From: Acidiphilium acidophilum
GTDB taxonomy: Bacteria; Pseudomonadota; Alphaproteobacteria; Acetobacterales; Acetobacteraceae
NCBI RefSeq assembly: GCF_033842475.1
Contig: NZ_JAWXYB010000018.1
Coordinates: 1-64,000 of the forward strand
DNA length: 64,000 nucleotides
Direction of reading: 5' to 3'
Shown here piece after piece: positions 1 to 64,000 of this stretch. How positions within the stretch are numbered: position 1 is the stretch's first letter; each line of letters begins with the position of its first letter. The position numbers were made by a program, and so were the translations under genes. Below the pieces are notes generated by a model. It saw only the letters and a program-made list of their open reading frames with translations, was not told the origin of the DNA and did not search any database.

Positions 1-37
1 TTGGCGGCGGTGAGAATCCGCGCATAAACGGCGCGGG
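1..37 (+). repeat. Left terminal inverted repeat of the IS21-type element
   Basis: A perfect 37-base inverted match to 3563-3599. The window starts inside the repeat, so the first two bases (expected TG) and the left target duplication are not visible. Confidence 0.85.
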
Positions 38-354
38 GCGCTTGGAGCGGCAATAATTGCCTTGTGCGGCACCCGGTAGTCGGGTTGCGCTTCCTGCACT
101 GGTTTCGATGGCTCCCGAGGGATTTCGTGGTTGTGTGGACGGCGCGGTGGGTGAGGTGACGCGCTGTCAGGTGCTGGGGTAGGTTTGCCGCTATTGAGGG
201 GCAAGCACGGCGCCGATCTCGACTTGGCGGTTCTGCTCGACGCCGTGCCCCGCACGGTGCCGGAGCACGCATGCAAGGCCAGTATTTCCGCAATCATAAT
301 CAGCGTCTACAGGGGAATTGTGACTGTGACGGTACGGCCCCGATATCGGCCCGG

Positions 355-792
355 ATGTTTTTATGTGCAGCCTGCCGCGTGCAGGTGGTGGTGTGTCGGT
401 CTTGTGATCGCGGCCAGATTTATTGTGCGGGAGAATGCGCCCTCCTGGCGCGTTGTTTGGCGCAACGCGCCGCCGCTCAACGTTACCAAACCAGCCGACG
501 TGGGCGATTTACTCATGCAGCCCGGGCACGCCGATATCGGGCTCGATGCAAAAACGTGACGCATCAGGGTTCACTGCCAGCTCGATCTGGTGATCTGCTG
601 GCGTCGAACTCGCCAGCGAGTGCGAGCGGCGCAACGCCTCAGGCAGTCTGCGTCCAGCGATCCGTTGCGCACTGCCACTGGTGCGGGCAGCGATGCTCTG
701 GGCTGGTCCGCCAAGGTTTCCTGCGCCGCCGCGGTCCCGTGCGAGATGTGATGCCATCCCGCGGGAGATCTGGACATGGTGATACCGGCTGA
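355..792 (+). CDS. Cys-rich (zinc-finger-like) accessory protein of the IS21-type element
   Basis: About 145 aa from the ATG at 355; an earlier in-frame ATG lies at 271. The N-terminus has paired cysteines (CAAC, CRSC, then CAGEC) like a zinc ribbon, followed by a basic stretch containing YQTSRRGR and YRARCK and the conserved-looking VTHQGS. A second His/Cys group (HCHWCG) lies near residue 105. It overlaps istA by 17 bases. I recall similar small proteins upstream of istA in other proteobacterial IS21 elements; their function is unknown to me. DNA binding or control of transposition is an inference. Confidence 0.6.
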
Positions 793-2275
793 CATCGAGG
801 CACAGATCCTCCGCTACTATCATGCCGAGAGATGGACCATCGGCACGATCGCCCAACAATTGCATATTCATCATAGCGTGGTGCGCCGAGTTCTGGGGCA
901 AGCTGGTCTTCCCAGGATTGGTTCGCCGGCCCGCGCGTCGCGGATCGATCCCTATCTGCCGTTCATTCACCAGACCCTGGAGACGTTTCCCAGCCTGACC
1001 GCGAGCAGGCTTTATGCGATGGTCTGCGAGCGCGGTTATCGCGGCAGTCCTGACCATTTCCGCCACATCATCGCCTGCCACCGACCCCGGGCAAAAGTCG
1101 AGGCCTATTTGCGCCTGCGGACGCTGCCCGGCGAACAAGCGCAGGTGGATTGGGGCCATTTTGGCCACCTCGAGATCGGGCGCGCGCGGCGACCGCTGAT
1201 GGCCTTCGTCATGGTGCTGAGTTATTCGCGCCAGATATTCCTGCGTTTCTATCCGGACGCGCGGATGGAGAACTTTCTGCGCGGCCACGTTGGGGCCTTT
1301 TCTGCCTGGGGCGGGGTTCCTCGTGTTTTGCTCTACGACAACCTTAAAAGTGCGGTTCTGGAACGGCGCGGTGATGCCATCCGCTTCCATCCCACCTTGC
1401 TGGGTTTTGCCGGGCATTACCGCTATGAGCCGCGCCCCGTGGCGATCGCCCGCGGCAACGAGAAGGGGCGGGTCGAGCGGGCGATCCGCTACGTCCGCGA
1501 TAGTTTTTTCGCCGCGCGCCGCTTCACCGATCTTGCCGATCTCAATACCCAAGCCGATGCTTGGTGCAACGGCCCGGCTGCCGACCGCCGCTGCCCCGAG
1601 GAATCACTGCGCAGCGTCCGCGAGGTCTTCGCCGAGGAAGCCAAGCGGTTGCTCGCGTTACCCGACAACCCGGCACCTCTGCTCGAGCAGGTGGCGGTCA
1701 GGGTCGGCAAGACGCCCTATGTCCGCTTCGACCTGAACGATTACTCGGTTCCCCACGATCATGTCCGGCGCGGGTTGACCATCCTCGCCGATCCGCAAGA
1801 GGTACGAATCGTCGATGGTAGCGCAGTGATTGCCCTCCATCCGCGCTGTTACGACAAGGGTGCGCAGATCGAGGAGCCGGCCCATGTTCAGGCTCTGGTC
1901 GATCAGAAACGCTCGGCCCGCAAGCATCGCGCGACCGATCGTCTGGTGCGGGCGGCACCTGCCAGTCAGACCTTGTTGATGCGCGCCGCCGAGCGCGGCG
2001 AAAATCTCGGCGCCATCACCGCCACCTTGCTGCGGTTGCTCGATCGCTATGGGGCGGGTGAACTGCAAGCCAGTATTTGCGAAGCGCTGACTCGCAACGT
2101 TCCTCATCCCAATGCCGTCCGCCTCGCTCTCGATCGGCGGCGCGAGGAACGGGGCGCTGCGCCGCCGGTCGCTGCCGGACTGCCCGCCCATGTTCAGGCC
2201 CGCGATCGACCGGTCAAACCGCATGCCCTCGAAACATACGACCAGATCAAGGATTGTTCCGATGACAACAACTGA
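776..2275 (+). CDS. istA: IS21-family transposase IstA
   Basis: 499-aa DDE transposase that cuts and joins the element ends. An N-terminal helix-turn-helix (about residues 20-45, with [18 protein letters not shown]) precedes the rve/RNase H-like core. The catalytic residues visible are D125 (QVDWGH), D188 (LLYDNLK) and E234 ([13 protein letters not shown]). The length is normal for IstA. The start overlaps the upstream Cys-rich ORF and the end overlaps istB by 14 bases, suggesting translational coupling. No frameshift or missing catalytic residue is seen, so it may be active. Confidence 0.95.
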
Positions 2276-3026
2276 ACCTGAAGCCCTGCGGGCCCGCGCC
2301 GAGGCACTGCACCTGCATGGCCTGATCGCACATTGGCCCGAGGTTGCAACCCAAACCTGGTTACCCCCGCTGCTTGCCTGGGAGGAACAAGAGCGATCCT
2401 GCCGCAGCCTGGAGCGCCGGCTGAAGACCGCCCACATCGGCCGCTTCAAGCCGCTTTGCGACTTCGACTGGTCCTGGCCAAAGCGATGCGATCGCGCCGC
2501 CATCGATGCCCTCATGGCGCTCGACTTCCTCACCGACGCCTCCAACATCGTCTTCGTCGGCCCAAATGGCATCGGCAAGTCGACGTTGGCCCAGAATATT
2601 GCACACCAAACGTTGATCGCGGGGCATACCGTGCTGTTCACCAGCGCCGGCCAGATGCTCGGCGACCTCGCCGCACTCGATAGTGATTCCGCTCTGCGCC
2701 GTCGGCTCCGCCACTACGCCCGCCCTCAACTCTTGGTCATCGATGAGGTCGGCTACCTGGCCTACTCCAACCGTCATGCCGATCTCATGTTCGAGCTGAT
2801 CTCACGGCGGTATCAGAACAAGAGTACCATCGTCACCACCAATCGACCGTTCGCTGAGTGGCGCGAGGTCTTCCCCAACGCGGCCTGCGTCGTGTCCCTG
2901 GTTGATCGCCTGATCCATAACGCCGAAATCATCGCGCTCGACGGCGAGTCCTACCGCCTCAAGGAAGCGCGCGAACGGGCGGATCAGCGCGCCGGCCAGC
3001 GCCGCGCCCGCAATGCAAAATCATGA
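2262..3026 (+). CDS. istB: IS21-family helper ATPase IstB
   Basis: 254-aa AAA+ ATPase, related to DnaC, that assists IstA in target selection. Walker A is GPNGIGKST (residues 100-108) and Walker B is LLVIDE (157-162); TTNRPF is a typical sensor region. I chose the ATG at 2262 because it overlaps the istA stop by 14 bases and gives the usual IstB N-terminus; an upstream in-frame extension from 2112 lies wholly within istA. The C-terminus is basic. Appears complete. Confidence 0.95.
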
Positions 3027-3262
3027 CAAAATCCCGAAAGGGCCGTGCAAAGAATCCGGCGCACTTGCAACCAATTATCCTCGAAATCCCGATCCACTGG
3101 ACGCCAGATCAGGCCCTTGCGATCTTCGAGCTACTCGACGATCTGAAAGAAAAAATCTGGGTCCGTTATAATTGCCAGATTCAGCGCATGATGCGCGAGC
3201 AACACCAAGCTGATCATTTCGAGGATATCGCCCCAATCGGCGGACCACCTCAGGTCTTCTGA
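3023..3262 (+). CDS. Small fourth ORF of the IS21-type element
   Basis: 79 aa, starting in an ATGA overlap with the istB stop. The sequence contains PIHWTPDQALAIFELLDDLK followed by IWVRYN, which I recall from short ORFs next to IS21-type genes in other proteobacteria. No catalytic motif is visible and the function is unknown. Overlap with istB and location inside the terminal repeats make it part of the element. Confidence 0.6.
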   Translation: MTKSRKGRAKNPAHLQPIILEIPIHWTPDQALAIFELLDDLKEKIWVRYNCQIQRMMREQHQADHFEDIAPIGGPPQVF

Positions 3263-3562
3263 TCAACCGCCTCCGCGCCTTGGTGTGACGACCCCCCAGG
3301 CCGATTGTACACCGCCTCCGCGCTTCTCTTCAGCAACCATCCTGTGGTTCGACTAAAGCGGCCATCCTGTCGTCCCGACCTGCATACCAAAACACCGTCG
3401 CGCGCAGTGGCGGTCAAGGATGGCCGGAGGCCACCGCGCTCTTGCGCGGCGCGCAGCGTCCTTGACGGCCGCGAGCACGGCGGAACCATCAAAGCAGAAG
3501 GGCAGCACATCACCACCGCTCCATCAGGATCAAGCCGCCTTCGAAATCAGCCGATATATCTT
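3263..3562. other. Non-coding right arm of the IS21-type element
   Basis: No credible gene. The core accgcctccgcgc occurs twice (about 3269 and 3310), and GC-rich short inverted segments lie around 3411-3480. IS21 ends usually carry several internal repeats bound by IstA, and these may be such sites, but I could not define them. Confidence 0.4.
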
Positions 3563-3599
3563 CCCGCGCCGTTTATGCGCGGATTCTCACCGCCGCCAA
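3563..3599 (-). repeat. Right terminal inverted repeat of the IS21-type element
   Basis: Exact reverse complement of 1-37. CA at 3600-3601 is taken as the outer end. Confidence 0.85.
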
Positions 3600-3601
3600 C
3601 A

Positions 3602-3988
3602 GTACCGGTACCCAAGAGCGGTTCTTCAGAAACGCTGAATTATACGAACTTCCTGACATTTGGATCTACTGGGCAATATACGTTTTCTCTCACAAGCCTT
3701 TCAAATGTCACAGCAAATGGTGGTCTGATTCTTCAGGGGCTCGGCCTCTTCAGTGATAGCACTGGCAACTTGGGCACAAATCTATCATCAGAGGTGAGTT
3801 TTGCTCTCAGCCAAACGAATAGCCAGGGAGCAACCGGAATTTCAACAACGTTCTCTGTTCCGCCGTCCATGACAAATGTTCCCGAGCCAGGTTCACTCGC
3901 CCTGTTGGGCACGGCTCTGATCACGCTCGGCCTGATCATTCGCCGTAATTCCGGCAAACCTGGGTTCGCGGTCATGGGGCACACGTGA
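3602..3988 (+). pseudogene. PEP-CTERM protein, 5'-truncated by the IS21-type element
   Basis: The reading frame leaves the IS at 3602 and runs to a stop at 3988, giving about 128 C-terminal residues of a secreted protein rich in Ser, Thr, Asn and Gly. It ends in a PEP-CTERM sorting signal: VPEPGSLALLG, a hydrophobic helix, then RR. Such proteins are recognised by exosortase and sent to the envelope or exopolysaccharide. The start and signal peptide are lost to the insertion. An ATG at 3305 is inside the IS and not native. Confidence 0.75.
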
Positions 3989-4041
3989 TTAAACATCTCG
4001 TATTTTCCACGAACTTTTAGAGGGTAATTTTGGGCGTGTAT

Positions 4042-5754
4042 CTAGGCTGCGACCTGGGTCTCTGGCGGTTTGCTGATCGTGAGTAACCGCTTTGGCATTG
4101 ATATTTTTAAGCTTTTTAGGATTTCGCTGACGCCGGGGCTGATTTTTGTTCGCTGAACAATACCCCGACCCTCAACTTGATATCGAACGGCTTTCAGAGC
4201 CGACAACGTATGGGCAATCTGGGCCCAGGGCAGTCCGCAGGCGATTTCCGCGGCTCGTTGCATTTGCAGTGCCAGCACGCAGAGCTTCACATGAGCCTCG
4301 ATCCGGCGCGGCGTCCAATGGAACATCGGCCGAACCTCAAGCCCGGTCTGCTTCATTCGGCGAAAGCAGGATTCAATGATCCAGCCGCCTTTGTAGCCAA
4401 GCGCCACATCCTCGGCGGAGAGGGTCTCGTCGTTGGTGATCACTACGAACTTACCGTCGAATTTCGCCGCGGCCGCGACCTTTCCTTGGTCGAGTTGCGG
4501 CCGGCCTGCTGCATCTTCGGTGAGATAGCGCCCATAGCGGCGCGAGGTGAGCAGCGCACAAGCGGCCTTGGGATGCTCGCTGTCGCGTTCGGCGAGGACC
4601 GCAAGCTCTGCCGTCAGGCTGGTCAGAACCTGCTCGCGATGATGGCGTTGCCGCTCGGCTTCTTCAGGGTTCAGGCACAGCACATAGCGCTTGCGTCGCT
4701 CACCGTCGCCGACCCAGACCTCCTTGACCTGGAGATTATCGGCGACTTTCCGATATCGGCCCGGCCGCGTCAGGACATCCCCCTCAACCTCGCGTAATTT
4801 GCGCATCGGCACCGCCAGGATATAGCGGCCAAGGCCCTTGCTGAGGGCAGCGAGATTATCGGCGGAATACATGCCGGCATCGCCCACGAACAGGCAGCGA
4901 CCGAGCCGCCAGGCGTGCAGATCCGCCTTGATCTTCGCGACGGTACTGACATCGGCAGTATCCCCTGGCAGTACCCAGGACCGCACCGGCATGCCATCGC
5001 GGGTGACGGCCATGGCAATGATCACCTGCGGCTGATTGTCCCGTCCTTCCTTGCTGTGACCCCGCCGGCGCAGTGGGGCGAACAGGCGCCCGGCCCATTC
5101 CTGTTCGATCTCGTCCGCCTCGTCGATCTCGAAATACGCCGTGGTGGTGTCGTAGAAGATCAGATCGACGTCGAGCCGGAACAAATCGGCGGTCTGCAGA
5201 AACACAGATTGCTCGATCTCCTCGGTCCATACGGCCAGAAAGTCGAGGGCGCGATAGAGATGATCGACCGCAAGTTCGGCGGCCTCGGGCATCCAGACGG
5301 TATCGGCAAGCCAGCGTTCGGCGCAACCGCGTTTGGAGCCAGGATCGTCGAGCCGATGAGCCGCCATCGCGAACAGGGCGATCTCGTGGGGGGCAGTCAG
5401 ACCGGCTTTGTCGGTACAGGTACGGATCGCCGGTCCGATCCCGAGCTGGTCCCAGAGGTGACGCGCGACGAGCGGAATACCGAGTTCGAAGACGGCATCG
5501 ACCTCGATATCGACCGGCCCGGCACTGGTGGCATCTTTCGACGGCGCCTCGCCCTCACCCTCACCCAGAATGCGGTTGATGCTGCGGACCAGCCGCTGGA
5601 GAGCGGCATGATCGACTTGATCGGCGCGGCCGAAACTATGGACAACCCGGGTTTCTGACCGCTTCGCATCAGCGTTCCAGATATTCTCGGCAAGCGCAAA
5701 ATACCGGACTGCCGAACCATCTCGATTATGGCGCTCAGTGACTCGAAGATACAT
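4042..5754 (-). CDS. IS1634-type (IS4-superfamily) DDE transposase, first copy type
   Basis: 570 aa from the ATG at 5754 (an ATG five codons upstream is possible; neither has a clear ribosome binding site). The catalytic triad is visible as D202 (FYDTTTAYFE), D292 (VGDAGMYS) and E461 (IIESCFRRMKQTG). The large spacing between the second D and the E, and the N-terminal MYLRV with HSFGR, are typical of the IS1634 family. The frame is intact. I could not find convincing terminal repeats in 3989-4041 or 5755-5830, so the ends are undefined. The 290 bases downstream of its start (5770-6062) hold no gene I can support. Confidence 0.85.
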   Translation of the reverse strand: MYLRVTERHNRDGSAVRYFALAENIWNADAKRSETRVVHSFGRADQVDHAALQRLVRSINRILGEGEGEAPSKDATSAGPVDIEVDAVFELGIPLVARHLWDQLGIGPAIRTCTDKAGLTAPHEIALFAMAAHRLDDPGSKRGCAERWLADTVWMPEAAELAVDHLYRALDFLAVWTEEIEQSVFLQTADLFRLDVDLIFYDTTTAYFEIDEADEIEQEWAGRLFAPLRRRGHSKEGRDNQPQVIIAMAVTRDGMPVRSWVLPGDTADVSTVAKIKADLHAWRLGRCLFVGDAGMYSADNLAALSKGLGRYILAVPMRKLREVEGDVLTRPGRYRKVADNLQVKEVWVGDGERRKRYVLCLNPEEAERQRHHREQVLTSLTAELAVLAERDSEHPKAACALLTSRRYGRYLTEDAAGRPQLDQGKVAAAAKFDGKFVVITNDETLSAEDVALGYKGGWIIESCFRRMKQTGLEVRPMFHWTPRRIEAHVKLCVLALQMQRAAEIACGLPWAQIAHTLSALKAVRYQVEGRGIVQRTKISPGVSEILKSLKISMPKRLLTISKPPETQVAA

Positions 5755-6062
5755 GCCTAGAGCATACAAGAATAATACTGATTATTAATACACAATATCG
5801 CGAGTCGTGTGTCTAGGCTTTTCGGCTATTTCTAGCCACGGCCGCGCCAGCTCTCTATCCGAATCAATGAGTTACGCCGAACCCGAAAGCCTATATGTGC
5901 CTATAGACCGCGAACCCAGGGCAAAGGCAAACTCTCAGTTTAAGATCGATCACTTTACGGATTGGTCCCGGATCATCAGGCCCAACTTCCACAGTGACGA
6001 AAAAAATAAAGTTGGATTACAACGGGATAGAGGCCGTTTTGAGTTTTAGGCACCACAGGAAT

Positions 6063-7730
6063 TCAGGTGGCGGGTTCACGTGATTTGGATGATGTCATCT
6101 CCTGGAATACGGGTGGCAGGCTCAACCCGACGGCACGGCAGACGGGATCGATGCTGGCGCGTGGGGCGGTTCGAAGCCGGGCTCTACGACCGTCCTGTTC
6201 GACGTCGACGACGCTGAGATCGGCGAGGTCATCGATGATCTGCTGCCATTCTGGCATGGGGTCTTTGCGGGTCGCGAGACGCGCAAGCAGTTCATGCCGG
6301 AGAATGAGGGCGAGAAACGTGCAGAAAATATGCCCGCGGATCGCAGCGTCGGTGCGGTGGTAAACCGGGCGGGTAGCCATCAAGGTCTTGCTGGCTAGGA
6401 AGCTTTGCTCGACCGAGAGGAGCTGGCGATAACGCAGGACCACCGCGAGCGGCGAGAGCTTCATGTTGGTTCTCAGCACGAACAGCCCGTCGAAGGCAGC
6501 GTCTGCCTCGACCTTTGCCGGATCGATGGCAAAGCCGGCGCCGTCGGGAGCGACAAGGAACCGCCGATACCCGCTGTTGCCGACGAGGGCCTTGTCACCC
6601 TGGGATAATTTGCGGCTGAGAGCGCTCAGCAGCTTGGCGCGTGTTTCAGCATCTTTGCGCGCCTCCTCGGGATTGCGGCAGACGATGTAGCGGCGACCGG
6701 CGATCTTCACCTCCTTCACGGCCAATTCGGTTACCCCTTTCTGACGCGGGATGATCAGCGGCACGCTGACCCCGTCATCCTTCAGAACCGTCTCGCGGAT
6801 CTCCTTGCTGGACCGTTCGCGGGCCCCGAGGATGTAGTCGATACCCTGCGCCTCGAGTTGGGCGATCGTCGCCGCGCTGATCATGCCGCGATCCGCGACG
6901 ACGCAGGCGCGGTTGATGCCGAAGCGCGATCGCAGCCGTTCGACCACGGGGATCAGCGTGGTGACATCGGTCGTGTTGCCTGGCCACAGGAACGAGGTGA
7001 TCGGCCGATCGTTCTCGTCGAGCACGATCCCCAGCACGACCTGATTGAGTTGCGGGCGATAATCCTTCGAGTGACCGCGTTGCCCGAGTGTCGCACCACC
7101 ACGCCCTTCGAAATACAGCGAGGTGGTGTCGAAGAATGCGACGACCGCCGCGCCGAACAACGCTCGTCGATGTGCGTACAGCGCCTCCTCGATCACCTCC
7201 GCCTGGTATCTCTCCCGGGCATCATCCGGTGTGACCGGGGCGATCGGCTCACCGAGCCAGGCCATCGCCTTGTAGGCGTGATCGAGGGTGATCCCGTCTG
7301 CGCCGGGCACCTCGATGGTTTCCCGCCATGACGCGGCACGGCGGTCGGATCCCGATACCATCAGCCGATGCAGGACGGTGAGATAGACTGCGCGCTCGAC
7401 ATCAAAGCCGAAATGCCGATCAGCGAGGTGCTGGCGTAGACTCCCGGCACACCCCGTTTCCTGCCAAAGTCGGCCGAACACCAGATCGGGGCCGATACTG
7501 CGTCGTCGCAGTTCTGCCAATTCGCCCCGGTAGAACCGCGACAGCACGATCGACCGCCGCGAATGTCTGGCGGCCGACGCGATCAGGCCATCGAGCAAGC
7601 CAGAGTTTTCGACATCGTCGCGCCGACCAAGCGTGCTGATGACCTTCTGAACGTGGCGACCACCCTCGCGGACGTTCTGGACAAGGTAGAGATACTCGTA
7701 CTGACCGATCTTCTTGACACGGATGAACAT
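6063..7730 (-). CDS. IS1634-type DDE transposase, second copy type
   Basis: 555 aa from the ATG at 7730, preferred over an upstream ATG at 7775 because it gives the family N-terminus (MFIRVKK) and has weak purine-rich sequence before it. Catalytic residues are D201 (FFDTTSLYFEG), D280 (VVADRGMIS) and E441 (LLSVEQSFLASK). Only distantly similar to the neighbour at 4042-5754, so it is a different element. The frame is complete. A related string (tttagcaccaca / tttaggcaccaca) lies on both sides but in the same orientation, so it does not define terminal inverted repeats. Confidence 0.85.
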   Translation of the reverse strand: MFIRVKKIGQYEYLYLVQNVREGGRHVQKVISTLGRRDDVENSGLLDGLIASAARHSRRSIVLSRFYRGELAELRRRSIGPDLVFGRLWQETGCAGSLRQHLADRHFGFDVERAVYLTVLHRLMVSGSDRRAASWRETIEVPGADGITLDHAYKAMAWLGEPIAPVTPDDARERYQAEVIEEALYAHRRALFGAAVVAFFDTTSLYFEGRGGATLGQRGHSKDYRPQLNQVVLGIVLDENDRPITSFLWPGNTTDVTTLIPVVERLRSRFGINRACVVADRGMISAATIAQLEAQGIDYILGARERSSKEIRETVLKDDGVSVPLIIPRQKGVTELAVKEVKIAGRRYIVCRNPEEARKDAETRAKLLSALSRKLSQGDKALVGNSGYRRFLVAPDGAGFAIDPAKVEADAAFDGLFVLRTNMKLSPLAVVLRYRQLLSVEQSFLASKTLMATRPVYHRTDAAIRGHIFCTFLALILRHELLARLATRKDPMPEWQQIIDDLADLSVVDVEQDGRRARLRTAPRASIDPVCRAVGLSLPPVFQEMTSSKSREPAT

Positions 7731-7908
7731 GGCTGCTGACCTACGATAAGGCAGAGCACCATGCCGAATCGGCATGAGTCAAGAAAAAATCATCAACCTA
7801 TTCCTGCCAACCTCACGTGTTTAGCACCACATTTTGTCTGGCCGTTCAAAAACTCGCGGAATTCTGCGACTTTTTCACGCGCGTGAAGGGCAAAGTGTCG
7901 AAGTTGGG

Positions 7909-8139
7909 TCAGGGACCAATCCATTTTCCACGCTGCAGCGAATGGTCGGGCAGTGGCCGGTTGTGAGCGCGGTCATCCTGATGGTATCGCCCCCGCCCGA
8001 GCGCCGCCGTCAGCTCCTCCTCGAGCATGGTTTCAATGAACCCTCGGATACGACCCCGAACGCCCGTCTCGATCGGGTCGAACCACGCCGTCCCATCACA
8101 CAGGCTCGCTTCCGGCGTTCCTGTGCTATTCTCCTCCAT
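7909..8139 (-). pseudogene. N-terminal fragment of an IS256-family transposase
   Basis: From an ATG at 8139 the frame encodes WFDPIETGVRGRIRGFIETM and LEEELTAALGRGRY, which resembles the N-terminal region of IS256-type (Mutator) transposases. After about 50 residues similarity stops and the frame ends at 7909; the catalytic core is missing. It differs from the 1353-bp IS256 element present elsewhere in this window, so it is an older relic. Confidence 0.6.
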
Positions 8140-8221
8140 GGCATGATCTCCATCCGCACCCACGGCTGACCGGGCGGCGAACCAGGAGGACGCGACTGTC
8201 CGAGGCATGGTCACCGGGTGA

Positions 8222-9235
8222 TCAGCTGGTGCCTGATCGCACGAGGACATCGTTCCAGTCTTTCGCTTGGCCATCTGCTCGCAGCCGCTCGATGGTCACA
8301 ACAATCGGCGCGATGACCGTCTCGATCCGGGCGGCGTGATGATCGCCGGCCTGATCGGCATCCGTGGCGATGACCAGAGTGCCGCCGAGCGATGCCGTAT
8401 GCTCGACCAGATGGCGCAGCGCCGTGACGGTGCCTGGCCCCAGCCCACCGGTGGTGGCGACATAGATCGTGTCGGTCCGTCCGGCTTCGAGCGCGGCGAG
8501 GCTCAATGCGTCGATCGGGGCTTCGGTCACCGCGACCCGCCGGTAATCCCCGATCGCCCCGCCAGGTGGGAACCGGAACAGGCTTTTCTGTCCACCCCGA
8601 AGCACCCCGCGAAAATCAGGCCCGCGCGCCTCGATCCCGGTCAGCAGGCCGTCGTGGTCGCGATGGGCGAACCAGGCGCAGCCGAACCCGCCTGCCCGGA
8701 CGCAATCCTGAGCGGCAGCGGCGGTGAGGATGGTGGCGGGCAAGCGTCGTTCGCCGGCGAGATAGGACCAGGCTTTCGTGGTCGGGCGCAGCGCGGGCTT
8801 GCTCTGCCACCGGAGGAGCGGGGACCGGGCCGGGACCGGATCCGACGTTGTTCCAGTGCTCGCAATCGGTCGGGACGGGGCGATGCCGGCGATTGCGCGC
8901 AGGGTCTTGCGGACATGCCCGAAATTGCATTCCGGGTGGAGGAACTGGATCAGGCTGAAGCAGTCCCCTTTCTCCGCGCCGAGCGGGTTCCACCAGCCTT
9001 TGTCGTCATGGGTGACGATCAGGATCTCGCCGGCACCGCGGCGGTATTTCACCGCGCGTCGTGAGCTCTCGGCGGCATCGACCTGCCATCCTTCGCGTTC
9101 GAGGATGACCGCGCAGGAGACGGTCCGCCGCAGATGATCGACCTCGTTTGCATCGTTGTCACGGTTGCTCTGCCGGGAGCCCGGCCGGGAACCGGAGCGA
9201 TGGGTGCCAGGAGCAGTTTCAAGAGAGGGGTACAT
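8222..9235 (-). CDS. DUF3991/Toprim domain plasmid protein
   Basis: 337 aa. The ATG at 9235 is chosen because aaggaattacctccc precedes it; the frame is open upstream to 9400 but without a good start. The N-terminal half has KGWWNPLGAEKGDCFSLIQ (DUF3991-like). The C-terminal half is a Toprim fold: VTEAPIDALSLAALEAG supplies the acidic residue and ATDADQAGDHHA the DxD metal site. Such proteins are common on alphaproteobacterial plasmids and resemble primase cores, but the precise role (primase-like or nuclease) is not established. It is the last gene of a minus-strand backbone block; its 3' side abuts IS debris. Confidence 0.8.
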   Translation of the reverse strand: MYPSLETAPGTHRSGSRPGSRQSNRDNDANEVDHLRRTVSCAVILEREGWQVDAAESSRRAVKYRRGAGEILIVTHDDKGWWNPLGAEKGDCFSLIQFLHPECNFGHVRKTLRAIAGIAPSRPIASTGTTSDPVPARSPLLRWQSKPALRPTTKAWSYLAGERRLPATILTAAAAQDCVRAGGFGCAWFAHRDHDGLLTGIEARGPDFRGVLRGGQKSLFRFPPGGAIGDYRRVAVTEAPIDALSLAALEAGRTDTIYVATTGGLGPGTVTALRHLVEHTASLGGTLVIATDADQAGDHHAARIETVIAPIVVTIERLRADGQAKDWNDVLVRSGTS

Positions 9236-9343
9236 GGGAGGTAATTCCTTGTTGATGATCCGGAAAAGGGGCTCGCACCGTTTCCGGACGCCTCGCGGCG
9301 AGCAGCCGGAGGGGTGGGTGAAATGCATGCGTGAAGGGCCGGG

Positions 9344-9880
9344 TTGCGCGTGCGCGGGGCGTCTTCCGCCCTGCGCAGCGAGCGGCCCTGCCACTTCCAA
9401 GGATGCGTTTCAGGGAGGGGAGGGCGGCGCTCTCTCCTCCCTCGTTCGCGCGTCGGCGCGATCAGGGCGACACGACCACCCGGTCACTGGCGAAACTGTG
9501 GTGAGGAACCATCTGCCGAATTCCTGCGGCGTCTCTGCAATGTGCTCTTGCAGGTGGTCGTGTGCTGTGTAGAGATCGGGCTGACCGAAGATCAGGCCGA
9601 TCTCGTGATGGTGCGGGTTACCAGGACGTCGAGCTACCTTGCGGCGCTGGCGCGGGGTGGTCACCGCTATGACCTCGACGGCGGGATTGCCGGGGAGGTC
9701 AGTGCGCAGGACCGGAAAACCGCTGCCGCAATCCTGACGGCGCGTCGGGCGAAGCGCGCGCGCAACGAAGCTGCGATTGCGCGCGGGTCCCCGGGAAGCG
9801 ACCATCCTGGCGGAGCGGAGGAATTGTCCGATGCCGAAACGGGCGAAGCGGGTGGCACCGACGATCGCGCGGCGGCTTGA
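9344..9880 (+). CDS. ProQ/FinO-domain RNA chaperone-like protein, N-terminus unclear
   Basis: The conserved part runs from about 9580 to 9790: TRTSSYLAALARGGHRYDLDG, then GEVSAQD, then a basic tail with ARRAKRARNEA. The 'YL.AL..G..RYDLDG...GEV' pattern is diagnostic of the C-terminal half of FinO/ProQ domains, which bind structured RNA (FinO represses F conjugation through FinP RNA). The upstream frame lacks a normal FinO N-terminal half, and the start at 9344 is only the longest possibility; the gene may be truncated or frameshifted. It is on the plus strand, opposite to its neighbours. A minus-strand ORF across the same DNA (9410-9805) has no recognisable family. Confidence 0.55.
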   Translation: MRVRGASSALRSERPCHFQGCVSGRGGRRSLLPRSRVGAIRATRPPGHWRNCGEEPSAEFLRRLCNVLLQVVVCCVEIGLTEDQADLVMVRVTRTSSYLAALARGGHRYDLDGGIAGEVSAQDRKTAAAILTARRAKRARNEAAIARGSPGSDHPGGAEELSDAETGEAGGTDDRAAA

Positions 9881-10117
9881 TCATCCGGTATCGGGGTAAT
9901 GGCGCTCGATCCGCTCGAGATGATCGCGATGCTGGCGTTCCTCGACCCGCAGGATCGGGGTATCGAGAACGATCCGCGACCAGAACCGGCCGCGTTCGTC
10001 GAATACGAAGCCATGGCGTTCGAGATCGACCCCGTAGGGTCGCTTGCCTTTCGTGCGGGTGATCACGCATTTGAATCCCTCGCAGTTGAATTCGTCGCGG
10101 GGCTTGAGGGTTGTCAT
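9881..10117 (-). CDS. Small conserved-looking plasmid protein
   Basis: 78 aa starting at the ATG at 10117 with aaaggagacaacccg in front, a strong ribosome binding site; the upstream in-frame start at 10165 is less likely. Sequence has basic and acidic blocks (ITRTKGKRPYGVDLERHGF, RVEERQHRDHLERIERHY). No family recognised. It follows the Mom-like gene in the same direction, so probably the same operon. Confidence 0.6.
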   Translation of the reverse strand: MTTLKPRDEFNCEGFKCVITRTKGKRPYGVDLERHGFVFDERGRFWSRIVLDTPILRVEERQHRDHLERIERHYPDTG

Positions 10118-10161
10118 CGGGTTGTCTCCTTTCGAGAGAGATTGAGAACGGGCGATCGTCG

Positions 10162-11034
10162 TCATGTGGCGGGTGCGGGCATGGCGTCGGTGTGGGTCGG
10201 GTAAGCGCCGCCCCTGCGGAGCGTGGCGGCGAGCGCGGCGCGGGTGGCATGGGAGCCCAGGGTGAAGGCGTAGACGTGATTGCCGCCGTGCTGGACGGGC
10301 CGAAATGGTCCGTCTTGCAACGCCCGGGTCACGTAAGCCGCGTCGGGTTCGCCGATCATCCGGACCGGGGCACCATGGCGGCGGAGTTGCTCGTAGGTAT
10401 AGGCGGCCCCATGGGCGCCGGTGCGCAGTTTGGAGAGGGCGCGGTCGGAGAGGCTCGTGCCGTCGGGCGCGAGCCAGATCCGGCGTTTGGTGGCCCGGCC
10501 GAGATAGAGGGCGGATTTCTCCCGGTAGATCCCGCCAAAATGGCCGTTGAAGCGCAGGGTGCCGCGCGCATCGGTGCGGGGCACCGGATCCGAGTAGGCG
10601 AGGATCAGGGGGTATTTCGGACGGCGGTGTTCGTCCTGGTGTTCGGTGGCAAAGAGTTTCAGGGCGCGGCGCAGGGTCCAGGTCTCGGCGTTACCGCCGA
10701 CGCGGTCGGCGAGGAGAAAGCGGCCGAGATCGCAGAAGCGGGTGGTCGCGGCACCATAGGCGGCTCCGGCCTTGGGCTGCACCGGCACCGAGAAGACGAT
10801 GACGCCGACCAGGCGTTGCTCGTGGTATCCGGTGCGCTCGAACAGGCCGTAGCAGGCGAGAGCGACCGGGAAGGTTCCGGAGTAGTGGTGGGTGAGGATG
10901 AAGTCCTTGGCGATGCGGGTGTGGGGCAGCGGGGTGACGCTGTAGCGCTGCGGATCGAAGGGTTCGCGCTGGGGCCGCCAGGTCGTGTTCCTGTGTAACC
11001 AGCGTTGGGCGATGGCGGTGAGATCGATGATCAT
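10162..11034 (-). CDS. Mom-like / GNAT-fold plasmid protein
   Basis: 290 aa. The layout 'HHYSG..P...YGLFE', LVGVIVFSVP, then CDLGRFLLAD with a following helix, YPLILAYSDP, and finally GHFGGIYREKSALYLG matches the order of segments in Mom-like proteins. Phage Mu Mom, a GNAT-fold enzyme, modifies adenine in DNA and protects it from restriction. The residues after 210 (basic, AYTYEQLRRHGAP) are outside the core. I infer family membership from pattern only; the homology is distant, and an unrelated GNAT-fold function is possible. Neighbours are small plasmid genes and, further away, ArdC and a DNA methylase fusion, which makes a DNA-protection role plausible. Confidence 0.5.
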   Translation of the reverse strand: MIIDLTAIAQRWLHRNTTWRPQREPFDPQRYSVTPLPHTRIAKDFILTHHYSGTFPVALACYGLFERTGYHEQRLVGVIVFSVPVQPKAGAAYGAATTRFCDLGRFLLADRVGGNAETWTLRRALKLFATEHQDEHRRPKYPLILAYSDPVPRTDARGTLRFNGHFGGIYREKSALYLGRATKRRIWLAPDGTSLSDRALSKLRTGAHGAAYTYEQLRRHGAPVRMIGEPDAAYVTRALQDGPFRPVQHGGNHVYAFTLGSHATRAALAATLRRGGAYPTHTDAMPAPAT

Positions 11035-11053
11035 GGCGGGCTCCGGAATCGGA

Positions 11054-11076
11054 AACCCCGGTGCTGGGCCGGGGTT
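11054..11076 (-). terminator. GC-rich hairpin before the Mom-like gene
   Basis: aaccccgg (11054-11061) and ccggggtt (11069-11076) form a perfect 8-bp stem with a 7-base loop, 20 bases upstream of the Mom-like start and just after the stop at 11081. No T-run follows on the minus strand, so it may be an attenuator or simply a structured leader. Confidence 0.35.
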
Positions 11077-11080
11077 CTGT

Positions 11081-11287
11081 TCAGTTGAGGCGGTGGGGAC
11101 GGAGGGGATCGGGCAGATCGGTTCGGTAGATCTGCGCGATCCTGACGATGGCGTCCCAGTATTTCATGCCGTCGGTATCGCGGTAGGTCTGGGCTTTGGC
11201 GTTTCCAATCCCTTTCGCGATTGGTTCCGCGATCTCGTTAAACCGGTACTGCGAGGCAGTCGATGTGCCCGACGATGCAGCATCCAT
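11081..11287 (-). CDS. Small ORF of unknown function
   Basis: 68 aa from an ATG at 11287 that lies inside the 3' end of the methyltransferase gene (50-base overlap). It contains IAKGIGNAKAQTYRDTDGMKYW and a helix IVRIAQIYR. No family recognised. It could equally be the 3' remnant of an older gene cut when the methyltransferase region arrived. Confidence 0.3.
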   Translation of the reverse strand: MDAASSGTSTASQYRFNEIAEPIAKGIGNAKAQTYRDTDGMKYWDAIVRIAQIYRTDLPDPLRPHRLN

Positions 11288-12014
11288 CCTTAGTCACCTC
11301 GCTAAGGCGATCGTTTCGCCATTCACGGAGTTGAGCACTACCAATTGTGCCCGTCTCCTTGACCGCGCGGTAGACGCCTTTGATAAATTCGGCCTGTAGA
11401 TTCGCATGACCGGCATTCAAGACCCAGTTGCTGGGCGCGCAGACCACATGATATCCTGATCGCGTGAAACTGACATCGAGTACCGATGCCGCATTAGCCC
11501 CTTCAGCTGGACCGAAACCCTTGTCACGGCGCTGATGAATGTTGAATTGCGTAACTACCTCGGTATCGAGCGGATGCGGTACTTGCCACAGAATGATGCC
11601 ATTGAAGGTCAGTGCGGCATAGAGCGGCATTGCCATTCTGATTATTCGCTCCGTTAATTCAGATATGAACGCGCCTGAGCAAAGATCGAAGAGCGCTGAA
11701 GCGGTAACCAGCGTTGCGCCAGCAAGTGGCAGTGCGGTAATGTCGCGGAGGTCGGATCGTATGACCTGGGCATCAGGGAATTCCTGGGCAGCGTGATCTA
11801 TCAGAACAGGATCGTGATCGAGCAATCGCCACCGGATTGTTCCTCGGGCAGCCCCAAACGCACGCACCGTTGATCCTATTCCGCAGCCGAGATCAACGAC
11901 AAGGGGATTAGGCCCTGTCAAGAGCTCATTAGCGGCGTGGAGCAACGACTTGTCACGCGCTTGAGCATCGACCGGCTCGCGGAGATCCAGCCATTCTTTG
12001 GTAAATCCGCTCAC
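11238..12014 (-). CDS. Class I SAM-dependent methyltransferase
   Basis: 258 aa from a GTG at 12014 preceded by aggagctaaac. Motif I is VVDLGCGIGS (about residues 39-48), motif II includes LLDHDP (about 64-69), and VIRSDLRDI with VTASALFDLCS mark the acceptor side. The N-terminal FTKEWLDLREPVDAQARD resembles a group of small alphaproteobacterial methyltransferases with unknown substrate. Its composition is visibly less GC-rich than the flanking plasmid genes and it separates a broken DUF6884-like gene from the rest of the block, suggesting later acquisition. Confidence 0.75.
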   Translation of the reverse strand: MSGFTKEWLDLREPVDAQARDKSLLHAANELLTGPNPLVVDLGCGIGSTVRAFGAARGTIRWRLLDHDPVLIDHAAQEFPDAQVIRSDLRDITALPLAGATLVTASALFDLCSGAFISELTERIIRMAMPLYAALTFNGIILWQVPHPLDTEVVTQFNIHQRRDKGFGPAEGANAASVLDVSFTRSGYHVVCAPSNWVLNAGHANLQAEFIKGVYRAVKETGTIGSAQLREWRNDRLSEVTKDGCCIVGHIDCLAVPV

Positions 12015-12169
12015 TCGTTTAGCTCCTGCTCAGCAGAATCGAATTGTGGCCATGAAAAGGGAATTCGCAATGTCGATCAGACGATCCATCGACCAGCAAG
12101 GTCATTCTAGATAGATAATGAGTAAATTTTCGCATTGTGACTTCTGTCGGGATCGACCGCGCGCAATGT

Positions 12170-12313
12170 CTACCAGAGCGGTCCGTCGTAATAATCGATC
12201 GCAAGCTCCGGTTGGCCGCTGCGGTGTTTCCGCTGCGAGCAGGCGAGGATCAGCAGGCGGTCGGTGATCAGGGCCGGTCGGGCCGGCCCGATGACCTGGC
12301 TCATCTGGTTCAT
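12170..12313 (-). pseudogene. DUF6884-like protein, stopped by a nonsense codon
   Basis: Begins in an ATGA overlap with the stop of the upstream gene (12310). The 47-aa product contains LLILACSQRKH and YYDGPLW, typical of the start of DUF6884-type proteins (around 130-200 aa). At 12172 the expected CAG (Q) codon reads TAG; the frame then continues as TLRAVDP, as expected for the family, before breaking down. So a point mutation plus loss of the 3' end inactivated the gene. The methyltransferase gene lies where its 3' part should be. Confidence 0.6.
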
Positions 12314-12747
12314 GCCGCCCTCCGTGTCGACGCGAGGCAGGCCTTACGGTTGCGGGAGAGATAGCGTTCGATCAGGTGGGGAGCGGGCTGATCGGGGTAG
12401 GCGGGCCAGGTCTTGTGGTGGCCCTGTTCGTCCGCGAGATGGAGGGTGCGGACGGCGACGGTCCGGCGTTGGCCCGTCCGGAGCGACCGGATCACGGCCC
12501 GATCTGATCGTCCGGTGAGGTAGACATCGTCCCAACGGCCGGTTGTCGGGTTTTTCCGGCTGGCGGCGCAGACGCCGTTGAGGAAGGCTTCGACGATCCA
12601 CGGGTTTCGGAAGACGGGCTTGCCGCGATAGCGGTCGCGCCACCAGCCATCGTCCTGCAAATAGTAGGTGTTGCCGATGGCGATGGTGCCGACGCGCAGG
12701 GGGTTGGTTCCGCCCATGAAGGGCGAAGCGAAATACTGGCGGAGCAT
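12310..12747 (-). CDS. Uncharacterised plasmid protein
   Basis: 145 aa from the ATG at 12747; 'gaaaggtcaacagtc' in front offers a plausible ribosome binding site. The sequence starts MLRQYFASPFMGG, has aromatic residues around YYLQDDGWWRDRY and a middle VYLTGRSDRAVIRSLRTG, and a basic C-terminus. No family recognised. It is translationally coupled (ATGA) to the broken DUF6884-like gene. Confidence 0.6.
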   Translation of the reverse strand: MLRQYFASPFMGGTNPLRVGTIAIGNTYYLQDDGWWRDRYRGKPVFRNPWIVEAFLNGVCAASRKNPTTGRWDDVYLTGRSDRAVIRSLRTGQRRTVAVRTLHLADEQGHHKTWPAYPDQPAPHLIERYLSRNRKACLASTRRAA

Positions 12748-12862
12748 GACTGTTGACCTTTCGGGCGCGCGAAAGCGCCCGGCAGGACGGCCTGTCGGGC
12801 GATCGGGCGCAGATGGGGAGAGAGGTGTCTGGGCGGAGCCTACTTACCTTCGGCTCGGGGTC

Positions 12863-13222
12863 TCAGTGAAACTTGATAAGCAGACCGATGATGGCGATGC
12901 CGAGAGTGCCAAAGCCTAAAATCGTTCCGACCGTCCATTTCAGGTTGGAATAGAGGCCGGTTTGCAATTCGGTGCGAACAGTCTGGATTTCAGTGCGCAA
13001 TTCGGTCCGGAGAGTTTGGTTGTCCACCCGCAGATCCGCGATGGCCTTGTCGGTCGCATCGAACTTGGCAAGGATCGTGTTGGTCAGGTCACGAACCATG
13101 GCTTTGACTTCGCGGATTTCGAATTTCAGTTCCGCGGTCGTGTGCTCGAGGATGGCAACCCGGGTTTCCATCTCATGAGGGTAGTCCGGCGGCTGACGGT
13201 TTTCAACAGGTGAATCAGGCAT
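12863..13222 (-). CDS. Coiled-coil protein with C-terminal membrane anchor
   Basis: 119 aa; taggagaagacc precedes the ATG at 13222. Residues 18-85 are a heptad-like coiled coil (ETRVAILEHTTAELKFEIRE, then repeated LRTELRTEIQ / VRTELQTG). Residues about 95-116 form one hydrophobic helix (TILGFGTLGIAIIGLLI). This resembles DUF1640-like/bdr-type small membrane coiled-coil proteins. Function unknown. Confidence 0.65.
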   Translation of the reverse strand: MPDSPVENRQPPDYPHEMETRVAILEHTTAELKFEIREVKAMVRDLTNTILAKFDATDKAIADLRVDNQTLRTELRTEIQTVRTELQTGLYSNLKWTVGTILGFGTLGIAIIGLLIKFH

Positions 13223-13261
13223 GGTCTTCTCCTATCACGCAGGCTCATCGAGATGAAGCGG

Positions 13262-13477
13262 TCAGATGGCCAGGCTCATCTGACCAGCCGGTGCCGGGCC
13301 ACCCGGCAGATTTTCGCCGAATGTCGCCCGGCATCTGGCGGCGATGGCTTCCAGCGCGTCATCCGTGAAGGCATCGAGGCCGATTTCGGCCGCGATGTCA
13401 TAGGCGATGTTCCAGCCTTCATCCCGATGCTCGCGCCACAGGGCTTCGATGGCTGCGATCAGGTCCGCGCGGGGCAT
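13262..13477 (-). CDS. Small hypothetical plasmid protein
   Basis: 71 aa, ATG at 13477 preceded by ggaggaaaccaggcc, a strong site that decides this start over the longer frame. Mostly helical and acidic (RADLIAAIEALWREHRDEGW, EIGLDAFTDDALEAIAARC). Overlaps the upstream gene's 3' end by 19 bases, indicating an operon. No family recognised. Confidence 0.6.
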   Translation of the reverse strand: MPRADLIAAIEALWREHRDEGWNIAYDIAAEIGLDAFTDDALEAIAARCRATFGENLPGGPAPAGQMSLAI

Positions 13478-13776
13478 GGCCTGGTTTCCTCCGGTTTCAT
13501 ATAGGCGTGCTGGCCGAGTGCCTTGGCGTTGTTGGCAGCGTCGTAGCCGTTGGGCTTGCGGGAACCTTTGGCGATACTCACCGAAACATAGAAAGAGGCT
13601 TCGGGGTTGGCCGCGTGAACCTCTTTCCCGAAATCCGCGACGGCGGCCCTGATGTCGTTCACGGTACTCACGACCGTGACCGTTTTGCGGGCAAGGCACG
13701 TTCCCATGAGTTCCAGGATGATCCCGTGATCGGTTGTCCAGCCGGGGATGGTCGATAGCGTGATGGTGCAGGCCAT
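13459..13776 (-). CDS. Small hypothetical plasmid protein
   Basis: 105 aa; aaaggacacctgct precedes the ATG at 13776. Features TITLSTIPGW, VNDIRAAVADFGKEVHAANP and SFYVSVSIAKGSRKPNGYDA, suggesting a small mixed alpha/beta fold. No family recognised. Upstream partner of 13262-13477 in the same operon. Confidence 0.6.
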   Translation of the reverse strand: MACTITLSTIPGWTTDHGIILELMGTCLARKTVTVVSTVNDIRAAVADFGKEVHAANPEASFYVSVSIAKGSRKPNGYDAANNAKALGQHAYMKPEETRPCPART

Positions 13777-13834
13777 AGCAGGTGTCCTTTCAGGCAGGAT
13801 CGGGCCGGGCGATATGCCCGGCCACTGGTGGCGA

Positions 13835-14149
13835 TCAGGAGGCGTCGGCGGTCTGCCGCGTGGGGGGCATGAAGCCGTAGGCGAATGCGAAATCGGGGCT
13901 GCCCTCGATCAGGCGTGCGCCGATCATGGCGGTGGTGCAGAGCCGGCGCAGATCGCCGGCGGTCAGGCGGTGCTCGCCCCAGCCCAGCACGACATGATGA
14001 TCGGGGAATCCGTTGACGTTCAGCAGAGTGGCGAGGTGGCGGATTTCGGTTTCGCTCACGAAACCCGGGGCAAAGGGATGAGGCAAGGGACGCTCCAGGG
14101 ATGGCCGGGTTGCCGGCGAGAGGGCGTTCGACGATCGGCGCGGTGACAC
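13835..14149 (-). CDS. Small hypothetical plasmid protein downstream of ssb
   Basis: 104 aa from the ATG at 14149, 19 bases after the ssb stop. The core is ETEIRHLATLLNVNGFPD and HRLTAGDLRRLCTTAMIGARL. The first 25 residues are basic and Pro-rich, so the true start could be further in. No family recognised. Confidence 0.5.
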   Translation of the reverse strand: MSPRRSSNALSPATRPSLERPLPHPFAPGFVSETEIRHLATLLNVNGFPDHHVVLGWGEHRLTAGDLRRLCTTAMIGARLIEGSPDFAFAYGFMPPTRQTADAS

Positions 14150-14167
14150 CGATCGTCGTGGGCGGCA

Positions 14168-14683
14168 TCAATCAACGCAGGGGCCGAAGGGGATCTCATC
14201 GTCCAGATCGCCACCGCTCGGGGTGTAGCCACCATCGCTCGGGGCTGCGGCTTGTGTGCGGGTCTGGGTCTGGGTCTGCGTCCCGGTGCGGGTCCGCGAT
14301 GCCGGTTCGCCCTCACCCCGCGCGGCACCGTTCGGCGAGCCGAGCATGATCAGCTGGCCGTTGAACCCGCTGAGGACGATCTCGGTCGTGTAGCGCTCGT
14401 TGCCGGCCTGATCGACCCATTTCCGGGTCTTCAGCATGCCTTCGACCATCACCTTGTCGCCCTTGTGGACGTAGTCCTCCAGCACGCCGATCAGACCCTC
14501 GTTCCACACCACGACCCGGTGCCATTCGGTCCGCTCCTGCCGATCCCCCGAGCGCTTGTCCTTCCAGCTTTCGGTCGTGGCGAGAGTAAATGACGCAACC
14601 CGCTCACCCGACTGCATGTTGCGGATTTCCGGATCCTGTCCGAGGTTTCCGATCAGGGTAGCGCGGTTCATATATCCAGCCAT
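14168..14683 (-). CDS. ssb: Single-stranded DNA-binding protein
   Basis: 171 aa. The OB-fold (residues about 4-110) shows MNRATLIGNLGQDPEIR, ASFTLATTESWKD, EWHRVVVWNE, GDKVMVEGMLKTRKW and ERYTTEIV, all typical of SSB. A flexible Thr/Gln/Arg-rich linker (TRTGTQTQTQTRTQ) leads to an acidic tip ending in DDEIPFG plus PCVD, so the usual terminal IPF is followed by four extra residues. Plasmid SSBs aid conjugative single-strand transfer and replication. It is first in its minus-strand run. Confidence 0.95.
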   Translation of the reverse strand: MAGYMNRATLIGNLGQDPEIRNMQSGERVASFTLATTESWKDKRSGDRQERTEWHRVVVWNEGLIGVLEDYVHKGDKVMVEGMLKTRKWVDQAGNERYTTEIVLSGFNGQLIMLGSPNGAARGEGEPASRTRTGTQTQTQTRTQAAAPSDGGYTPSGGDLDDEIPFGPCVD

Positions 14684-15348
14684 TGTCAGTCTCCATTTTC
14701 ATTTCATTTCAGCCGGGCGGCTGGCGGCCTGTGCCGGCAGCGTCTCTCGTGTGCGGTCCCCAGGAACCGGGCCGGGCGGGCGGTCAGGGAAGAGGGCGCC
14801 CTATCGCGCCCGAACCGCTCTTGGGCGGCGCGAGCCTTGGCGAGCGGCCTTGACCGGCTGACCGGGCCCGGTTCAGGCCGCAGCAACACGAGGGCGATGT
14901 CGGCAGACGTCAGTCGACGACCGCCGCGCCGCAGGCGCAGTTCATTGTCATTCAAGCTGTTCGATTGTTTCGTTTTGATGGACCCAGGGATGATCGCCTG
15001 AACCGACACTTTCCCGCTCTGGGCCCGGATATGCCGCCCAATGGCACGCCTGACTCGCACAAAACTGGACAATCGGGACATCACATCAAGACCGTGACAG
15101 CGCCGCCCCCACCTCTGGCCGTCTTCGGGACATCCCCCAATCCATGAATTCGCCGTGCTCAGTTCGCGTCGGAACCGGTCATGATTGAAATAATGTTGAT
15201 CCTACGATCGCGGTGGTATCGCGGAAAACCAAAACGCATTACCGTCACGGATATGAGGAGCGATGGTCGTGCCTCCCCGCATGTTTTTTTCAACAGCGCT
15301 TGTCCGGCACGACAAACTTACGCCAGACGAGAACGAAGGAGTGGGTCA
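14684..15348. other. Intergenic region between ssb and the P460 gene
   Basis: No credible gene. The left half (14700-14900) is GC-rich with short inverted segments and is the likely ssb promoter/leader on the minus strand. From about 14950 composition becomes less GC-rich, marking the left edge of the accessory region. An open frame from 15181 reads into the P460 gene but is not its start. Confidence 0.5.
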
Positions 15349-15966
15349 ATGGCAACCAGAATGGCAACAATTATCAAAGTCGCACTGCTCAGTGCCGCGA
15401 CGATCGTAGGTCAGGTGGCAACCGGGCATGCAGATACTCAACCTGTTGCCGCCCCAAAACCCGCTCAGCTCTGGCAGCAGATTACGGCACTGGAGAAAGC
15501 CAAATCGATCATGCCGGGAAGCCATGCCTTGCAACCCGGATCGCGTTTGGTCGATTTCTATACGACCGACCTCAGTAACAAGGTGGCTACCGAAAAAATA
15601 AAATTGGCTGGTTCAATCGTCGATGTGACAAAATATCCAGATGGCAGCTTGCTGGTTAAGAACAACTACAAGAAAAACCATGAACTTGGCAGCATAACAG
15701 CGATGTTGAAACTGACGGGTTACGATAAAGCGAACCGCAACTGGGTCATGGCTGCCTATTCACCTACCGGGAAAGTGATCGCATATGGCAAGGTCGCGTC
15801 ATGTGATGCCTGTCATGCATTCGTCGCCAAAAGTGATTTTGTCTTTGCTCCCCCTCCGACTCAGTTACTCAAAGTGTCTATCTGGAAAGCCTTCTTCCCA
15901 AAGCAAAAGATTTCTCCCACGTATGTCGCTCTTCTGGCAAAATATCCGAACGCAATCATAAAATAG
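15349..15966 (+). CDS. Cytochrome P460-family periplasmic haem protein
   Basis: 205 aa; cgaaggagtgggtca precedes the ATG at 15349. A signal peptide covers residues 1 to about 28 (basic MATRMATIIK, hydrophobic stretch, GHA-D cleavage region). The mature protein has the P460 fold pattern (NWVMAAYSPTGKVIAYGK) and one haem c site, CDACH, followed by FVAKSDFVFA. P460 proteins oxidise hydroxylamine or act on small redox molecules; some relatives only bind ligands, so the substrate here is open. The protein-haem cross-link Lys of true P460 cannot be assigned with certainty. No cytochrome partner gene lies nearby. Confidence 0.75.
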   Translation: MATRMATIIKVALLSAATIVGQVATGHADTQPVAAPKPAQLWQQITALEKAKSIMPGSHALQPGSRLVDFYTTDLSNKVATEKIKLAGSIVDVTKYPDGSLLVKNNYKKNHELGSITAMLKLTGYDKANRNWVMAAYSPTGKVIAYGKVASCDACHAFVAKSDFVFAPPPTQLLKVSIWKAFFPKQKISPTYVALLAKYPNAIIK

Positions 15967-16230
15967 CCTCGGACGCATCGGTCAACAATCGGTGACGGAA
16001 GGTTGGGGCCAGTTCTGCCCTTCCAGGGCCTTTCACCTGGCTCGCGGGTTCAAAGTGCTGGCAATTCGAACTTTCGCATGGTCGATCTTGAGTACTATGA
16101 CTTTTGCGTGAAGCGGGTTGCGCGAGTTCTGGATCAAGAGTCATGACAATCTGTGATGAAACGTCATCAACGCCCTAATCGCGGTGGTGTAACCTGACGT
16201 CTGGAAATTCATTTTGGGTTGGGAGTTGGT

Positions 16231-16260
16231 GCCCTTGCCGGGGCATGCCCCGGCAAGGGC
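16231..16260. repeat. 30-base perfect palindrome in the IS256 leader
   Basis: gcccttgccggggca is followed directly by its exact reverse complement. It lies between the left end and the transposase start and recurs in every copy (35912-35941, 56518-56547 inverted, 58041-58070, 63766-63795). As RNA it would form a very stable stem, which may block read-through transcription from host promoters. Confidence 0.9.
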
Positions 16261-16312
16261 TGTTCATTCTGGTATTCCATGCAGTTGTTCACACCAACAT
16301 GGAGACCGATGA

Positions 16313-17494
16313 ATGGACGCCAAAAAGGATACGATTATCGAGGCACTTTTGGAACATCTGATCGAAAACGGCGCAGGCGATATCGCCACGGTATTTGCCA
16401 GGACCTTCGAACTCGCCATGCAGATCGAGCGCGAACGCTTCCTCCACGCCAGTCACTACGAGCGCAACCCCGATCGTCAGGGTTACGCCAATGGCTACAA
16501 GCCCAAGCGGATCGATACCCCGGCCGGGTCGATCACCGTCGATGTCCCCAAAACCGCCGGTCACGTGGGCGAACCCTTCTACCCACAGTCCCTCGAACGC
16601 GGCCGACGCTCGGTCCGCGCCGTCATGGTCGCCGTCGCCGAAATGTACATCAAAGGCGTCTCCACCCGCGACGTCGAGGCCGTCATGCGCGAATTCGGCA
16701 TCGAAAGCCTCTCCTCCGCTCAGGTCAGCCGCGCCAGCAAGCTGCTCGATGACGAACTCGCCGCCTGGCGCACCCGACCCCTCGCCGAGATCCGCTACCT
16801 CATCCTCGACGCCAGATATGAAAAAATGCGCGATAATGGCGTCGTCCGCGATGCCGCCGTGCTCTCGGCCATCGGCATCGGACCCGATGAACGCCGCCGT
16901 GTCCTCGGCGTCTCGGTCGCCCTTTCCGAGGCCGAAGTCCATTGGCGTGCCTTCCTCGAAAGCCTCCATCAGCGTGGCCTGCGAGGCGTCGAATTCATCG
17001 TCTCCGATGACCATGCCGGATTGCACGCCGCACGCCGCGCCGTCTTCGGCGCCGCACACTGGCAACGATGCCAGTTCCACCTCGCCCAAAACGCCATCCA
17101 CCACGCCCCCAACCACGCCATCCGCAAACGCATCGGCGCAGAACTCCGGACCGTCTGGAACGCAAATTCCCTCGCCGCTGCCCAGATCGCTCTCACAACC
17201 CTCGTCAATGCCTATCGCGACACCGCACCAAAGCTCGCCGATTGGCTCGAACGAAATATCCCCGAAGGCCTCACCGTCTTCACACTGCCAGAACCCCACC
17301 AGCGCCGGCTTCGCACTTCCAACCCCATGGAACGCGGCATCCAGCAGGAACTCAAACGCCGCACCACCAAAATCAGGGTCTTCCCCAACGAAGCCTCCCT
17401 CGAACGCCTCGTCAGCGCCGTCCTCGTCGAAATCGATGAAAAATGGGCCGCCGACACCAAGGGCTACATCAAGTGGGACTACCAGGATGCCTGA
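16313..17494 (+). CDS. IS256-family transposase, copy 1
   Basis: 393 aa Mutator-type DDE transposase. ATG at 16313 follows ggagaccgatga. The catalytic residues by family position are D166 (LILDARYE), D232 (IVSDDHAGL) and E340 (NPMERGIQQE); the CQFHLAQN and RVFPNEASLERL segments are also conserved. An N-terminal part (YERNPDRQGYANGYKPK) binds the element ends in relatives. The protein is identical in copies 2, 3 and 4, indicating recent spread. Confidence 0.95.
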   Translation: MDAKKDTIIEALLEHLIENGAGDIATVFARTFELAMQIERERFLHASHYERNPDRQGYANGYKPKRIDTPAGSITVDVPKTAGHVGEPFYPQSLERGRRSVRAVMVAVAEMYIKGVSTRDVEAVMREFGIESLSSAQVSRASKLLDDELAAWRTRPLAEIRYLILDARYEKMRDNGVVRDAAVLSAIGIGPDERRRVLGVSVALSEAEVHWRAFLESLHQRGLRGVEFIVSDDHAGLHAARRAVFGAAHWQRCQFHLAQNAIHHAPNHAIRKRIGAELRTVWNANSLAAAQIALTTLVNAYRDTAPKLADWLERNIPEGLTVFTLPEPHQRRLRTSNPMERGIQQELKRRTTKIRVFPNEASLERLVSAVLVEIDEKWAADTKGYIKWDYQDA

Positions 17495-19563
17495 CCCCCG
17501 CTCGCCCTATTTTCCAGACATCAGGTTGCTCAATCCTAATCGCCGCTTGGTTTGGTGTTCTGTTGCATTAGTTCTGCTCTGCTTGACGCCAATTGCCTAC
17601 GCGAACCAGACGGCGTCGCTTTGGTCCCGCCACCATCTTTTCGGAGACTGGGGCGGTATTCGACCGTTCCTTGCCGCGCACGGGGTGAAGCTCGGGGCGG
17701 TTGAGCAACCGGTGCCATCGGACGTTCTTGGCGGCGGTGCCAAACAGGGAAAAGCCTTCGCTGGCTTGCTCACCTTATCTGCGCGGGTCCACCTCGGACG
17801 CTACACCGGCATCGACGGCTTGTCGGCCTATGTCTCCGCCTGGATCGTGCAAGGTCACGGACCAACCGCCTATTACGTCCACAGCCTGAGCGGCCTGTCA
17901 TATGAGGAGGCTACCGATGGCGCTCGACTGGGAGATGCCTACCTCAATTGGCGGGCACCGCACGATGTAATCCATATCAAGATCGGTAAATTCGGTATCG
18001 ATGAGAATTTCGATCAGAATCCGGCGGCGTCGATGCTGGTGAATTCCAACTTCACCTACCGCAACATCATGGCGAACAACTTGCCGGGTGGTGGACCAGC
18101 CTATTCGTATGAAGGCCCCGGTGTGATGATCGCCTTTCAGGCGACACGCCAACTCCGGCTGCGCGGGGGCTTGTTCAGCGGCGATCCGCTCGGACAGCCA
18201 CTCGAAGGGCCGGCACCCCCCGCTCGCGATTCCAACGGCCTGATCTTTCCGCTCAATACCGGCGCGTTGATGATCGGCGAAGCGGATTATGCCTATCATC
18301 TGCCCGGACTTGGCGAGGGTGAGGTTCTTGCCGGTGGTCTCTATGATACATTGAGTCGGCCCGATCTCCTCTATAGTGTAACCGGACACAGCCTCGCTTT
18401 CAACGCGATCGGTCTCAATGTAGGCACGCCTCGACCAGACCATGGGGATTATGTGATTTATGCTGGCGATACCCAGACTCTTTGGCACGGACGAGGCAGC
18501 CGTCGGCTACGCCTATTTTCGCGTATCGCCTATGCCCCACCAAGCCACAATCTGATTTCACTGGATGTGCAGGGCGGCATCGTTCTGAACGGCACCTTCC
18601 CCGGCCGATCGCATGATTCCGCCGCTTTTGCTATTTCCTACGATCGGATCAGCGCGCGGAAAATCAGCTTGATTCGCGCTGAAAATGCTTTAGGCGGAGC
18701 GGATAAGCCGCTTCCAAGTGCAGAGACCGATTTTGAGCTGGACTACACTGCACGAATTGCGCCGTGGCTGACCACGACCCCCGATCTGCAATATATCCTG
18801 CATCCTGGCGGCGGTATTCCAGACCCGGAGGATCGCACGAAAATCGAACCGAACGCTGTTGTGGCACAAATGGAGTTCACAATCGTGTTTTAATCGTCGA
18901 CCCGGTCTGGCCGCGTAACCATTCACACCCCCCCTTTCTTGCCTCGAATGAAGCGTTAGCCAACGGCCGGTAAAATGTCGAAAGGCTGGGCTTGCTTTTC
19001 CACCCGAACCGGACTCTACGATTCTGATGCCCCGTCAGAGAATCCCCGGCCTGAAAGACATTAAACGTACTGATTTATCTGCGATGTCGCGCGTCGAGCT
19101 TGAAGAACTGACCTGGGATTTACATGAATTGGCGCGAGCGCTGGCAAACCATGCCGGCGAGGATTCAACAACCAGTTCCCGTCCGCCTTCCAGCGACAAT
19201 CCCTACCGGCGTAACACCAAGAGCGGGCAAAGTTCTGAGCGCTCCGACCGGGACGACAAAACCGATGGGGGTGGTGGTTCCGCGCCGGGCGGCAACGCTT
19301 CCGCCGGCAACCCTGGACCCAAGCCGGCCGGCAAACGGCCAGGGACGAAAGGGTTTTGGCGCCGGTTGCCGATTATAGTCAGCGGTGAACTCCTGCATGC
19401 GCCGACAGCGTGCGACGCATGCCGTGCAGTTTTCGGATCTTCCACCGTCTCGCAAAGCCGCCAAGTCAGCGCTCATCTGAGCTTTGAACTCACCCGCGGC
19501 GACATGAGCCTTCATGTCGCAGCCACGAAACATTGCTATCTGGCGATACGCTGCGACTGTGGC

Positions 19564-19593
19564 CATAATGCCGAGATCCGGATTATGCCGCAT
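19564..19593 (+). repeat. Left end repeat of RIT element 1
   Basis: Thirty bases matching the reverse complement of 22878-22907 with one mismatch; contains two opposed copies of the ataatgccg/cggattatg module. Confidence 0.85.
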
Positions 19594-19683
19594 CTGCTCG
19601 GCAGGGCGCGGTTGACGGTATGATCGCACCAATCCCATTCGGCATAATCTTCGTCGCTCCAACAACCATGGAGCACGACGATC

Positions 19684-20895
19684 ATGCCTCAATATTTGCA
19701 GACCTGCATCGAGCCGTATCTGGACTCGTTCGCCGAGAGCTTTGCGGCGGAGAATTACACCGCCGGCACGGTCAAGACCTACCAATCGATCCTGCGGAAG
19801 GTGGGGCACGCGATGGATGTCGAGGGCATCAGTCCTTCGGCGTTGACGCTCGACATGGCCGAGCATCTGGGACGCAAGGTGCCGCGCAAGAAGACGGGCT
19901 CGGTATGGCCGTATAGGTTGGCCCGACGGTTCGCGCAGCATCTGCTCGATATCGGCGTCACGCAGCCGGTGCCGTTGACCGAGGCGCAGCAGGCGCGCGC
20001 TATCCTGCTGGCGAACTTCGAGACCTATCTGGTCAAGCATCGCGGCCTGAGTCCGCGGACGATCTATCACACGCTGCGGTTCGCCAACCGGTTCCTCGAT
20101 CATCGCTTTGGTGATGCGATAGTTGATCCGGGGCGGTTGCGGCCTGCCGACGTGATCAGCTTCATCGAGCATGTGTTGGCAGGCGCGCGTCGCGACAAAA
20201 CGGTGGCAACGCATGTTCGTATCTTCCTGCAATATCTGTTCGGCAGCGGCGCGACAGCGACCAATCTGGCGCTGAGCGTACCTAGGGCGGCGAAGCGCTG
20301 GGGCGCACGACTGCCGCGCCATCTGTCGCCCGAGGGCGTCGAGGCGGTGCTCGCCTGCGTGCGCGACAGCCCCCGGCACGGCGCTCGGGACTATGCGATG
20401 CTGCTCATCATGGCCCGGCTCGGCTTGCGCGCTGCCGAGGTCATCGCGATCCAGCTGGACGATATCAACTGGCGCGCGGGCGAACTCTTGGTGCGTGGCA
20501 AGGGGAAGCTCCACGATCGCGTGCCGATCAGCGCGGAGGTTGGCGAGGCCCTCAGCCGCTATCTGCGCGAGGAACGCGGACCCGCGTCCTGCCGCACGAT
20601 GTTCGTCACCCATCGCGCGCCGTACCGTCCGTTCAAGGACAGCCAGATCGTCAACGCCGTTCTCAAGGATGCGCTGAAGGCGACTGGCCAGAAGCCGGTA
20701 ACGCCCTATGTGGGATCGCACCTGCTGCGTCATAGCCTTGCCACCCAGTTAGTGAACTCGGGTGCATCGCTCGACGAGGTGGGCGATGTGCTGCGGCACC
20801 GCTCACGCACATCAACGATGATATATGCCCGTCTCGACATCGATGGGCTGCGGTCAGTGGCAATGCCTTGGCCCGGGGCGGGAGGCGCGCAATGA
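19684..20895 (+). CDS. RIT tyrosine recombinase, first of trio (element 1)
   Basis: 403 aa. Longest of the three, with an N-terminal extension (YLDSFAESFAAENY, residues 10-40) before the SAM-like core-binding domain. The catalytic pattern is R249 (ARLGLRAAEV), H346 and R349 (HLLRHSLA), H372 (VLRHRSRTS) and nucleophile Y381 (MIYARLD). Complete active site. Its stop overlaps the start of the second recombinase (ATGA at 20892), so the three are co-translated. Contains a basic GKGKLHD beta-hairpin typical of the family. Confidence 0.9.
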   Translation: MPQYLQTCIEPYLDSFAESFAAENYTAGTVKTYQSILRKVGHAMDVEGISPSALTLDMAEHLGRKVPRKKTGSVWPYRLARRFAQHLLDIGVTQPVPLTEAQQARAILLANFETYLVKHRGLSPRTIYHTLRFANRFLDHRFGDAIVDPGRLRPADVISFIEHVLAGARRDKTVATHVRIFLQYLFGSGATATNLALSVPRAAKRWGARLPRHLSPEGVEAVLACVRDSPRHGARDYAMLLIMARLGLRAAEVIAIQLDDINWRAGELLVRGKGKLHDRVPISAEVGEALSRYLREERGPASCRTMFVTHRAPYRPFKDSQIVNAVLKDALKATGQKPVTPYVGSHLLRHSLATQLVNSGASLDEVGDVLRHRSRTSTMIYARLDIDGLRSVAMPWPGAGGAQ

Positions 20896-21833
20896 GCCTC
20901 ACCTCCCAACTCGACCGCTATCTGGCTGTGCGGCGCCGCCTCGGCTACGACCTGAGCACCAGCGAGCGCATCCTTCGCCGCTTCACCCGGTTCGCCGACA
21001 GCGAGCGTGTGACGCATATCGACACGGCGCTGTTCCTGCGTTGGCACGCTACGCTCGGCGAGGCCAACGGCATGACGCGAGCGGCGCGGCTTACCGCCGT
21101 GCGCCTCTTCGCGCAGTGGCTGAGCAGCTTCGATCCGGCGCATGAACCCCCACCACGGAGCCTGTTGCCGGACACTGTCATGCGCTCGCGTCCGCATATC
21201 TACAGCAATGCCGAGGTCGCTTCGATTATCGCGGCCGCAAAGGCGCTGCCGTCGATCTGCGGGTTGCGCGGGCTGACCTGCTCGACGCTGTTCGCGCTCA
21301 TCGCGGTCACGGGCTTGCGCATCAGCGAGGCGCTCGCGCTCGATAGGAACGACCTCGACGCCGATAATGGTGTGCTGCGCGTCCGACAGGGCAAGAACGG
21401 CAAGGAGCGGTTGCTGCCGCTCGACCCCAGCACCGTCGAGCGACTGCTCAACTATCGCATCGAACGCGATCGGCTAATCGGTCATCCGGCGGTGCCGCTG
21501 TTCGTAACCGACAAGGCGACCCGGCTCACCGACTGCACGGCCCGCTACAACTTCGCGCAGGCGTGCCAGCAGATCGGCTTGCGATCCGAGCAGCAGTACC
21601 ATCGGCATGGCCGAGGGCCACGCATCCACGATCTGCGCCACACCTTCGCCGTGCGCACGATGATCGACTGGTACCGGACCGGCAAGGATCCGGCGCGCGA
21701 GATGATCCGGTTGACGACCTATCTGGGTCATAGCAGTCCCTCTGGAACATACTGGTATCTGGAGGCGGTCCCGGAACTGCTCGATCTGGCGATAGCCCGT
21801 GCCACCGCGAGCGGCGGGGAGTTGGCACAATGA
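20892..21833 (+). CDS. RIT tyrosine recombinase, second of trio (element 1)
   Basis: 313 aa from the ATG at 20892 that overlaps the first recombinase stop. Core-binding domain about residues 1-90 (RYLAVRRRLGYDLSTSERIL), catalytic domain with R143 (VTGLRISEALAL), H246 and R249 (HDLRHTFAVRT), H280 (YLGHSS) and a YWYL nucleophile region (Y287/Y289). The spacing between HDLRH and LGH is longer than in the other two proteins. Overlaps the third gene at 21830. Confidence 0.9.
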   Translation: MSLTSQLDRYLAVRRRLGYDLSTSERILRRFTRFADSERVTHIDTALFLRWHATLGEANGMTRAARLTAVRLFAQWLSSFDPAHEPPPRSLLPDTVMRSRPHIYSNAEVASIIAAAKALPSICGLRGLTCSTLFALIAVTGLRISEALALDRNDLDADNGVLRVRQGKNGKERLLPLDPSTVERLLNYRIERDRLIGHPAVPLFVTDKATRLTDCTARYNFAQACQQIGLRSEQQYHRHGRGPRIHDLRHTFAVRTMIDWYRTGKDPAREMIRLTTYLGHSSPSGTYWYLEAVPELLDLAIARATASGGELAQ

Positions 21834-22822
21834 ACGCCGTCACCTTGCCCGCGCTGATCCAGCGCTTCTTCACCGACCGGCTTTGCACGCAACTGGAGGC
21901 GAGCCGACATACGGTCGCCGGCTATCGCGATACGTTCCGGCTGCTGCTCAGATATGCGAGCGCCCGCCGCAAAAAGCCGCCGGTCAACCTGACGGTCGAA
22001 GACATCGACGCCGATCTGGTCGCAGACTTCCTCACCCACACCGAGACCGCGCGGGGTAATAGCGCTCGTAGCCGCAACACCCGGCTCGCCGCCATCCGAT
22101 CGTTCTTTCGCTTCGTCGCGATGACCGATCCGACCTGGCTGCTGCACTGCCAGCGTATCCTCGCCATGCCCAACAAGCGCTATGTGAAGCGTGCGGTCAC
22201 GTTCCTCGATGCCGAGGAAATGGCGGCGTTGCTGGCGGCCCCGGATCGTACGACATGGGCGGGGCGGCGCGACCATGCTCTGCTGCTGCTCGCGATCCAG
22301 ACAGGCCTTCGGGCTTCCGAACTGGTCGGTCTCACGCAGGGCGATGTCGTGCTGGGGACCGGCGCGCATATCCGTTGCATGGGTAAGGGCCGGAAGGAGC
22401 GCGCCACCCCGCTTCGCCGCGAGACAGCCAAGCTGCTGGCAGCGTGGATTGGCAACGACAAAGATGCGGACAAGCCGCTGTTCCCCTCGATCCGGGGCGA
22501 ACGGCTGAGCCGTGACGCTCTTGAACATCTGGTCCGCAAACATTGCCTCACGGCGTCGCGCGCCTGCCCGAGCATCGGCACCAAGCGGGTCACGCCACAT
22601 ACGCTGCGCCACAGCACGGCGATGGACCTGCTTCACCACGGCGTCGATCAAGCGGTGATCGCGCTCTGGCTTGGTCACGAAAACATCGAGACCACCCAGA
22701 TCTACATCCATGCCGACATGCGGATGAAAGAAAAGGCGCTCGCTCGCGTCGCCGCCCCAGCCACGCCGCCAGGCCGGTTCCGGCCCGACGATCAACTCCT
22801 CGCGTTCCTGGAAGCGCTCTGA
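21830..22822 (+). CDS. RIT tyrosine recombinase, third of trio (element 1)
   Basis: 330 aa, ATG at 21830 overlapping the preceding stop. N-terminal core-binding region (RFFTDRLCTQLEASRHTV, YRDTFRLLLRYA) and catalytic segments TGLRASELVGL, GKGRKERATPL, HTLRHSTAMDL, WLGHENIETTQ and the tyrosine in IYIHADM. This is the most XerC/D-like member. The C-terminus (FRPDDQLLAFLEAL) is shared almost exactly with the third gene of RIT element 2, indicating a conserved trio-specific tail. Confidence 0.9.
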   Translation: MNAVTLPALIQRFFTDRLCTQLEASRHTVAGYRDTFRLLLRYASARRKKPPVNLTVEDIDADLVADFLTHTETARGNSARSRNTRLAAIRSFFRFVAMTDPTWLLHCQRILAMPNKRYVKRAVTFLDAEEMAALLAAPDRTTWAGRRDHALLLLAIQTGLRASELVGLTQGDVVLGTGAHIRCMGKGRKERATPLRRETAKLLAAWIGNDKDADKPLFPSIRGERLSRDALEHLVRKHCLTASRACPSIGTKRVTPHTLRHSTAMDLLHHGVDQAVIALWLGHENIETTQIYIHADMRMKEKALARVAAPATPPGRFRPDDQLLAFLEAL

Positions 22823-22877
22823 TTATGCCGAACAGCCGCATGGCCAATGCCGGGCTATCCGGCCTCCAGCTGAGGCC

Positions 22878-22907
22878 ATGCGGCATAATCCGGATCGCGG
22901 CATTATG
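22878..22907 (-). repeat. Right end repeat of RIT element 1
   Basis: Inverted partner of 19564-19593. Followed by the extra near-palindrome at 22914-22931 that has no counterpart at the left end. Confidence 0.85.
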
Positions 22908-24231
22908 ACAATTATGCCGACATCGGCATAAGGGCCACGAGACCATCGCACGCCCCGCAACCGGACTGTGCTCACATGTCGAGGGGCGCCGGCGCGACCT
23001 GCTGATGAGCGAGCGCTGCCTGGTTGGCCCGATGCTCGCCACCTTCATCGCGGCGCTGTCGCTGCGTTTCCGCCTCTCGCGCGTCAAGATCGCTGAATTC
23101 CTGGCTGACTGGCTGGGCGTTGAGCTCGGGATTGCCACCATCGAACGCTGCATTCACGAATTCGGTCTGGCGAGCGAACCCGTGGTCGAGCAATTGATCG
23201 AAGATGTGCGTGCGGCTGACATCGTCCATCTCGACGAAACCCCGTGGTATCAAAAGGCAAGTCTGCTGTGGCTCTGGGTTGCGGTGACGGCAACCACGAT
23301 CGTCTATCGGATCGGCAGCCGCAAGCACTGCGAATTGGCCGCGCTGATCGGCGAGGCCTTTCTGGGTTGGCTCGTCACCGACGGTTACGGTGCCTATCGC
23401 GATCATCCACGCCGCCAGAGATGTCTGGCGCACCTGATCCGTAAGGCCCGCGCGCTGGCAGAGGGGCATTACGGCGCGGGATCAGGCTTCGGCAGCGATC
23501 TGGTCCGCGATCTGCGCCGCCTGATCGAGCGCGTGCATGACGGCGACGACCCCGCCGCCATCAAGCGCCTGACCGCGAGCATCAAATGGAACTGTCAATG
23601 CAATCGCCATGAGATCGATGCGAAAGTTCGCGGGCTGGCAGGTGAAATCCTCAATGACTGGGACGCAGTGGTCGCCTTCGTCGCCGATCGGGATTTACCG
23701 CCCACCAACAATGATGCCGAACGTGCGCTCCGCCACGCGGTGATCTCGAGGCGCATCAGCTTTGGCACGCGATCCGATGAAGGGAGCCGGTTCTATGCCG
23801 CCGCGCTCAGCGTCATTGACACCTGCCGCAAGCGTGGCACTGATCCATGGGCCTATGCCTGCGCCCTCATCACCGCCGCACGAGCTAACAATCTGCTGCC
23901 CACAATCCCTGCCCAGGTAGCGGTCTGACCCGGGGGGTGTGAACGGTTACCTGGCCGCGTGGTGTCAGTCATATTCGCCTTTAAGCACATGACGACATCT
24001 ACTTTTTTGACCATCCGGACGCCAATATTTCTTTTTTCGTTCCGGTTTCCGCGCTATAGTACCAGTATAATCAAATGTCGTAGAATAAACATTATGGAAA
24101 CTTCTGGCGCATCCGTAATGAGATCTATCCGCGATCAGCGGCGGCGCGGATCAATGCAAGAGTTCGATACAGGCCGTGTACAAATTTACTATAGGGTAGC
24201 AGACTAAACAGGGCGAGGATCAGGCCCAGAT

Positions 24232-25514
24232 CTCACTCATCCCCTCATTACGTAGCCGGCATGGAATTGCCGAATATGCCGCTGCTGCGCAGCATTTCCG
24301 TGAACCGCCGCATCAGGGGCAGTAGCCGGTGCTTCGGCATGTTCGGGATCAATTCATAGAGCATGCACCCCTGACGGAACAACGAGTGTGAGCGGGTCTT
24401 CGAAGTGTTGGACTTGAGCTGTCGATCCATTCCCAGGCTCTCGCCTGCCGTCCCGAGCATGGTCAGCAGCGCCATCGCAAACGCGCTGATGAGCAGCAGC
24501 CGATCGCGCCGCTCTGGTTCGGCGATGCGGATCTCAGCCATCCCCATCCCAAAACGCAAATCCTTGACGTCCCTGAAGCTGGGTTCGATCGTCCAGCGCC
24601 GGGAATATTGCTTGATCAATGTCCCTGCAGACGCCACGGCGTCACTGCTCGCCAGGCACCACGGCTCCTTCATGTCACGCGCATGTACGCACACCACGGC
24701 ACCGACCTGATAGGCGTGCGAGGCGGTGACGCGCGCACCACGCAGTTTGCGCGCCCGGCCCGATTTGCCGACCCAGTCCGCCGCGGTTCGCGTCTCGCCT
24801 GCGGCATCGGTGACATGGATGTTGCCGCGGAAGCGAATGATATAGGCAAAGCCAAGCTCCGTAAGATACGCGAACAGCTTGTGGTCACCGAAGCCGCGGT
24901 CGGCCAGGATGGTCACGCGGCAGCCGGGCGGGACAACCTCCGACAGGCGGCGCAGGCAAGTATCCTCGATGGCGTTGCGCTGATCTTTCAATTCCTCTTT
25001 CCACATCGACAGCCACAACAGAGGCATCGCCCGGCCATGCTTGCTCACCAGGTTGAGCGCCAACGTTGCCTGATCGTCGCCGTCGAAATCCGTCCAGTCC
25101 ATGGCAACGACGATGTCGGTCTGCGAACCCACCAGATGCGGTACCCAACGGGCGAAGCTTTCCCAGACGTCGATACTCTCGTTACTGAGCATGCGATCAA
25201 CCTGCTTGATCGCGTGCTTGGTCACCAGCCCGCGCGCCTGTGCCAACGCCTGACCGATCATCGCGACGGCGAGCGACGCGCCGGTCATCACGCCCAGTGT
25301 CGCAGCAGACAGGGAGTCAACGCGTTTGGCGTGGAGATCGTGGGCATACAACTCGTCAATGAATGCGCGGATGTCCTTCAACCGCCCACCATCACGCTTT
25401 TTCGATGCTGCAATTCCCATGATCCACCCTCATCCATGCATTCCAACGCTTGGTAGAGAATCGCAGCGAATCGGCGCAATACCTGGACCTATGGAAAATG
25501 GGGGGATTCCTGAG
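24232..25514 (-). mobile_element. IS4-family element (1283 bp) inserted in tcuB
   Basis: Flanked by the 9-bp direct repeat ggcccagat (24223-24231 and 25515-25523). The ends ctcactcatcccctca and the inverted ctcaggaatcccccca match at 12 of 16 positions. It holds a single transposase gene. The tcuB frame is restored when the element and one repeat are removed, which fixes both ends. Confidence 0.9.
24248..25420 (-). CDS. IS4-family transposase
   Basis: 390 aa DDE transposase. First Asp in VAMDWTDFDGDD (D108 or D111), second D174 (ILADRGFGDHK), and the YREMT-type signature Y272-R275-E279-K286 in QYSRRWTIEPSFRDVK, which assigns the IS4 family. The C-terminal region contains SLFRQGCMLYELIPNMPKHR; a diverged copy of that string occurs as a relic at 37627. 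Frame intact. Confidence 0.9.
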   Translation of the reverse strand: MGIAASKKRDGGRLKDIRAFIDELYAHDLHAKRVDSLSAATLGVMTGASLAVAMIGQALAQARGLVTKHAIKQVDRMLSNESIDVWESFARWVPHLVGSQTDIVVAMDWTDFDGDDQATLALNLVSKHGRAMPLLWLSMWKEELKDQRNAIEDTCLRRLSEVVPPGCRVTILADRGFGDHKLFAYLTELGFAYIIRFRGNIHVTDAAGETRTAADWVGKSGRARKLRGARVTASHAYQVGAVVCVHARDMKEPWCLASSDAVASAGTLIKQYSRRWTIEPSFRDVKDLRFGMGMAEIRIAEPERRDRLLLISAFAMALLTMLGTAGESLGMDRQLKSNTSKTRSHSLFRQGCMLYELIPNMPKHRLLPLMRRFTEMLRSSGIFGNSMPAT

Positions 25515-26491
25515 GGCCCAGATGAATCGCTAGCAGTAAGGGCATTGCTGATGTCTGGCGCCATCCGAGCGCCAGCATGCCACTCGCCGCAGTGAGCCAA
25601 AGCAGTACCAGCAGCGCGATGTCGCCGCCGAGGAGGCGGCGAGCCAACGGCGTGGGATCTGTGACCAATTTCAGGCCAAACAAACCGCTGGTCCCCACGA
25701 GCAGGCCGAGCCCGCCAAGCGTCCCCAAAATAACGGGTAGGCTGAACCACGGATAGGGGGCTGGCCAGCCGAGGATATCGGCGGCGAAGGCGGCGGTACA
25801 AGTCGCGGCAAAACATGCGAGAAACCCGTAGGCCATGGCATGATGGAGCAAGCGCCGGGTCGTGGAGAAGGATTCGTCCTTGTCGTTACAGCCCTGGCCG
25901 CCTCCGCCGAGGTTTCGGAGCGTGAATGCATCATGAACACCGCGCAGGATAGCAGCGGTCGTTACCTGGGCGGAACCGCACTGGCGCCAGTAGCGCACCG
26001 CACCGATAGTCATGGCTAGGACCGCGTATCCCAGAGCAAGGGTCGCCACCCCGGCCATCACGGCCCACGGAATTACCCGGTAGAACGCACGGGCACCCAC
26101 GGCGGCATGAACGAGCGTGCCGGGTGCCGTGAGGCCAGCGGTCAACAGCAGAACCGCCGTCACGACAAGAGCGGTAACCAACGATACGACGGTGCCGTTG
26201 CGCTCGAACAGCCGCGCAAGCGGCGCAGGCCAAGCGTAGCGCCGGTAGGTTTCATCGCGCAGCAGCGCAAACGCCTGGGGCACGTTCACCCCGAACGGAT
26301 GGGGTGGCGCGTACTGACAGGCATAGTAACAAGCTTTACAGTTGTGACAGAGGTTGGCGAGGTGGTTCAGATCCGCTTCGGCGAAACTGCGGTGGAGCGT
26401 CATGGCCGGAAACACCGCGCAATAGCCTTCGCAATAGCGGCAGGCGTTGCAGATCTCCATCACCCGGTTGGCTTCGGTAAGAATGGCCGCG

Positions 26492-27886
26492 TCAGTTTCG
26501 TGCATATCGTGCCGCCTGTTCACCCGCGATCCGGCCGAAAACGGTCCCGATCGTCATTCCAAAGCCGGCCAGATAGCCGCGCCCCAGAATATTGCCCGCC
26601 ATAATCTCGCCACTCGCCCACAAATTAGCGACCGGGCGGCCGTCATTCATAAGGACCTGAGCCTGCTCGCTCACCTTCACACCAAGATAGGTGAAGGTGA
26701 TCCCCGGTCGCAGCGGATAACCACTGAACGGTGGGGTATCGATCGTGCGGGCCCAGTGTGTTTTAGGCGGCTCCAGCCCCTCGGTCTGGCAGCCATCGAG
26801 CCTTGCGCCATCGAACGACCCCGGTACCACCGCCGCGTTGAACCCCGCGACGGTCGCCTCCAGTGTTGCCGGATCGAGACCGAGTTTTTCAGCCAACTCG
26901 CGGATCGTCCCCGCTCGAATCGCGGGAAACACCGACGGCATGAATAGGGGATCTGCTTTCGCATCGATGATGGCGTAGGCGATCTGATCCGGCCGCTGCG
27001 CCACCAGGCGGCCCCAGATGGCGTAGCGTTTCGGCCAGACGTCTTCGCCTTCATCATAAAAACGCTGACCATGACAATCCACGACTATGCTGAAAGGCAC
27101 GCAGTCGAGCCGGGTGACGATGCCGCCATCGTATTTCGGGGCCCGGGCATCGATCGCAACGGCGTGGCACTGGGTTGGGTCGCCGACCTGAGCCACATCC
27201 TGTGCGAGCAGATCGCGTAGCACGGTTCCCTTGGCGAAGGGGGTGCCACGAATGATGAAATTATCGGCTGCTTCTCCCCAGGACTCGCGCATCCAACTGG
27301 TATTGGCCTGAAACCCGCCGCTGGCCACCACCACGGCGCGGGCACGCAAGGTGACGGGAAATCCGCGGCTTACCAAGGTCAGTTCACGAACGAGACCGGC
27401 GTTGAGTGCCACTGCAGTGACCTCGGTATCATAAAGTATTTGAACCCCGAGCCTCTCCGCAGTCGCAAAATAGGCGTTTACCAGCGCTTTCCCGCCGCCC
27501 AGGAAAAATGCGTTGGTGCGCCCAAGGCTAAGCGTACCGCTCAGCGAGGGCTGGAACGCAACGCCCCTCGCTGCCATCCATGCCGGCGCCCCGGCCGAAG
27601 CACGGATGGTCATGCGCGCCATATGTTCGTCAGTCTGGCCGCCGGTCACCCGCAGCAGATCATCCCAGTACTCATCCTCGCCATAGGCCTCGACCAGCAC
27701 CCCGTCCGGACGGTCGTGCATCGCGCGGAGATTTCGGGTGTGGCGCGAATTACCGCCGCGAAACGATCGAGGCGACGCTTCGAGAAGAACCACGTGCGCC
27801 CCGGCCTCGCGCGCAGTGATGGCGGCGCACAACGCGGCATTGCCGCCGCCAACCACCGCAACGTCCCAGGTGATTTGGTCAAGCAC
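26492..27886 (-). CDS. tcuA: FAD-dependent tricarballylate dehydrogenase TcuA
   Basis: 464 aa from a GTG at 27886, chosen because it gives the family N-terminus (DVAVVGGGNAALCAAITARE) 17 bases after the transporter stop; the frame is open to 27967 inside the transporter gene. The dinucleotide-binding GGGNAA, GGNSRHTRNLR, VASGGFQANTSWM and the C-terminal GNILGRGYLAGFGMTIG are characteristic of TcuA and related fumarate-reductase flavoproteins. TcuA oxidises tricarballylate to cis-aconitate. Runs MFS transporter-tcuA-tcuB in one operon, but the electron-transfer partner tcuB is interrupted. Confidence 0.85.
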   Translation of the reverse strand: MLDQITWDVAVVGGGNAALCAAITAREAGAHVVLLEASPRSFRGGNSRHTRNLRAMHDRPDGVLVEAYGEDEYWDDLLRVTGGQTDEHMARMTIRASAGAPAWMAARGVAFQPSLSGTLSLGRTNAFFLGGGKALVNAYFATAERLGVQILYDTEVTAVALNAGLVRELTLVSRGFPVTLRARAVVVASGGFQANTSWMRESWGEAADNFIIRGTPFAKGTVLRDLLAQDVAQVGDPTQCHAVAIDARAPKYDGGIVTRLDCVPFSIVVDCHGQRFYDEGEDVWPKRYAIWGRLVAQRPDQIAYAIIDAKADPLFMPSVFPAIRAGTIRELAEKLGLDPATLEATVAGFNAAVVPGSFDGARLDGCQTEGLEPPKTHWARTIDTPPFSGYPLRPGITFTYLGVKVSEQAQVLMNDGRPVANLWASGEIMAGNILGRGYLAGFGMTIGTVFGRIAGEQAARYARN

Positions 27887-27902
27887 GCCGGGTTGGAGGT
27901 CA

Positions 27903-29231
27903 TCAGGCAATGTCGATACCCTTGGTGTCCGGCGTGGCGAGGATCGCCCAGATTGCGGCGAGCGCATAGACCATCACCAGAAGCCCGATATAGATGAACG
28001 CATGCTTGACTCCGACACTTTTCAGGATCAGCCCCGCCATGATCGGGATCAGACCTCCGCCATAGACTTGCGAGATCTGGTAGGCCGCACTGGCACCGGA
28101 GGCGCGATAACGAGTGGGAAAATTCTCGGTATAAAATGCCGGAATCGCGCCATAGCCGAAGCCGAAGACGAATCCAAAGCCGATGATTTCGGCGATCGCC
28201 GCAAGGAGCAGGTGGTGGGTATTGATGAGATAAAAATAGGGGATCGCAAAAATCAAAAAGGTGATGGCAGCGGTAAGCAGGACCGCGCGCCGGCTGACCT
28301 TATCGGCAAGAAAGGCACCGATGATCATAAAGACCAGCATAAACGCGGCGGCCAGCAGTCCGATCGCCTCGGCCTGTCCACCAGTGAACCCAACCACTTT
28401 CATGTAGCTGGTGCCAAACACGAAACTGAGAAAAAACGCGCCGCTGAACATGGCATTCACCAGCGACATCCGCAAAATCCGTCCCGGCATTTCGCGCCAG
28501 ACCCGCCTGGCCGGATAATCGAGTACCTGATGGTTGGTCCGGAGGCCTTCGAACAGGAAACTGTCCTCGGTCCGCAACCGGATGATCAGGCCGACTATGG
28601 CGACCACGAAGCCAATGAAAAAGAAGATCCGCCAGCCATATGCGATGAAATCTGCCGGGCTCATCAGGGATTTGACGAAGACGACGGAACCAAAGCCGAG
28701 CAGCAGGCCGATCGGGATAGCGAATCCGACCCAGGCGCCCCAGAATCCCCGGTATTTCGAATTCGCCGCCTGCTCGATCACCCAGGTCGAGGCAGTCCCG
28801 AATTCGGCACCGAAACTGATTCCCTGGGCGAGGCGGAATACGATCAGCAGGATCGGCGCGATGACGCCGATGGAATCGTAAGTCGGCGTCAACCCGATGA
28901 GCAAGGTACTGACGCCCATGAGTACAAGGGCATAGACCATCGCGTTCCTTCGACCCGAACGATCAGCGATGTTACCGAAAATATAGGCACCAACCGGGCG
29001 GATCATGATTCCGATGCCATAAACCCCGATCGCCGCAGCCACTGCAGCGAGCTCGTGAAGTTTAAAGAAAATCCCTCCCCAGACCGTGGCAGCGATGACG
29101 CCGGTGACCAGAAAGTCATACTGTTCGATGATGGACCCGACGATGCTGGCGATCGCCACCTTGGTAATCTGCCGCTGGGTTGGACCTGATGCGCCGGAGC
29201 GCGGTTGTTCCGTTGATCCGATGCTTGGCAT
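27903..29231 (-). CDS. MHS-family MFS transporter (probable tricarballylate/organic acid:H+ symporter)
   Basis: 442 aa with about 12 hydrophobic segments. The MHS hallmark loop DRSGRRNAMVYAL lies between helices 2 and 3, with the early EQYDFLVTG replacing the usual E-x-YD-F signature and FPTRYRASGASAAY before helix 10. Relatives move citrate, tricarballylate, shikimate or proline betaine with protons. Position ahead of tcuA and tcuB argues for a substrate close to tricarballylate (TcuC role), but sequence alone does not prove it. ATG at 29231 has only a weak purine-rich site. Confidence 0.8.
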   Translation of the reverse strand: MPSIGSTEQPRSGASGPTQRQITKVAIASIVGSIIEQYDFLVTGVIAATVWGGIFFKLHELAAVAAAIGVYGIGIMIRPVGAYIFGNIADRSGRRNAMVYALVLMGVSTLLIGLTPTYDSIGVIAPILLIVFRLAQGISFGAEFGTASTWVIEQAANSKYRGFWGAWVGFAIPIGLLLGFGSVVFVKSLMSPADFIAYGWRIFFFIGFVVAIVGLIIRLRTEDSFLFEGLRTNHQVLDYPARRVWREMPGRILRMSLVNAMFSGAFFLSFVFGTSYMKVVGFTGGQAEAIGLLAAAFMLVFMIIGAFLADKVSRRAVLLTAAITFLIFAIPYFYLINTHHLLLAAIAEIIGFGFVFGFGYGAIPAFYTENFPTRYRASGASAAYQISQVYGGGLIPIMAGLILKSVGVKHAFIYIGLLVMVYALAAIWAILATPDTKGIDIA

Positions 29232-29377
29232 GTTAAGATTTCCCCATTGAGCTTTGACTCCGCTCGTTCTGTCGGTGCGTTGCTATGGCAGAGACATTTC
29301 CGCCCGACAACCACGGGTGCGATCCGTCCCATCGTGCTGTCAGGTTGGCAGCCGGATCGGACTATGGCAGTCTGCGC

Positions 29378-29550
29378 ATGAGGGCTTTATCAAATCCCTA
29401 TCGCGGCTTCCGGTATCCGGGTGAGGTGATCCAGCACGCGGTCTGGCTGTATCACTGCTTCAGCCTGAGCCTACGGGAGGTCGAGTTGATCCTGGCGGTG
29501 CGGAGCGTGGCCGTTCGCTATGAGAGCGTCCGTGCCTGGAGCCTCTTGCG
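29378..29550 (+). pseudogene. N-terminal fragment of an IS6-family transposase
   Basis: About 57 residues: NPYRGFRYPGEVIQHAVWLY, FSLSLREVELILA and SVAVRYESVRAW match the N-terminal helix-turn-helix region of IS6/IS26-type transposases. The catalytic domain is absent. It lies in the divergent promoter region between the transporter and cyclase genes and could have altered their promoters. Confidence 0.65.
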
Positions 29551-29621
29551 TCAGGCTGATTGCAGATGCAGCGTTATGAATCCGGCGATAGACCGATTAA
29601 AAACACTAGGAGGGAACCATC

Positions 29622-30590
29622 ATGGCCAGCACATTGCGCGCGGACATTCCGGTGTCCGAATTACTGAAAAACGATCCCAAGAATTGGGGACGTTGGGGCG
29701 CTGACGACGAAATTGGTGCGCTTAACTTTCTTACACAGGCCGAAGTGCTCCGTGGCGTTCAAGCTGTACGGCAAGGCAAAACCTTCACGCTTCAGGTAGT
29801 GATCGGCCATCCCAAGGGCGATCCGGTCTGGCCAGGCCGCGCGCAGCCAGTACGGGTCAATGTAATGGACAAAGGCCATTACCTGTGTGGTAAAGGCCCG
29901 GCATTTCCTGGCCATGCCGAATATGCCGACGATATGCTGATCATGTATTTGCAGGGCTCGACGCAATATGACGCGCTGGGTCATGTCTGGTGCGACGACC
30001 AACTCTATAATGGTTACGATGCCCGCACTACCGCTGGCAAGATGACCAAAGCCAGCGTCTTGCCGATCGCTGAGCGTGGCATTGTCGGGCGTGGCATATT
30101 AATCGACATGGCTCGCCATCGCGACAAGCCTGTACTTGATCGCGGCGAGACCTTCACCCACGAGGATCTGCTCGCGGCAGCGGCCAGACAGGGTGCCGCC
30201 ATCGAGAAACACGATATCCTGCTAATCCGCACTGGTTGGATCGGCTCGTTCTATGAGCGCGACAAGACCGAATTCTACAGTAATTTCATCGAGCCCGGCC
30301 TGACCTATTCGCCTGAGTTGGTGAAATGGTTCCATGAAATGGAGATCCCCAACTTGGTCACCGACACGATTGCCAACGAGGTTACGGCCGATCCGATCTC
30401 CGGCGTCGTGCTGCCGCTGCACAATGCGCTGATGCGAAATCTCGGAATCACTTTCACCGAAATTACCGCCCTCGACGCTCTGGCCGATGACTGCATGACA
30501 GACGGCCAGTGGACGTTTCTCTACACGGCGGCACCGCTGAAAGTCTCCGGTGGTACCGGCGCACCTGTCAATCCTGTGGTAATCAAATGA
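29622..30590 (+). CDS. Cyclase-family metal-dependent hydrolase
   Basis: 322 aa; aggagggaaccatc precedes the ATG at 29622. Family features are NWGRWGADDEIGALNFLT at the N-terminus, the metal-site variant GSTQYDALGH (usually GTHxDAPxH), RGILIDMARH, HDILLIRTGW and the late VLPLHNALMRNLGITFTE. This is the PF04199 cyclase/kynurenine-formamidase-like group that hydrolyses cyclic or amide substrates. No signal peptide. The stop overlaps the next gene's start (ATGA), so product and substrate may be linked with the ligase. Confidence 0.8.
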   Translation: MASTLRADIPVSELLKNDPKNWGRWGADDEIGALNFLTQAEVLRGVQAVRQGKTFTLQVVIGHPKGDPVWPGRAQPVRVNVMDKGHYLCGKGPAFPGHAEYADDMLIMYLQGSTQYDALGHVWCDDQLYNGYDARTTAGKMTKASVLPIAERGIVGRGILIDMARHRDKPVLDRGETFTHEDLLAAAARQGAAIEKHDILLIRTGWIGSFYERDKTEFYSNFIEPGLTYSPELVKWFHEMEIPNLVTDTIANEVTADPISGVVLPLHNALMRNLGITFTEITALDALADDCMTDGQWTFLYTAAPLKVSGGTGAPVNPVVIK

Positions 30591-32233
30591 CGTCCTACGA
30601 GACGAAGCCTTGGCTCGGCCTGTTCGACGCGGATCAGCCCGCCAGCATCACGCCCGACTTCACCGATGTCCTTGCGATGTTCCGAGCAGCCGTCGCCCGT
30701 TCTGGCGAGCGAGCGGCGTTGCTGTATTTCGACGGCGTGATCACCTACGACGAACTCGACAAACTAAGTGATTCCCTCGCCGGTTATTTAGCTGCTCATG
30801 GGTTCGCGCCGGGAGACCGGCTCGCAATTTTTCTACAGAACGTGCCCCAATTTGTCGTTGCCATTATCGCCGCCTGGAAAGCCGGCGGCATCGCGGTTGC
30901 GGTCAATCCGATGAACCGGATGCGAGAAATCGCCATCCTGTTCGCGGACTGCACGCCCCACGCAGTGATCTGCCACGACTCTAGCTATGAACCGGTGATC
31001 GCCGCACTCGATGCTACCCTGCGTCCCGCCCTCGTGATCACGACCTCAGTTCTGAGCTATCAAACTCGAAATGATCCTCGCCTGTTCGGCGATGCTCAGC
31101 AGCGGCAAATCGCCGATACAATCGATTTCGGAGACGCGATTACCACCGGCGGCCCAGTCCCGGTGACGCCGCATTACCAAGCGGGCGATATCGCCTTTCT
31201 TGTTTACACCTCCGGCACGACTGGCGTGCCGAAGGGGGCGATGAACACCCATGGCAACGTGGCATTCAATGCTCAAACCTATCGGGACTGGATCAAACTG
31301 GCTGAAGGTGCGCCGATTCTGGGGATCGCCCCGCTGTTTCATATCACCGGCCTGATCGGCCATGTCGCTGCCGCTTTCATCACCGCGGCCCCCTTGATTC
31401 TGACCTACCGCTTCGAGCCTGGTGTGATGCTCGATGCCATCGAGGAACACCGGGCTGAATTCACGATCGGAGCTATCACCGCCTTCATCGCAATGATGAA
31501 CCATCCGAGCGCCACACGCGCGAAACTCGCGTCAATGACCAAGATCTACTCGGGCGGCGCGCCGATCCCGCCCAGCGTTGTCGTCGACTTTCGTAAAACT
31601 TTTGGGCACTACATCCATAACGGCTACGGTCTGACCGAAACCAATTCGCCGACCCATGTTGTGCCCTTGTCGCGCGAAGCCCCCGTCGATCCAGCTTCAG
31701 GCGCGCTCGCCATCGGTGTACCGGTCTATAACACGATTTCGTGGATCTGCGACGACGCGGGCAATCCGCTCCCCGTCGGCGAGATCGGCGAAATCGTGAC
31801 CCAGGGGCCAATGGTGGTGCCGGGCTACTGGAATAAACCGGACAAGACCGCCGAATCCATTCGCAACAGCCGTTTCCACACCGGCGACGTCGGGTTCATG
31901 GATGCCGAAGGTTGGTTCTACTTAGTCGATCGCAAGAAGGACATGATCAACGCCGCAGGCTACAAAGTCTGGCCGCGCGAGGTTGAGGACGTGCTCTATA
32001 CCCACCCGGCAGTGCGCGAAGCTGCAGTAATTGGGGTGGCGGATCCCTACCGCGGCGAGACGGTGAAGGCGGTGATCAGCCTTAAACCCGGAGCGGCCAC
32101 GACTCCTGCGGACATCATCCTTTTTTGCAAGGAGCGCATGGCTGCATACAAGTATCCCAGAATGGTGGAGATCATCGAGGATCTTCCGAAAACAGTCACC
32201 GGCAAGATCCTCCGCCGCGAGCTTCGTGGCTAA
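30587..32233 (+). CDS. AMP-forming acyl-CoA ligase
   Basis: 548 aa from the ATG at 30587, coupled to the cyclase stop. Motifs: P-loop YTSGTTGVPKGAM (near residue 209), HNGYGLTETNSP (near 345), TGDVGFMDAEGWFYLVDRKKDMI (near 430) and the catalytic Lys in KTVTGKILRREL at the end. The family activates carboxylic acids as AMP esters and transfers them to CoA. The substrate pocket is not predictable by eye; together with the cyclase it suggests ring-opening hydrolysis followed by CoA activation of a carboxylic acid. Confidence 0.85.
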   Translation: MTSYETKPWLGLFDADQPASITPDFTDVLAMFRAAVARSGERAALLYFDGVITYDELDKLSDSLAGYLAAHGFAPGDRLAIFLQNVPQFVVAIIAAWKAGGIAVAVNPMNRMREIAILFADCTPHAVICHDSSYEPVIAALDATLRPALVITTSVLSYQTRNDPRLFGDAQQRQIADTIDFGDAITTGGPVPVTPHYQAGDIAFLVYTSGTTGVPKGAMNTHGNVAFNAQTYRDWIKLAEGAPILGIAPLFHITGLIGHVAAAFITAAPLILTYRFEPGVMLDAIEEHRAEFTIGAITAFIAMMNHPSATRAKLASMTKIYSGGAPIPPSVVVDFRKTFGHYIHNGYGLTETNSPTHVVPLSREAPVDPASGALAIGVPVYNTISWICDDAGNPLPVGEIGEIVTQGPMVVPGYWNKPDKTAESIRNSRFHTGDVGFMDAEGWFYLVDRKKDMINAAGYKVWPREVEDVLYTHPAVREAAVIGVADPYRGETVKAVISLKPGAATTPADIILFCKERMAAYKYPRMVEIIEDLPKTVTGKILRRELRG

Positions 32234-32427
32234 TTGAAACCATCGTATATTATGTCCGGCTGCGTTATCTGAGGTATACTTTGGACTGATGCGCAGCACA
32301 TATAAGCAATTCACATAATGATTCAGCACAACCAAGAATGAAAGCCGCGGCTTTACGACTATCCTTCAAAATCCTCCGGTCCCTTCATCGCGGCTACACT
32401 CCTGCGGCAGAATCAAAATTATGTAAA

Positions 32428-32709
32428 ATGATCGAAAATATTGTTCACCATTATTTACGAACCCGCGGTCAGCCACGAATTTTCGCAAGTGCGTCGATGG
32501 CAACACTCATTCGCATGGCGCTCGATGGGATCGGGATCGCCGCAATACCGCCAGCCATCGTTCGGGATGATATCGCCAATGGCCGACTTGTCCGGCTACG
32601 GAGCGGCCATCGGCTTCGGGATCTTGGTTTCGTTGCGGCATGGGCTGAAACATCCGAGAAATTCCTGATCTCCGGCATCGCGGATCTCGCGGCAGAAAGC
32701 GCCCTGTGA
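32428..32709 (+). pseudogene. LysR-type regulator, C-terminal fragment
   Basis: The frame encodes MATLIRMALDGIGIAAIPP, then GRLVRLRSGHRL and a final helix, typical of the last part of the LysR effector-binding domain. The N-terminal DNA-binding helix-turn-helix and most of the domain are missing. It may be the remnant of a regulator of the organic-acid cluster (TcuR of Salmonella is LysR-type), but this is an inference. Confidence 0.6.
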
Positions 32710-32812
32710 CCTGACCGGGGTATACCTCCTATGGCCTCAGAAATCCTGGAGGAGCTTGCGCCATGAGGGGAAATCTTCGATATCCAATGATATAAGGTTA
32801 GGATCTCGACTG

Positions 32813-35104
32813 ATGGCAGAGCAAGACGAGTTTTTCGCCCCGTATGACGCTCCGGCTGGAGGCTGGGGCGCGTTGGCTGCAACCGCAAAAGCCTTACGCC
32901 GGCAAAGCGTTGTGGCGCGCGGCAGCAAGGCGCTGTTGGCCGCGAACCAACCTGAGGGGTTCGATTGTCCGGGTTGCGCCTGGCCAGATCCGAAACATAC
33001 TTCGTCCTTCGAATTCTGCGAAAACGGCGCCAAGGCAATCGCTTGGGAAGTAACAGACAAACGGGTAACGCGCGCCTTCTTCGAGCGCCATACCGTGACC
33101 GAATTGCTGGCTGAGACCGATCTTTGGCTTGAGGAACAAGGTCGGCTGACCGAGCCAATGCGTTACGATGCTGCCACTGATAAATACGTCCCCATCGCAT
33201 GGAACGAAGCTTTTGCGACCATCGCGCGCCATATTCACGCGATGGATCATCCGGATCAGGCCGAGTTCTATGTCTCCGGCCGCACCTCGAACGAGGCAGC
33301 GTTTCTGTTCGCGCTGCTCGGCCGCCTCGTCGGCACCAATAATTTCCCCGATTGCTCCAACATGTGCCACGAGCCGACCAGTCGGGGCCTGCCGCTCTCG
33401 ATCGGCATCGGCAAGGGCACCTCGGTGCTGGAGGATTTCGAACACGCCGACATGATCTTGAACATCGGTCAGAACCCCGGCACCAATTCGCCGCGCGCGA
33501 TGGGCACGCTACGCGATGCCGCCAAGCGCGGCGCGCGGATCGTGGTGTTCAACCCGCTGCGCGAGCGGGCGCTCGAACAATTCGCCGACCCCAAGAGCAC
33601 ACAGGACATGCTGTCCAAGGGCGTGAAAATCGCGCATCTCTATTGCCAGGTGAAGGTCGGCGGCGATGCCGCAGCGCTGAAGGGCGTGATGAAACTTGTG
33701 ATCGAGGCCGAGCGCGCGGCCAAGGCCGAAGGGCGGAGCGGTGTGCTCGATCATGATTTCATCGCAGCCCACACCCACGGGTTCGAGGATTTTGTCGCGG
33801 ATCTCGACGCGACCGACTGGGCTGATATCATCGAAACCTCCGGCCTCGATCGCGCGACGCTTCAACAGGTTGCGGACATCTATTGCGAGGCCAAATCGGT
33901 CATCCTGATGTATGGCATGGGCATCACCCAGCATCGCCACGGCTCGGAAAACATCCAGCAATGCGTCAATCTGCTGCTGTTGCGGGGCAATATCGGTCGG
34001 CCCGGTACCGGTATTTCACCGGTGCGCGGCCATTCCAACGTGCAGGGCGACCGCACAGTCGGCATCGATGAAAAACCGACCGAAGCCTATCTCGATCAGT
34101 TGGCCAAGGTGTTCAAGTTCGAGCCGCCCCGCGCGCACGGGCATGGCGTGGTCACCAGCATCGAGGCGATGATCCGCGGCGAGGTGCGGGTGTTCCTGGC
34201 GATGGGCGGCAATTTCGTCGCCGCCGTGCCCGATACGCCGGTGGCCGCCGCGGCGATGCGCAGCGTCGCTCTGACAGTCGGGGTTAATACCAAGCTCAAT
34301 CGCGGCCATCTGGTCCACGGTAAGGAGGCGCTCATTCTGCCTTGCCGTGCCCGCAGCGAACTCGACGAGCAAGACGGCGTGCTGCAATCGGTCACGGTCG
34401 AGGACAGTATGAGTTTTGTGCACGCCTCTGGCGGCCTGCTCGAACCGGTCAGTCCGGATCTGATGTCCGAGGTCGCGATCGTATGCGGCATGGCCAAAGC
34501 AATTTTCCCTGACCGTTACACCCATATCAACTGGGACGGCTACGTTGCGGATTACGACCGGATCCGCGACGATATCGAGGCGGTCTATCCCGATTTGTTT
34601 CACGATTTCAATCGCCGGGTGCGTCAACCCGGCGGGTTCCGACTGCGCAATCCAGCGAGTGAACGGATATGGCACACCAAATCCGGACGTGCCAATTTTC
34701 TGGTGTTCAAGGGCGTTGCGGAGGAAAAGTCCCGTAACAATGAACCCAAAGTTCTTCGCCTCGCCACGTTGCGAAGTCACGATCAATACAACACGACCAT
34801 CTACAGCAATAACGATCGGTATCGTGGCATCACCGGTACTCGCATGGTAGTCCTGATGAATGAAGCGGACATGATGGAGCGCGGAATCATGCCGGGTGAC
34901 AAGATTCGGTTACGCACAATCTCGACTGACGCAACCTTACGCGTGGTCGAGAACCTTACAGCCATAAAATATAACATCCCGCGTGGTTCGATAGGTGCAT
35001 ATTATCCTGAAACCAACGCGTTGTTACCGCTGAGTCATCACGATGAACTAGCAGAAACGCCAGCGGCAAAGTCGATCCCGGTACTAGCAGAGGCAATGGG
35101 CTAA
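32813..35104 (+). CDS. FdhF/YdeP-family molybdopterin oxidoreductase
   Basis: 763 aa from the ATG at 32813; a TTG at 32756 directly after a strong ggagg sequence is an alternative. Segments: FDCPGCAWPDP at residues 50-60, SNMCHEPTSRGLP, LNIGQNPGTNSPRAMG, the MopB region LLRGNIGRPGTGISPVRGHSNVQGD, AMGGNFVAAVP, and the C-terminal molybdopterin-dinucleotide-binding SHDQYNTTIYS and RGSIGAYYPETNALLP. YdeP is a formate-dehydrogenase-like protein linked to acid resistance in E. coli, though its reaction is unknown. It stands alone and is followed by a hairpin. Confidence 0.9.
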   Translation: MAEQDEFFAPYDAPAGGWGALAATAKALRRQSVVARGSKALLAANQPEGFDCPGCAWPDPKHTSSFEFCENGAKAIAWEVTDKRVTRAFFERHTVTELLAETDLWLEEQGRLTEPMRYDAATDKYVPIAWNEAFATIARHIHAMDHPDQAEFYVSGRTSNEAAFLFALLGRLVGTNNFPDCSNMCHEPTSRGLPLSIGIGKGTSVLEDFEHADMILNIGQNPGTNSPRAMGTLRDAAKRGARIVVFNPLRERALEQFADPKSTQDMLSKGVKIAHLYCQVKVGGDAAALKGVMKLVIEAERAAKAEGRSGVLDHDFIAAHTHGFEDFVADLDATDWADIIETSGLDRATLQQVADIYCEAKSVILMYGMGITQHRHGSENIQQCVNLLLLRGNIGRPGTGISPVRGHSNVQGDRTVGIDEKPTEAYLDQLAKVFKFEPPRAHGHGVVTSIEAMIRGEVRVFLAMGGNFVAAVPDTPVAAAAMRSVALTVGVNTKLNRGHLVHGKEALILPCRARSELDEQDGVLQSVTVEDSMSFVHASGGLLEPVSPDLMSEVAIVCGMAKAIFPDRYTHINWDGYVADYDRIRDDIEAVYPDLFHDFNRRVRQPGGFRLRNPASERIWHTKSGRANFLVFKGVAEEKSRNNEPKVLRLATLRSHDQYNTTIYSNNDRYRGITGTRMVVLMNEADMMERGIMPGDKIRLRTISTDATLRVVENLTAIKYNIPRGSIGAYYPETNALLPLSHHDELAETPAAKSIPVLAEAMG

Positions 35105-35105
35105 C

Positions 35106-35127
35106 AGAATTACAGCCCTGTAATTCT
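35106..35127 (+). terminator. Hairpin after the FdhF/YdeP gene
   Basis: agaattaca and tgtaattct form a perfect 9-bp stem with the loop gccc, starting one base after the stop codon. No long T-run follows, so it may act as an mRNA end stabiliser or weak terminator. Confidence 0.5.
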
Positions 35128-35863
35128 TCGGGCATACAGCTCAGCCGGTCAGTTGCTTCATGGTGCCAAATTGACATACAGCTTAATGTGACCTGTCAGT
35201 CGCTATCCGTAGGCGCCGACTGAACGTTCCGAGATGTGATGACGAGAATGAAGCGGCCAGGCGGCAGGTTTGTCGCCCAGCCGCTCCAGTTCTCGCTAAA
35301 TGTCGATGTGCCAACCCAGAGCGAGATTGAGAACGATCCCGTAGGTGAGATACATCAACAGTAGCCCCGTGACGATGTGGGCGATACCGAGAGCCTTTCG
35401 GCTAAGCGGCATCATAAAATCGAAACAGTAGAAAAACTCACAAAAGTAGACTGTCATTAATCCCACAAACAGAAGTGCCACAGGCATATCTCCTGCATTG
35501 AAGAAAACGATCAGTCCAAGAAGCGAGACGAGAAAAAAGGGAATACACATATATCCGTTTGGTACGATCGAGCCCCCTCGGATACGGCTGAGACCCATAG
35601 CAAGCCAGTGAATTCCAAACACAGTGGTCTCGATGCCTGCGGCGTAGAGCGGAGGACCTTTGAATACCTGGAACCAAGTGAGGCCAAGAAGAATGTAAGT
35701 GCCACAAAGGAACTGAAGCATACCGGGCATCCAAAAGCCCCACCAACCGTTAGAGATTTCAGTTGCTTCGGACTTTGCCGGATAACCAAAAAGTTCCTGG
35801 GGTCCGAAAATGAGGTATCCGGTGCCGAGTCCAAAAAAGGCGAGGCCAAGAGGAACGTAGGCC

Positions 35864-37216
35864 GGTGGTGTAACCTGACGTCTGGAAATTCATTTTGGGT
35901 TGGGAGTTGGTGCCCTTGCCGGGGCATGCCCCGGCAAGGGCTGTTCATTCTGGTATTCCATGCAGTTGTTCACACCAACATGGAGACCGATGAATGGACG
36001 CCAAAAAGGATACGATTATCGAGGCACTTTTGGAACATCTGATCGAAAACGGCGCAGGCGATATCGCCACGGTATTTGCCAGGACCTTCGAACTCGCCAT
36101 GCAGATCGAGCGCGAACGCTTCCTCCACGCCAGTCACTACGAGCGCAACCCCGATCGTCAGGGTTACGCCAATGGCTACAAGCCCAAGCGGATCGATACC
36201 CCGGCCGGGTCGATCACCGTCGATGTCCCCAAAACCGCCGGTCACGTGGGCGAACCCTTCTACCCACAGTCCCTCGAACGCGGCCGACGCTCGGTCCGCG
36301 CCGTCATGGTCGCCGTCGCCGAAATGTACATCAAAGGCGTCTCCACCCGCGACGTCGAGGCCGTCATGCGCGAATTCGGCATCGAAAGCCTCTCCTCCGC
36401 TCAGGTCAGCCGCGCCAGCAAGCTGCTCGATGACGAACTCGCCGCCTGGCGCACCCGACCCCTCGCCGAGATCCGCTACCTCATCCTCGACGCCAGATAT
36501 GAAAAAATGCGCGATAATGGCGTCGTCCGCGATGCCGCCGTGCTCTCGGCCATCGGCATCGGACCCGATGAACGCCGCCGTGTCCTCGGCGTCTCGGTCG
36601 CCCTTTCCGAGGCCGAAGTCCATTGGCGTGCCTTCCTCGAAAGCCTCCATCAGCGTGGCCTGCGAGGCGTCGAATTCATCGTCTCCGATGACCATGCCGG
36701 ATTGCACGCCGCACGCCGCGCCGTCTTCGGCGCCGCACACTGGCAACGATGCCAGTTCCACCTCGCCCAAAACGCCATCCACCACGCCCCCAACCACGCC
36801 ATCCGCAAACGCATCGGCGCAGAACTCCGGACCGTCTGGAACGCAAATTCCCTCGCCGCTGCCCAGATCGCTCTCACAACCCTCGTCAATGCCTATCGCG
36901 ACACCGCACCAAAGCTCGCCGATTGGCTCGAACGAAATATCCCCGAAGGCCTCACCGTCTTCACACTGCCAGAACCCCACCAGCGCCGGCTTCGCACTTC
37001 CAACCCCATGGAACGCGGCATCCAGCAGGAACTCAAACGCCGCACCACCAAAATCAGGGTCTTCCCCAACGAAGCCTCCCTCGAACGCCTCGTCAGCGCC
37101 GTCCTCGTCGAAATCGATGAAAAATGGGCCGCCGACACCAAGGGCTACATCAAGTGGGACTACCAGGATGCCTGACCCCCGCTCGCCCTATTTTCCAGAC
37201 ATCAGGTTGCTCAATC
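35864..37216 (+). mobile_element. IS256-family element, copy 2 (1353 bp)
   Basis: Same ends and length as copy 1. The duplication acgtaggcc (9 bp) is seen at 35855-35863 and 37217-37225. Confidence 0.95.
35994..37175 (+). CDS. IS256-family transposase, copy 2
   Basis: 393 aa, identical in protein sequence to copy 1, with the same D166/D232/E340 residues and the same upstream palindrome at 35912-35941. Oriented opposite to the membrane protein gene it interrupts. Confidence 0.95.
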   Translation: MDAKKDTIIEALLEHLIENGAGDIATVFARTFELAMQIERERFLHASHYERNPDRQGYANGYKPKRIDTPAGSITVDVPKTAGHVGEPFYPQSLERGRRSVRAVMVAVAEMYIKGVSTRDVEAVMREFGIESLSSAQVSRASKLLDDELAAWRTRPLAEIRYLILDARYEKMRDNGVVRDAAVLSAIGIGPDERRRVLGVSVALSEAEVHWRAFLESLHQRGLRGVEFIVSDDHAGLHAARRAVFGAAHWQRCQFHLAQNAIHHAPNHAIRKRIGAELRTVWNANSLAAAQIALTTLVNAYRDTAPKLADWLERNIPEGLTVFTLPEPHQRRLRTSNPMERGIQQELKRRTTKIRVFPNEASLERLVSAVLVEIDEKWAADTKGYIKWDYQDA

Positions 37217-37418
37217 ACGTAGGCCGAGGCCGGGAAGCTAAATATCGCTGTCGTCACGCTTTTCTATACTCCCTGATATCGGCCAGATTGGTTCCTACCC
37301 GGTGCACAAACCTAATTCCGCGCCGACGATGTTTCGACATCAAACGGTGCTTTAGGCGAGAAAATTTACTAAATCGCTAGCGAGAGGATCAACACTTTGT
37401 GATCGAATTCGGTTCGCG

Positions 37419-37556
37419 TCATGTTGATCTATCGGGATTGCCGCGCGCGATTTTCTCCCCGACACCACTTTCGAAATACGCGTTGCCCCGCCAAAGGACG
37501 TTGACCCGGATGCCCTTGGCGGCAAGCTGGTAAGACAGACCCTTGGCGTAATGAAT
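37419..37556 (-). pseudogene. Short-chain dehydrogenase (SDR) remnant
   Basis: The frame encodes HYAKGLSYQLAAKGIRVNVL then GNAYFESGVGEKIARGNPD, matching the post-catalytic helix and beta strand of SDR proteins (K..L...LA..GIRVN). The Rossmann N-terminus and catalytic Tyr-Lys region are absent. Only about 45 residues remain. Confidence 0.55.
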
Positions 37557-37626
37557 CAGCCGCTGCCTTGAACAGCTCGTAGGGCCCCCCAGCATACGCA
37601 CCTCAAATCCAATACCTCAAAGCGGG

Positions 37627-37713
37627 ATGGCCCACTCGCTCTTTCGGCAAGGATGCGTACTCTACGAACTCATACCCAATATGCCAGTGCATCGTCTCTG
37701 CCCATTGATATCG
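37627..37713 (+). pseudogene. Relic of an IS4-family transposase C-terminus
   Basis: The frame AHSLFRQGCVLYELIPNMP followed by VHRLCPLI is a diverged copy of the C-terminal region of the IS4 transposase at 24248-25420. It lies just outside IS66 element 2, whose insertion point is 14 bases further on, so an IS4-type relic was the landing site. Confidence 0.6.
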
Positions 37714-37945
37714 GATCGAAAACTTCGGTTGATAGTATCCATCCGGCGAAGACCGCGTCCTGATAGCCGCTCGGCGTTCACGGATCGCTGTAGTGGGGTG
37801 ATCAGGCGACCTGTGCGACTGGGTTGTGGTTTTGCGGATCGATCCAGTTCCAAGGCATCAGTTCCTCGATCCGGTGGACCGGATGGCCGGCGATGCGCGC
37901 GAGGATGTCGGCGAGCCAGGCCTGCGGATCGACATCGTTCATTTT

Positions 37946-37984
37946 TGCCGTTTATGCCGTCCGCCGAACTATGCCGAATGGTTT
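37946..37984 (+). repeat. Left end repeat of RIT element 2
   Basis: Perfect 39-base inverted match to 41318-41356; contains three copies of the atgccg module in alternating spacing. Confidence 0.9.
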
Positions 37985-38074
37985 TATTTTTGCCCTAAAT
38001 GGCGATGACCTGGACTTGATGGGTTCGGCATAGTTTGTCCCCTGCCTCCGCTTTCAACAGCGGAGAATAGGAAC

Positions 38075-39316
38075 ATGAATTGTGAAGAGTATTTGCTTAG
38101 AAGCCGGCTGTACCAGCGTCTCAAGGGCGGGCAGCACGGCCAGCTTGTCGAGCGCTACGCAGCACGTATTGTGAGAGACGGGCTCGTTCGACACGGCGTC
38201 TGGCGATCTTTCAATGTGGTCGGGGGGCTGTTGAGTTGGATCGCAAGCCGTCGCAGCACGGTGGCGGATCTCGATGAACGAGTGACCGAAAAATATCTCC
38301 GGCATCGGGCTCGGAAGCAGTCTATCCAGCCTGGCGACCGATCCGCGCTGAAGCGATGGCTATCGGTATTGCGCGAGGAAGGTGCGATCGCGCCAGCGGT
38401 GATGCCGCCTGCCACCTCGCGAGATCGGATTTTTAGTGAATTCGCTGCCTATCTGAGGACAGAGCGCGGCCTGACCCCGAAGTCCATCGTTCGTCATCTC
38501 CCGCCTATCCGCAGGTTCCTGCACGAGGTGTGCCCCGCCGGCGACGCCGACCTAGGCAAGATCAGTCAGGTGGAAGTGATCCGCTATATCGAGCGCCACG
38601 CCCAGGATTGGAGCCCTGCAACTGGGAAGGGGATGTGCTCGTCGCTGCGAGTCTTCCTTCGTTACCTCCACCATCAAGGGCTGAACCCTCGCGCGTTGGC
38701 CCATTGTGTGCCGTCCATGCGACGATGGAAATTCGCGGCACTGCCCACTTTTCTGACCGCCACCCAAGTTCAGAGGGCGCTTGACGGTTGCGACCGGGCA
38801 ACCCCTATGGGACGGCGAGACTACGCCATTCTGATGATGCTGGCTAAGCTCGGCCTCCGCGCCGGCGAGGTAGCGACCCTCACCTTGGATGATATCGACT
38901 GGCGTACCGGCGAGATTCTCGTTCGTGCCAAGGGCCGACAGCGCGCACGAATGCCGATCTTGCCGGATGTTGGCGCGGCCATCGTTGCATATCTACGCGA
39001 TGGCCGTCCACAGGCCTCGTGTCGGCAATTGTTTATTCGCACGCTCGCGCCTCATCTCGGCTTTGCTTCTGGGTGTGCGATCACGATGATCGCCAAAATG
39101 GCTCTTGATCGCGTCGGAATTGAGGGCTGCGCACACCGCGGTGCCCATATCTTCCGGCACAGCCTCGCCACCGAACTGCTTCGGTCCGGCGCAACCTTGT
39201 CCCAGATTGGTCAGCTGCTGCGGCACGAGAGCCACGACACCACCCGGATATACGCGAAGGTCGATATCGAAACGCTGCGGACATTGAGTCGGCCCTGGCC
39301 GGGAGGCGCGCAATGA
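38075..39316 (+). CDS. RIT tyrosine recombinase, first of trio (element 2)
   Basis: 413 aa; ggagaataggaac precedes the ATG at 38075. N-terminal extension (YLLRSRLYQRLKGGQH), core-binding domain around residues 115-215, catalytic segments KLGLRAGEVATL, RAKGRQRARMPI, HIFRHSLATEL, LLRHESHDTTR and nucleophile Tyr in IYAKVDI. Active site complete. The ending PWPGGAQ matches the ending PWPGAGGAQ of the first recombinase of element 1. Overlaps the next gene by ATGA. Confidence 0.9.
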   Translation: MNCEEYLLRSRLYQRLKGGQHGQLVERYAARIVRDGLVRHGVWRSFNVVGGLLSWIASRRSTVADLDERVTEKYLRHRARKQSIQPGDRSALKRWLSVLREEGAIAPAVMPPATSRDRIFSEFAAYLRTERGLTPKSIVRHLPPIRRFLHEVCPAGDADLGKISQVEVIRYIERHAQDWSPATGKGMCSSLRVFLRYLHHQGLNPRALAHCVPSMRRWKFAALPTFLTATQVQRALDGCDRATPMGRRDYAILMMLAKLGLRAGEVATLTLDDIDWRTGEILVRAKGRQRARMPILPDVGAAIVAYLRDGRPQASCRQLFIRTLAPHLGFASGCAITMIAKMALDRVGIEGCAHRGAHIFRHSLATELLRSGATLSQIGQLLRHESHDTTRIYAKVDIETLRTLSRPWPGGAQ

Positions 39317-40239
39317 TCGACCTAAGATCCGCTCTCGAGAAATATCTAAGTATGCGCAAGGGACTTGGATATAAGTACGAGCAACAAACCCGGCGGCTCC
39401 GCGACTTTGTCGCATTCATGGAGAAGCGCAAGGCTAAAACCATCACTACCAAGCTCGCGATGGAATGGGCGACACTGCCGCCTGATCGGCATGCGTATTG
39501 GGCTTTGCGGTTGAGCGACGTGCGCGGGTTCGCGCGCCATGTCTCCAACTTCGATCCGACAACGGAGGTACCCCCAGCCGGCGTCCTGCCGGGATGGAAG
39601 CGTGCGAAGCCTCATATCTACAGCGACGCGCAAATCGATGATCTGCTGGCGGCGGCTCTGGCTTTGCCGCCAGAGAGGGGCCTGCGGCGATGGACCTACC
39701 ATACACTGTTCGGCCTGATCGCGGTCACCGGTATGCGTCTCTCTGAGGCGATGGGGATTGAGCGTGACGATGTCGACCTCGACAAGGGGGTGCTGACGGT
39801 CCGGCTGACCAAGTTCGGCAAATCACGACTCTTGCCATTGCATCCAACGACCAGCGCCGCGCTGCGCAGCTACGCCAACCGGCGCGATGCGCATCTCGGC
39901 CCGCGCTGCGGTTCGACCTTCTTCGTCGCCGAACAGGGTGGCCGCCTGCTGCACCAGTACGTCCATCGCGTCTTCTGGCGCCTGTCCCATGAGATCGGGC
40001 TGCGGCGCCCTGGCGATCGTACCGGGCCACGCGTGCATGACTTCCGGCACCGCTTTGCTATCCGGACGCTGCTCGATTGGCATCGCGAAGGCAAGAACGT
40101 CGAACAGAAACTTCCGGCACTCTCCACCTACCTCGGCCACACCTGTGTACGCGATACATACTGGTATCTCTCGGCCTGCCCTGAGTTGATGGAAGAAGCG
40201 GCGCGGTGCCTCGATCGGCGATGGGAGGCGACGCCATGA
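39313..40239 (+). CDS. RIT tyrosine recombinase, second of trio (element 2)
   Basis: 308 aa. Core-binding region with YLSMRKGLGYKYEQQTRRL and catalytic segments VTGMRLSEAMGI, KFGKSRLLPLHP, HDFRHRFAIRT, YLGHTCVRDTYWYLS. As in element 1 the tyrosine region is YWYL and the HDFRH-LGH spacing is long, so this is the same trio class. Start overlaps the previous stop and stop overlaps the next start. Confidence 0.9.
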   Translation: MIDLRSALEKYLSMRKGLGYKYEQQTRRLRDFVAFMEKRKAKTITTKLAMEWATLPPDRHAYWALRLSDVRGFARHVSNFDPTTEVPPAGVLPGWKRAKPHIYSDAQIDDLLAAALALPPERGLRRWTYHTLFGLIAVTGMRLSEAMGIERDDVDLDKGVLTVRLTKFGKSRLLPLHPTTSAALRSYANRRDAHLGPRCGSTFFVAEQGGRLLHQYVHRVFWRLSHEIGLRRPGDRTGPRVHDFRHRFAIRTLLDWHREGKNVEQKLPALSTYLGHTCVRDTYWYLSACPELMEEAARCLDRRWEATP

Positions 40240-41237
40240 AGCCCCCCTGCAATATCGCCACGTTGATCGAGCGCTACTTCACCGAGTGGCTCATACGCCA
40301 GCGTAACGTCAGCTCCAACACGATCGCATCCTACCGGGATACGTTCCGGCTACTGTTCAGGTTCGCACAAATGCGGCTCCATAAGCCCCCTTCGGATTTG
40401 GCACTCAGCGACCTAGATGCACCGTTTATCGGTGGATTCTTAATCGATCTTGAGATGAAGCGCGGTGCCAGCCCCAAGACTCGCAACCTGCGCCTTACAG
40501 CCATCAGGGCCTTCTTCCGATTCGTATCGTTCGAGGAGCCGGCACACAGCGCGCTGATCCAGCGCGTGCTCGCGATACCGAGCAAGCGCCACGATAAGCG
40601 ACAGGTGCACTTCCTGACACGTCCCGAGATTGAGGCCATTCTCGCCGCGACCGATCGGACGACGTGGCTCGGCCGCCGCGATCACACCTTGCTGCTTCTA
40701 GCAGTCCAGACGGGCTTGCGCCTCTCCGAGTTGATCAGTCTCGACAGGGAGGCAGTCCACCTCGGCGCCGGCGCTCATGTCCGGTGCGTCGGCAAGGGGC
40801 GGAAGGAGCGAGCCACGCCGCTATCCACCATTGCTCGAGGTGCGCTCCAGGCATGGCTGAAGGAGCCTGCCCGGAAAGGAGGAACTGTTCTGTTCCCCAA
40901 CATGCACGGTGGGCGACTCAGTGCCGACAGCGTCCAGTCGCTACTGGCGAAGTATGTGAAGGTCGCCACCGAAAATTGTGCGTCGTTAAAGTCGAAGCGG
41001 GTGTCGCCCCACGTGTTGAGGCACAGCGCGGCCATGGAGTTGCTGCAGGCGGGCGTCGACTGCTCCGTGATCGCGCTTTGGCTCGGTCATGAATCGATCG
41101 AGACGACACAGACCTATCTGCATGCACATATCGCCCTCAAGGAGGCCGCATTGGCAAAGCTCACGCCATACCAGAGCGGAAAGAAAACGCGCTTCCGCCC
41201 CGACGACCGATTACTCGCCTTCTTGGAAGCGCTCTGA
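40236..41237 (+). CDS. RIT tyrosine recombinase, third of trio (element 2)
   Basis: 333 aa from the ATG at 40236 in an ATGA overlap (an upstream frame start at 40206 is inside the previous gene). Segments YRDTFRLLFRFAQ, QTGLRLSELISL, GKGRKERATPLS, HVLRHSAAMELL, WLGHESIETTQTYLHA. Ends FRPDDRLLAFLEAL, nearly the same as element 1. Confidence 0.9.
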   Translation: MKPPCNIATLIERYFTEWLIRQRNVSSNTIASYRDTFRLLFRFAQMRLHKPPSDLALSDLDAPFIGGFLIDLEMKRGASPKTRNLRLTAIRAFFRFVSFEEPAHSALIQRVLAIPSKRHDKRQVHFLTRPEIEAILAATDRTTWLGRRDHTLLLLAVQTGLRLSELISLDREAVHLGAGAHVRCVGKGRKERATPLSTIARGALQAWLKEPARKGGTVLFPNMHGGRLSADSVQSLLAKYVKVATENCASLKSKRVSPHVLRHSAAMELLQAGVDCSVIALWLGHESIETTQTYLHAHIALKEAALAKLTPYQSGKKTRFRPDDRLLAFLEAL

Positions 41238-41317
41238 CTGGCTAAACTATGCCGAATGAAACGGAATCAACTGCCACGGAAGAACCGAGAGAAACTCGAC
41301 AACCGTGCATTTTTCGG

Positions 41318-41356
41318 AAACCATTCGGCATAGTTCGGCGGACGGCATAAACGGCA
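41318..41356 (-). repeat. Right end repeat of RIT element 2
   Basis: Perfect inverted partner of 37946-37984, followed by the extra palindrome at 41357-41378. Confidence 0.9.
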
Positions 41357-42977
41357 TTATGCCGCGCCCGGCATAATGCTGTCGTGATCAGGGTGTACAT
41401 CATGGCGGCCCTTTCCCCACCCCGGTCGGAACCGGCGAATAACCATGATTTTCTGCCCAGAGCCAGGGTCCGCAGGGCGCGTTCGGCCGCGTTGTTGGTC
41501 AGGCAGATCCGCCCGTCGGTCAGGAACCGCGTGAACGCCGACCAACGGTTCAGCATGTAGTCCATCGCCTTTGCGACATCGTTGTGCCGCGAGAGTTTGG
41601 CCCGCTCGGCACGCATCCAACTTTCCAGTTCGGTGACCAGCGGGGCGCTGAGCTGTTGGCGCGCCGCCAGGCGTTCAGCCGGCAACTGGCCGTTGATGCC
41701 CCGCTCGATTTCAAACAGCGCGTCGATCCGCTGCACCGCGGCCAGCGCCATCGGGGCGACGAAGGCAGGCGTCTTGCCTTGCGCGCGGCGTTTGGCGTTT
41801 CGAGCGATGTCGGCCAGTTCGAAGAATTTTCGTCGCCCGTGCGCCCAACACGCCGCTTCGATGATCGGGCCAGGGGATCGGGTCGGCACGTACAATTTGT
41901 TGTAGCCGCCATAAGCATCCGCCTGGAATATCCCGCTGTATTCGGCAAGATGACTTTGCGGGTGAATGCCGGCGCGGTCGCGGGAATAATAGAACACCGC
42001 GCAGGGTGGACCCGATCCGCCAAACGGTCGATCGTCGCGCACATAAACCCAGACGCGGGCGATATCGGTCTGACCCTGCGCAAGCACCGGCACGGTGGTG
42101 TCATCGCCGTGGATCCGACCGCCGGTGAACACCATGGTTTTGATGAAGGCATACACCGGCTTAAGCGCGACACAGGTGGCGCCGATCAGATCGGCCAGGG
42201 TCGAGACGCTGAGCGCAACGCCTTCCAGGCCGAACCGTTCGGATTGGCGGTTCAGCGGCTGATGCAGGCCAAACTTGTCGTAGGCGATCATCGCGAGCAG
42301 GCTGGGACCGGCGAAGGCGCGCGGAATGGTGTGGAAGGGTGCGGGTTCCTGGCTGATCTTCTCACAATCGCGGCAGGTGAATTTCTCCCGCACATGCTGG
42401 ATTACCTTGAACGTTCGCGGGGTGGATTCCAACGTCTCGGTGACACTCTCCCCGAGCTTGGCCAGGCGCGAGCCACCGCAGCAGAAGCACTGGGTCGGCC
42501 CCGGCAGGACAACCCGCTCGCGGAGCAGGTGCTCGGGGAAGGGCTGGCGCGACGGGCGCTTGCGGGTGAAGCCGGCGACAGTCGTGGTTTTGGCCTTCGC
42601 GGCTTCCTGCTCGGCATGTAGTTCGTCCTCGGTGGCACTGGTCTCGAGCTCTTCGAGTTTCAGCTCCATCTGGTCGAGCAGCCGGGCCGTGCGTTCCGCC
42701 CTGGGGCCGTAGAGGGCGCGCTTGAGCTTCTCGATCTGCAGCTTCAGATGCTCGACATAGGCGGCGGTATCGGACTGCGCGGCGCGCGCTGCGGCTGAAT
42801 CCGCTTCGGCGGCATCAGCTCGCGACATCGCTCCTCGAACGATCTCTTTCAGCGCGGCAATGTCGTCCGGCAGGGCCAGCGAATCGATATCCATGCATCG
42901 GATAGAATCATAAACCGCTTGGGTTTCGCTACAGAAATCCGTAGCAAACAGCAGGTTTTTACCCTGATTTTTTGCAC

Positions 42978-43325
42978 TTACCCGGCAGATTGTGGCCGCC
43001 AGGTTTGTTGCGGATTTCTCCAGTCGATCGCCTCCAGAAGATAACCGACCTGACCCGCCGTAAGTGACACAGCCCCATCCGTCGTCTGTGGCCAGATAAA
43101 ACGGCCCTTGTCCAAACGCTTCGCAAATAGCGATAACCCGACACCGTCATGCCAGATCGCCTTGATCAACGATCCGCTGCGTCCCCGGAAGAAGAAAACG
43201 TCACCGCAGAATGGCTCCCGGCCCAGGCCTTGCTGCACCTGCAACGCGAGACCCCTCATCCCGCGACGCATATCCGTGTGCCCCGACGCCAGCCAGATCC
43301 GTACGCCGGCTGGAACCGGGATCAT
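42978..43325 (-). CDS. tnpB: IS66 accessory protein TnpB
   Basis: 115 aa. Typical IS66 Orf2: IWLASGHTDMRRGMRGLALQ, then FRGRSGSLIKAIWHDGVGL, and KGRFIWPQ near the end. Required with TnpA and TnpC for IS66 transposition. Starts in an ATGA overlap with tnpA. Confidence 0.9.
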   Translation of the reverse strand: MIPVPAGVRIWLASGHTDMRRGMRGLALQVQQGLGREPFCGDVFFFRGRSGSLIKAIWHDGVGLSLFAKRLDKGRFIWPQTTDGAVSLTAGQVGYLLEAIDWRNPQQTWRPQSAG

Positions 43326-43747
43326 CGCCGCACCGCCGTCATCACACGACGCAAGGCGGCCATCCCAACCCCGTCATCAACCCGAACACAGGTGCCGTCC
43401 GGCAGCACGATCTCAATCCGCCCCATCTCGGATCGCGCTGCCCGCTTGTGCGACACAGAATCTGCATCGGTCTCATCCACCGAAGCTGATTTGCCAGACC
43501 CCCGCGGCATCGACAGCGCCGCACTCGCCATCATCCGCACCGGAATGAACTCCGGCTCTACCGGCACCCGTGCCAACTCACCGCGCCGAACCTGCCCGCG
43601 CCATTTCCACAACTGCCCTCGCGAAATATCGTGCCGCCGTGCCACCAAAGCAAATACCGCATCCGGCGCCTCAGCCTCTGCGACAATCCGAAGCTTGTCC
43701 TCATCCCGCCAGCGACGTCGCCGCTCAGTCCCCGTGATGATCTCCAT
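43322..43747 (-). CDS. tnpA: IS66 accessory protein TnpA
   Basis: 141 aa. N-terminal helix-turn-helix (RRRWRDEDKLRIVAEAEAPD, VARRHDISRGQLWKWR) like other IS66 Orf1 proteins; the C-terminus IEIVLPDGTCVRVDDGV is also conserved in the family. First gene of the tnpABC run. Confidence 0.9.
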   Translation of the reverse strand: MEIITGTERRRRWRDEDKLRIVAEAEAPDAVFALVARRHDISRGQLWKWRGQVRRGELARVPVEPEFIPVRMMASAALSMPRGSGKSASVDETDADSVSHKRAARSEMGRIEIVLPDGTCVRVDDGVGMAALRRVMTAVRR

Positions 43748-43963
43748 CCGCCAAAGCTCCCCCCATATGAATCAGCTCATAGCAGCGCTATTATGAGCGG
43801 CTTCTTCCCGTAGCGGCAGGCGGCTCAGACCGGATGGTTACGGTTGATATCGCAATGAGCGGATTCTTGAGGAGCTTGGTAGGACTTCGGCATGTCGCTC
43901 GCGAGCGTCGCATGGGGGGCTCTCCATCAATATTTCCTCCCTCGTAATGATACCTAACTCCCG

Positions 43964-44113
43964 CTAACCCCGCATTTTTTTAGAGTTGAGCCATGCGCCG
44001 CCGCCAAGGGGGTCGAACAGTTTGACGACGGGGTGAGGGTCGAAGGCGGGGTTGGTGGCATCGCTTTGGCCGTTCGCGAGTATGGTGGCTCGTTGTTCGT
44101 CGGGGTTGAGCAT
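43964..44113 (-). pseudogene. DUF2958 protein, 3'-truncated
   Basis: From the ATG at 44113 (with ggagacacc in front) the 49-aa frame has RATILANGQSD, PHPVVKLFDPLGGGAWL, matching the N-terminus of DUF2958 proteins (about 110-120 aa). The C-terminal two thirds are missing and the frame ends in a Lys-rich tail, so the edge of the backbone block was cut here. Its upstream neighbour is the ParB-like gene. Confidence 0.65.
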
Positions 44114-44174
44114 GGGTGTCTCCATGGGCCGGGCGGTGGGTCCCGCCCGGCCTGTTGATGGTGAGAGGGCAGCG

Positions 44175-45983
44175 TTATTCCGCCGCCATCTGTTCCGACT
44201 GGCTGGGTGATCCGGCTTCGGGTGCTTCATCGGACGCCGGCTCGTCTTCGGGGTCCTCGTCAGCCTCGGTCGGGCCATCGGGGGCCTCGTCGTCGATCGC
44301 GACATCGCTCTCGTCGTCATTCGCCGCGGCAAGGCGTGCCTGCGTCTCCGCCAGCTTGGTCAATTCCTCCTGTGACAGGGCGAAGTTTGCGGCGGGGTAG
44401 ACGAAGCGTTCGGTCTTGAACCGATCGACCACGGCGGCGCGGGTGGCCTTTCCGGTCGGTCGGGGCAGCACGCCGCTCGCGCTGCCGATCCGCTCGATCT
44501 CGGGCTTGGACAGGCAGGAGAGAAATTCCTGCGTCGCCATGCTCGGCAGGAACCGGTCCGCGTCGATCTCGTTGCCCGCGATCCGTGCGACCGGCCCTGA
44601 CTGCATCCCGAAGCCGTCGCGCATGCAGAGCGCATGCTTGAGCATGGCCCGCGCTCCAGTCCGGATCGTGTCAGGATCGAAGGTCAGAACACCGCCGGAT
44701 ATCAGCGGATAGGCGATCGTGCTGCGTCGGCGGTAGATTTGGCCAGGTTCGATCTTCTCGCCGGTGCGGACTTGCACATTGTCGCCAGCGAACGCGAGCA
44801 CGAGCAGGGCAATCAGGGTCTGATCGTCGATCTCGACCTTATCCAGCGCCTCATGCAGGGCGTCGGTTTGGAAGTCGCCGATCATCTTGAGCCCTTCCTT
44901 GGTGACCGGCGGGCGGGAACTCGTTTGCACGAATTCAGCCGCAGTCTCGATCTCGCCTGCATCACCGGCATCTCCGGCTTCGTCCGTTGAGCCCCCTGCC
45001 CCGGCTACGGCAGTGGCCGTTGGCTTGCCCTTCGCCTTCGATTTCGCAACCGGCTTTGGCGCGGGGAGGCGGTAGATCACCGTTTCGACGCAGCCGGTGC
45101 GTTCGTTGACGTAGCGCCCGGCGATCTCGCCCTTGCCCGGCTTGTCGCCATAAATCCTGGTCGCCTTGGCGGGCAGTTTCGGTTCACCCTGCTCGTTCAA
45201 CGGCAGGATGACGTGCCCCTTGGGCAGCTTCTTGCTGAGATATTCATGCTGGGCGTTGAGGTACGCATCGGCCTGGGTGGTGAAGCGGTTATCCTGACCG
45301 TCCTGAGCGAACAAGTCCTCTTCCCAGAGAATGCCGTTGGCCTTGGCGATCTTGGCATCGAACTCGGCATCGCGGGCATAGAACCGGGTTTTGGTCAGCG
45401 CCCGGGCCAGCTCCCACCACGAGGTGCGTTCGGTCTTCTTCGGCTTGTGCTTCTTCCAGGCTTCCGCCTGATCCTCGCGTGAGGCGCTGGCGATGGTGCG
45501 CAGATCCCGCTCGTTCGGTTCATCCCCCTTGGCCATCTGGTCGAGGATGGCGGGATGGATCGAGCCGCAGAGTTTCAGGCGTTTGATCACCCGCGGCGGC
45601 AGCGAGAGCGCGGTGGCGATGCCGTCCTCGCTCCAGCCATCGCCGCAGAGGGCTTCGATGGCGCGCCACATGTCGACCGTGCCGAGCCCTGCGCGCACGA
45701 TATTCTCGCTGAAGGCGCGCATGCTGTCGTGATTGGCGTCATCGCCATCGATCACCAGCACCGGGATGGTGGCGAGACCGGCCGCGATGCAGGCGCGGGT
45801 GCGGCGATCACCGGCCTTGATCACCAGCCTGCCGTCGATCTCACGGGCGATCGGCGGTTGGATCAGGCCGATTTCGCGGATATTGGCCGCAAGCTGGTCC
45901 TCGTAGGCGGCGTCTGGTTTGGTCCGCCGCGGGTTGGCGGGATTGGGCACGAGTGTCTTGGGATCAACCTGTCTCAGGTTCAT
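44175..45983 (-). CDS. Large ParB/RepB-domain plasmid protein
   Basis: 602 aa, twice the usual ParB length. Residues 1-110 form the ParB nuclease/CTPase-like fold: NPRRTKPDAAYEDQLAANIR, IGLIQPPIARE, KAGDRRTRACIAAGLATIPV and AFSENIVRAGLGTVDMWRAI. A helix-turn-helix follows (IATALSLPPRVIKRLKLCG). A Lys-rich linker (near residues 308-325) and an acidic C-terminus (DESDVAIDDEAPDGPTEADE) are extra. No ParA gene is adjacent, so a transcriptional or nuclease role instead of partition is possible. A ribosome site (aaaggagctaccg) precedes the ATG at 45983. Confidence 0.8.
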   Translation of the reverse strand: MNLRQVDPKTLVPNPANPRRTKPDAAYEDQLAANIREIGLIQPPIAREIDGRLVIKAGDRRTRACIAAGLATIPVLVIDGDDANHDSMRAFSENIVRAGLGTVDMWRAIEALCGDGWSEDGIATALSLPPRVIKRLKLCGSIHPAILDQMAKGDEPNERDLRTIASASREDQAEAWKKHKPKKTERTSWWELARALTKTRFYARDAEFDAKIAKANGILWEEDLFAQDGQDNRFTTQADAYLNAQHEYLSKKLPKGHVILPLNEQGEPKLPAKATRIYGDKPGKGEIAGRYVNERTGCVETVIYRLPAPKPVAKSKAKGKPTATAVAGAGGSTDEAGDAGDAGEIETAAEFVQTSSRPPVTKEGLKMIGDFQTDALHEALDKVEIDDQTLIALLVLAFAGDNVQVRTGEKIEPGQIYRRRSTIAYPLISGGVLTFDPDTIRTGARAMLKHALCMRDGFGMQSGPVARIAGNEIDADRFLPSMATQEFLSCLSKPEIERIGSASGVLPRPTGKATRAAVVDRFKTERFVYPAANFALSQEELTKLAETQARLAAANDDESDVAIDDEAPDGPTEADEDPEDEPASDEAPEAGSPSQSEQMAAE

Positions 45984-46233
45984 CGGTAGCTCCTTTTGTG
46001 CGTTGGGGTCGGTTGGGCTGGTTTGATCGCAGCTTTCCCTACCAGTTCATTCTGGAAGTGATTCCCGCCGTGCAGGGTGACGGGACCGGCACCATTGCCG
46101 GCGAGCCGCCCTGTCCTGCGGCGGGCCGGAACGGCGCCGACGCGGGACCGGGCGGCGCAGGCGGCGATGGAGCGCAGCGCTGCCGGGCACGGCACTCTGC
46201 GACGCGTGGCTGCGATAAGCCGCGATGGTCGGA

Positions 46234-46827
46234 TCAGAACCCGGCGAAGAGATCGGGTTGGGTCGCTACAGCTTGGGGCGGCGGGGCGGATGGCCCGGTT
46301 GCCATCGTAGTGGTTGCCGTGGTGGTCGCCGGGACGTGCGCCGCGCCTTGCCGTTCCGGGGGCGCGGGATTGTTCACCGGCTCGAATTTCCGGGCGAGGC
46401 GTTGGTATTCCGCCCGGTCTCGCGCCTCGTGTTCCTGTGCAAGCAATCGGCGGTGCCAGTCGAGGATAGCTGTCCCTTTCAGCCGCCGGATGATGGCCCG
46501 CTCGACGTCGCTGTAGGTCCAGCCCGGATCGCCGTAGCAGGGGTGGGTGATCGTCTGTTCGAGGGACTCGATCTTCGTGGCGCGGCTGCGGAAGAACTCA
46601 TCCCGGAAGCCGGTATGATTGGTGTGGGCGATATGCCCGAACGTGTTGCAGAGGCGATGGTAAAACGCCTTGGTGAACAGACGTTCGGGAAAATCCTCCG
46701 CGATGAACCGGAGCAGGTGGTTGGCGAATTTCGCCTTGTCGGCGCCGGTGTCCCATTTGGTGGCCGTGAACGGATCGGCGGTGAGCAGCGGCAGGCGGAT
46801 GGCGCGCGACAGCGCGATCGGCAGCAT
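46234..46827 (-). CDS. Uncharacterised plasmid protein
   Basis: 197 aa; aaaggagatcgcc precedes the ATG at 46827, which decides the start over the longer frame. Helical core with TKWDTGADKAKFANHLLRF, FPERLFTKAFYHRLCNTFGH and YSDVERAIIRRLKG, then a low-complexity Thr/Ala/Pro tail (TTTATTTMATGPSAPPP) ending QPDLFAGF. The ending resembles a PIP-like or clamp-binding tail, but that is speculative. Lies between the methylase-helicase and ParB genes. Confidence 0.6.
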   Translation of the reverse strand: MLPIALSRAIRLPLLTADPFTATKWDTGADKAKFANHLLRFIAEDFPERLFTKAFYHRLCNTFGHIAHTNHTGFRDEFFRSRATKIESLEQTITHPCYGDPGWTYSDVERAIIRRLKGTAILDWHRRLLAQEHEARDRAEYQRLARKFEPVNNPAPPERQGAAHVPATTTATTTMATGPSAPPPQAVATQPDLFAGF

Positions 46828-46976
46828 GGCGATCTCCTTTCGGGTGGCGTGGTCAGGATTGGGGTCAGGGTCTCGAAGCGTGTGGAGCCCGGTGGGCGAG
46901 CCGCCGGTCTTGTGATGGCTCGCCCGATCTATGGTACCGGGGAACGCGGGGCGGGGGACAGGACGGATCGACCCGC

Positions 46977-49900
46977 TCAACGACCCTCTGCGGGATCGCT
47001 GTCGTCATCCGAATTGGGCGTACCGACATCATCGGTCGCATCGTCCTCGAAGCTGCCGTGGCGGTGGAACAGGACCGGGAATTCGAGAGCCGCCTCCCCT
47101 GCCCCACCCGTCGCGCTCGCTTCGTCCTCGCTCGCGGCCAGCGCCTTGTCGATCGCGGCCAGTTCCGCGAGCTTGGCATCGAGTTCGCCCTGCAGCTCGA
47201 ACGGAGCACCGATCCGGGATTCGTATTCACCGATCCGGTATTCGGCGTTGCGCAGATCCTCCTCCGCCCGCTGGCGCTCGGTTTCCAGGCGGACCAACGC
47301 GCCTTCCAGCCGGGCGATCACGCCGAGCGGGTTCATCTCCTCGGGCATCTCGACCAGCAGCGGGCGATCGGTCAGGTGCAGGAGCACCTTGGCGCTGTCG
47401 ATCCCGCCCTTGCGGTTCCGGGTGATCCGCAGCGAGATTTTGAACCCGCCGATTTCACCGGCAATCGCGTCGGTCTCTCCCCAGGCACTCTCCATGATCG
47501 TGCGGATCAGCACCGATCCGGCCTGCTTGCGCTCGGTGAACCGCTCCTCGCCGAGAACCATGGCGAAGGCTTCCCCGCGCGTGTCGATCCGCCGCGCGAT
47601 GTCCTGATCGAGCCCGGCGATCCGCTTCGTAGCGTCGGTAATGGTCCAGCGCGCCTCGTTCAGGGTGCGGCGGATCGCGATCTGGCCGTCGATATGGGCA
47701 TCGCTCAGGCGCCGGAGCCGGGCCAATTCGGCTTCGAGACCGGCCTTCTGCATCAGCCGCTGATCCCCCGAGGCGATCGCCTTGGCCATCGCGAACTGGT
47801 TGGACTGGCTCCCGGCGTCCTCCAGCCGCCGGATCGAGCGATCACCCGACAGCGAGGCTTCGATGAAGCGCTGCTTGCGCTCGTTGTTCTGCCACATCGT
47901 CGCGTCCATGCTGGTCTGCGTCGCATAGGCGTAGATCGCGATCTCCTCGTTCTGGTTGCCCTGCCGCTCGATCCGTCCCTCGCGCTGCTCGATGTCCGAG
48001 GGCAGCCACGGCACATCGAGATGGTGCAACGCGACCAACCGCTTCTGCCCGTTCACACCGGTCCCGAGCGTCTGCGACGATCCGATCAGGACCCGCACCT
48101 TGCCCGCGTTGAAGTCGGCGACCACCCGCTGTTTCTCCGCCGCCTTGCGGTAATCCTGCATGAAGGCGATCTCTCCGGCGGGCACGCCGCGCGCGACCAG
48201 CTGGTCCCTGATCCAGCGATAGGCCGAGAAGCCACGGGTCTTCTCGACGTTCAGCGTCCCGAGATCGGAGAAGATCATCTGACCCGCGCCCCGGTTGGGG
48301 TAAGGTTCACCGCTGGCATCGAGATATTGCCGTGCCGCCGTGTCGCGCCAGATCTCGAATACCTTGTCGATCATGGCGTTCAGCTTGCTGCCAGGGTCCG
48401 GCATCCCGCCCTGGGTGACCAGGCGCAGGTCGATCGCGGCATGGCGGCCATCGGTGATCACCGAGAGCAGGATATCATCGCCCTTCTGCGGCTTGCCTTT
48501 GCGCGCCTCGATCTCCTTGATCCGGTGATCGAGGAAGCGTTGATAGGCCCGGAAGTTCTCGCTCGGCTCGACCGCGACCAGCTGGCGCTTGCCGGTGGCG
48601 ATCCGGGGCAGTTTCAGATAGTCGCGCAGATCGGCCTTCTGGACGACATCGGCGAAGCTGCGGAAGATATCGATCAGCTCCGGCACGTTGACGAATTCCG
48701 AGAACCGGGTGACCGGCTTGTAGTGGCCGGAGGGCTGAAGTTCGAGATCGGTGCGGGCATCCCCGAAATTTGCCGCCCATCCATCGAAATGCTGCAAACC
48801 CATCCGGGTCAGGATGTCCTCGGCGAAGAAGCGCTGCAGCGTGTAGAGTTCACCCATGGTATTGGTGATCGGCGTGCCGCTGGCCATCACCAGAGCCCGG
48901 CCGGGGTTCTTCCGGTCGATGAACCGCGTCTTGACGAACAGATCCCAGGCCCGCTGCGACCCGTTCGGATCGACGCCCTTGAGGGTCGCCATGTTGGTCG
49001 CGAAGCTGAGCTTGCGGAATTCCTGGGCTTCGTCGACGATGATCTGGTCGATCCCCATCTCGCTGATCGTCAGCAGATCGTCCTTGTCGCTGCCGAGGGT
49101 TTCCAGCCGGGCTTCGAAGCCTTCCTTGATCCGCTCGATCCGCTTGCGGCTGATCCGGTCCTCGCTGTCCACCGAGGCGAGGATGTCCTCCATCGCGGCG
49201 ATCTGCTCCTGAAGCATGCCACGCTCGAAGCTGGCCGGGACCGCGATGAACTTGAAGGCGGAGTGGGTGATGATGATGCAATCCCATTCCCCCGTCGCGG
49301 CGCGGGCGATGAAGCGCTGGCGCTTCGCCTTCGCAAAATTCGTCTCGTCGGCGACCATGATGCGGGCGGTCGGATAGAGCAGCAGGAATTCCCGGCTCGC
49401 CTGGGCGAGGCAATGGCCGGGGACCACCATCATCGCCTTGGTGATCAGGCCGAGGCGCTTCTGCTCCATCACCGCAGCCGCCATCGAGAAGGTTTTGCCG
49501 GCCCCGACCGCATGCGCGATATAGGTCGCGCCATCGGCGATGATCCGCCAGATCGCGCGCTTCTGGTGGGCATAGAAGCTGATCACGCTGGATGCGCCGG
49601 GCAGGGTCAGGTGCGACCCGTCGAAATGCCGGGGCACCAGATTGTTCATCAGGTCGTTGTAGATCCGGCACAGCCGTTCGGCGCGCTCCGCATCGGTCCA
49701 GATCCAGGACTGGAACGCGGTCTTGATTTTGGTCAGCTTCTCCTTGGCCGCCTCGGTCTCGATCACGTTGAGCTGGCGGCGTTCGGTCCCGTTCTCCATC
49801 CAGATGTCCCAGATCTGCGGGATCTGCGAGTTCAGCGCGTCATCGAGCAACTCGCCGGCGTGGCGGCGCCCGGTGCCCCATTCGGTGGTGCAGGCCCCGA

Positions 49901-52199
49901 CCCCGGCGAAGGCGCTGGTATTCAGCGACCAGCTGCCGATCTCGCGGACATGGTGGACCTTGGTGAGGACACCGATGATGTCCGTGCAGAAGCGTTCGAT
50001 CATGCTGGTCGGGATCCAGGTCGCGCCGAGCCGCGCGGTGATCTCGGAGGGTTTCAGATCGACCGGCTGGGCGGCTTCGAGCGCGGTGACGTTGATCTCG
50101 AAGCGCGGGTCATCCAGTGCCGCGCCACGGGCGGTGACCAGCTTGGTCCGCACCGGGCCGGAGAGGTAGGCATCGGCGGTCTCCCAGCGTCCGGTCTCCG
50201 GATTGAGGAAGATCGCGGGTCCAAGGTCGGCGATCACCGCCTCGGCGGTGCTGCCGATCAGTTCGGCGATGTGGTCGGGGTCGGGGGCACCACGATCGTG
50301 CAGGCACATGGTCAGCGCATCCGTGACCGTCTCGATCGCGGGATCCGCCGGCGGATCGATGACGCGGCGGTCGAAGATCGCGCCATGCTGCCCGCGCCTT
50401 GTGTCGGTATCGTACTCCTCGATCGAGGCGACCAGCCAGACATCGGGATCGTCGGCGAAGGGGGCGAGATTGGGGCGGCGGACGATATCGCGGGTCTTGC
50501 CGGTCTCCTCGTCGGTGATCGTCACGATGTCGGTCTTGTTGATCGGCCCGTAGCTCCGGACGAACCGGCCATAGGCGAGGCGGAGATCCTTCTGGGCGTC
50601 CTGCCACGGCAGGTTGGCCTCCTGGGCACGCAGCACCGCGCGCACCGCGTTGCGCACCGGGATCAGCGCGTCGATGATCTGCGCCGAGAGCAGCGGGATG
50701 CCATCGCGCCTGGAGTTCTTCTGCTTGACCGCGATCTCGGTCGGGATGCCGTCGATCACCTGATGCAGCCGGTTGCGGATCACCAGATAGCTGCCTTCGC
50801 GGATCGTCGCACCCTCGGCCGCGGTGCCGGTGTAGACCGGTGAAGCGATCTCGTCGGGTTTGCGGAACCGCGCCGGATCGGGGGTGTGGACGCCGGCAGG
50901 GAGGGTCGCCAGCGCCTCGCGCAGAGCATCCTGCAGCGCGGGGCCGGTATCGCCCTTGCAGGTGTAGATCAGCCCGTAGGGGCTGCTGGTCCGGTCATGA
51001 GTGCCGAGCACCTGCCCGGGCCGGTCGAGGAAATATCGGTTGATCGCAATCGCGGGTTCCCCGTCCGATGCGGGCAGGGCTTCGCCGGTGCCGATCCAGT
51101 TCACCGCGCCGGGGATCTCGTCATCCCCGCGCGCGCGGAACAGCAGCAGGTCGACCACGACGTCGGTGCCGGCATCGGCGCGCATCGCCCCGGCGGGCAG
51201 GCGCACCGCGCCGAGCAGATCGGCACGGGCGGCAATGATCTCGCGCGCGGTCGCATCGGTCTTGTCCATGGTCCAGCGGCTGACCACGAAGGCAGCGAGA
51301 CCGCCGGGGCGCAGATGATGGATCGCGCGGGCGATGAAGTAATCGTGCAGCGAGAGGGCGACGGGCGGCGTGACCTCCATCAGCCGCTGGGTCCGGTCCG
51401 AGAAGGGCGGGTTCCCGATCGCGAGATCGAGATCCCCGGCGAGCTTCGCCTTGGTGAAATCCTCCTGCCGGATCTGGCTTTCCGGAAACAGGAGCCGGGT
51501 GATACGCGCAGTCACCGGATCAGCCTCGATCCCCGTGAAATGGCTGTTCGCGGCGATGGTCTCCGGGGCCAGAGCGAGGAACAGGCCGGTGCCGCAGCCG
51601 GGTTCGAGGATGCGACCGCCTTCATAGCCGAGGCGCTCCACCGCGTTCCAGAGCGCACGGATGAGGTATTCGGGGGTGTAGTGGGCATACTGGGTCGCGC
51701 GCATCAGCCCGGCCCGCTCATAGCCGCTGACCAGGGTTTCCAGATCGGTGCCGATCTCGTCCCACCCGGGGCGGAACGCCTCGCCGGCGCGGCGGAACAC
51801 GCTCTGGGCCAGTTCGGTGCTGCTGAAGGCGCAGAACTTGATCAGCGTCGCCTGCTCTTCCGGCGTGGCCGGACGCGCGGCGGCTTCGATCGCGCGCACG
51901 AGGCGGATCGCGGCGAGATTGTCGCGGGCGCGGTTCTTCCAGCCGGCGGCAAGGCCGCGATCGCCGGTCAGACGAAAATTCGCGGCGCGCGATCCGGTGG
52001 CAGGCAATGCCGCAAGGGCAGCATGAGCCCCCTGCCCTGCTGGCATCTCGTCCTCCGGGGCGTCATGATCATGGATCGGGTCTTCCTTCATCGGGATGCG
52101 GATCAGTCCCACCGGGGTGAGGTCGGCCGGGGTGAGCGCGGTGGAGCCGAACAGGTCGAGGCTGAACTGGCCGCTCTGATCGAACGGGTTGATGGGCAT
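46977..52199 (-). CDS. DNA N6-methylase-SF2 helicase fusion (1740 aa)
   Basis: The N-terminal methylase has motif I EPGCGTGLFL (about residues 199-208) and motif IV GNPPFSD (262-268), the NPPF form of adenine methylases. The SF2 helicase follows: Walker A AVGAGKTFSMA near 900, DEAQEFRKLSF near 1056, SGTPITNTMGE near 1115 and motif VI QREGRIERQGNQ near 1410. The C-terminal 250 residues are mostly coiled coil (ARLEGALVRLETERQRAEED) ending in an acidic tail. Large fusions of this kind occur on conjugative plasmids and phages and are thought to protect or process incoming DNA; a specificity subunit or nuclease domain is not visible. No frameshift. Confidence 0.85.
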   Translation of the reverse strand: MPINPFDQSGQFSLDLFGSTALTPADLTPVGLIRIPMKEDPIHDHDAPEDEMPAGQGAHAALAALPATGSRAANFRLTGDRGLAAGWKNRARDNLAAIRLVRAIEAAARPATPEEQATLIKFCAFSSTELAQSVFRRAGEAFRPGWDEIGTDLETLVSGYERAGLMRATQYAHYTPEYLIRALWNAVERLGYEGGRILEPGCGTGLFLALAPETIAANSHFTGIEADPVTARITRLLFPESQIRQEDFTKAKLAGDLDLAIGNPPFSDRTQRLMEVTPPVALSLHDYFIARAIHHLRPGGLAAFVVSRWTMDKTDATAREIIAARADLLGAVRLPAGAMRADAGTDVVVDLLLFRARGDDEIPGAVNWIGTGEALPASDGEPAIAINRYFLDRPGQVLGTHDRTSSPYGLIYTCKGDTGPALQDALREALATLPAGVHTPDPARFRKPDEIASPVYTGTAAEGATIREGSYLVIRNRLHQVIDGIPTEIAVKQKNSRRDGIPLLSAQIIDALIPVRNAVRAVLRAQEANLPWQDAQKDLRLAYGRFVRSYGPINKTDIVTITDEETGKTRDIVRRPNLAPFADDPDVWLVASIEEYDTDTRRGQHGAIFDRRVIDPPADPAIETVTDALTMCLHDRGAPDPDHIAELIGSTAEAVIADLGPAIFLNPETGRWETADAYLSGPVRTKLVTARGAALDDPRFEINVTALEAAQPVDLKPSEITARLGATWIPTSMIERFCTDIIGVLTKVHHVREIGSWSLNTSAFAGVGACTTEWGTGRRHAGELLDDALNSQIPQIWDIWMENGTERRQLNVIETEAAKEKLTKIKTAFQSWIWTDAERAERLCRIYNDLMNNLVPRHFDGSHLTLPGASSVISFYAHQKRAIWRIIADGATYIAHAVGAGKTFSMAAAVMEQKRLGLITKAMMVVPGHCLAQASREFLLLYPTARIMVADETNFAKAKRQRFIARAATGEWDCIIITHSAFKFIAVPASFERGMLQEQIAAMEDILASVDSEDRISRKRIERIKEGFEARLETLGSDKDDLLTISEMGIDQIIVDEAQEFRKLSFATNMATLKGVDPNGSQRAWDLFVKTRFIDRKNPGRALVMASGTPITNTMGELYTLQRFFAEDILTRMGLQHFDGWAANFGDARTDLELQPSGHYKPVTRFSEFVNVPELIDIFRSFADVVQKADLRDYLKLPRIATGKRQLVAVEPSENFRAYQRFLDHRIKEIEARKGKPQKGDDILLSVITDGRHAAIDLRLVTQGGMPDPGSKLNAMIDKVFEIWRDTAARQYLDASGEPYPNRGAGQMIFSDLGTLNVEKTRGFSAYRWIRDQLVARGVPAGEIAFMQDYRKAAEKQRVVADFNAGKVRVLIGSSQTLGTGVNGQKRLVALHHLDVPWLPSDIEQREGRIERQGNQNEEIAIYAYATQTSMDATMWQNNERKQRFIEASLSGDRSIRRLEDAGSQSNQFAMAKAIASGDQRLMQKAGLEAELARLRRLSDAHIDGQIAIRRTLNEARWTITDATKRIAGLDQDIARRIDTRGEAFAMVLGEERFTERKQAGSVLIRTIMESAWGETDAIAGEIGGFKISLRITRNRKGGIDSAKVLLHLTDRPLLVEMPEEMNPLGVIARLEGALVRLETERQRAEEDLRNAEYRIGEYESRIGAPFELQGELDAKLAELAAIDKALAASEDEASATGGAGEAALEFPVLFHRHGSFEDDATDDVGTPNSDDDSDPAEGR

Positions 52200-52316
52200 G
52201 ATGTGTCATCCTTTGGAACGAACGAAGAACGCCGCCCGTGGGGGCGGCGTTCCGGTGGGTTGAGGGGAGAATCAGGCGTCCGGCGGTCGGCGGTCGCCAA
52301 CCGCCGGAGAACGACC

Positions 52317-52652
52317 TCAGTCGAAGGGCGTGCCGCCGCTCATCGGTTCGATCGCGGCGAGCAGATCGGGGTGTTCCTGCGCGAAGCGGCCCCGCTGGTA
52401 GGGGCGGCCGCGTTCGGTCTCGATGATCAGGCGTTTGAACCGGCTGATATCGGTGATCCGGACGTAGCCGTGCCGGGCGCACCAGGCCCCGTTCTCGTAT
52501 TCATCCTGAAGATCGGGATGGAGTGGCGACATACCCGTCCGGGTCACCTCGTCGAGCATGCCGCGTAGCCACCAGGCATGCAGGCGGTATTTGTCGGTCA
52601 CCCGACCGTGCTGCTTGATCAGGCGGTCACGCCGGGAGCGATAGCGTTGCAT
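52317..52652 (-). CDS. Small hypothetical plasmid protein
   Basis: 111 aa from the ATG at 52652. Basic N-terminus (QRYRSRRDRLIKQHGRVTDK) then HAWWLRGMLDEVTR and a C-terminal YVRITDISRFKRLIIETERG. No family recognised. Overlaps the end of the upstream gene by 26 bases. Confidence 0.55.
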   Translation of the reverse strand: MQRYRSRRDRLIKQHGRVTDKYRLHAWWLRGMLDEVTRTGMSPLHPDLQDEYENGAWCARHGYVRITDISRFKRLIIETERGRPYQRGRFAQEHPDLLAAIEPMSGGTPFD

Positions 52653-53040
52653 CGCCAGCCTCCTGCGGATCACGGATGTTGTGGATATCGGCACCGGCGC
52701 TGCGATAACGTGCCGCGATGATCTCGAGGCTGTCGTAGGACAGGGCATCGCAGAGGATGAACCGGGGGTCCTCGCCGACCGCGATCATCGGCCCGCTGAA
52801 CGCGAGATGAAGCACCTGATCGGGATCGGCGTGACGCACATCGATGACGGCACCGCCGATTGCGAGCACCCGGGCCTTCATGGCGTCGAGGTCGTAGCCC
52901 GAGATGGTGCGACCCCAACTGACGTAGAGCGTCCATTGCGAGGGGTTGATCCACAGATGCCCGCCTTTGGTCGCGCATGACTGGGCGATCAGATCATCGA
53001 GGAATTCGGCATTGCCGTTACGGCGTGTGGGAGGGATCAT
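52627..53040 (-). CDS. Small hypothetical plasmid protein
   Basis: 137 aa from the ATG at 53040; aggcaccaat gives only a weak ribosome site. Sequence includes HLWINPSQWTLYVSWGRTIS, VLAIGGAVIDVRHADPDQ and DALSYDSLEIIAARYRSAG, probably an alpha/beta fold. No family recognised. Sits 10 bases after the 53051 stop, in one operon. Confidence 0.6.
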   Translation of the reverse strand: MIPPTRRNGNAEFLDDLIAQSCATKGGHLWINPSQWTLYVSWGRTISGYDLDAMKARVLAIGGAVIDVRHADPDQVLHLAFSGPMIAVGEDPRFILCDALSYDSLEIIAARYRSAGADIHNIRDPQEAGDATLSLPA

Positions 53041-53050
53041 TGGTGCCTCC

Positions 53051-53449
53051 TCAGATCATGCCGAGGGCGAGCAGCCATGACGGCGCGCCATCGGGCGAAT
53101 GACCGTCGGGCTCGACCTCCTCGCCATCGGTGGCCTCGACCACGCTGTCGGTCGACCAGCGTTCGATCTCGACCATCGAGGGCAGATCCCTGATCGCCCG
53201 CGCCCAGGCCGGCAGCGCCGTGATCGCGAGCGCGGCCCGTGCGAAGCGTTCGGCCCGGATCGCATCGGTCTCGGCGGACGCGCGGGTGCGGACCCAATCC
53301 CCGCCGACCTCGCGGACATAGACCGCGCCATCCTCGCGGTAGGAGACCAGGCGATGGAGTTTGGTGCTGAAGAACCGGTAGCGTTCGGGCTCCGCGCCGA
53401 TCGGTTGCGCGGGCGCTTCGCCCGGCAGGGATTCCTGGGATGCTGACAT
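53051..53449 (-). CDS. Small hypothetical plasmid protein
   Basis: 132 aa; aggagatccctccc precedes the ATG at 53449. Mid-part RYRFFSTKLHRLVSYREDGA then YVREVGGDWVRTRAS looks like a small beta-rich domain, followed by helices. No family recognised. First gene of the run that includes the methylase-helicase; the GC-rich repeat at 53556-53655 lies 107 bases upstream. Confidence 0.55.
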   Translation of the reverse strand: MSASQESLPGEAPAQPIGAEPERYRFFSTKLHRLVSYREDGAVYVREVGGDWVRTRASAETDAIRAERFARAALAITALPAWARAIRDLPSMVEIERWSTDSVVEATDGEEVEPDGHSPDGAPSWLLALGMI

Positions 53450-53555
53450 GGGAGGGATCTCCTTCGATGGGGTGAGATCCGATCGAAATCCTTTCGCGTT
53501 CGTCTGGATTTCTCGAATCTACCCATCGCGCGACCGCGATCCGGCGACGGCAGGC

Positions 53556-53655
53556 AAGGACGCGGGGCGGGCCGCTTCGCCCGACCCGCGGGACCGGAGC
53601 CACGCGCAGCCTGCCCCCGGGCAGGCGAGCATGGCGAGGACCCACGCCTTGCCGG
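53556..53655 (-). repeat. GC-rich leader repeat, copy A
   Basis: About 100 bases similar by eye (roughly 80-85%) to 59589-59689. Shared cores are gcggggcggg, ttcgcccg, gccacgcgcagcc and gcgagcatggcgagg. On the minus strand it lies upstream of the 53449 gene and holds an ATG (53632) that opens a short MLA-starting frame ending before that gene. Confidence 0.6.
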
Positions 53656-53762
53656 ACAAGACGGATGCGGTAGCCGATTTTCCTGTTCGGCTGTCCTCCG
53701 TTTTCTCTTTCAATTTTCAGGATTTGCGTTAGATCGCGAAGGATCACCGATAGGAACTGTCT

Positions 53763-54236
53763 ATGCCCAAGAACATCAAAAAATCATCGAAACAATCAAG
53801 CAGGGAACAGGTCCCCCCGAAAGCAAAAGTTGCACCCGCAAAAGTGAAACCGGTTGTCGCCAAGCCTCCCGTGAAGGTCGCATCGAAAGTGCAAAAAACG
53901 CCGCCGGCAAAGACGGTCGCCGCTGCGGAAAAGCCGCAGCTTTCAGTTCAGGAATTGCGGGATCGGGTTGCAGAACTCGAGAGAACCAACAGCACCCTGC
54001 AGATGAAGAGCCAGGCCGACCGCAAGAGCCTGACAGATGTCCTGGCTCAGATCAAAATGCTGCAGGCTGAATTGGAAAAATCCATTGCAGCATCACCGCT
54101 CCTCGAAGCTGCCCCGGTTCCAGACGCATCGCCGTCTCCATCCTCGGTCAGTGCGCCGGAGTCCAAGACAGCCCCAACGGCTACTCCCAAGCCGACGAAG
54201 AAACCGATCGTTAAACGGGGCAAGATCAAGACCTGA
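53763..54236 (+). CDS. Lys/Ala/Pro-rich coiled-coil protein
   Basis: 157 aa; gataggaactgtct precedes the ATG. Residues 1-58 are Lys/Ala/Pro/Val-rich and strongly basic (histone-H1-like), 59-105 are a coiled coil (QELRDRVAELERTNSTLQMK, DVLAQIKMLQAELEKS), and the tail is Pro/Ser/Thr-rich ending in KKPIVKRGKIKT. Probably DNA-associated. One of few plus-strand genes in the backbone block. No family recognised. Confidence 0.6.
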   Translation: MPKNIKKSSKQSSREQVPPKAKVAPAKVKPVVAKPPVKVASKVQKTPPAKTVAAAEKPQLSVQELRDRVAELERTNSTLQMKSQADRKSLTDVLAQIKMLQAELEKSIAASPLLEAAPVPDASPSPSSVSAPESKTAPTATPKPTKKPIVKRGKIKT

Positions 54237-54282
54237 ACCGCACCTGAACGACCGGGACGGACGCGGTAGCCGATCGTTGCGT

Positions 54283-54474
54283 CTATTGGGCCGCTTCGGT
54301 TGCGGCGATCTCTTCGCGCAACTCCTCGATCGTCACGTCGGTGTCGATCTGTGCGAAGGGGCCTCCGTCGCAACGGGTGTCGACGGTGGCGTGGACCGCC
54401 ACCCACCAGTGCGGAAGATCGTGGCCGGGTAGCGCTGACGCAGGTGGGGGTTTCGCCTTCAGCATCGATCGCAT
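54283..54474 (-). CDS. Small hypothetical ORF
   Basis: 63 aa from the ATG at 54474. The second half (HWWVAVHATVDT, DVTIEELREEIAATEAAQ) looks like a real protein. A different frame from ATG 54513 begins MTGTMDEDSILDAIDAEGE with a good start and may be the true N-terminus, which would require a frameshift near 54430. No family recognised. Confidence 0.4.
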   Translation of the reverse strand: MRSMLKAKPPPASALPGHDLPHWWVAVHATVDTRCDGGPFAQIDTDVTIEELREEIAATEAAQ

Positions 54475-55242
54475 CGAGGATGCTGTCCTCGTCCATGGTG
54501 CCGGTCATGAGCAGTGATCCTTTCAGTGCAGAGGTTGATCGGGCGATTGCGCGGCCATCAGGTCGCGGTAGCGATCGCGCACGGCGGGGCCGGTCAGATA
54601 GGCCGCGTCGATGGCGAGAAGAGTGCTGATCCTGCGGCGGATCCCCGCGATCAGTTCGGCGTCTTCGATTCCGGGCACCGCTGTCGGCCAGCCTTTGACG
54701 TAGAGCAGGTGCCGGGGCAGTCGCGCCTCGAGCCACATCCGCTCGATCGCCGCCCGTTTGGCGCTCGCGACGGCAGACCGCATCTCGGCATCGAGCAGGT
54801 CCGGCGCGACGTCCGCAAGCCAGCGATTCCCCTGAAAGCCGAAGGTCGAGCGCGCTTCGAGATCGACCATGGCGCGGTAGATCTCGTGGTTATCCGGGCA
54901 GGAGGCAGCGGCCCGCAGGTCACCGATCGAGCTCATGATGCAGAACGCGCAAGAAACCCGGCTCGAGCCGTAAACCCGGTAGGCTTCGTGGATTTCGAGC
55001 CCGGCATCATCGAGGGTTTGCCAGACCTGTTCGACCGGCCATTCGATGATCGGGTTCCAGATCTGGGCCTCACGCTTTCCGCTGGTCAGATGGGGATCGC
55101 GCGCTGCCACCGGCCTGCCGCGCCGCGCCGCACTTTCCTGACGCCGGATCCCGGTGACGTTCAGGATCGGGCGATCGGGGAAGCGTTTTGCGAGGGCGGA
55201 GGCGATAATGCGGGTCTTCATCTCCGATGTGCAGAAGCGGAG

Positions 55243-56595
55243 GATTGAGCAACCTGATGTCTGGAAAATAGGGCGAGCGGGGGTCAGGCATCCTGGTAGT
55301 CCCACTTGATGTAGCCCTTGGTGTCGGCGGCCCATTTTTCATCGATTTCGACGAGGACGGCGCTGACGAGGCGTTCGAGGGAGGCTTCGTTGGGGAAGAC
55401 CCTGATTTTGGTGGTGCGGCGTTTGAGTTCCTGCTGGATGCCGCGTTCCATGGGGTTGGAAGTGCGAAGCCGGCGCTGGTGGGGTTCTGGCAGTGTGAAG
55501 ACGGTGAGGCCTTCGGGGATATTTCGTTCGAGCCAATCGGCGAGCTTTGGTGCGGTGTCGCGATAGGCATTGACGAGGGTTGTGAGAGCGATCTGGGCAG
55601 CGGCGAGGGAATTTGCGTTCCAGACGGTCCGGAGTTCTGCGCCGATGCGTTTGCGGATGGCGTGGTTGGGGGCGTGGTGGATGGCGTTTTGGGCGAGGTG
55701 GAACTGGCATCGTTGCCAGTGTGCGGCGCCGAAGACGGCGCGGCGTGCGGCGTGCAATCCGGCATGGTCATCGGAGACGATGAATTCGACGCCTCGCAGG
55801 CCACGCTGATGGAGGCTTTCGAGGAAGGCACGCCAATGGACTTCGGCCTCGGAAAGGGCGACCGAGACGCCGAGGACACGGCGGCGTTCATCGGGTCCGA
55901 TGCCGATGGCCGAGAGCACGGCGGCATCGCGGACGACGCCATTATCGCGCATTTTTTCATATCTGGCGTCGAGGATGAGGTAGCGGATCTCGGCGAGGGG
56001 TCGGGTGCGCCAGGCGGCGAGTTCGTCATCGAGCAGCTTGCTGGCGCGGCTGACCTGAGCGGAGGAGAGGCTTTCGATGCCGAATTCGCGCATGACGGCC
56101 TCGACGTCGCGGGTGGAGACGCCTTTGATGTACATTTCGGCGACGGCGACCATGACGGCGCGGACCGAGCGTCGGCCGCGTTCGAGGGACTGTGGGTAGA
56201 AGGGTTCGCCCACGTGACCGGCGGTTTTGGGGACATCGACGGTGATCGACCCGGCCGGGGTATCGATCCGCTTGGGCTTGTAGCCATTGGCGTAACCCTG
56301 ACGATCGGGGTTGCGCTCGTAGTGACTGGCGTGGAGGAAGCGTTCGCGCTCGATCTGCATGGCGAGTTCGAAGGTCCTGGCAAATACCGTGGCGATATCG
56401 CCTGCGCCGTTTTCGATCAGATGTTCCAAAAGTGCCTCGATAATCGTATCCTTTTTGGCGTCCATTCATCGGTCTCCATGTTGGTGTGAACAACTGCATG
56501 GAATACCAGAATGAACAGCCCTTGCCGGGGCATGCCCCGGCAAGGGCACCAACTCCCAACCCAAAATGAATTTCCAGACGTCAGGTTACACCACC
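55243..56595 (-). mobile_element. IS256-family element, copy 3 (1353 bp, inverted)
   Basis: Same ends in the opposite orientation, flanked by the 8-bp duplication aagcggag (55235-55242 and 56596-56603). Confidence 0.95.
55284..56465 (-). CDS. IS256-family transposase, copy 3
   Basis: 393 aa, identical in sequence to copies 1, 2 and 4. Same orientation as the gene it interrupts. The leader palindrome lies at 56518-56547. Confidence 0.95.
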   Translation of the reverse strand: MDAKKDTIIEALLEHLIENGAGDIATVFARTFELAMQIERERFLHASHYERNPDRQGYANGYKPKRIDTPAGSITVDVPKTAGHVGEPFYPQSLERGRRSVRAVMVAVAEMYIKGVSTRDVEAVMREFGIESLSSAQVSRASKLLDDELAAWRTRPLAEIRYLILDARYEKMRDNGVVRDAAVLSAIGIGPDERRRVLGVSVALSEAEVHWRAFLESLHQRGLRGVEFIVSDDHAGLHAARRAVFGAAHWQRCQFHLAQNAIHHAPNHAIRKRIGAELRTVWNANSLAAAQIALTTLVNAYRDTAPKLADWLERNIPEGLTVFTLPEPHQRRLRTSNPMERGIQQELKRRTTKIRVFPNEASLERLVSAVLVEIDEKWAADTKGYIKWDYQDA

Positions 56596-57992
56596 AAGCG
56601 GAGTGCCGGTGTGCTCCACGGCAGGATCATCTGGACGCATTCGAGCGATGCGTACCGGGCGACGTTGTTGGTCCAGCGCGCTTCCCATCGGTGCAACAGG
56701 TCGCCAGCCTTGCGCCGGACCACGACCAGTTCCCATCCCAGCGCTCCGGCCAGTCGACGACACGCCGGCAGGCTGTCCTGCCATTCGACGCGACCGAGAT
56801 CGGCATGGATCAGAATGCGGGGACCGGCATGGTCGATGGTGCGCAGGTGGCGGTCGACCGCGATCGCCACCGCTCCGGAATCCTTGCCCCCGGAGACGCC
56901 GACCGCAACCGCCGCACTGGCAGCGAGCAACCGGCAGATCTCCTGCGTCAGCGCGATCGGATGATCGAACGAACGATCGCCGGGATCGTCACCCAGATCG
57001 AGTTTGGCCTGCCGGTCATCTCCGAACCTGCCGAACTCGTATCGCAGCAAGCCGGGGTCGGTCTGTCCCCTCCCCTGCCCTGCGTCCAGTCTGCCAACGG
57101 CCGCCATCACGCCGCCGCGGCGAGTTCGACCCCGCCCTCGTCCTCATGATCGATCTCGGCCAGCGCGTCGTCATCCTGATCATCGCGATAGGCGGATGCG
57201 GCGACGCTGGCCGCGTAATCGGGGTGGAAAGCCAGCAGATAATCCGCGACACGCTGGGCGTCGGCTGCGGCCCGGAAGATCGCCTTCTTCTCGGATTTGA
57301 GGACGGTCAGCCAATCGGCAACGTAGCTCGCGGTGTTCTCGATCTCGGCCGCAACGCCGATCACGGTGCAGACATTCACCGACGCGATCGAGACCACCAG
57401 TTCCTCGAACGCATAGGCGGCTGAGCCGAACCGGCCGCCTTGGCTCAGATTGAGCCGGGGTGCGGCGTAGGCGTAATGGCCAGCCTCATGCAGGGCGGTA
57501 TACGCAAAGGCGGCATCGCTGCGGAACGCGGCTTTCGGGGGCAGGCGGATGCAATCCTGTGCCGGAATGAAGCACGCGCTCGATCCGCCGTAATCGATCC
57601 GGGCACCGCTGTTCGTCAGGATCGTCTCGACCGCTTCGGGCGTGCGCCAAGGCTGGGTCGAGAGATCCGGTGGGCAATAGACGGGCACATTGTCCATCTG
57701 CGAGGCGTGAAACACCGGCGAGGTGCGCAGCAGGCGGAAGTACCGGTTGTAGTCATCGCCACTGTGGCTATGCCCGCCCGATCCCCCGGCCTCCCCACCA
57801 CCGCTGGCGTTGCCAGCATCGCCTTTGCGGAGGCATCGCTTGTAGAAGACGACGGTGGTGGCGGTCTCGCCCTTGCGGACCTGCCAGCCGCGCTCTTTAG
57901 CCTGGCGATAGGAACACCAGCGCGGATCGCCGTTGAAGCGGAGATCCTGGGTGAGGCCGAGCATCAGATTGTTGATCCCGCGATAGACCCGG

Positions 57993-59345
57993 GGTGGTGT
58001 AACCTGACGTCTGGAAATTCATTTTGGGTTGGGAGTTGGTGCCCTTGCCGGGGCATGCCCCGGCAAGGGCTGTTCATTCTGGTATTCCATGCAGTTGTTC
58101 ACACCAACATGGAGACCGATGAATGGACGCCAAAAAGGATACGATTATCGAGGCACTTTTGGAACATCTGATCGAAAACGGCGCAGGCGATATCGCCACG
58201 GTATTTGCCAGGACCTTCGAACTCGCCATGCAGATCGAGCGCGAACGCTTCCTCCACGCCAGTCACTACGAGCGCAACCCCGATCGTCAGGGTTACGCCA
58301 ATGGCTACAAGCCCAAGCGGATCGATACCCCGGCCGGGTCGATCACCGTCGATGTCCCCAAAACCGCCGGTCACGTGGGCGAACCCTTCTACCCACAGTC
58401 CCTCGAACGCGGCCGACGCTCGGTCCGCGCCGTCATGGTCGCCGTCGCCGAAATGTACATCAAAGGCGTCTCCACCCGCGACGTCGAGGCCGTCATGCGC
58501 GAATTCGGCATCGAAAGCCTCTCCTCCGCTCAGGTCAGCCGCGCCAGCAAGCTGCTCGATGACGAACTCGCCGCCTGGCGCACCCGACCCCTCGCCGAGA
58601 TCCGCTACCTCATCCTCGACGCCAGATATGAAAAAATGCGCGATAATGGCGTCGTCCGCGATGCCGCCGTGCTCTCGGCCATCGGCATCGGACCCGATGA
58701 ACGCCGCCGTGTCCTCGGCGTCTCGGTCGCCCTTTCCGAGGCCGAAGTCCATTGGCGTGCCTTCCTCGAAAGCCTCCATCAGCGTGGCCTGCGAGGCGTC
58801 GAATTCATCGTCTCCGATGACCATGCCGGATTGCACGCCGCACGCCGCGCCGTCTTCGGCGCCGCACACTGGCAACGATGCCAGTTCCACCTCGCCCAAA
58901 ACGCCATCCACCACGCCCCCAACCACGCCATCCGCAAACGCATCGGCGCAGAACTCCGGACCGTCTGGAACGCAAATTCCCTCGCCGCTGCCCAGATCGC
59001 TCTCACAACCCTCGTCAATGCCTATCGCGACACCGCACCAAAGCTCGCCGATTGGCTCGAACGAAATATCCCCGAAGGCCTCACCGTCTTCACACTGCCA
59101 GAACCCCACCAGCGCCGGCTTCGCACTTCCAACCCCATGGAACGCGGCATCCAGCAGGAACTCAAACGCCGCACCACCAAAATCAGGGTCTTCCCCAACG
59201 AAGCCTCCCTCGAACGCCTCGTCAGCGCCGTCCTCGTCGAAATCGATGAAAAATGGGCCGCCGACACCAAGGGCTACATCAAGTGGGACTACCAGGATGC
59301 CTGACCCCCGCTCGCCCTATTTTCCAGACATCAGGTTGCTCAATC
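57993..59345 (+). mobile_element. IS256-family element, copy 4 (1353 bp)
   Basis: Flanked by the 8-bp duplication agacccgg (57985-57992 and 59346-59353). Opposite orientation to copy 3, 1.4 kb away. Confidence 0.95.
58123..59304 (+). CDS. IS256-family transposase, copy 4
   Basis: 393 aa, identical in sequence to copies 1-3; oriented against the ardC gene it splits. Palindrome at 58041-58070. Confidence 0.95.
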   Translation: MDAKKDTIIEALLEHLIENGAGDIATVFARTFELAMQIERERFLHASHYERNPDRQGYANGYKPKRIDTPAGSITVDVPKTAGHVGEPFYPQSLERGRRSVRAVMVAVAEMYIKGVSTRDVEAVMREFGIESLSSAQVSRASKLLDDELAAWRTRPLAEIRYLILDARYEKMRDNGVVRDAAVLSAIGIGPDERRRVLGVSVALSEAEVHWRAFLESLHQRGLRGVEFIVSDDHAGLHAARRAVFGAAHWQRCQFHLAQNAIHHAPNHAIRKRIGAELRTVWNANSLAAAQIALTTLVNAYRDTAPKLADWLERNIPEGLTVFTLPEPHQRRLRTSNPMERGIQQELKRRTTKIRVFPNEASLERLVSAVLVEIDEKWAADTKGYIKWDYQDA

Positions 59346-59588
59346 AGACCCGGCCGGTGGTCGGGTTCATCGGTGCGCCGCACGCGACCTGATCCCAGCC
59401 GCGCTGCCAGGGCAGGACGCCCCGCTCGAGGGCGGCGATGATCTTGTCCGTGACCTCCTGATAGATGTCGCGCGGGGTTGCGGCGGGACGATGGGTCCGA
59501 TGGGGCCGGTGGCATTTCGGGTTGCGCATGGATTGTTCTCCTTTCCTGAAAAACATCCATTCGCGGGCCGCCTCGGGCCGGGGGCGGC

Positions 59589-59689
59589 AAGGGCGCGGGG
59601 CGGGCCTCTTCGCCCGCCCCGCGGGAAACGCAGCCACGCGCAGCCGGCGCACCGCGCCGGCGAGCATGGCGAGGCCCTACCCCTTGCGG
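59589..59689 (-). repeat. GC-rich leader repeat, copy B
   Basis: Counterpart of 53556-53655, 60 bases upstream of the ardC start. The minus-strand ATG at 59667 in its gcgagcatggcgagg core is in frame with ardC, unlike copy A. Confidence 0.6.
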
Positions 59690-59721
59690 CACCCGGTCCG
59701 CATGCGGCATCGCGTCCCTCG

Positions 59722-59935
59722 TCAGGGTCCGTCGGTGGGACCTGCCATCGCGAGAATACTGGCGCGGGTCACCAGCTCGCGTCCGGCACGCGGTGTTCGG
59801 GGTGCCCGGCGCAACCGGGCGGCGAACGGAAGTCCCATGGAGCGGGCGCGTTTCGAGACGATGGTGGGATCGCGGTCCAGTTGCCGCAGCCAGATCGGTG
59901 ATCGAGATGCCGCCATCATGGGCGGTCCGCACGAT
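59722..59935 (-). pseudogene. Small helix-turn-helix protein, frameshifted
   Basis: The frame from about 59935 reads RTAHDGGISITDLAA, then a one-base shift is needed (near 59880) to continue QLDRDPTIVSKRARSMGLPF and on to a stop at 59722. Together they form a helix-turn-helix of the Myb/SANT-like type found in small plasmid and phage proteins. No clean single frame covers it, so it is probably inactive. Confidence 0.5.
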
Positions 59936-60244
59936 CCCTCCCTTAATGGGTCCGCAGGATCGCGTCGTCTTCAGCGCTTCAAGGCCGGCCCCAGCCGCTC
60001 ATAGTTGCCGTCAGCGACCATATCTTTCCATAAAGTCAGAGACTTGAACCGCTCCTGCCAGCAAATGCCTGAGACAGGTGAATAAGACTTGTTAGCCGAG
60101 ATGGGAGCGAGCACCACGAATGAGGAAGATCTGACTCAGACTGTATGTTTACGCTTCAGGATTAATCACTTCGTAACGGTTTCTCTATATTCCCCAGGTT
60201 GAACGCAGCCATAAGCGTTGACGCCTATTTTCGGAGCCCCGTTG
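59936..60244. other. Intergenic region before the chemoreceptor
   Basis: No gene seen. Composition shifts to lower GC around 60060-60200, where an AT-rich stretch (acggtttctctatattcc, ending near 60197) may hold the promoter of the chemoreceptor; no operator could be defined. Confidence 0.4.
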
Positions 60245-62191
60245 ATGAAGCACCTGTCGATCATCCTGAAATTCCTGTCGATCATGGGCGCTTTCGGCGT
60301 CTTTACCATCGCCATGGCGTTCTACGCCACCGGCCAACTCTCCAGCACAGCCCGATCCTACGACAATCTGATCAACCACGACAACAGAGCATCCTACCTC
60401 GTCGCCCGCGGTAATCGCGCCATGATGACGGCGGAGGCTTCGATCGCCAACCTCCTGATCGCGGTGACTCCCGCTGGCAAAAAAAAAGCGGAACAGGAGC
60501 TAGAAACGGCACATCACCAGCTTGATGATTTCTATACCCAGGCCGCATCCCTCAGCTCATCCCAGGCCGCCACGATCAACGCGGTCAGGGCCGATGCGGA
60601 TCAACTGCTTAACCAGACCTGCGAGTTAGGGATCAAACAGGGGGCCGCCGCCACGGAGGGCACCACCGTCTTGACCTCGCAGGCGACTTACCTGAGTGAC
60701 TGCCAGCCTGCCTTCAGGCCGATCGTCGCGCGCGCATTCGGTGCCGCCATTGCGCTGAGCCACCAAACCGATGCCGAAGCGGTTACGCTGAAAGCCGATG
60801 CGGCCCATTCCGTCATGCTAACCTTCGCCGCGATTCTGCTCGGTCTGGCCGTCGTGCTCACCGGCGGCTTCTTTGCCATCCGGACCTGGCTGGTCACCCC
60901 GCTCAATGCCTTGCAGGGCGCCATGATGAAGCTCTCCGGCGGTGACCTGACCGCCAACGTCGCGGGTAGCGATCGTCGTGACGAAGTCGGCAGCATGGCA
61001 CGCGCGGTGCAGGTCTTCAAGGACGCAGGCATCGAGAAAATCCGCCTCGAAGGCGAGGCTACCCAAGCCCGCCAGGAGGCCGAGGTTCTGCGCCAGCGCG
61101 GCGAAGCGGAACGTGAAACCGCCGCCAAGCAGCTCGCCTTTGTGGTCGAATCCCTCGCCGCCGGCCTTGAAAAACTGGCCGCCGGCGCACTCACCTTCCG
61201 GCTCAGCCAGAGCTTCGCACCGGAATACGAACGCCTGCGCAGCGACTTCAACGCGGCGATGGAAAAGCTTCAGGACACCATGAAGATTATCACCGCCAAC
61301 ACCGCCGCCATCCGCGCCGGCACCGGCGAAATCTCGGTCGCGGCCGATGATCTGTCACGCCGTACTGAACAACAGGCGGCCAGCCTCGAACAAACCGCCG
61401 CAGCCCTCGACCAGATCACCGCAACCGTCCGCCGCACCGCCGAAGGCGCCAGCCACGCCCGCGAAGTGGTCGGCACCGCCCAGGCCGACGCCGAACGCAG
61501 CGGCGAAGTGGTGCGCGAAGCCGTCGCCGCCATGAGCGGCATCGAAGCCTCCTCCCAGCAGATCGGCAACATCATCGGCGTGATCGATGAAATCGCCTTC
61601 CAGACCAACCTGCTCGCGCTCAACGCTGGGGTCGAAGCCGCCCGCGCCGGCGATGCCGGGCGCGGCTTTGCCGTCGTCGCCTCCGAAGTGCGCGCCCTCG
61701 CCCAACGCTCGGCCGACGCCGCGAAGGAAATTAAGGCCCTGATCTCCACCTCGACCCAGCAGGTCGGCTCCGGCGTCGACCTCGTCGGCCAGACCGGCAA
61801 GGCCTTGCAACGCATCGTCACCCAGATCGGCGAAATCAACAGCGTCGTCGTTCAGATCGCCGCATCCGCCCAGGAACAGGCAACCGGTCTCCATCAGGTC
61901 AACGTGGCGGTCAACCAAATGGATCAAGTCACCCAGCAGAACGCCGCCATGGTCGAACAATCAACCGCCGCAAGCCACGCTCTGGCTCAGGAAACCCAAG
62001 ATCTGTCCGTCCTAATAGCCAAGTTCCAAATCGGCGAAGCCACCACCGAGCAACCGGCGCGCCACGTATCCCCCAGACCGGTCCCCCGCCCCACACCGCC
62101 CGCACGCGCCGCCACACCAAAAGCCGCCACCGCCGGTGGACGCAAACTCGAGATCGTCAGCAACACCGCCGAAAAATGGGAGGATTTTTGA
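60245..62191 (+). CDS. Methyl-accepting chemotaxis protein
   Basis: 648 aa from the ATG at 60245 (cggagccccgttg before it; a TTG nine codons earlier is possible). An N-terminal membrane helix (residues 5-30), a periplasmic four-helix-type sensor (about 35-190), a second helix (about 193-215, [18 protein letters not shown]), HAMP ([13 protein letters not shown]...GD) and a second HAMP-like repeat near 325 precede the signalling hairpin with [21 protein letters not shown]. The C-terminus ends KWEDF, which fits the xWxxF tail used by some receptors to bind CheR. The ligand cannot be predicted. Confidence 0.9.
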
Positions 62192-62269
62192 CCGAGATTA
62201 TACATGAGGGTTATCATGCGTGGACCACCCGCGGAGTTCACGTTGGAACTTGATTGGATCCTGCGGTGA

Positions 62270-62469
62270 GAAGCAACGCCGGGGGAATTAAGATGGAAGC
62301 GGCGCCGTTCTCGTGAAACCGCCCGGCTCATGGTCTTCAAACTCGGCACCGCACCCCCAAAACCTGGCGCAAACTCAACGGAGAAAACCAATTGCCCAAG
62401 GTCGTTTAGGGCACTACTTTCCGGGACGGCGTCGAGGTGATCGAGACGCCAGCACAGAACGCCGCCTGA
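62270..62469 (+). pseudogene. Degenerate C-terminus of an IS256-type transposase
   Basis: Pieces RRRSRETARLMVFKLGTA, then after a frameshift KTWRKLNGENQLPKVV, an in-frame stop, and FRDGVEVIETPAQNAA with a stop at 62469 correspond to the end of another IS256 subfamily's transposase. Unrelated at sequence level to the intact 1353-bp IS. With 62192-62269 and 62470-62663 this stretch contains no intact gene. Confidence 0.6.
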
Positions 62470-62500
62470 TCACCGCCGTCACCCAAATTCCACCATAGCT

Positions 62501-62561
62501 CGGCAGCTGCGCCTCGCGCTGCATCCGCTCGATCGCCGCCAGTTTGGCGCTCGCGACGGCA
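62501..62561 (-). pseudogene. Short fragment of a PAPS-reductase-like gene
   Basis: 62522-62561 matches 54736-54775 with one mismatch in 40 bases; the minus frame gives AVASAKLAAIERM, as in the gene at 54523-57107. Flanking bases are also similar. A second, mostly deleted copy of that gene once lay here. Confidence 0.6.
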
Positions 62562-62663
62562 TATACTCGTTGTTAACTGTCTCTGTGATATGTTCAGCTT
62601 GTTGCCTCGCCTCCGCTTTCACAGCCGCGATCGTAGCAACACCGGTGCCGCCTGGGAGTAGAA

Positions 62664-63716
62664 ATGACGTTATTTGCCAGCCTTTTTTCTATCCGCCACC
62701 AGTTTCATCGTATACGAAGCAGCACAGTGATCGGCCATCGGGAGAAGTCTACGCTGTGCCGCATTCGGGCTGAGCAGATCACTGCCCTGGCACGGAGATC
62801 TCCCATCCTCGCTATGGGCTCCACTGGTTCTTTTTTGGTTTTGGCAGCCTCGATGTATACTCGCACCTCAGGCTCCCTCCTTCTGCTTGGACTGCTCTTA
62901 CTCCTATGTCTTCACGGACTAGCCATGCTCTCCAGCCGCCGGTGGCTGTCTGATCCACCTGCTATAGCGTCAGGATCTCTGTTGGGCATACGTATCGTCT
63001 TTTCGGGACTTATTGCCGGTGTGTGGGTCATCCTGATGATTTTCTTGATTGGCTCAGCAGGGATCGAACAACGCGAGTTGCTGATCTACCTGTTCTCGGG
63101 TCTTATGGCGGCGAGTGTGCTGCTTTCACCATCACGTAGTGTGGCATTCTGCTTTCTAGGAATTGTTGCGATTGGTTCTTTGATTGCTATTACCCGCTTA
63201 CCCGATACGACCGACGGGACGCATCTGATTCTCTTTTCTCTTTTTGCCATGATGATGGCGGCAGCCATTTGGGCGCAGGGAAACGAATTTGTGTCCCGAA
63301 TTCTTACCGAGATCGACTTGGAGGACCAGCGCGAGATCGTTGGACTCCTGCTTCGGGATTTCGAAGAGAGCGCCAGTGATTGGATGTGGGAGACGGACCG
63401 CCTCCATCGATTCTACCGCGTCTCGGATCGCATGGGGGCGGTATTTGAGTGCCCTCCTGATAGCCTCAAGGCGCTTCCGTTAGCCGATTGGTGCCATCCC
63501 CTTGACGACGCCACTGATCTCGATGAGCTAAATGCGCAACGCCTTGCTGCGTGCCTGGAAGCACCGCGACCGTTTCGCGATATCCCGCTGAAAGTGAGAG
63601 CCAACGGCCGTACCAGATGGGTCTCGCTGTCGGGAAAACCCGTCTTTCACGGAGAGGGAGAATTTTTGGGATTTCGCGGGGTTGGCTCTGATATCACGGC
63701 GGCTCACGTCGCCGCG
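62664..63716 (+). CDS. Membrane-bound PAS sensor protein, 3'-truncated by IS256 copy 5
   Basis: The frame from 62664 has about six hydrophobic segments (residues 45-215, for example SLLLLGLLLLLCLHGLAML) then a PAS domain (about 240-345) with DWMWETDRLHRFYRVSD and FLGFRGVGSDITAAHVA. The IS begins at codon 352, where the PAS domain ends; family proteins continue into GGDEF/EAL or histidine kinase domains, which would lie beyond the window. Upstream Met codons at residues 51 and 63 are alternative starts; a ggagtagaa before 62664 supports the chosen start. Confidence 0.65.
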
Positions 63717-64000
63717 GGTGGTGTAACCTGACGTCTGGAAATTCATTTTGGGTTGGGAGTTGGTGCCCTTGCCGGGGCATGCCCCGGCAAGGGCTGTTCA
63801 TTCTGGTATTCCATGCAGTTGTTCACACCAACATGGAGACCGATGAATGGACGCCAAAAAGGATACGATTATCGAGGCACTTTTGGAACATCTGATCGAA
63901 AACGGCGCAGGCGATATCGCCACGGTATTTGCCAGGACCTTCGAACTCGCCATGCAGATCGAGCGCGAACGCTTCCTCCACGCCAGTCACTACGAGCGCA
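63717..64000 (+). mobile_element. IS256-family element, copy 5 (cut by window end)
   Basis: First 284 bases of the same element, starting ggtggtgtaacc; the leader palindrome is at 63766-63795. Right end and target duplication lie outside. Confidence 0.95.
63847..64000 (+). CDS. IS256-family transposase, copy 5 (partial)
   Basis: N-terminal 51 residues, identical to the other copies; runs off the window. Confidence 0.95.
   Translation, partial: MDAKKDTIIEALLEHLIENGAGDIATVFARTFELAMQIERERFLHASHYER

Follow-up and report, generated by a model that had tools for sequence, protein, structure and literature searches.

RIT elements have been described as trios of overlapping tyrosine recombinase genes in the order A-B-C, which occupy about 3.5 kb, are framed by inverted repeats with an overlapping palindrome and can occur as identical copies within one genome (PMC3414803). 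The archetype, ritA1B1C1 of Cupriavidus metallidurans CH34, shares gene order, size, repeats, palindrome and multiplicity of copies with RIT2, the element discussed here. It is reported to inactivate a tnpA gene of the IS66 family, and the RIT of pHG1 to adjoin such a gene (PMC2864759); others sit in radC or in a transposase gene (PMC3414803, PMC2864759). How three recombinases cleave four strands was considered difficult to understand, convincing repeats besides the inverted repeat and its overlapping palindrome were not seen, and mobility was still to be demonstrated (PMC3414803). A table, as far as its flattened row can be read, lists the target specificity of RITs as "not formally tested" (PMC10214605). 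A codon-exact target, two crossover sites and retained overlaps are not described for RITs in the accessible parts of PMC3414803 and PMC2864759. Titles and abstract openings yielded no further report on the target specificity of RITs, although an earlier account of IS66 specificity may stand in Ricker et al. 2013 or Van Houdt et al. 2009.

Related systems exist. GInt and the strand-biased circularizing elements (SE) have cooperating tyrosine recombinases, insert site-specifically and form circles with variant junctions (PMC5385486, PMC10214605). Several tyrosine recombinases and site-specific insertion are common to them and RIT2, but they carry a fourth conserved gene (ginD or srap) and cargo, whereas RIT2 has the three recombinases only; such a fourth gene is absent from the 80 nt and 90 nt that lie outside the trio within the repeats. 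Tn554 also combines more than one tyrosine recombinase with target specificity (PMC3414803, PMC10214605). It is like RIT2 in these two respects and differs in its gene set. Tn554 is not known to have a palindromic attP. In elements of the Tn916 type, a coupling sequence, i.e., an overlap of a few nucleotides, is carried along from one site to the next. RIT2 differs in that it keeps a third overlap inside the integrated copy and in that its target is one conserved coding site.

The window analysed here comprises 64,000 nucleotides of Acidiphilium acidophilum. RIT2 lies on its forward strand at 37946–41376 (3431 bp), as defined by comparison of copies and by the junctions; both ends share TGC, which leaves the boundaries uncertain by as much as 3 nt. 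An earlier note on this DNA had extended the element to 41378; its left end stands, its right end is about 2 nt off. The genes ritA (38075–39316), ritB (39313–40239) and ritC (40236–41237) were identified by ORF calls, family searches and alignment to XerD. All three are on the forward strand, neighbours overlap by ATGA, and the products belong to the tyrosine recombinase superfamily (NCBIfam and Pfam). Judged by eye from the XerD alignments, RitA and RitC retain the Arg, Lys, His-x-x-Arg, His and Tyr motifs; the match of RitB to XerD is weaker. In RitA, Pfam finds one SAM-like domain at residues 122–202, preceded by some 120 residues; two core-binding domains are reported for RitA of RIT elements (PMC8138268, in the part available). 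A repeat search revealed terminal inverted repeats of 39 nt with 100% complementarity, at 37946–37984 (forward) on the ritA side and at 41318–41356 (reverse) on the ritC side; 90 nt separate the left repeat from ritA, 80 nt ritC from the right one. Adjacent, overlapping and co-directional recombinase genes, terminal repeats and a length near 3.5 kb thus mark RIT2 as a RIT element, and its four near-identical copies are a sign of mobility.

The host is an IS66 on the reverse strand (37735–43841), delimited by the endpoints shared between differently flanked copies and recognised by its TnpB and TnpC matches. It is flanked by an 8-bp target duplication, GGTTGATA, at 37727–37734 and 43842–43849, as read from the flanks of the copies. 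On the reverse strand follow tnpB (43325 down to 42978; ORF call and family searches), which is intact, and an ORF at 43322–43747 called tnpA-like from its position only. The tnpC gene is interrupted. Its 5' part (41377–42894, reverse; 506 codons, ending ...YTLITTA) was derived from ORF calls and frames, and its open frame runs on into the RIT2 end as a 550-aa ORF (41242–42894); the 3' part (37802–37945, reverse) consists of 47 codons (KMNDVDPQAW...) and the stop, as deduced from frames and the junction survey. Adding the two by hand from the reading frames yields 553 codons, precisely the figure of the earlier note, and a second genome of the species holds a naturally RIT-free IS66 of this kind, in which an ORF of 554 aa spans the insertion point. 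TnpB, a TnpC with DDE and IS66_C domains (the latter observed in the RIT-free copy L138) and the 8-bp duplication identify the host as IS66. Genes, repeats and frames bear out that a recombinase trio sits antisense in the 3' end of an IS66 tnpC, and also that the window's two trios, RIT1 and RIT2, are diverged (RitA identity 39%).

The genome contains four copies of RIT2, one of them inverted, and all are inserted at one codon junction of tnpC, T-A^K-x-N-D (the caret marks the insertion point). Since four copies share one codon, insertion into tnpC is not a matter of chance. Their ritA genes are 100% identical; over the whole element, the three other copies show 100% identity to the window copy, 100% across 3411 aligned nt, and a single mismatch, respectively. 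In the C8 copy, ritB is interrupted by an IS256-family element.

The same junction is found far beyond this genome. In 64 of the 82 testable RitA rows on the tree, the distance between ritA or ritC and an IS66 half is the expected one; the rows include four of this genome as well as near-duplicates (L031/L044, L038/L079) and omit loci with a longest RitA HSP below about 250 aa as well as four second partial hits (L112-, L113-, L118 second and L069-). Counted before the tree was built, it was 69 of 93 places, many of the surveyed loci being MAG or draft contigs. The distances of the tnpC half-sites from ritA and ritC are nearly constant, and the junctions listed, 42 at the tnpC 5' side and 61 at the 3' side, are all at one codon. 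The host TnpCs outside this genome are only 24–71% identical. Exceptions within the clade are an insertion common to L015 and L041, in a transposase gene of the IS1634 family, and L071, which sits elsewhere; more distant relatives, mostly sphingomonad, use a different target gene. For the RIT2 clade, the IS66 preference suspected in the earlier note thus turns out stronger than proposed, being directed to one exact codon junction. Very probably, as judged from the junction sequences, the clade is site-specific for a conserved tnpC junction, Thr/Ser-Ala/Cys^Lys-x-Asn, which would be entered via a circle with a two-site attP.

In the window, comparison of copies and junctions places an attP-like palindrome, TTATGCCG-CGCC-CGGCATAA, at 41357–41376, on the tnpC 5' side. 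Comparison of overlaps adds three six-nucleotide stretches: n, ACAGCA, encoding Thr-Ala in tnpC (41377–41382, reverse); i, internal, ACGGCA (41351–41356, forward); and c, ACGGCA (37946–37951, reverse). By pattern match, the palindrome is present at 40 of 42 tnpC-5' junctions and at none of 61 tnpC-3' junctions; by eye, the two misses on the 5' side are a diverged palindrome in L063 and a displaced one in L117. The internal overlap corresponds to the Thr/Ser-Ala/Cys codons of IS66 ([TS][AC]) in 36 of 37 cases. It is unlike both flanking overlaps in only 13 of 25 junction sets, which include L117 with its Ns, and all three are alike in 5 of the 25.

These features suggest the following mechanism. 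RIT2 would move via a circle, whose joined ends, as deduced from the junctions, may read CGGCATAA-[6]-TTATGCCG-spacer-CGGCATAA-[6]-TTATGCCG, a palindromic attP that offers two equivalent sites for crossover. In tnpC, the recombinases would recognise an asymmetric attB, always in the same polarity, and a crossover at either attP site would allow either orientation of the RIT. The unused site, with the overlap from an earlier host, would stay inside the new copy; the palindrome and the tnpC-codon overlaps fit a circle that kept the overlap of an earlier IS66. The IS66 itself, cut 47 codons from the end of tnpC, would serve as a dispersed multi-copy landing site. That RIT2 also enters IS66 as a carrier, the other suggestion of the earlier note, is possible but unproven: tnpC is cut, and the pattern needs no explanation beyond site recognition.

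A shared site could, of course, simply be inherited. If one ancient insertion had created an IS66::RIT composite that moved and diverged as a unit, no specificity would be needed. Two composites of this genome, in the window and at c18c, differ hardly at all in their IS66 parts, yet each is bordered by an 8-bp IS66 target duplication of its own, which implies that composites transpose or that the IS66 moved before RIT2 entered. Yet the divergence of RIT and IS66 is uncoupled. L034 and L079 carry RITs with 99.5% identity across 3160 nt, next to tnpC DNA that is 56% (5') and 65% (3') identical. L082 and L084 have RITs that are 97.5% identical in opposite orientations, in tnpCs whose 3' stretches share 38% protein identity. 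In C8, one mismatch in the 3431 nt of RIT2 contrasts with 95.3% identity in the tnpC 5' part, which is at least 99.9% identical to the window in the two other copies. Near-identical RITs in IS66s with roughly half-identical flanks mean that insertion was repeated and site-specific. Orientation also contradicts a single event: among the 64 rows, 31 are antisense (L098 assigned by eye), 28 sense and 5 ambiguous, which requires at least 19 switches on the RitA tree, and clustering of the two labels does not exceed that after shuffling (23 changes versus a mean of 25.4; 24 versus 23.8). Empty tnpC sites in close relatives, within the species (L138) and within its genus, likewise disagree with it. 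A single ancestral insertion, rejected on uncoupled divergence and orientation switches, is very unlikely. Gene conversion among resident RITs could homogenise them and mimic part of the evidence for independence.

Both orientations could also arise without excision and reinsertion, by inversion in place between the 39-bp repeats, which are perfect and 3.3 kb apart. Inversion at the repeats would leave the palindrome spacer unturned; in the inverted genomic copy, the asymmetric spacer follows the RIT, not the IS66, yet the palindrome keeps its place at the 5' side of tnpC. On this ground simple inversion is rejected as very unlikely. Very unlikely, too, is random insertion with survival only in expendable mobile genes, to which many RIT targets indeed belong (IS66 tnpB and tnpC, ardC, the IS1634-family transposase gene), as such selection would not choose one tnpC codon; the half-site distances are near-constant, and the 42 and 61 junctions lie at one codon.

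A preference for IS66 does not extend to all RITs. The RIT1 clade sits in ardC in 10 of 10 fetched plasmid contexts (by eye), and the second genomic copy of RIT1 is inside an AMP-binding enzyme gene; its place in IS66 therefore looks like a secondary site, and a preference common to RIT1 and RIT2, as the earlier note had it, is rejected. The comparison of target motifs it called for reveals different sequences, ACAGCA^AAAATGAAC for RIT2 and TGTGGCC^ACGAG for RIT1. RitA of RIT1 had no match beyond its own genome among 398 genomes of the phylum at E 1e-70. Among wider RitA relatives, IS66 abuts the ritA side in 7 of 34 places that have at least 300 nt upstream, a hand count on that side only and with repeats of the same place removed, based on six IS66 queries that may miss diverged IS66s. 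A general IS66 preference of RITs is not supported. The RIT3 clade targets IS66 tnpB at TDMR^KG. In pHG1, whose element we take as the CH34 relative named in PMC2864759 and whose RitA is 39% identical to that of RIT2, the break in tnpC falls at a different motif, NNA^EN (by eye). The IS66 preference is clade-specific.

RIT elements are already on record. What is added here is a codon-exact attB, a palindrome that may act as two-site attP and predicted circle junctions, which make the three-recombinase reaction directly testable. By recognising the DNA of a conserved protein motif, such an element would gain access to a large, self-copying target family. RIT2 in IS66 offers a natural example of predation among mobile elements, and it gives the impression of a parasite that has specialised on another one and enters it in either direction. 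We see an even chance that RITs are hyperparasites whose clades make up a guild, each specialised on its own IS66 codon motif (those of tnpB and tnpC given above), with a palindromic attP that permits both orientations and preserves codons of an earlier victim in each new copy; their occupation could saturate an IS66 type and put all its copies in a genome out of action. If so, the overlaps inside RIT copies would be a readable record of past hosts. Saturation is suggested by this genome, where all four full-length copies found of this IS66 are occupied by RIT2.

The trio under study, RIT2, consists of three overlapping, intact tyrosine recombinase genes, ritA, ritB and ritC (38075-41237, plus strand), bounded by perfect inverted repeats of 39 nt. 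The insert (37946-41376) lies inside the 3' part of a minus-strand tnpC, the transposase gene of an IS66 element that spans 37735-43841 and is flanked by an 8-bp duplication, GGTTGATA. Freed of the insert, tnpC has 506 + 47 = 553 codons, which bears out an earlier note that the trio sits antisense in the 3' end of an IS66 tnpC and that its removal restores 553 aa. Another genome of the species holds an IS66 of this kind that lacks a RIT, and there a 554-aa ORF runs across the junction point. The junction falls at about residue 506, just within the IS66_C domain (501-538 in the RIT-free copy). RIT elements, their inverted repeat with an overlapping palindrome and their multi-copy state are already on record (PMC3414803), as are RITs with 34-bp terminal repeats (PMC10214605) and the location of ritA1B1C1 of Cupriavidus metallidurans CH34 in an IS66 gene (PMC2864759). 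In the accessible parts of the RIT literature, the main 2009 and 2013 papers aside, we found neither a codon-exact target nor a two-site attP nor retained overlaps.

The source genome holds four copies of the RIT2 ritA at 100% identity. The IS66 transposase occurs in it four times at full length, every time carrying a RIT2 at the identical tnpC junction. The two other RIT2s on contig C18 are 100% identical to the window's over the 3431 and 3411 nt aligned, and the one on contig C8 has one mismatch; the 5' part of the C8 tnpC is only 95.3% identical to the window's. One copy (C18:99797-101035) is inverted. A separate 8-bp IS66 duplication flanks each of two copies, that of the window and the inverted one; at the remaining two RIT2-bearing IS66 copies none was seen when looked for. 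The C8 ritB is broken by an IS256-family element. The window contains four identical IS256-family transposase ORFs of 1182 nt (16313-17494, 35994-37175, 55284-56465 on the minus strand, and 58123-59304).

The earlier note had proposed a tabulation of RIT insertion sites. RitA relatives were scanned with an 11-sequence alignment, one genome per species, and the best 80 of 449 were kept; the window, three other copies from the source genome, five relatives from the order and eight plasmid loci were added. Flanking DNA was searched for the tnpC half-sites by means of iterated profiles. Where a locus could be placed, the distance to the start of the tnpC 3' half is in most cases 127-133 nt (upstream of ritA) or 121-124 nt (downstream of ritC); L049, L056 and L059, at 87-100 nt, and L098, whose start is miscalled, depart from this. 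By this position rule, 69 of the 93 places with adequate flank (101 in all) are at the tnpC site: 45/55 at RitA identities of at least 60%, 18/19 at 53-60% and 6/19 at 44-53%. Of the 82 testable rows in the RitA tree, IS66 accounts for 64, which include four from the source genome.

The 11 misses at 53% RitA identity or more were assigned by eye. L098 is IS66 after all; three matches (L112-, L113-, the second of L118) are fragments, three loci (L070, L081, L092) are truncated, and the flank of L090 is degenerate but IS66-like. L071 is inserted elsewhere. L015 and L041 represent a single RIT2-type insertion, in an IS1634-family transposase gene; the DNA there, GGCAAGCCGAACAGG, resembles the IS66 site, GCCAAGCTGAACGGG, and this secondary site may reveal the DNA rule. 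Sphingomonads make up most of the 13 misses below 53%. Their broken flank looks like a nucleotidyltransferase-HEPN gene; the domains were checked by domain search in the neighbouring intact gene of L036. By eye, such a gene adjoins ritC in L036, L094, L102, L103, L109, L111 and L116, and a broken copy lies at the ritA end in L107, L111, L116 and L035. Might these RITs have a target gene and carry a copy of it? In L115 a RIT relative lies in a gene whose translation, by eye, resembles the C-terminus of error-prone DNA polymerase. Five contigs of about 3.3-3.4 kb (L045, L060, L074, L078, L083) end close to the RIT ends, as may be expected from the assembly of multi-copy repeats or circles.

Near-identical RITs lie in dissimilar tnpC genes. 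Those of L034 and L079 share 99.5% identity over 3160 nt, while the adjacent tnpC stretches (57 and 35 codons) share 56% and 65% in DNA and 50% and 44% in protein; those of L082 and L084 are 97.5% identical and oppositely oriented, with 38% protein identity in the tnpC 3' stretch. Among singly oriented rows, 31 are antisense and 28 sense; orientation switches at least 19 times, and shuffling of the labels gave similar numbers. Outside the source genome, the best RIT-flanking TnpC matches are 24% (L068) to 71% (L039) identical to that of the window. The identity mismatch, the switches and the wide TnpC range thus show from sequence that RIT2-type elements choose the same tnpC site again and again. 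Four RITs (L048, L053, L054, L059) have unlike tnpC 3' halves on both sides and probably arose when two IS66-borne copies recombined. L110 has tnpC 5' halves on both sides.

In the reading direction of tnpC, the junction comprises the tnpC 5' part, a 6-nt overlap (n), the palindrome TATGCCG-N-CGGCATA, a second 6-nt overlap (i) and the inverted repeat; beyond the RIT follow the second repeat, ending in CGGCATAA, a third 6-nt overlap (c), an AAG or similar codon and the tnpC 3' part. On the tnpC 5' side the palindrome was found in 40 of 42 junctions by pattern, and the other two show it by eye; none of 61 junctions on the 3' side has it. Overlap i reads Thr/Ser followed by Ala/Cys in 36 of 37 cases, where uniform codons would give 1.5% (60/4096). 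Among 25 sets, one of which has Ns in n, n equals c in 10, n equals i in 9 and i equals c in 8; all three are alike in 5 and all unlike in 8. At L031, c is ACCTGT and n and i are ACAGCC; the empty relatives of its IS66 have ACTTGT or ACCTGT, so that one side kept the target codons and the other arrived with the element. In the C8 copy, overlap i is ACAGCA, as is the overlap at L142 and L146, which are empty sites of the window type from a different genome of the genus.

Inversion at the repeats fails as the origin of the inverted copy, because the palindrome spacer turned with the RIT and yet kept its position on the 5' side. The junctions fit a circle with a two-site palindromic attP. The element would circularise, and the palindromic attP formed where its ends join would offer two equivalent sites of crossover for recombination with an asymmetric attB in tnpC. 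The fixed polarity of attB would keep the palindrome on the tnpC 5' side, the two attP sites would give the near 1:1 orientation, and overlap i would be the unused attP site.

Other clades use other sites. RIT3, a third trio, lies in IS66 tnpB between (T/V)D(M/F)R and (K/R)G at both loci of the source genome and in 6/6 plasmid relatives examined (by pattern at the C18 locus, L158, L160 and L163; by eye at the C8 locus, L159, L161 and L162). IS66 tnpC is annotated on the far side in five of the six relatives; none is shown for L159. Both own copies (C18:73246-76487; C8, 71.9-76.4 kb) are in tnpB of IS66 copies with RIT2 in tnpC. A single IS66 (C18, 73-82 kb) holds RIT3 in tnpB and RIT2 in tnpC. 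The C8 ritA of RIT3 is split, with an IS256-type ORF in between. The RITs of plasmid pHG1 lie, by eye, in IS66 tnpC between NNA and EN, the tnpC 5' half adjoining one ritA copy and the 3' half the other.

RIT1 (19561-22911) lies in another IS66 tnpC of the window, at a different codon from RIT2, and its second copy (L014) in an AMP-binding enzyme gene. Both sites are unusual, since ArdC-type zincin sequence borders the clade's RITs, on one side or both, in 10/10 plasmid contexts (by eye; Pfam for L129 only). The earlier note had taken the two window RITs to suggest a preference for IS66 DNA or for entering another mobile element as a carrier; the preference stands for the RIT2 clade, with its 69/93 places, and falls for RIT1, whose clade targets ardC. 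IS66 adjoins ritA at 7 of 34 places in a wider RitA sample. IS66 targeting is a trait of several RIT clades and not of all RITs. By eye, the internal overlap of the window RIT1, GACAA, is a junction overlap of L014, and that of L014, GGGCC, is the junction overlap of the window RIT1, as if each copy retained the other's site sequence.
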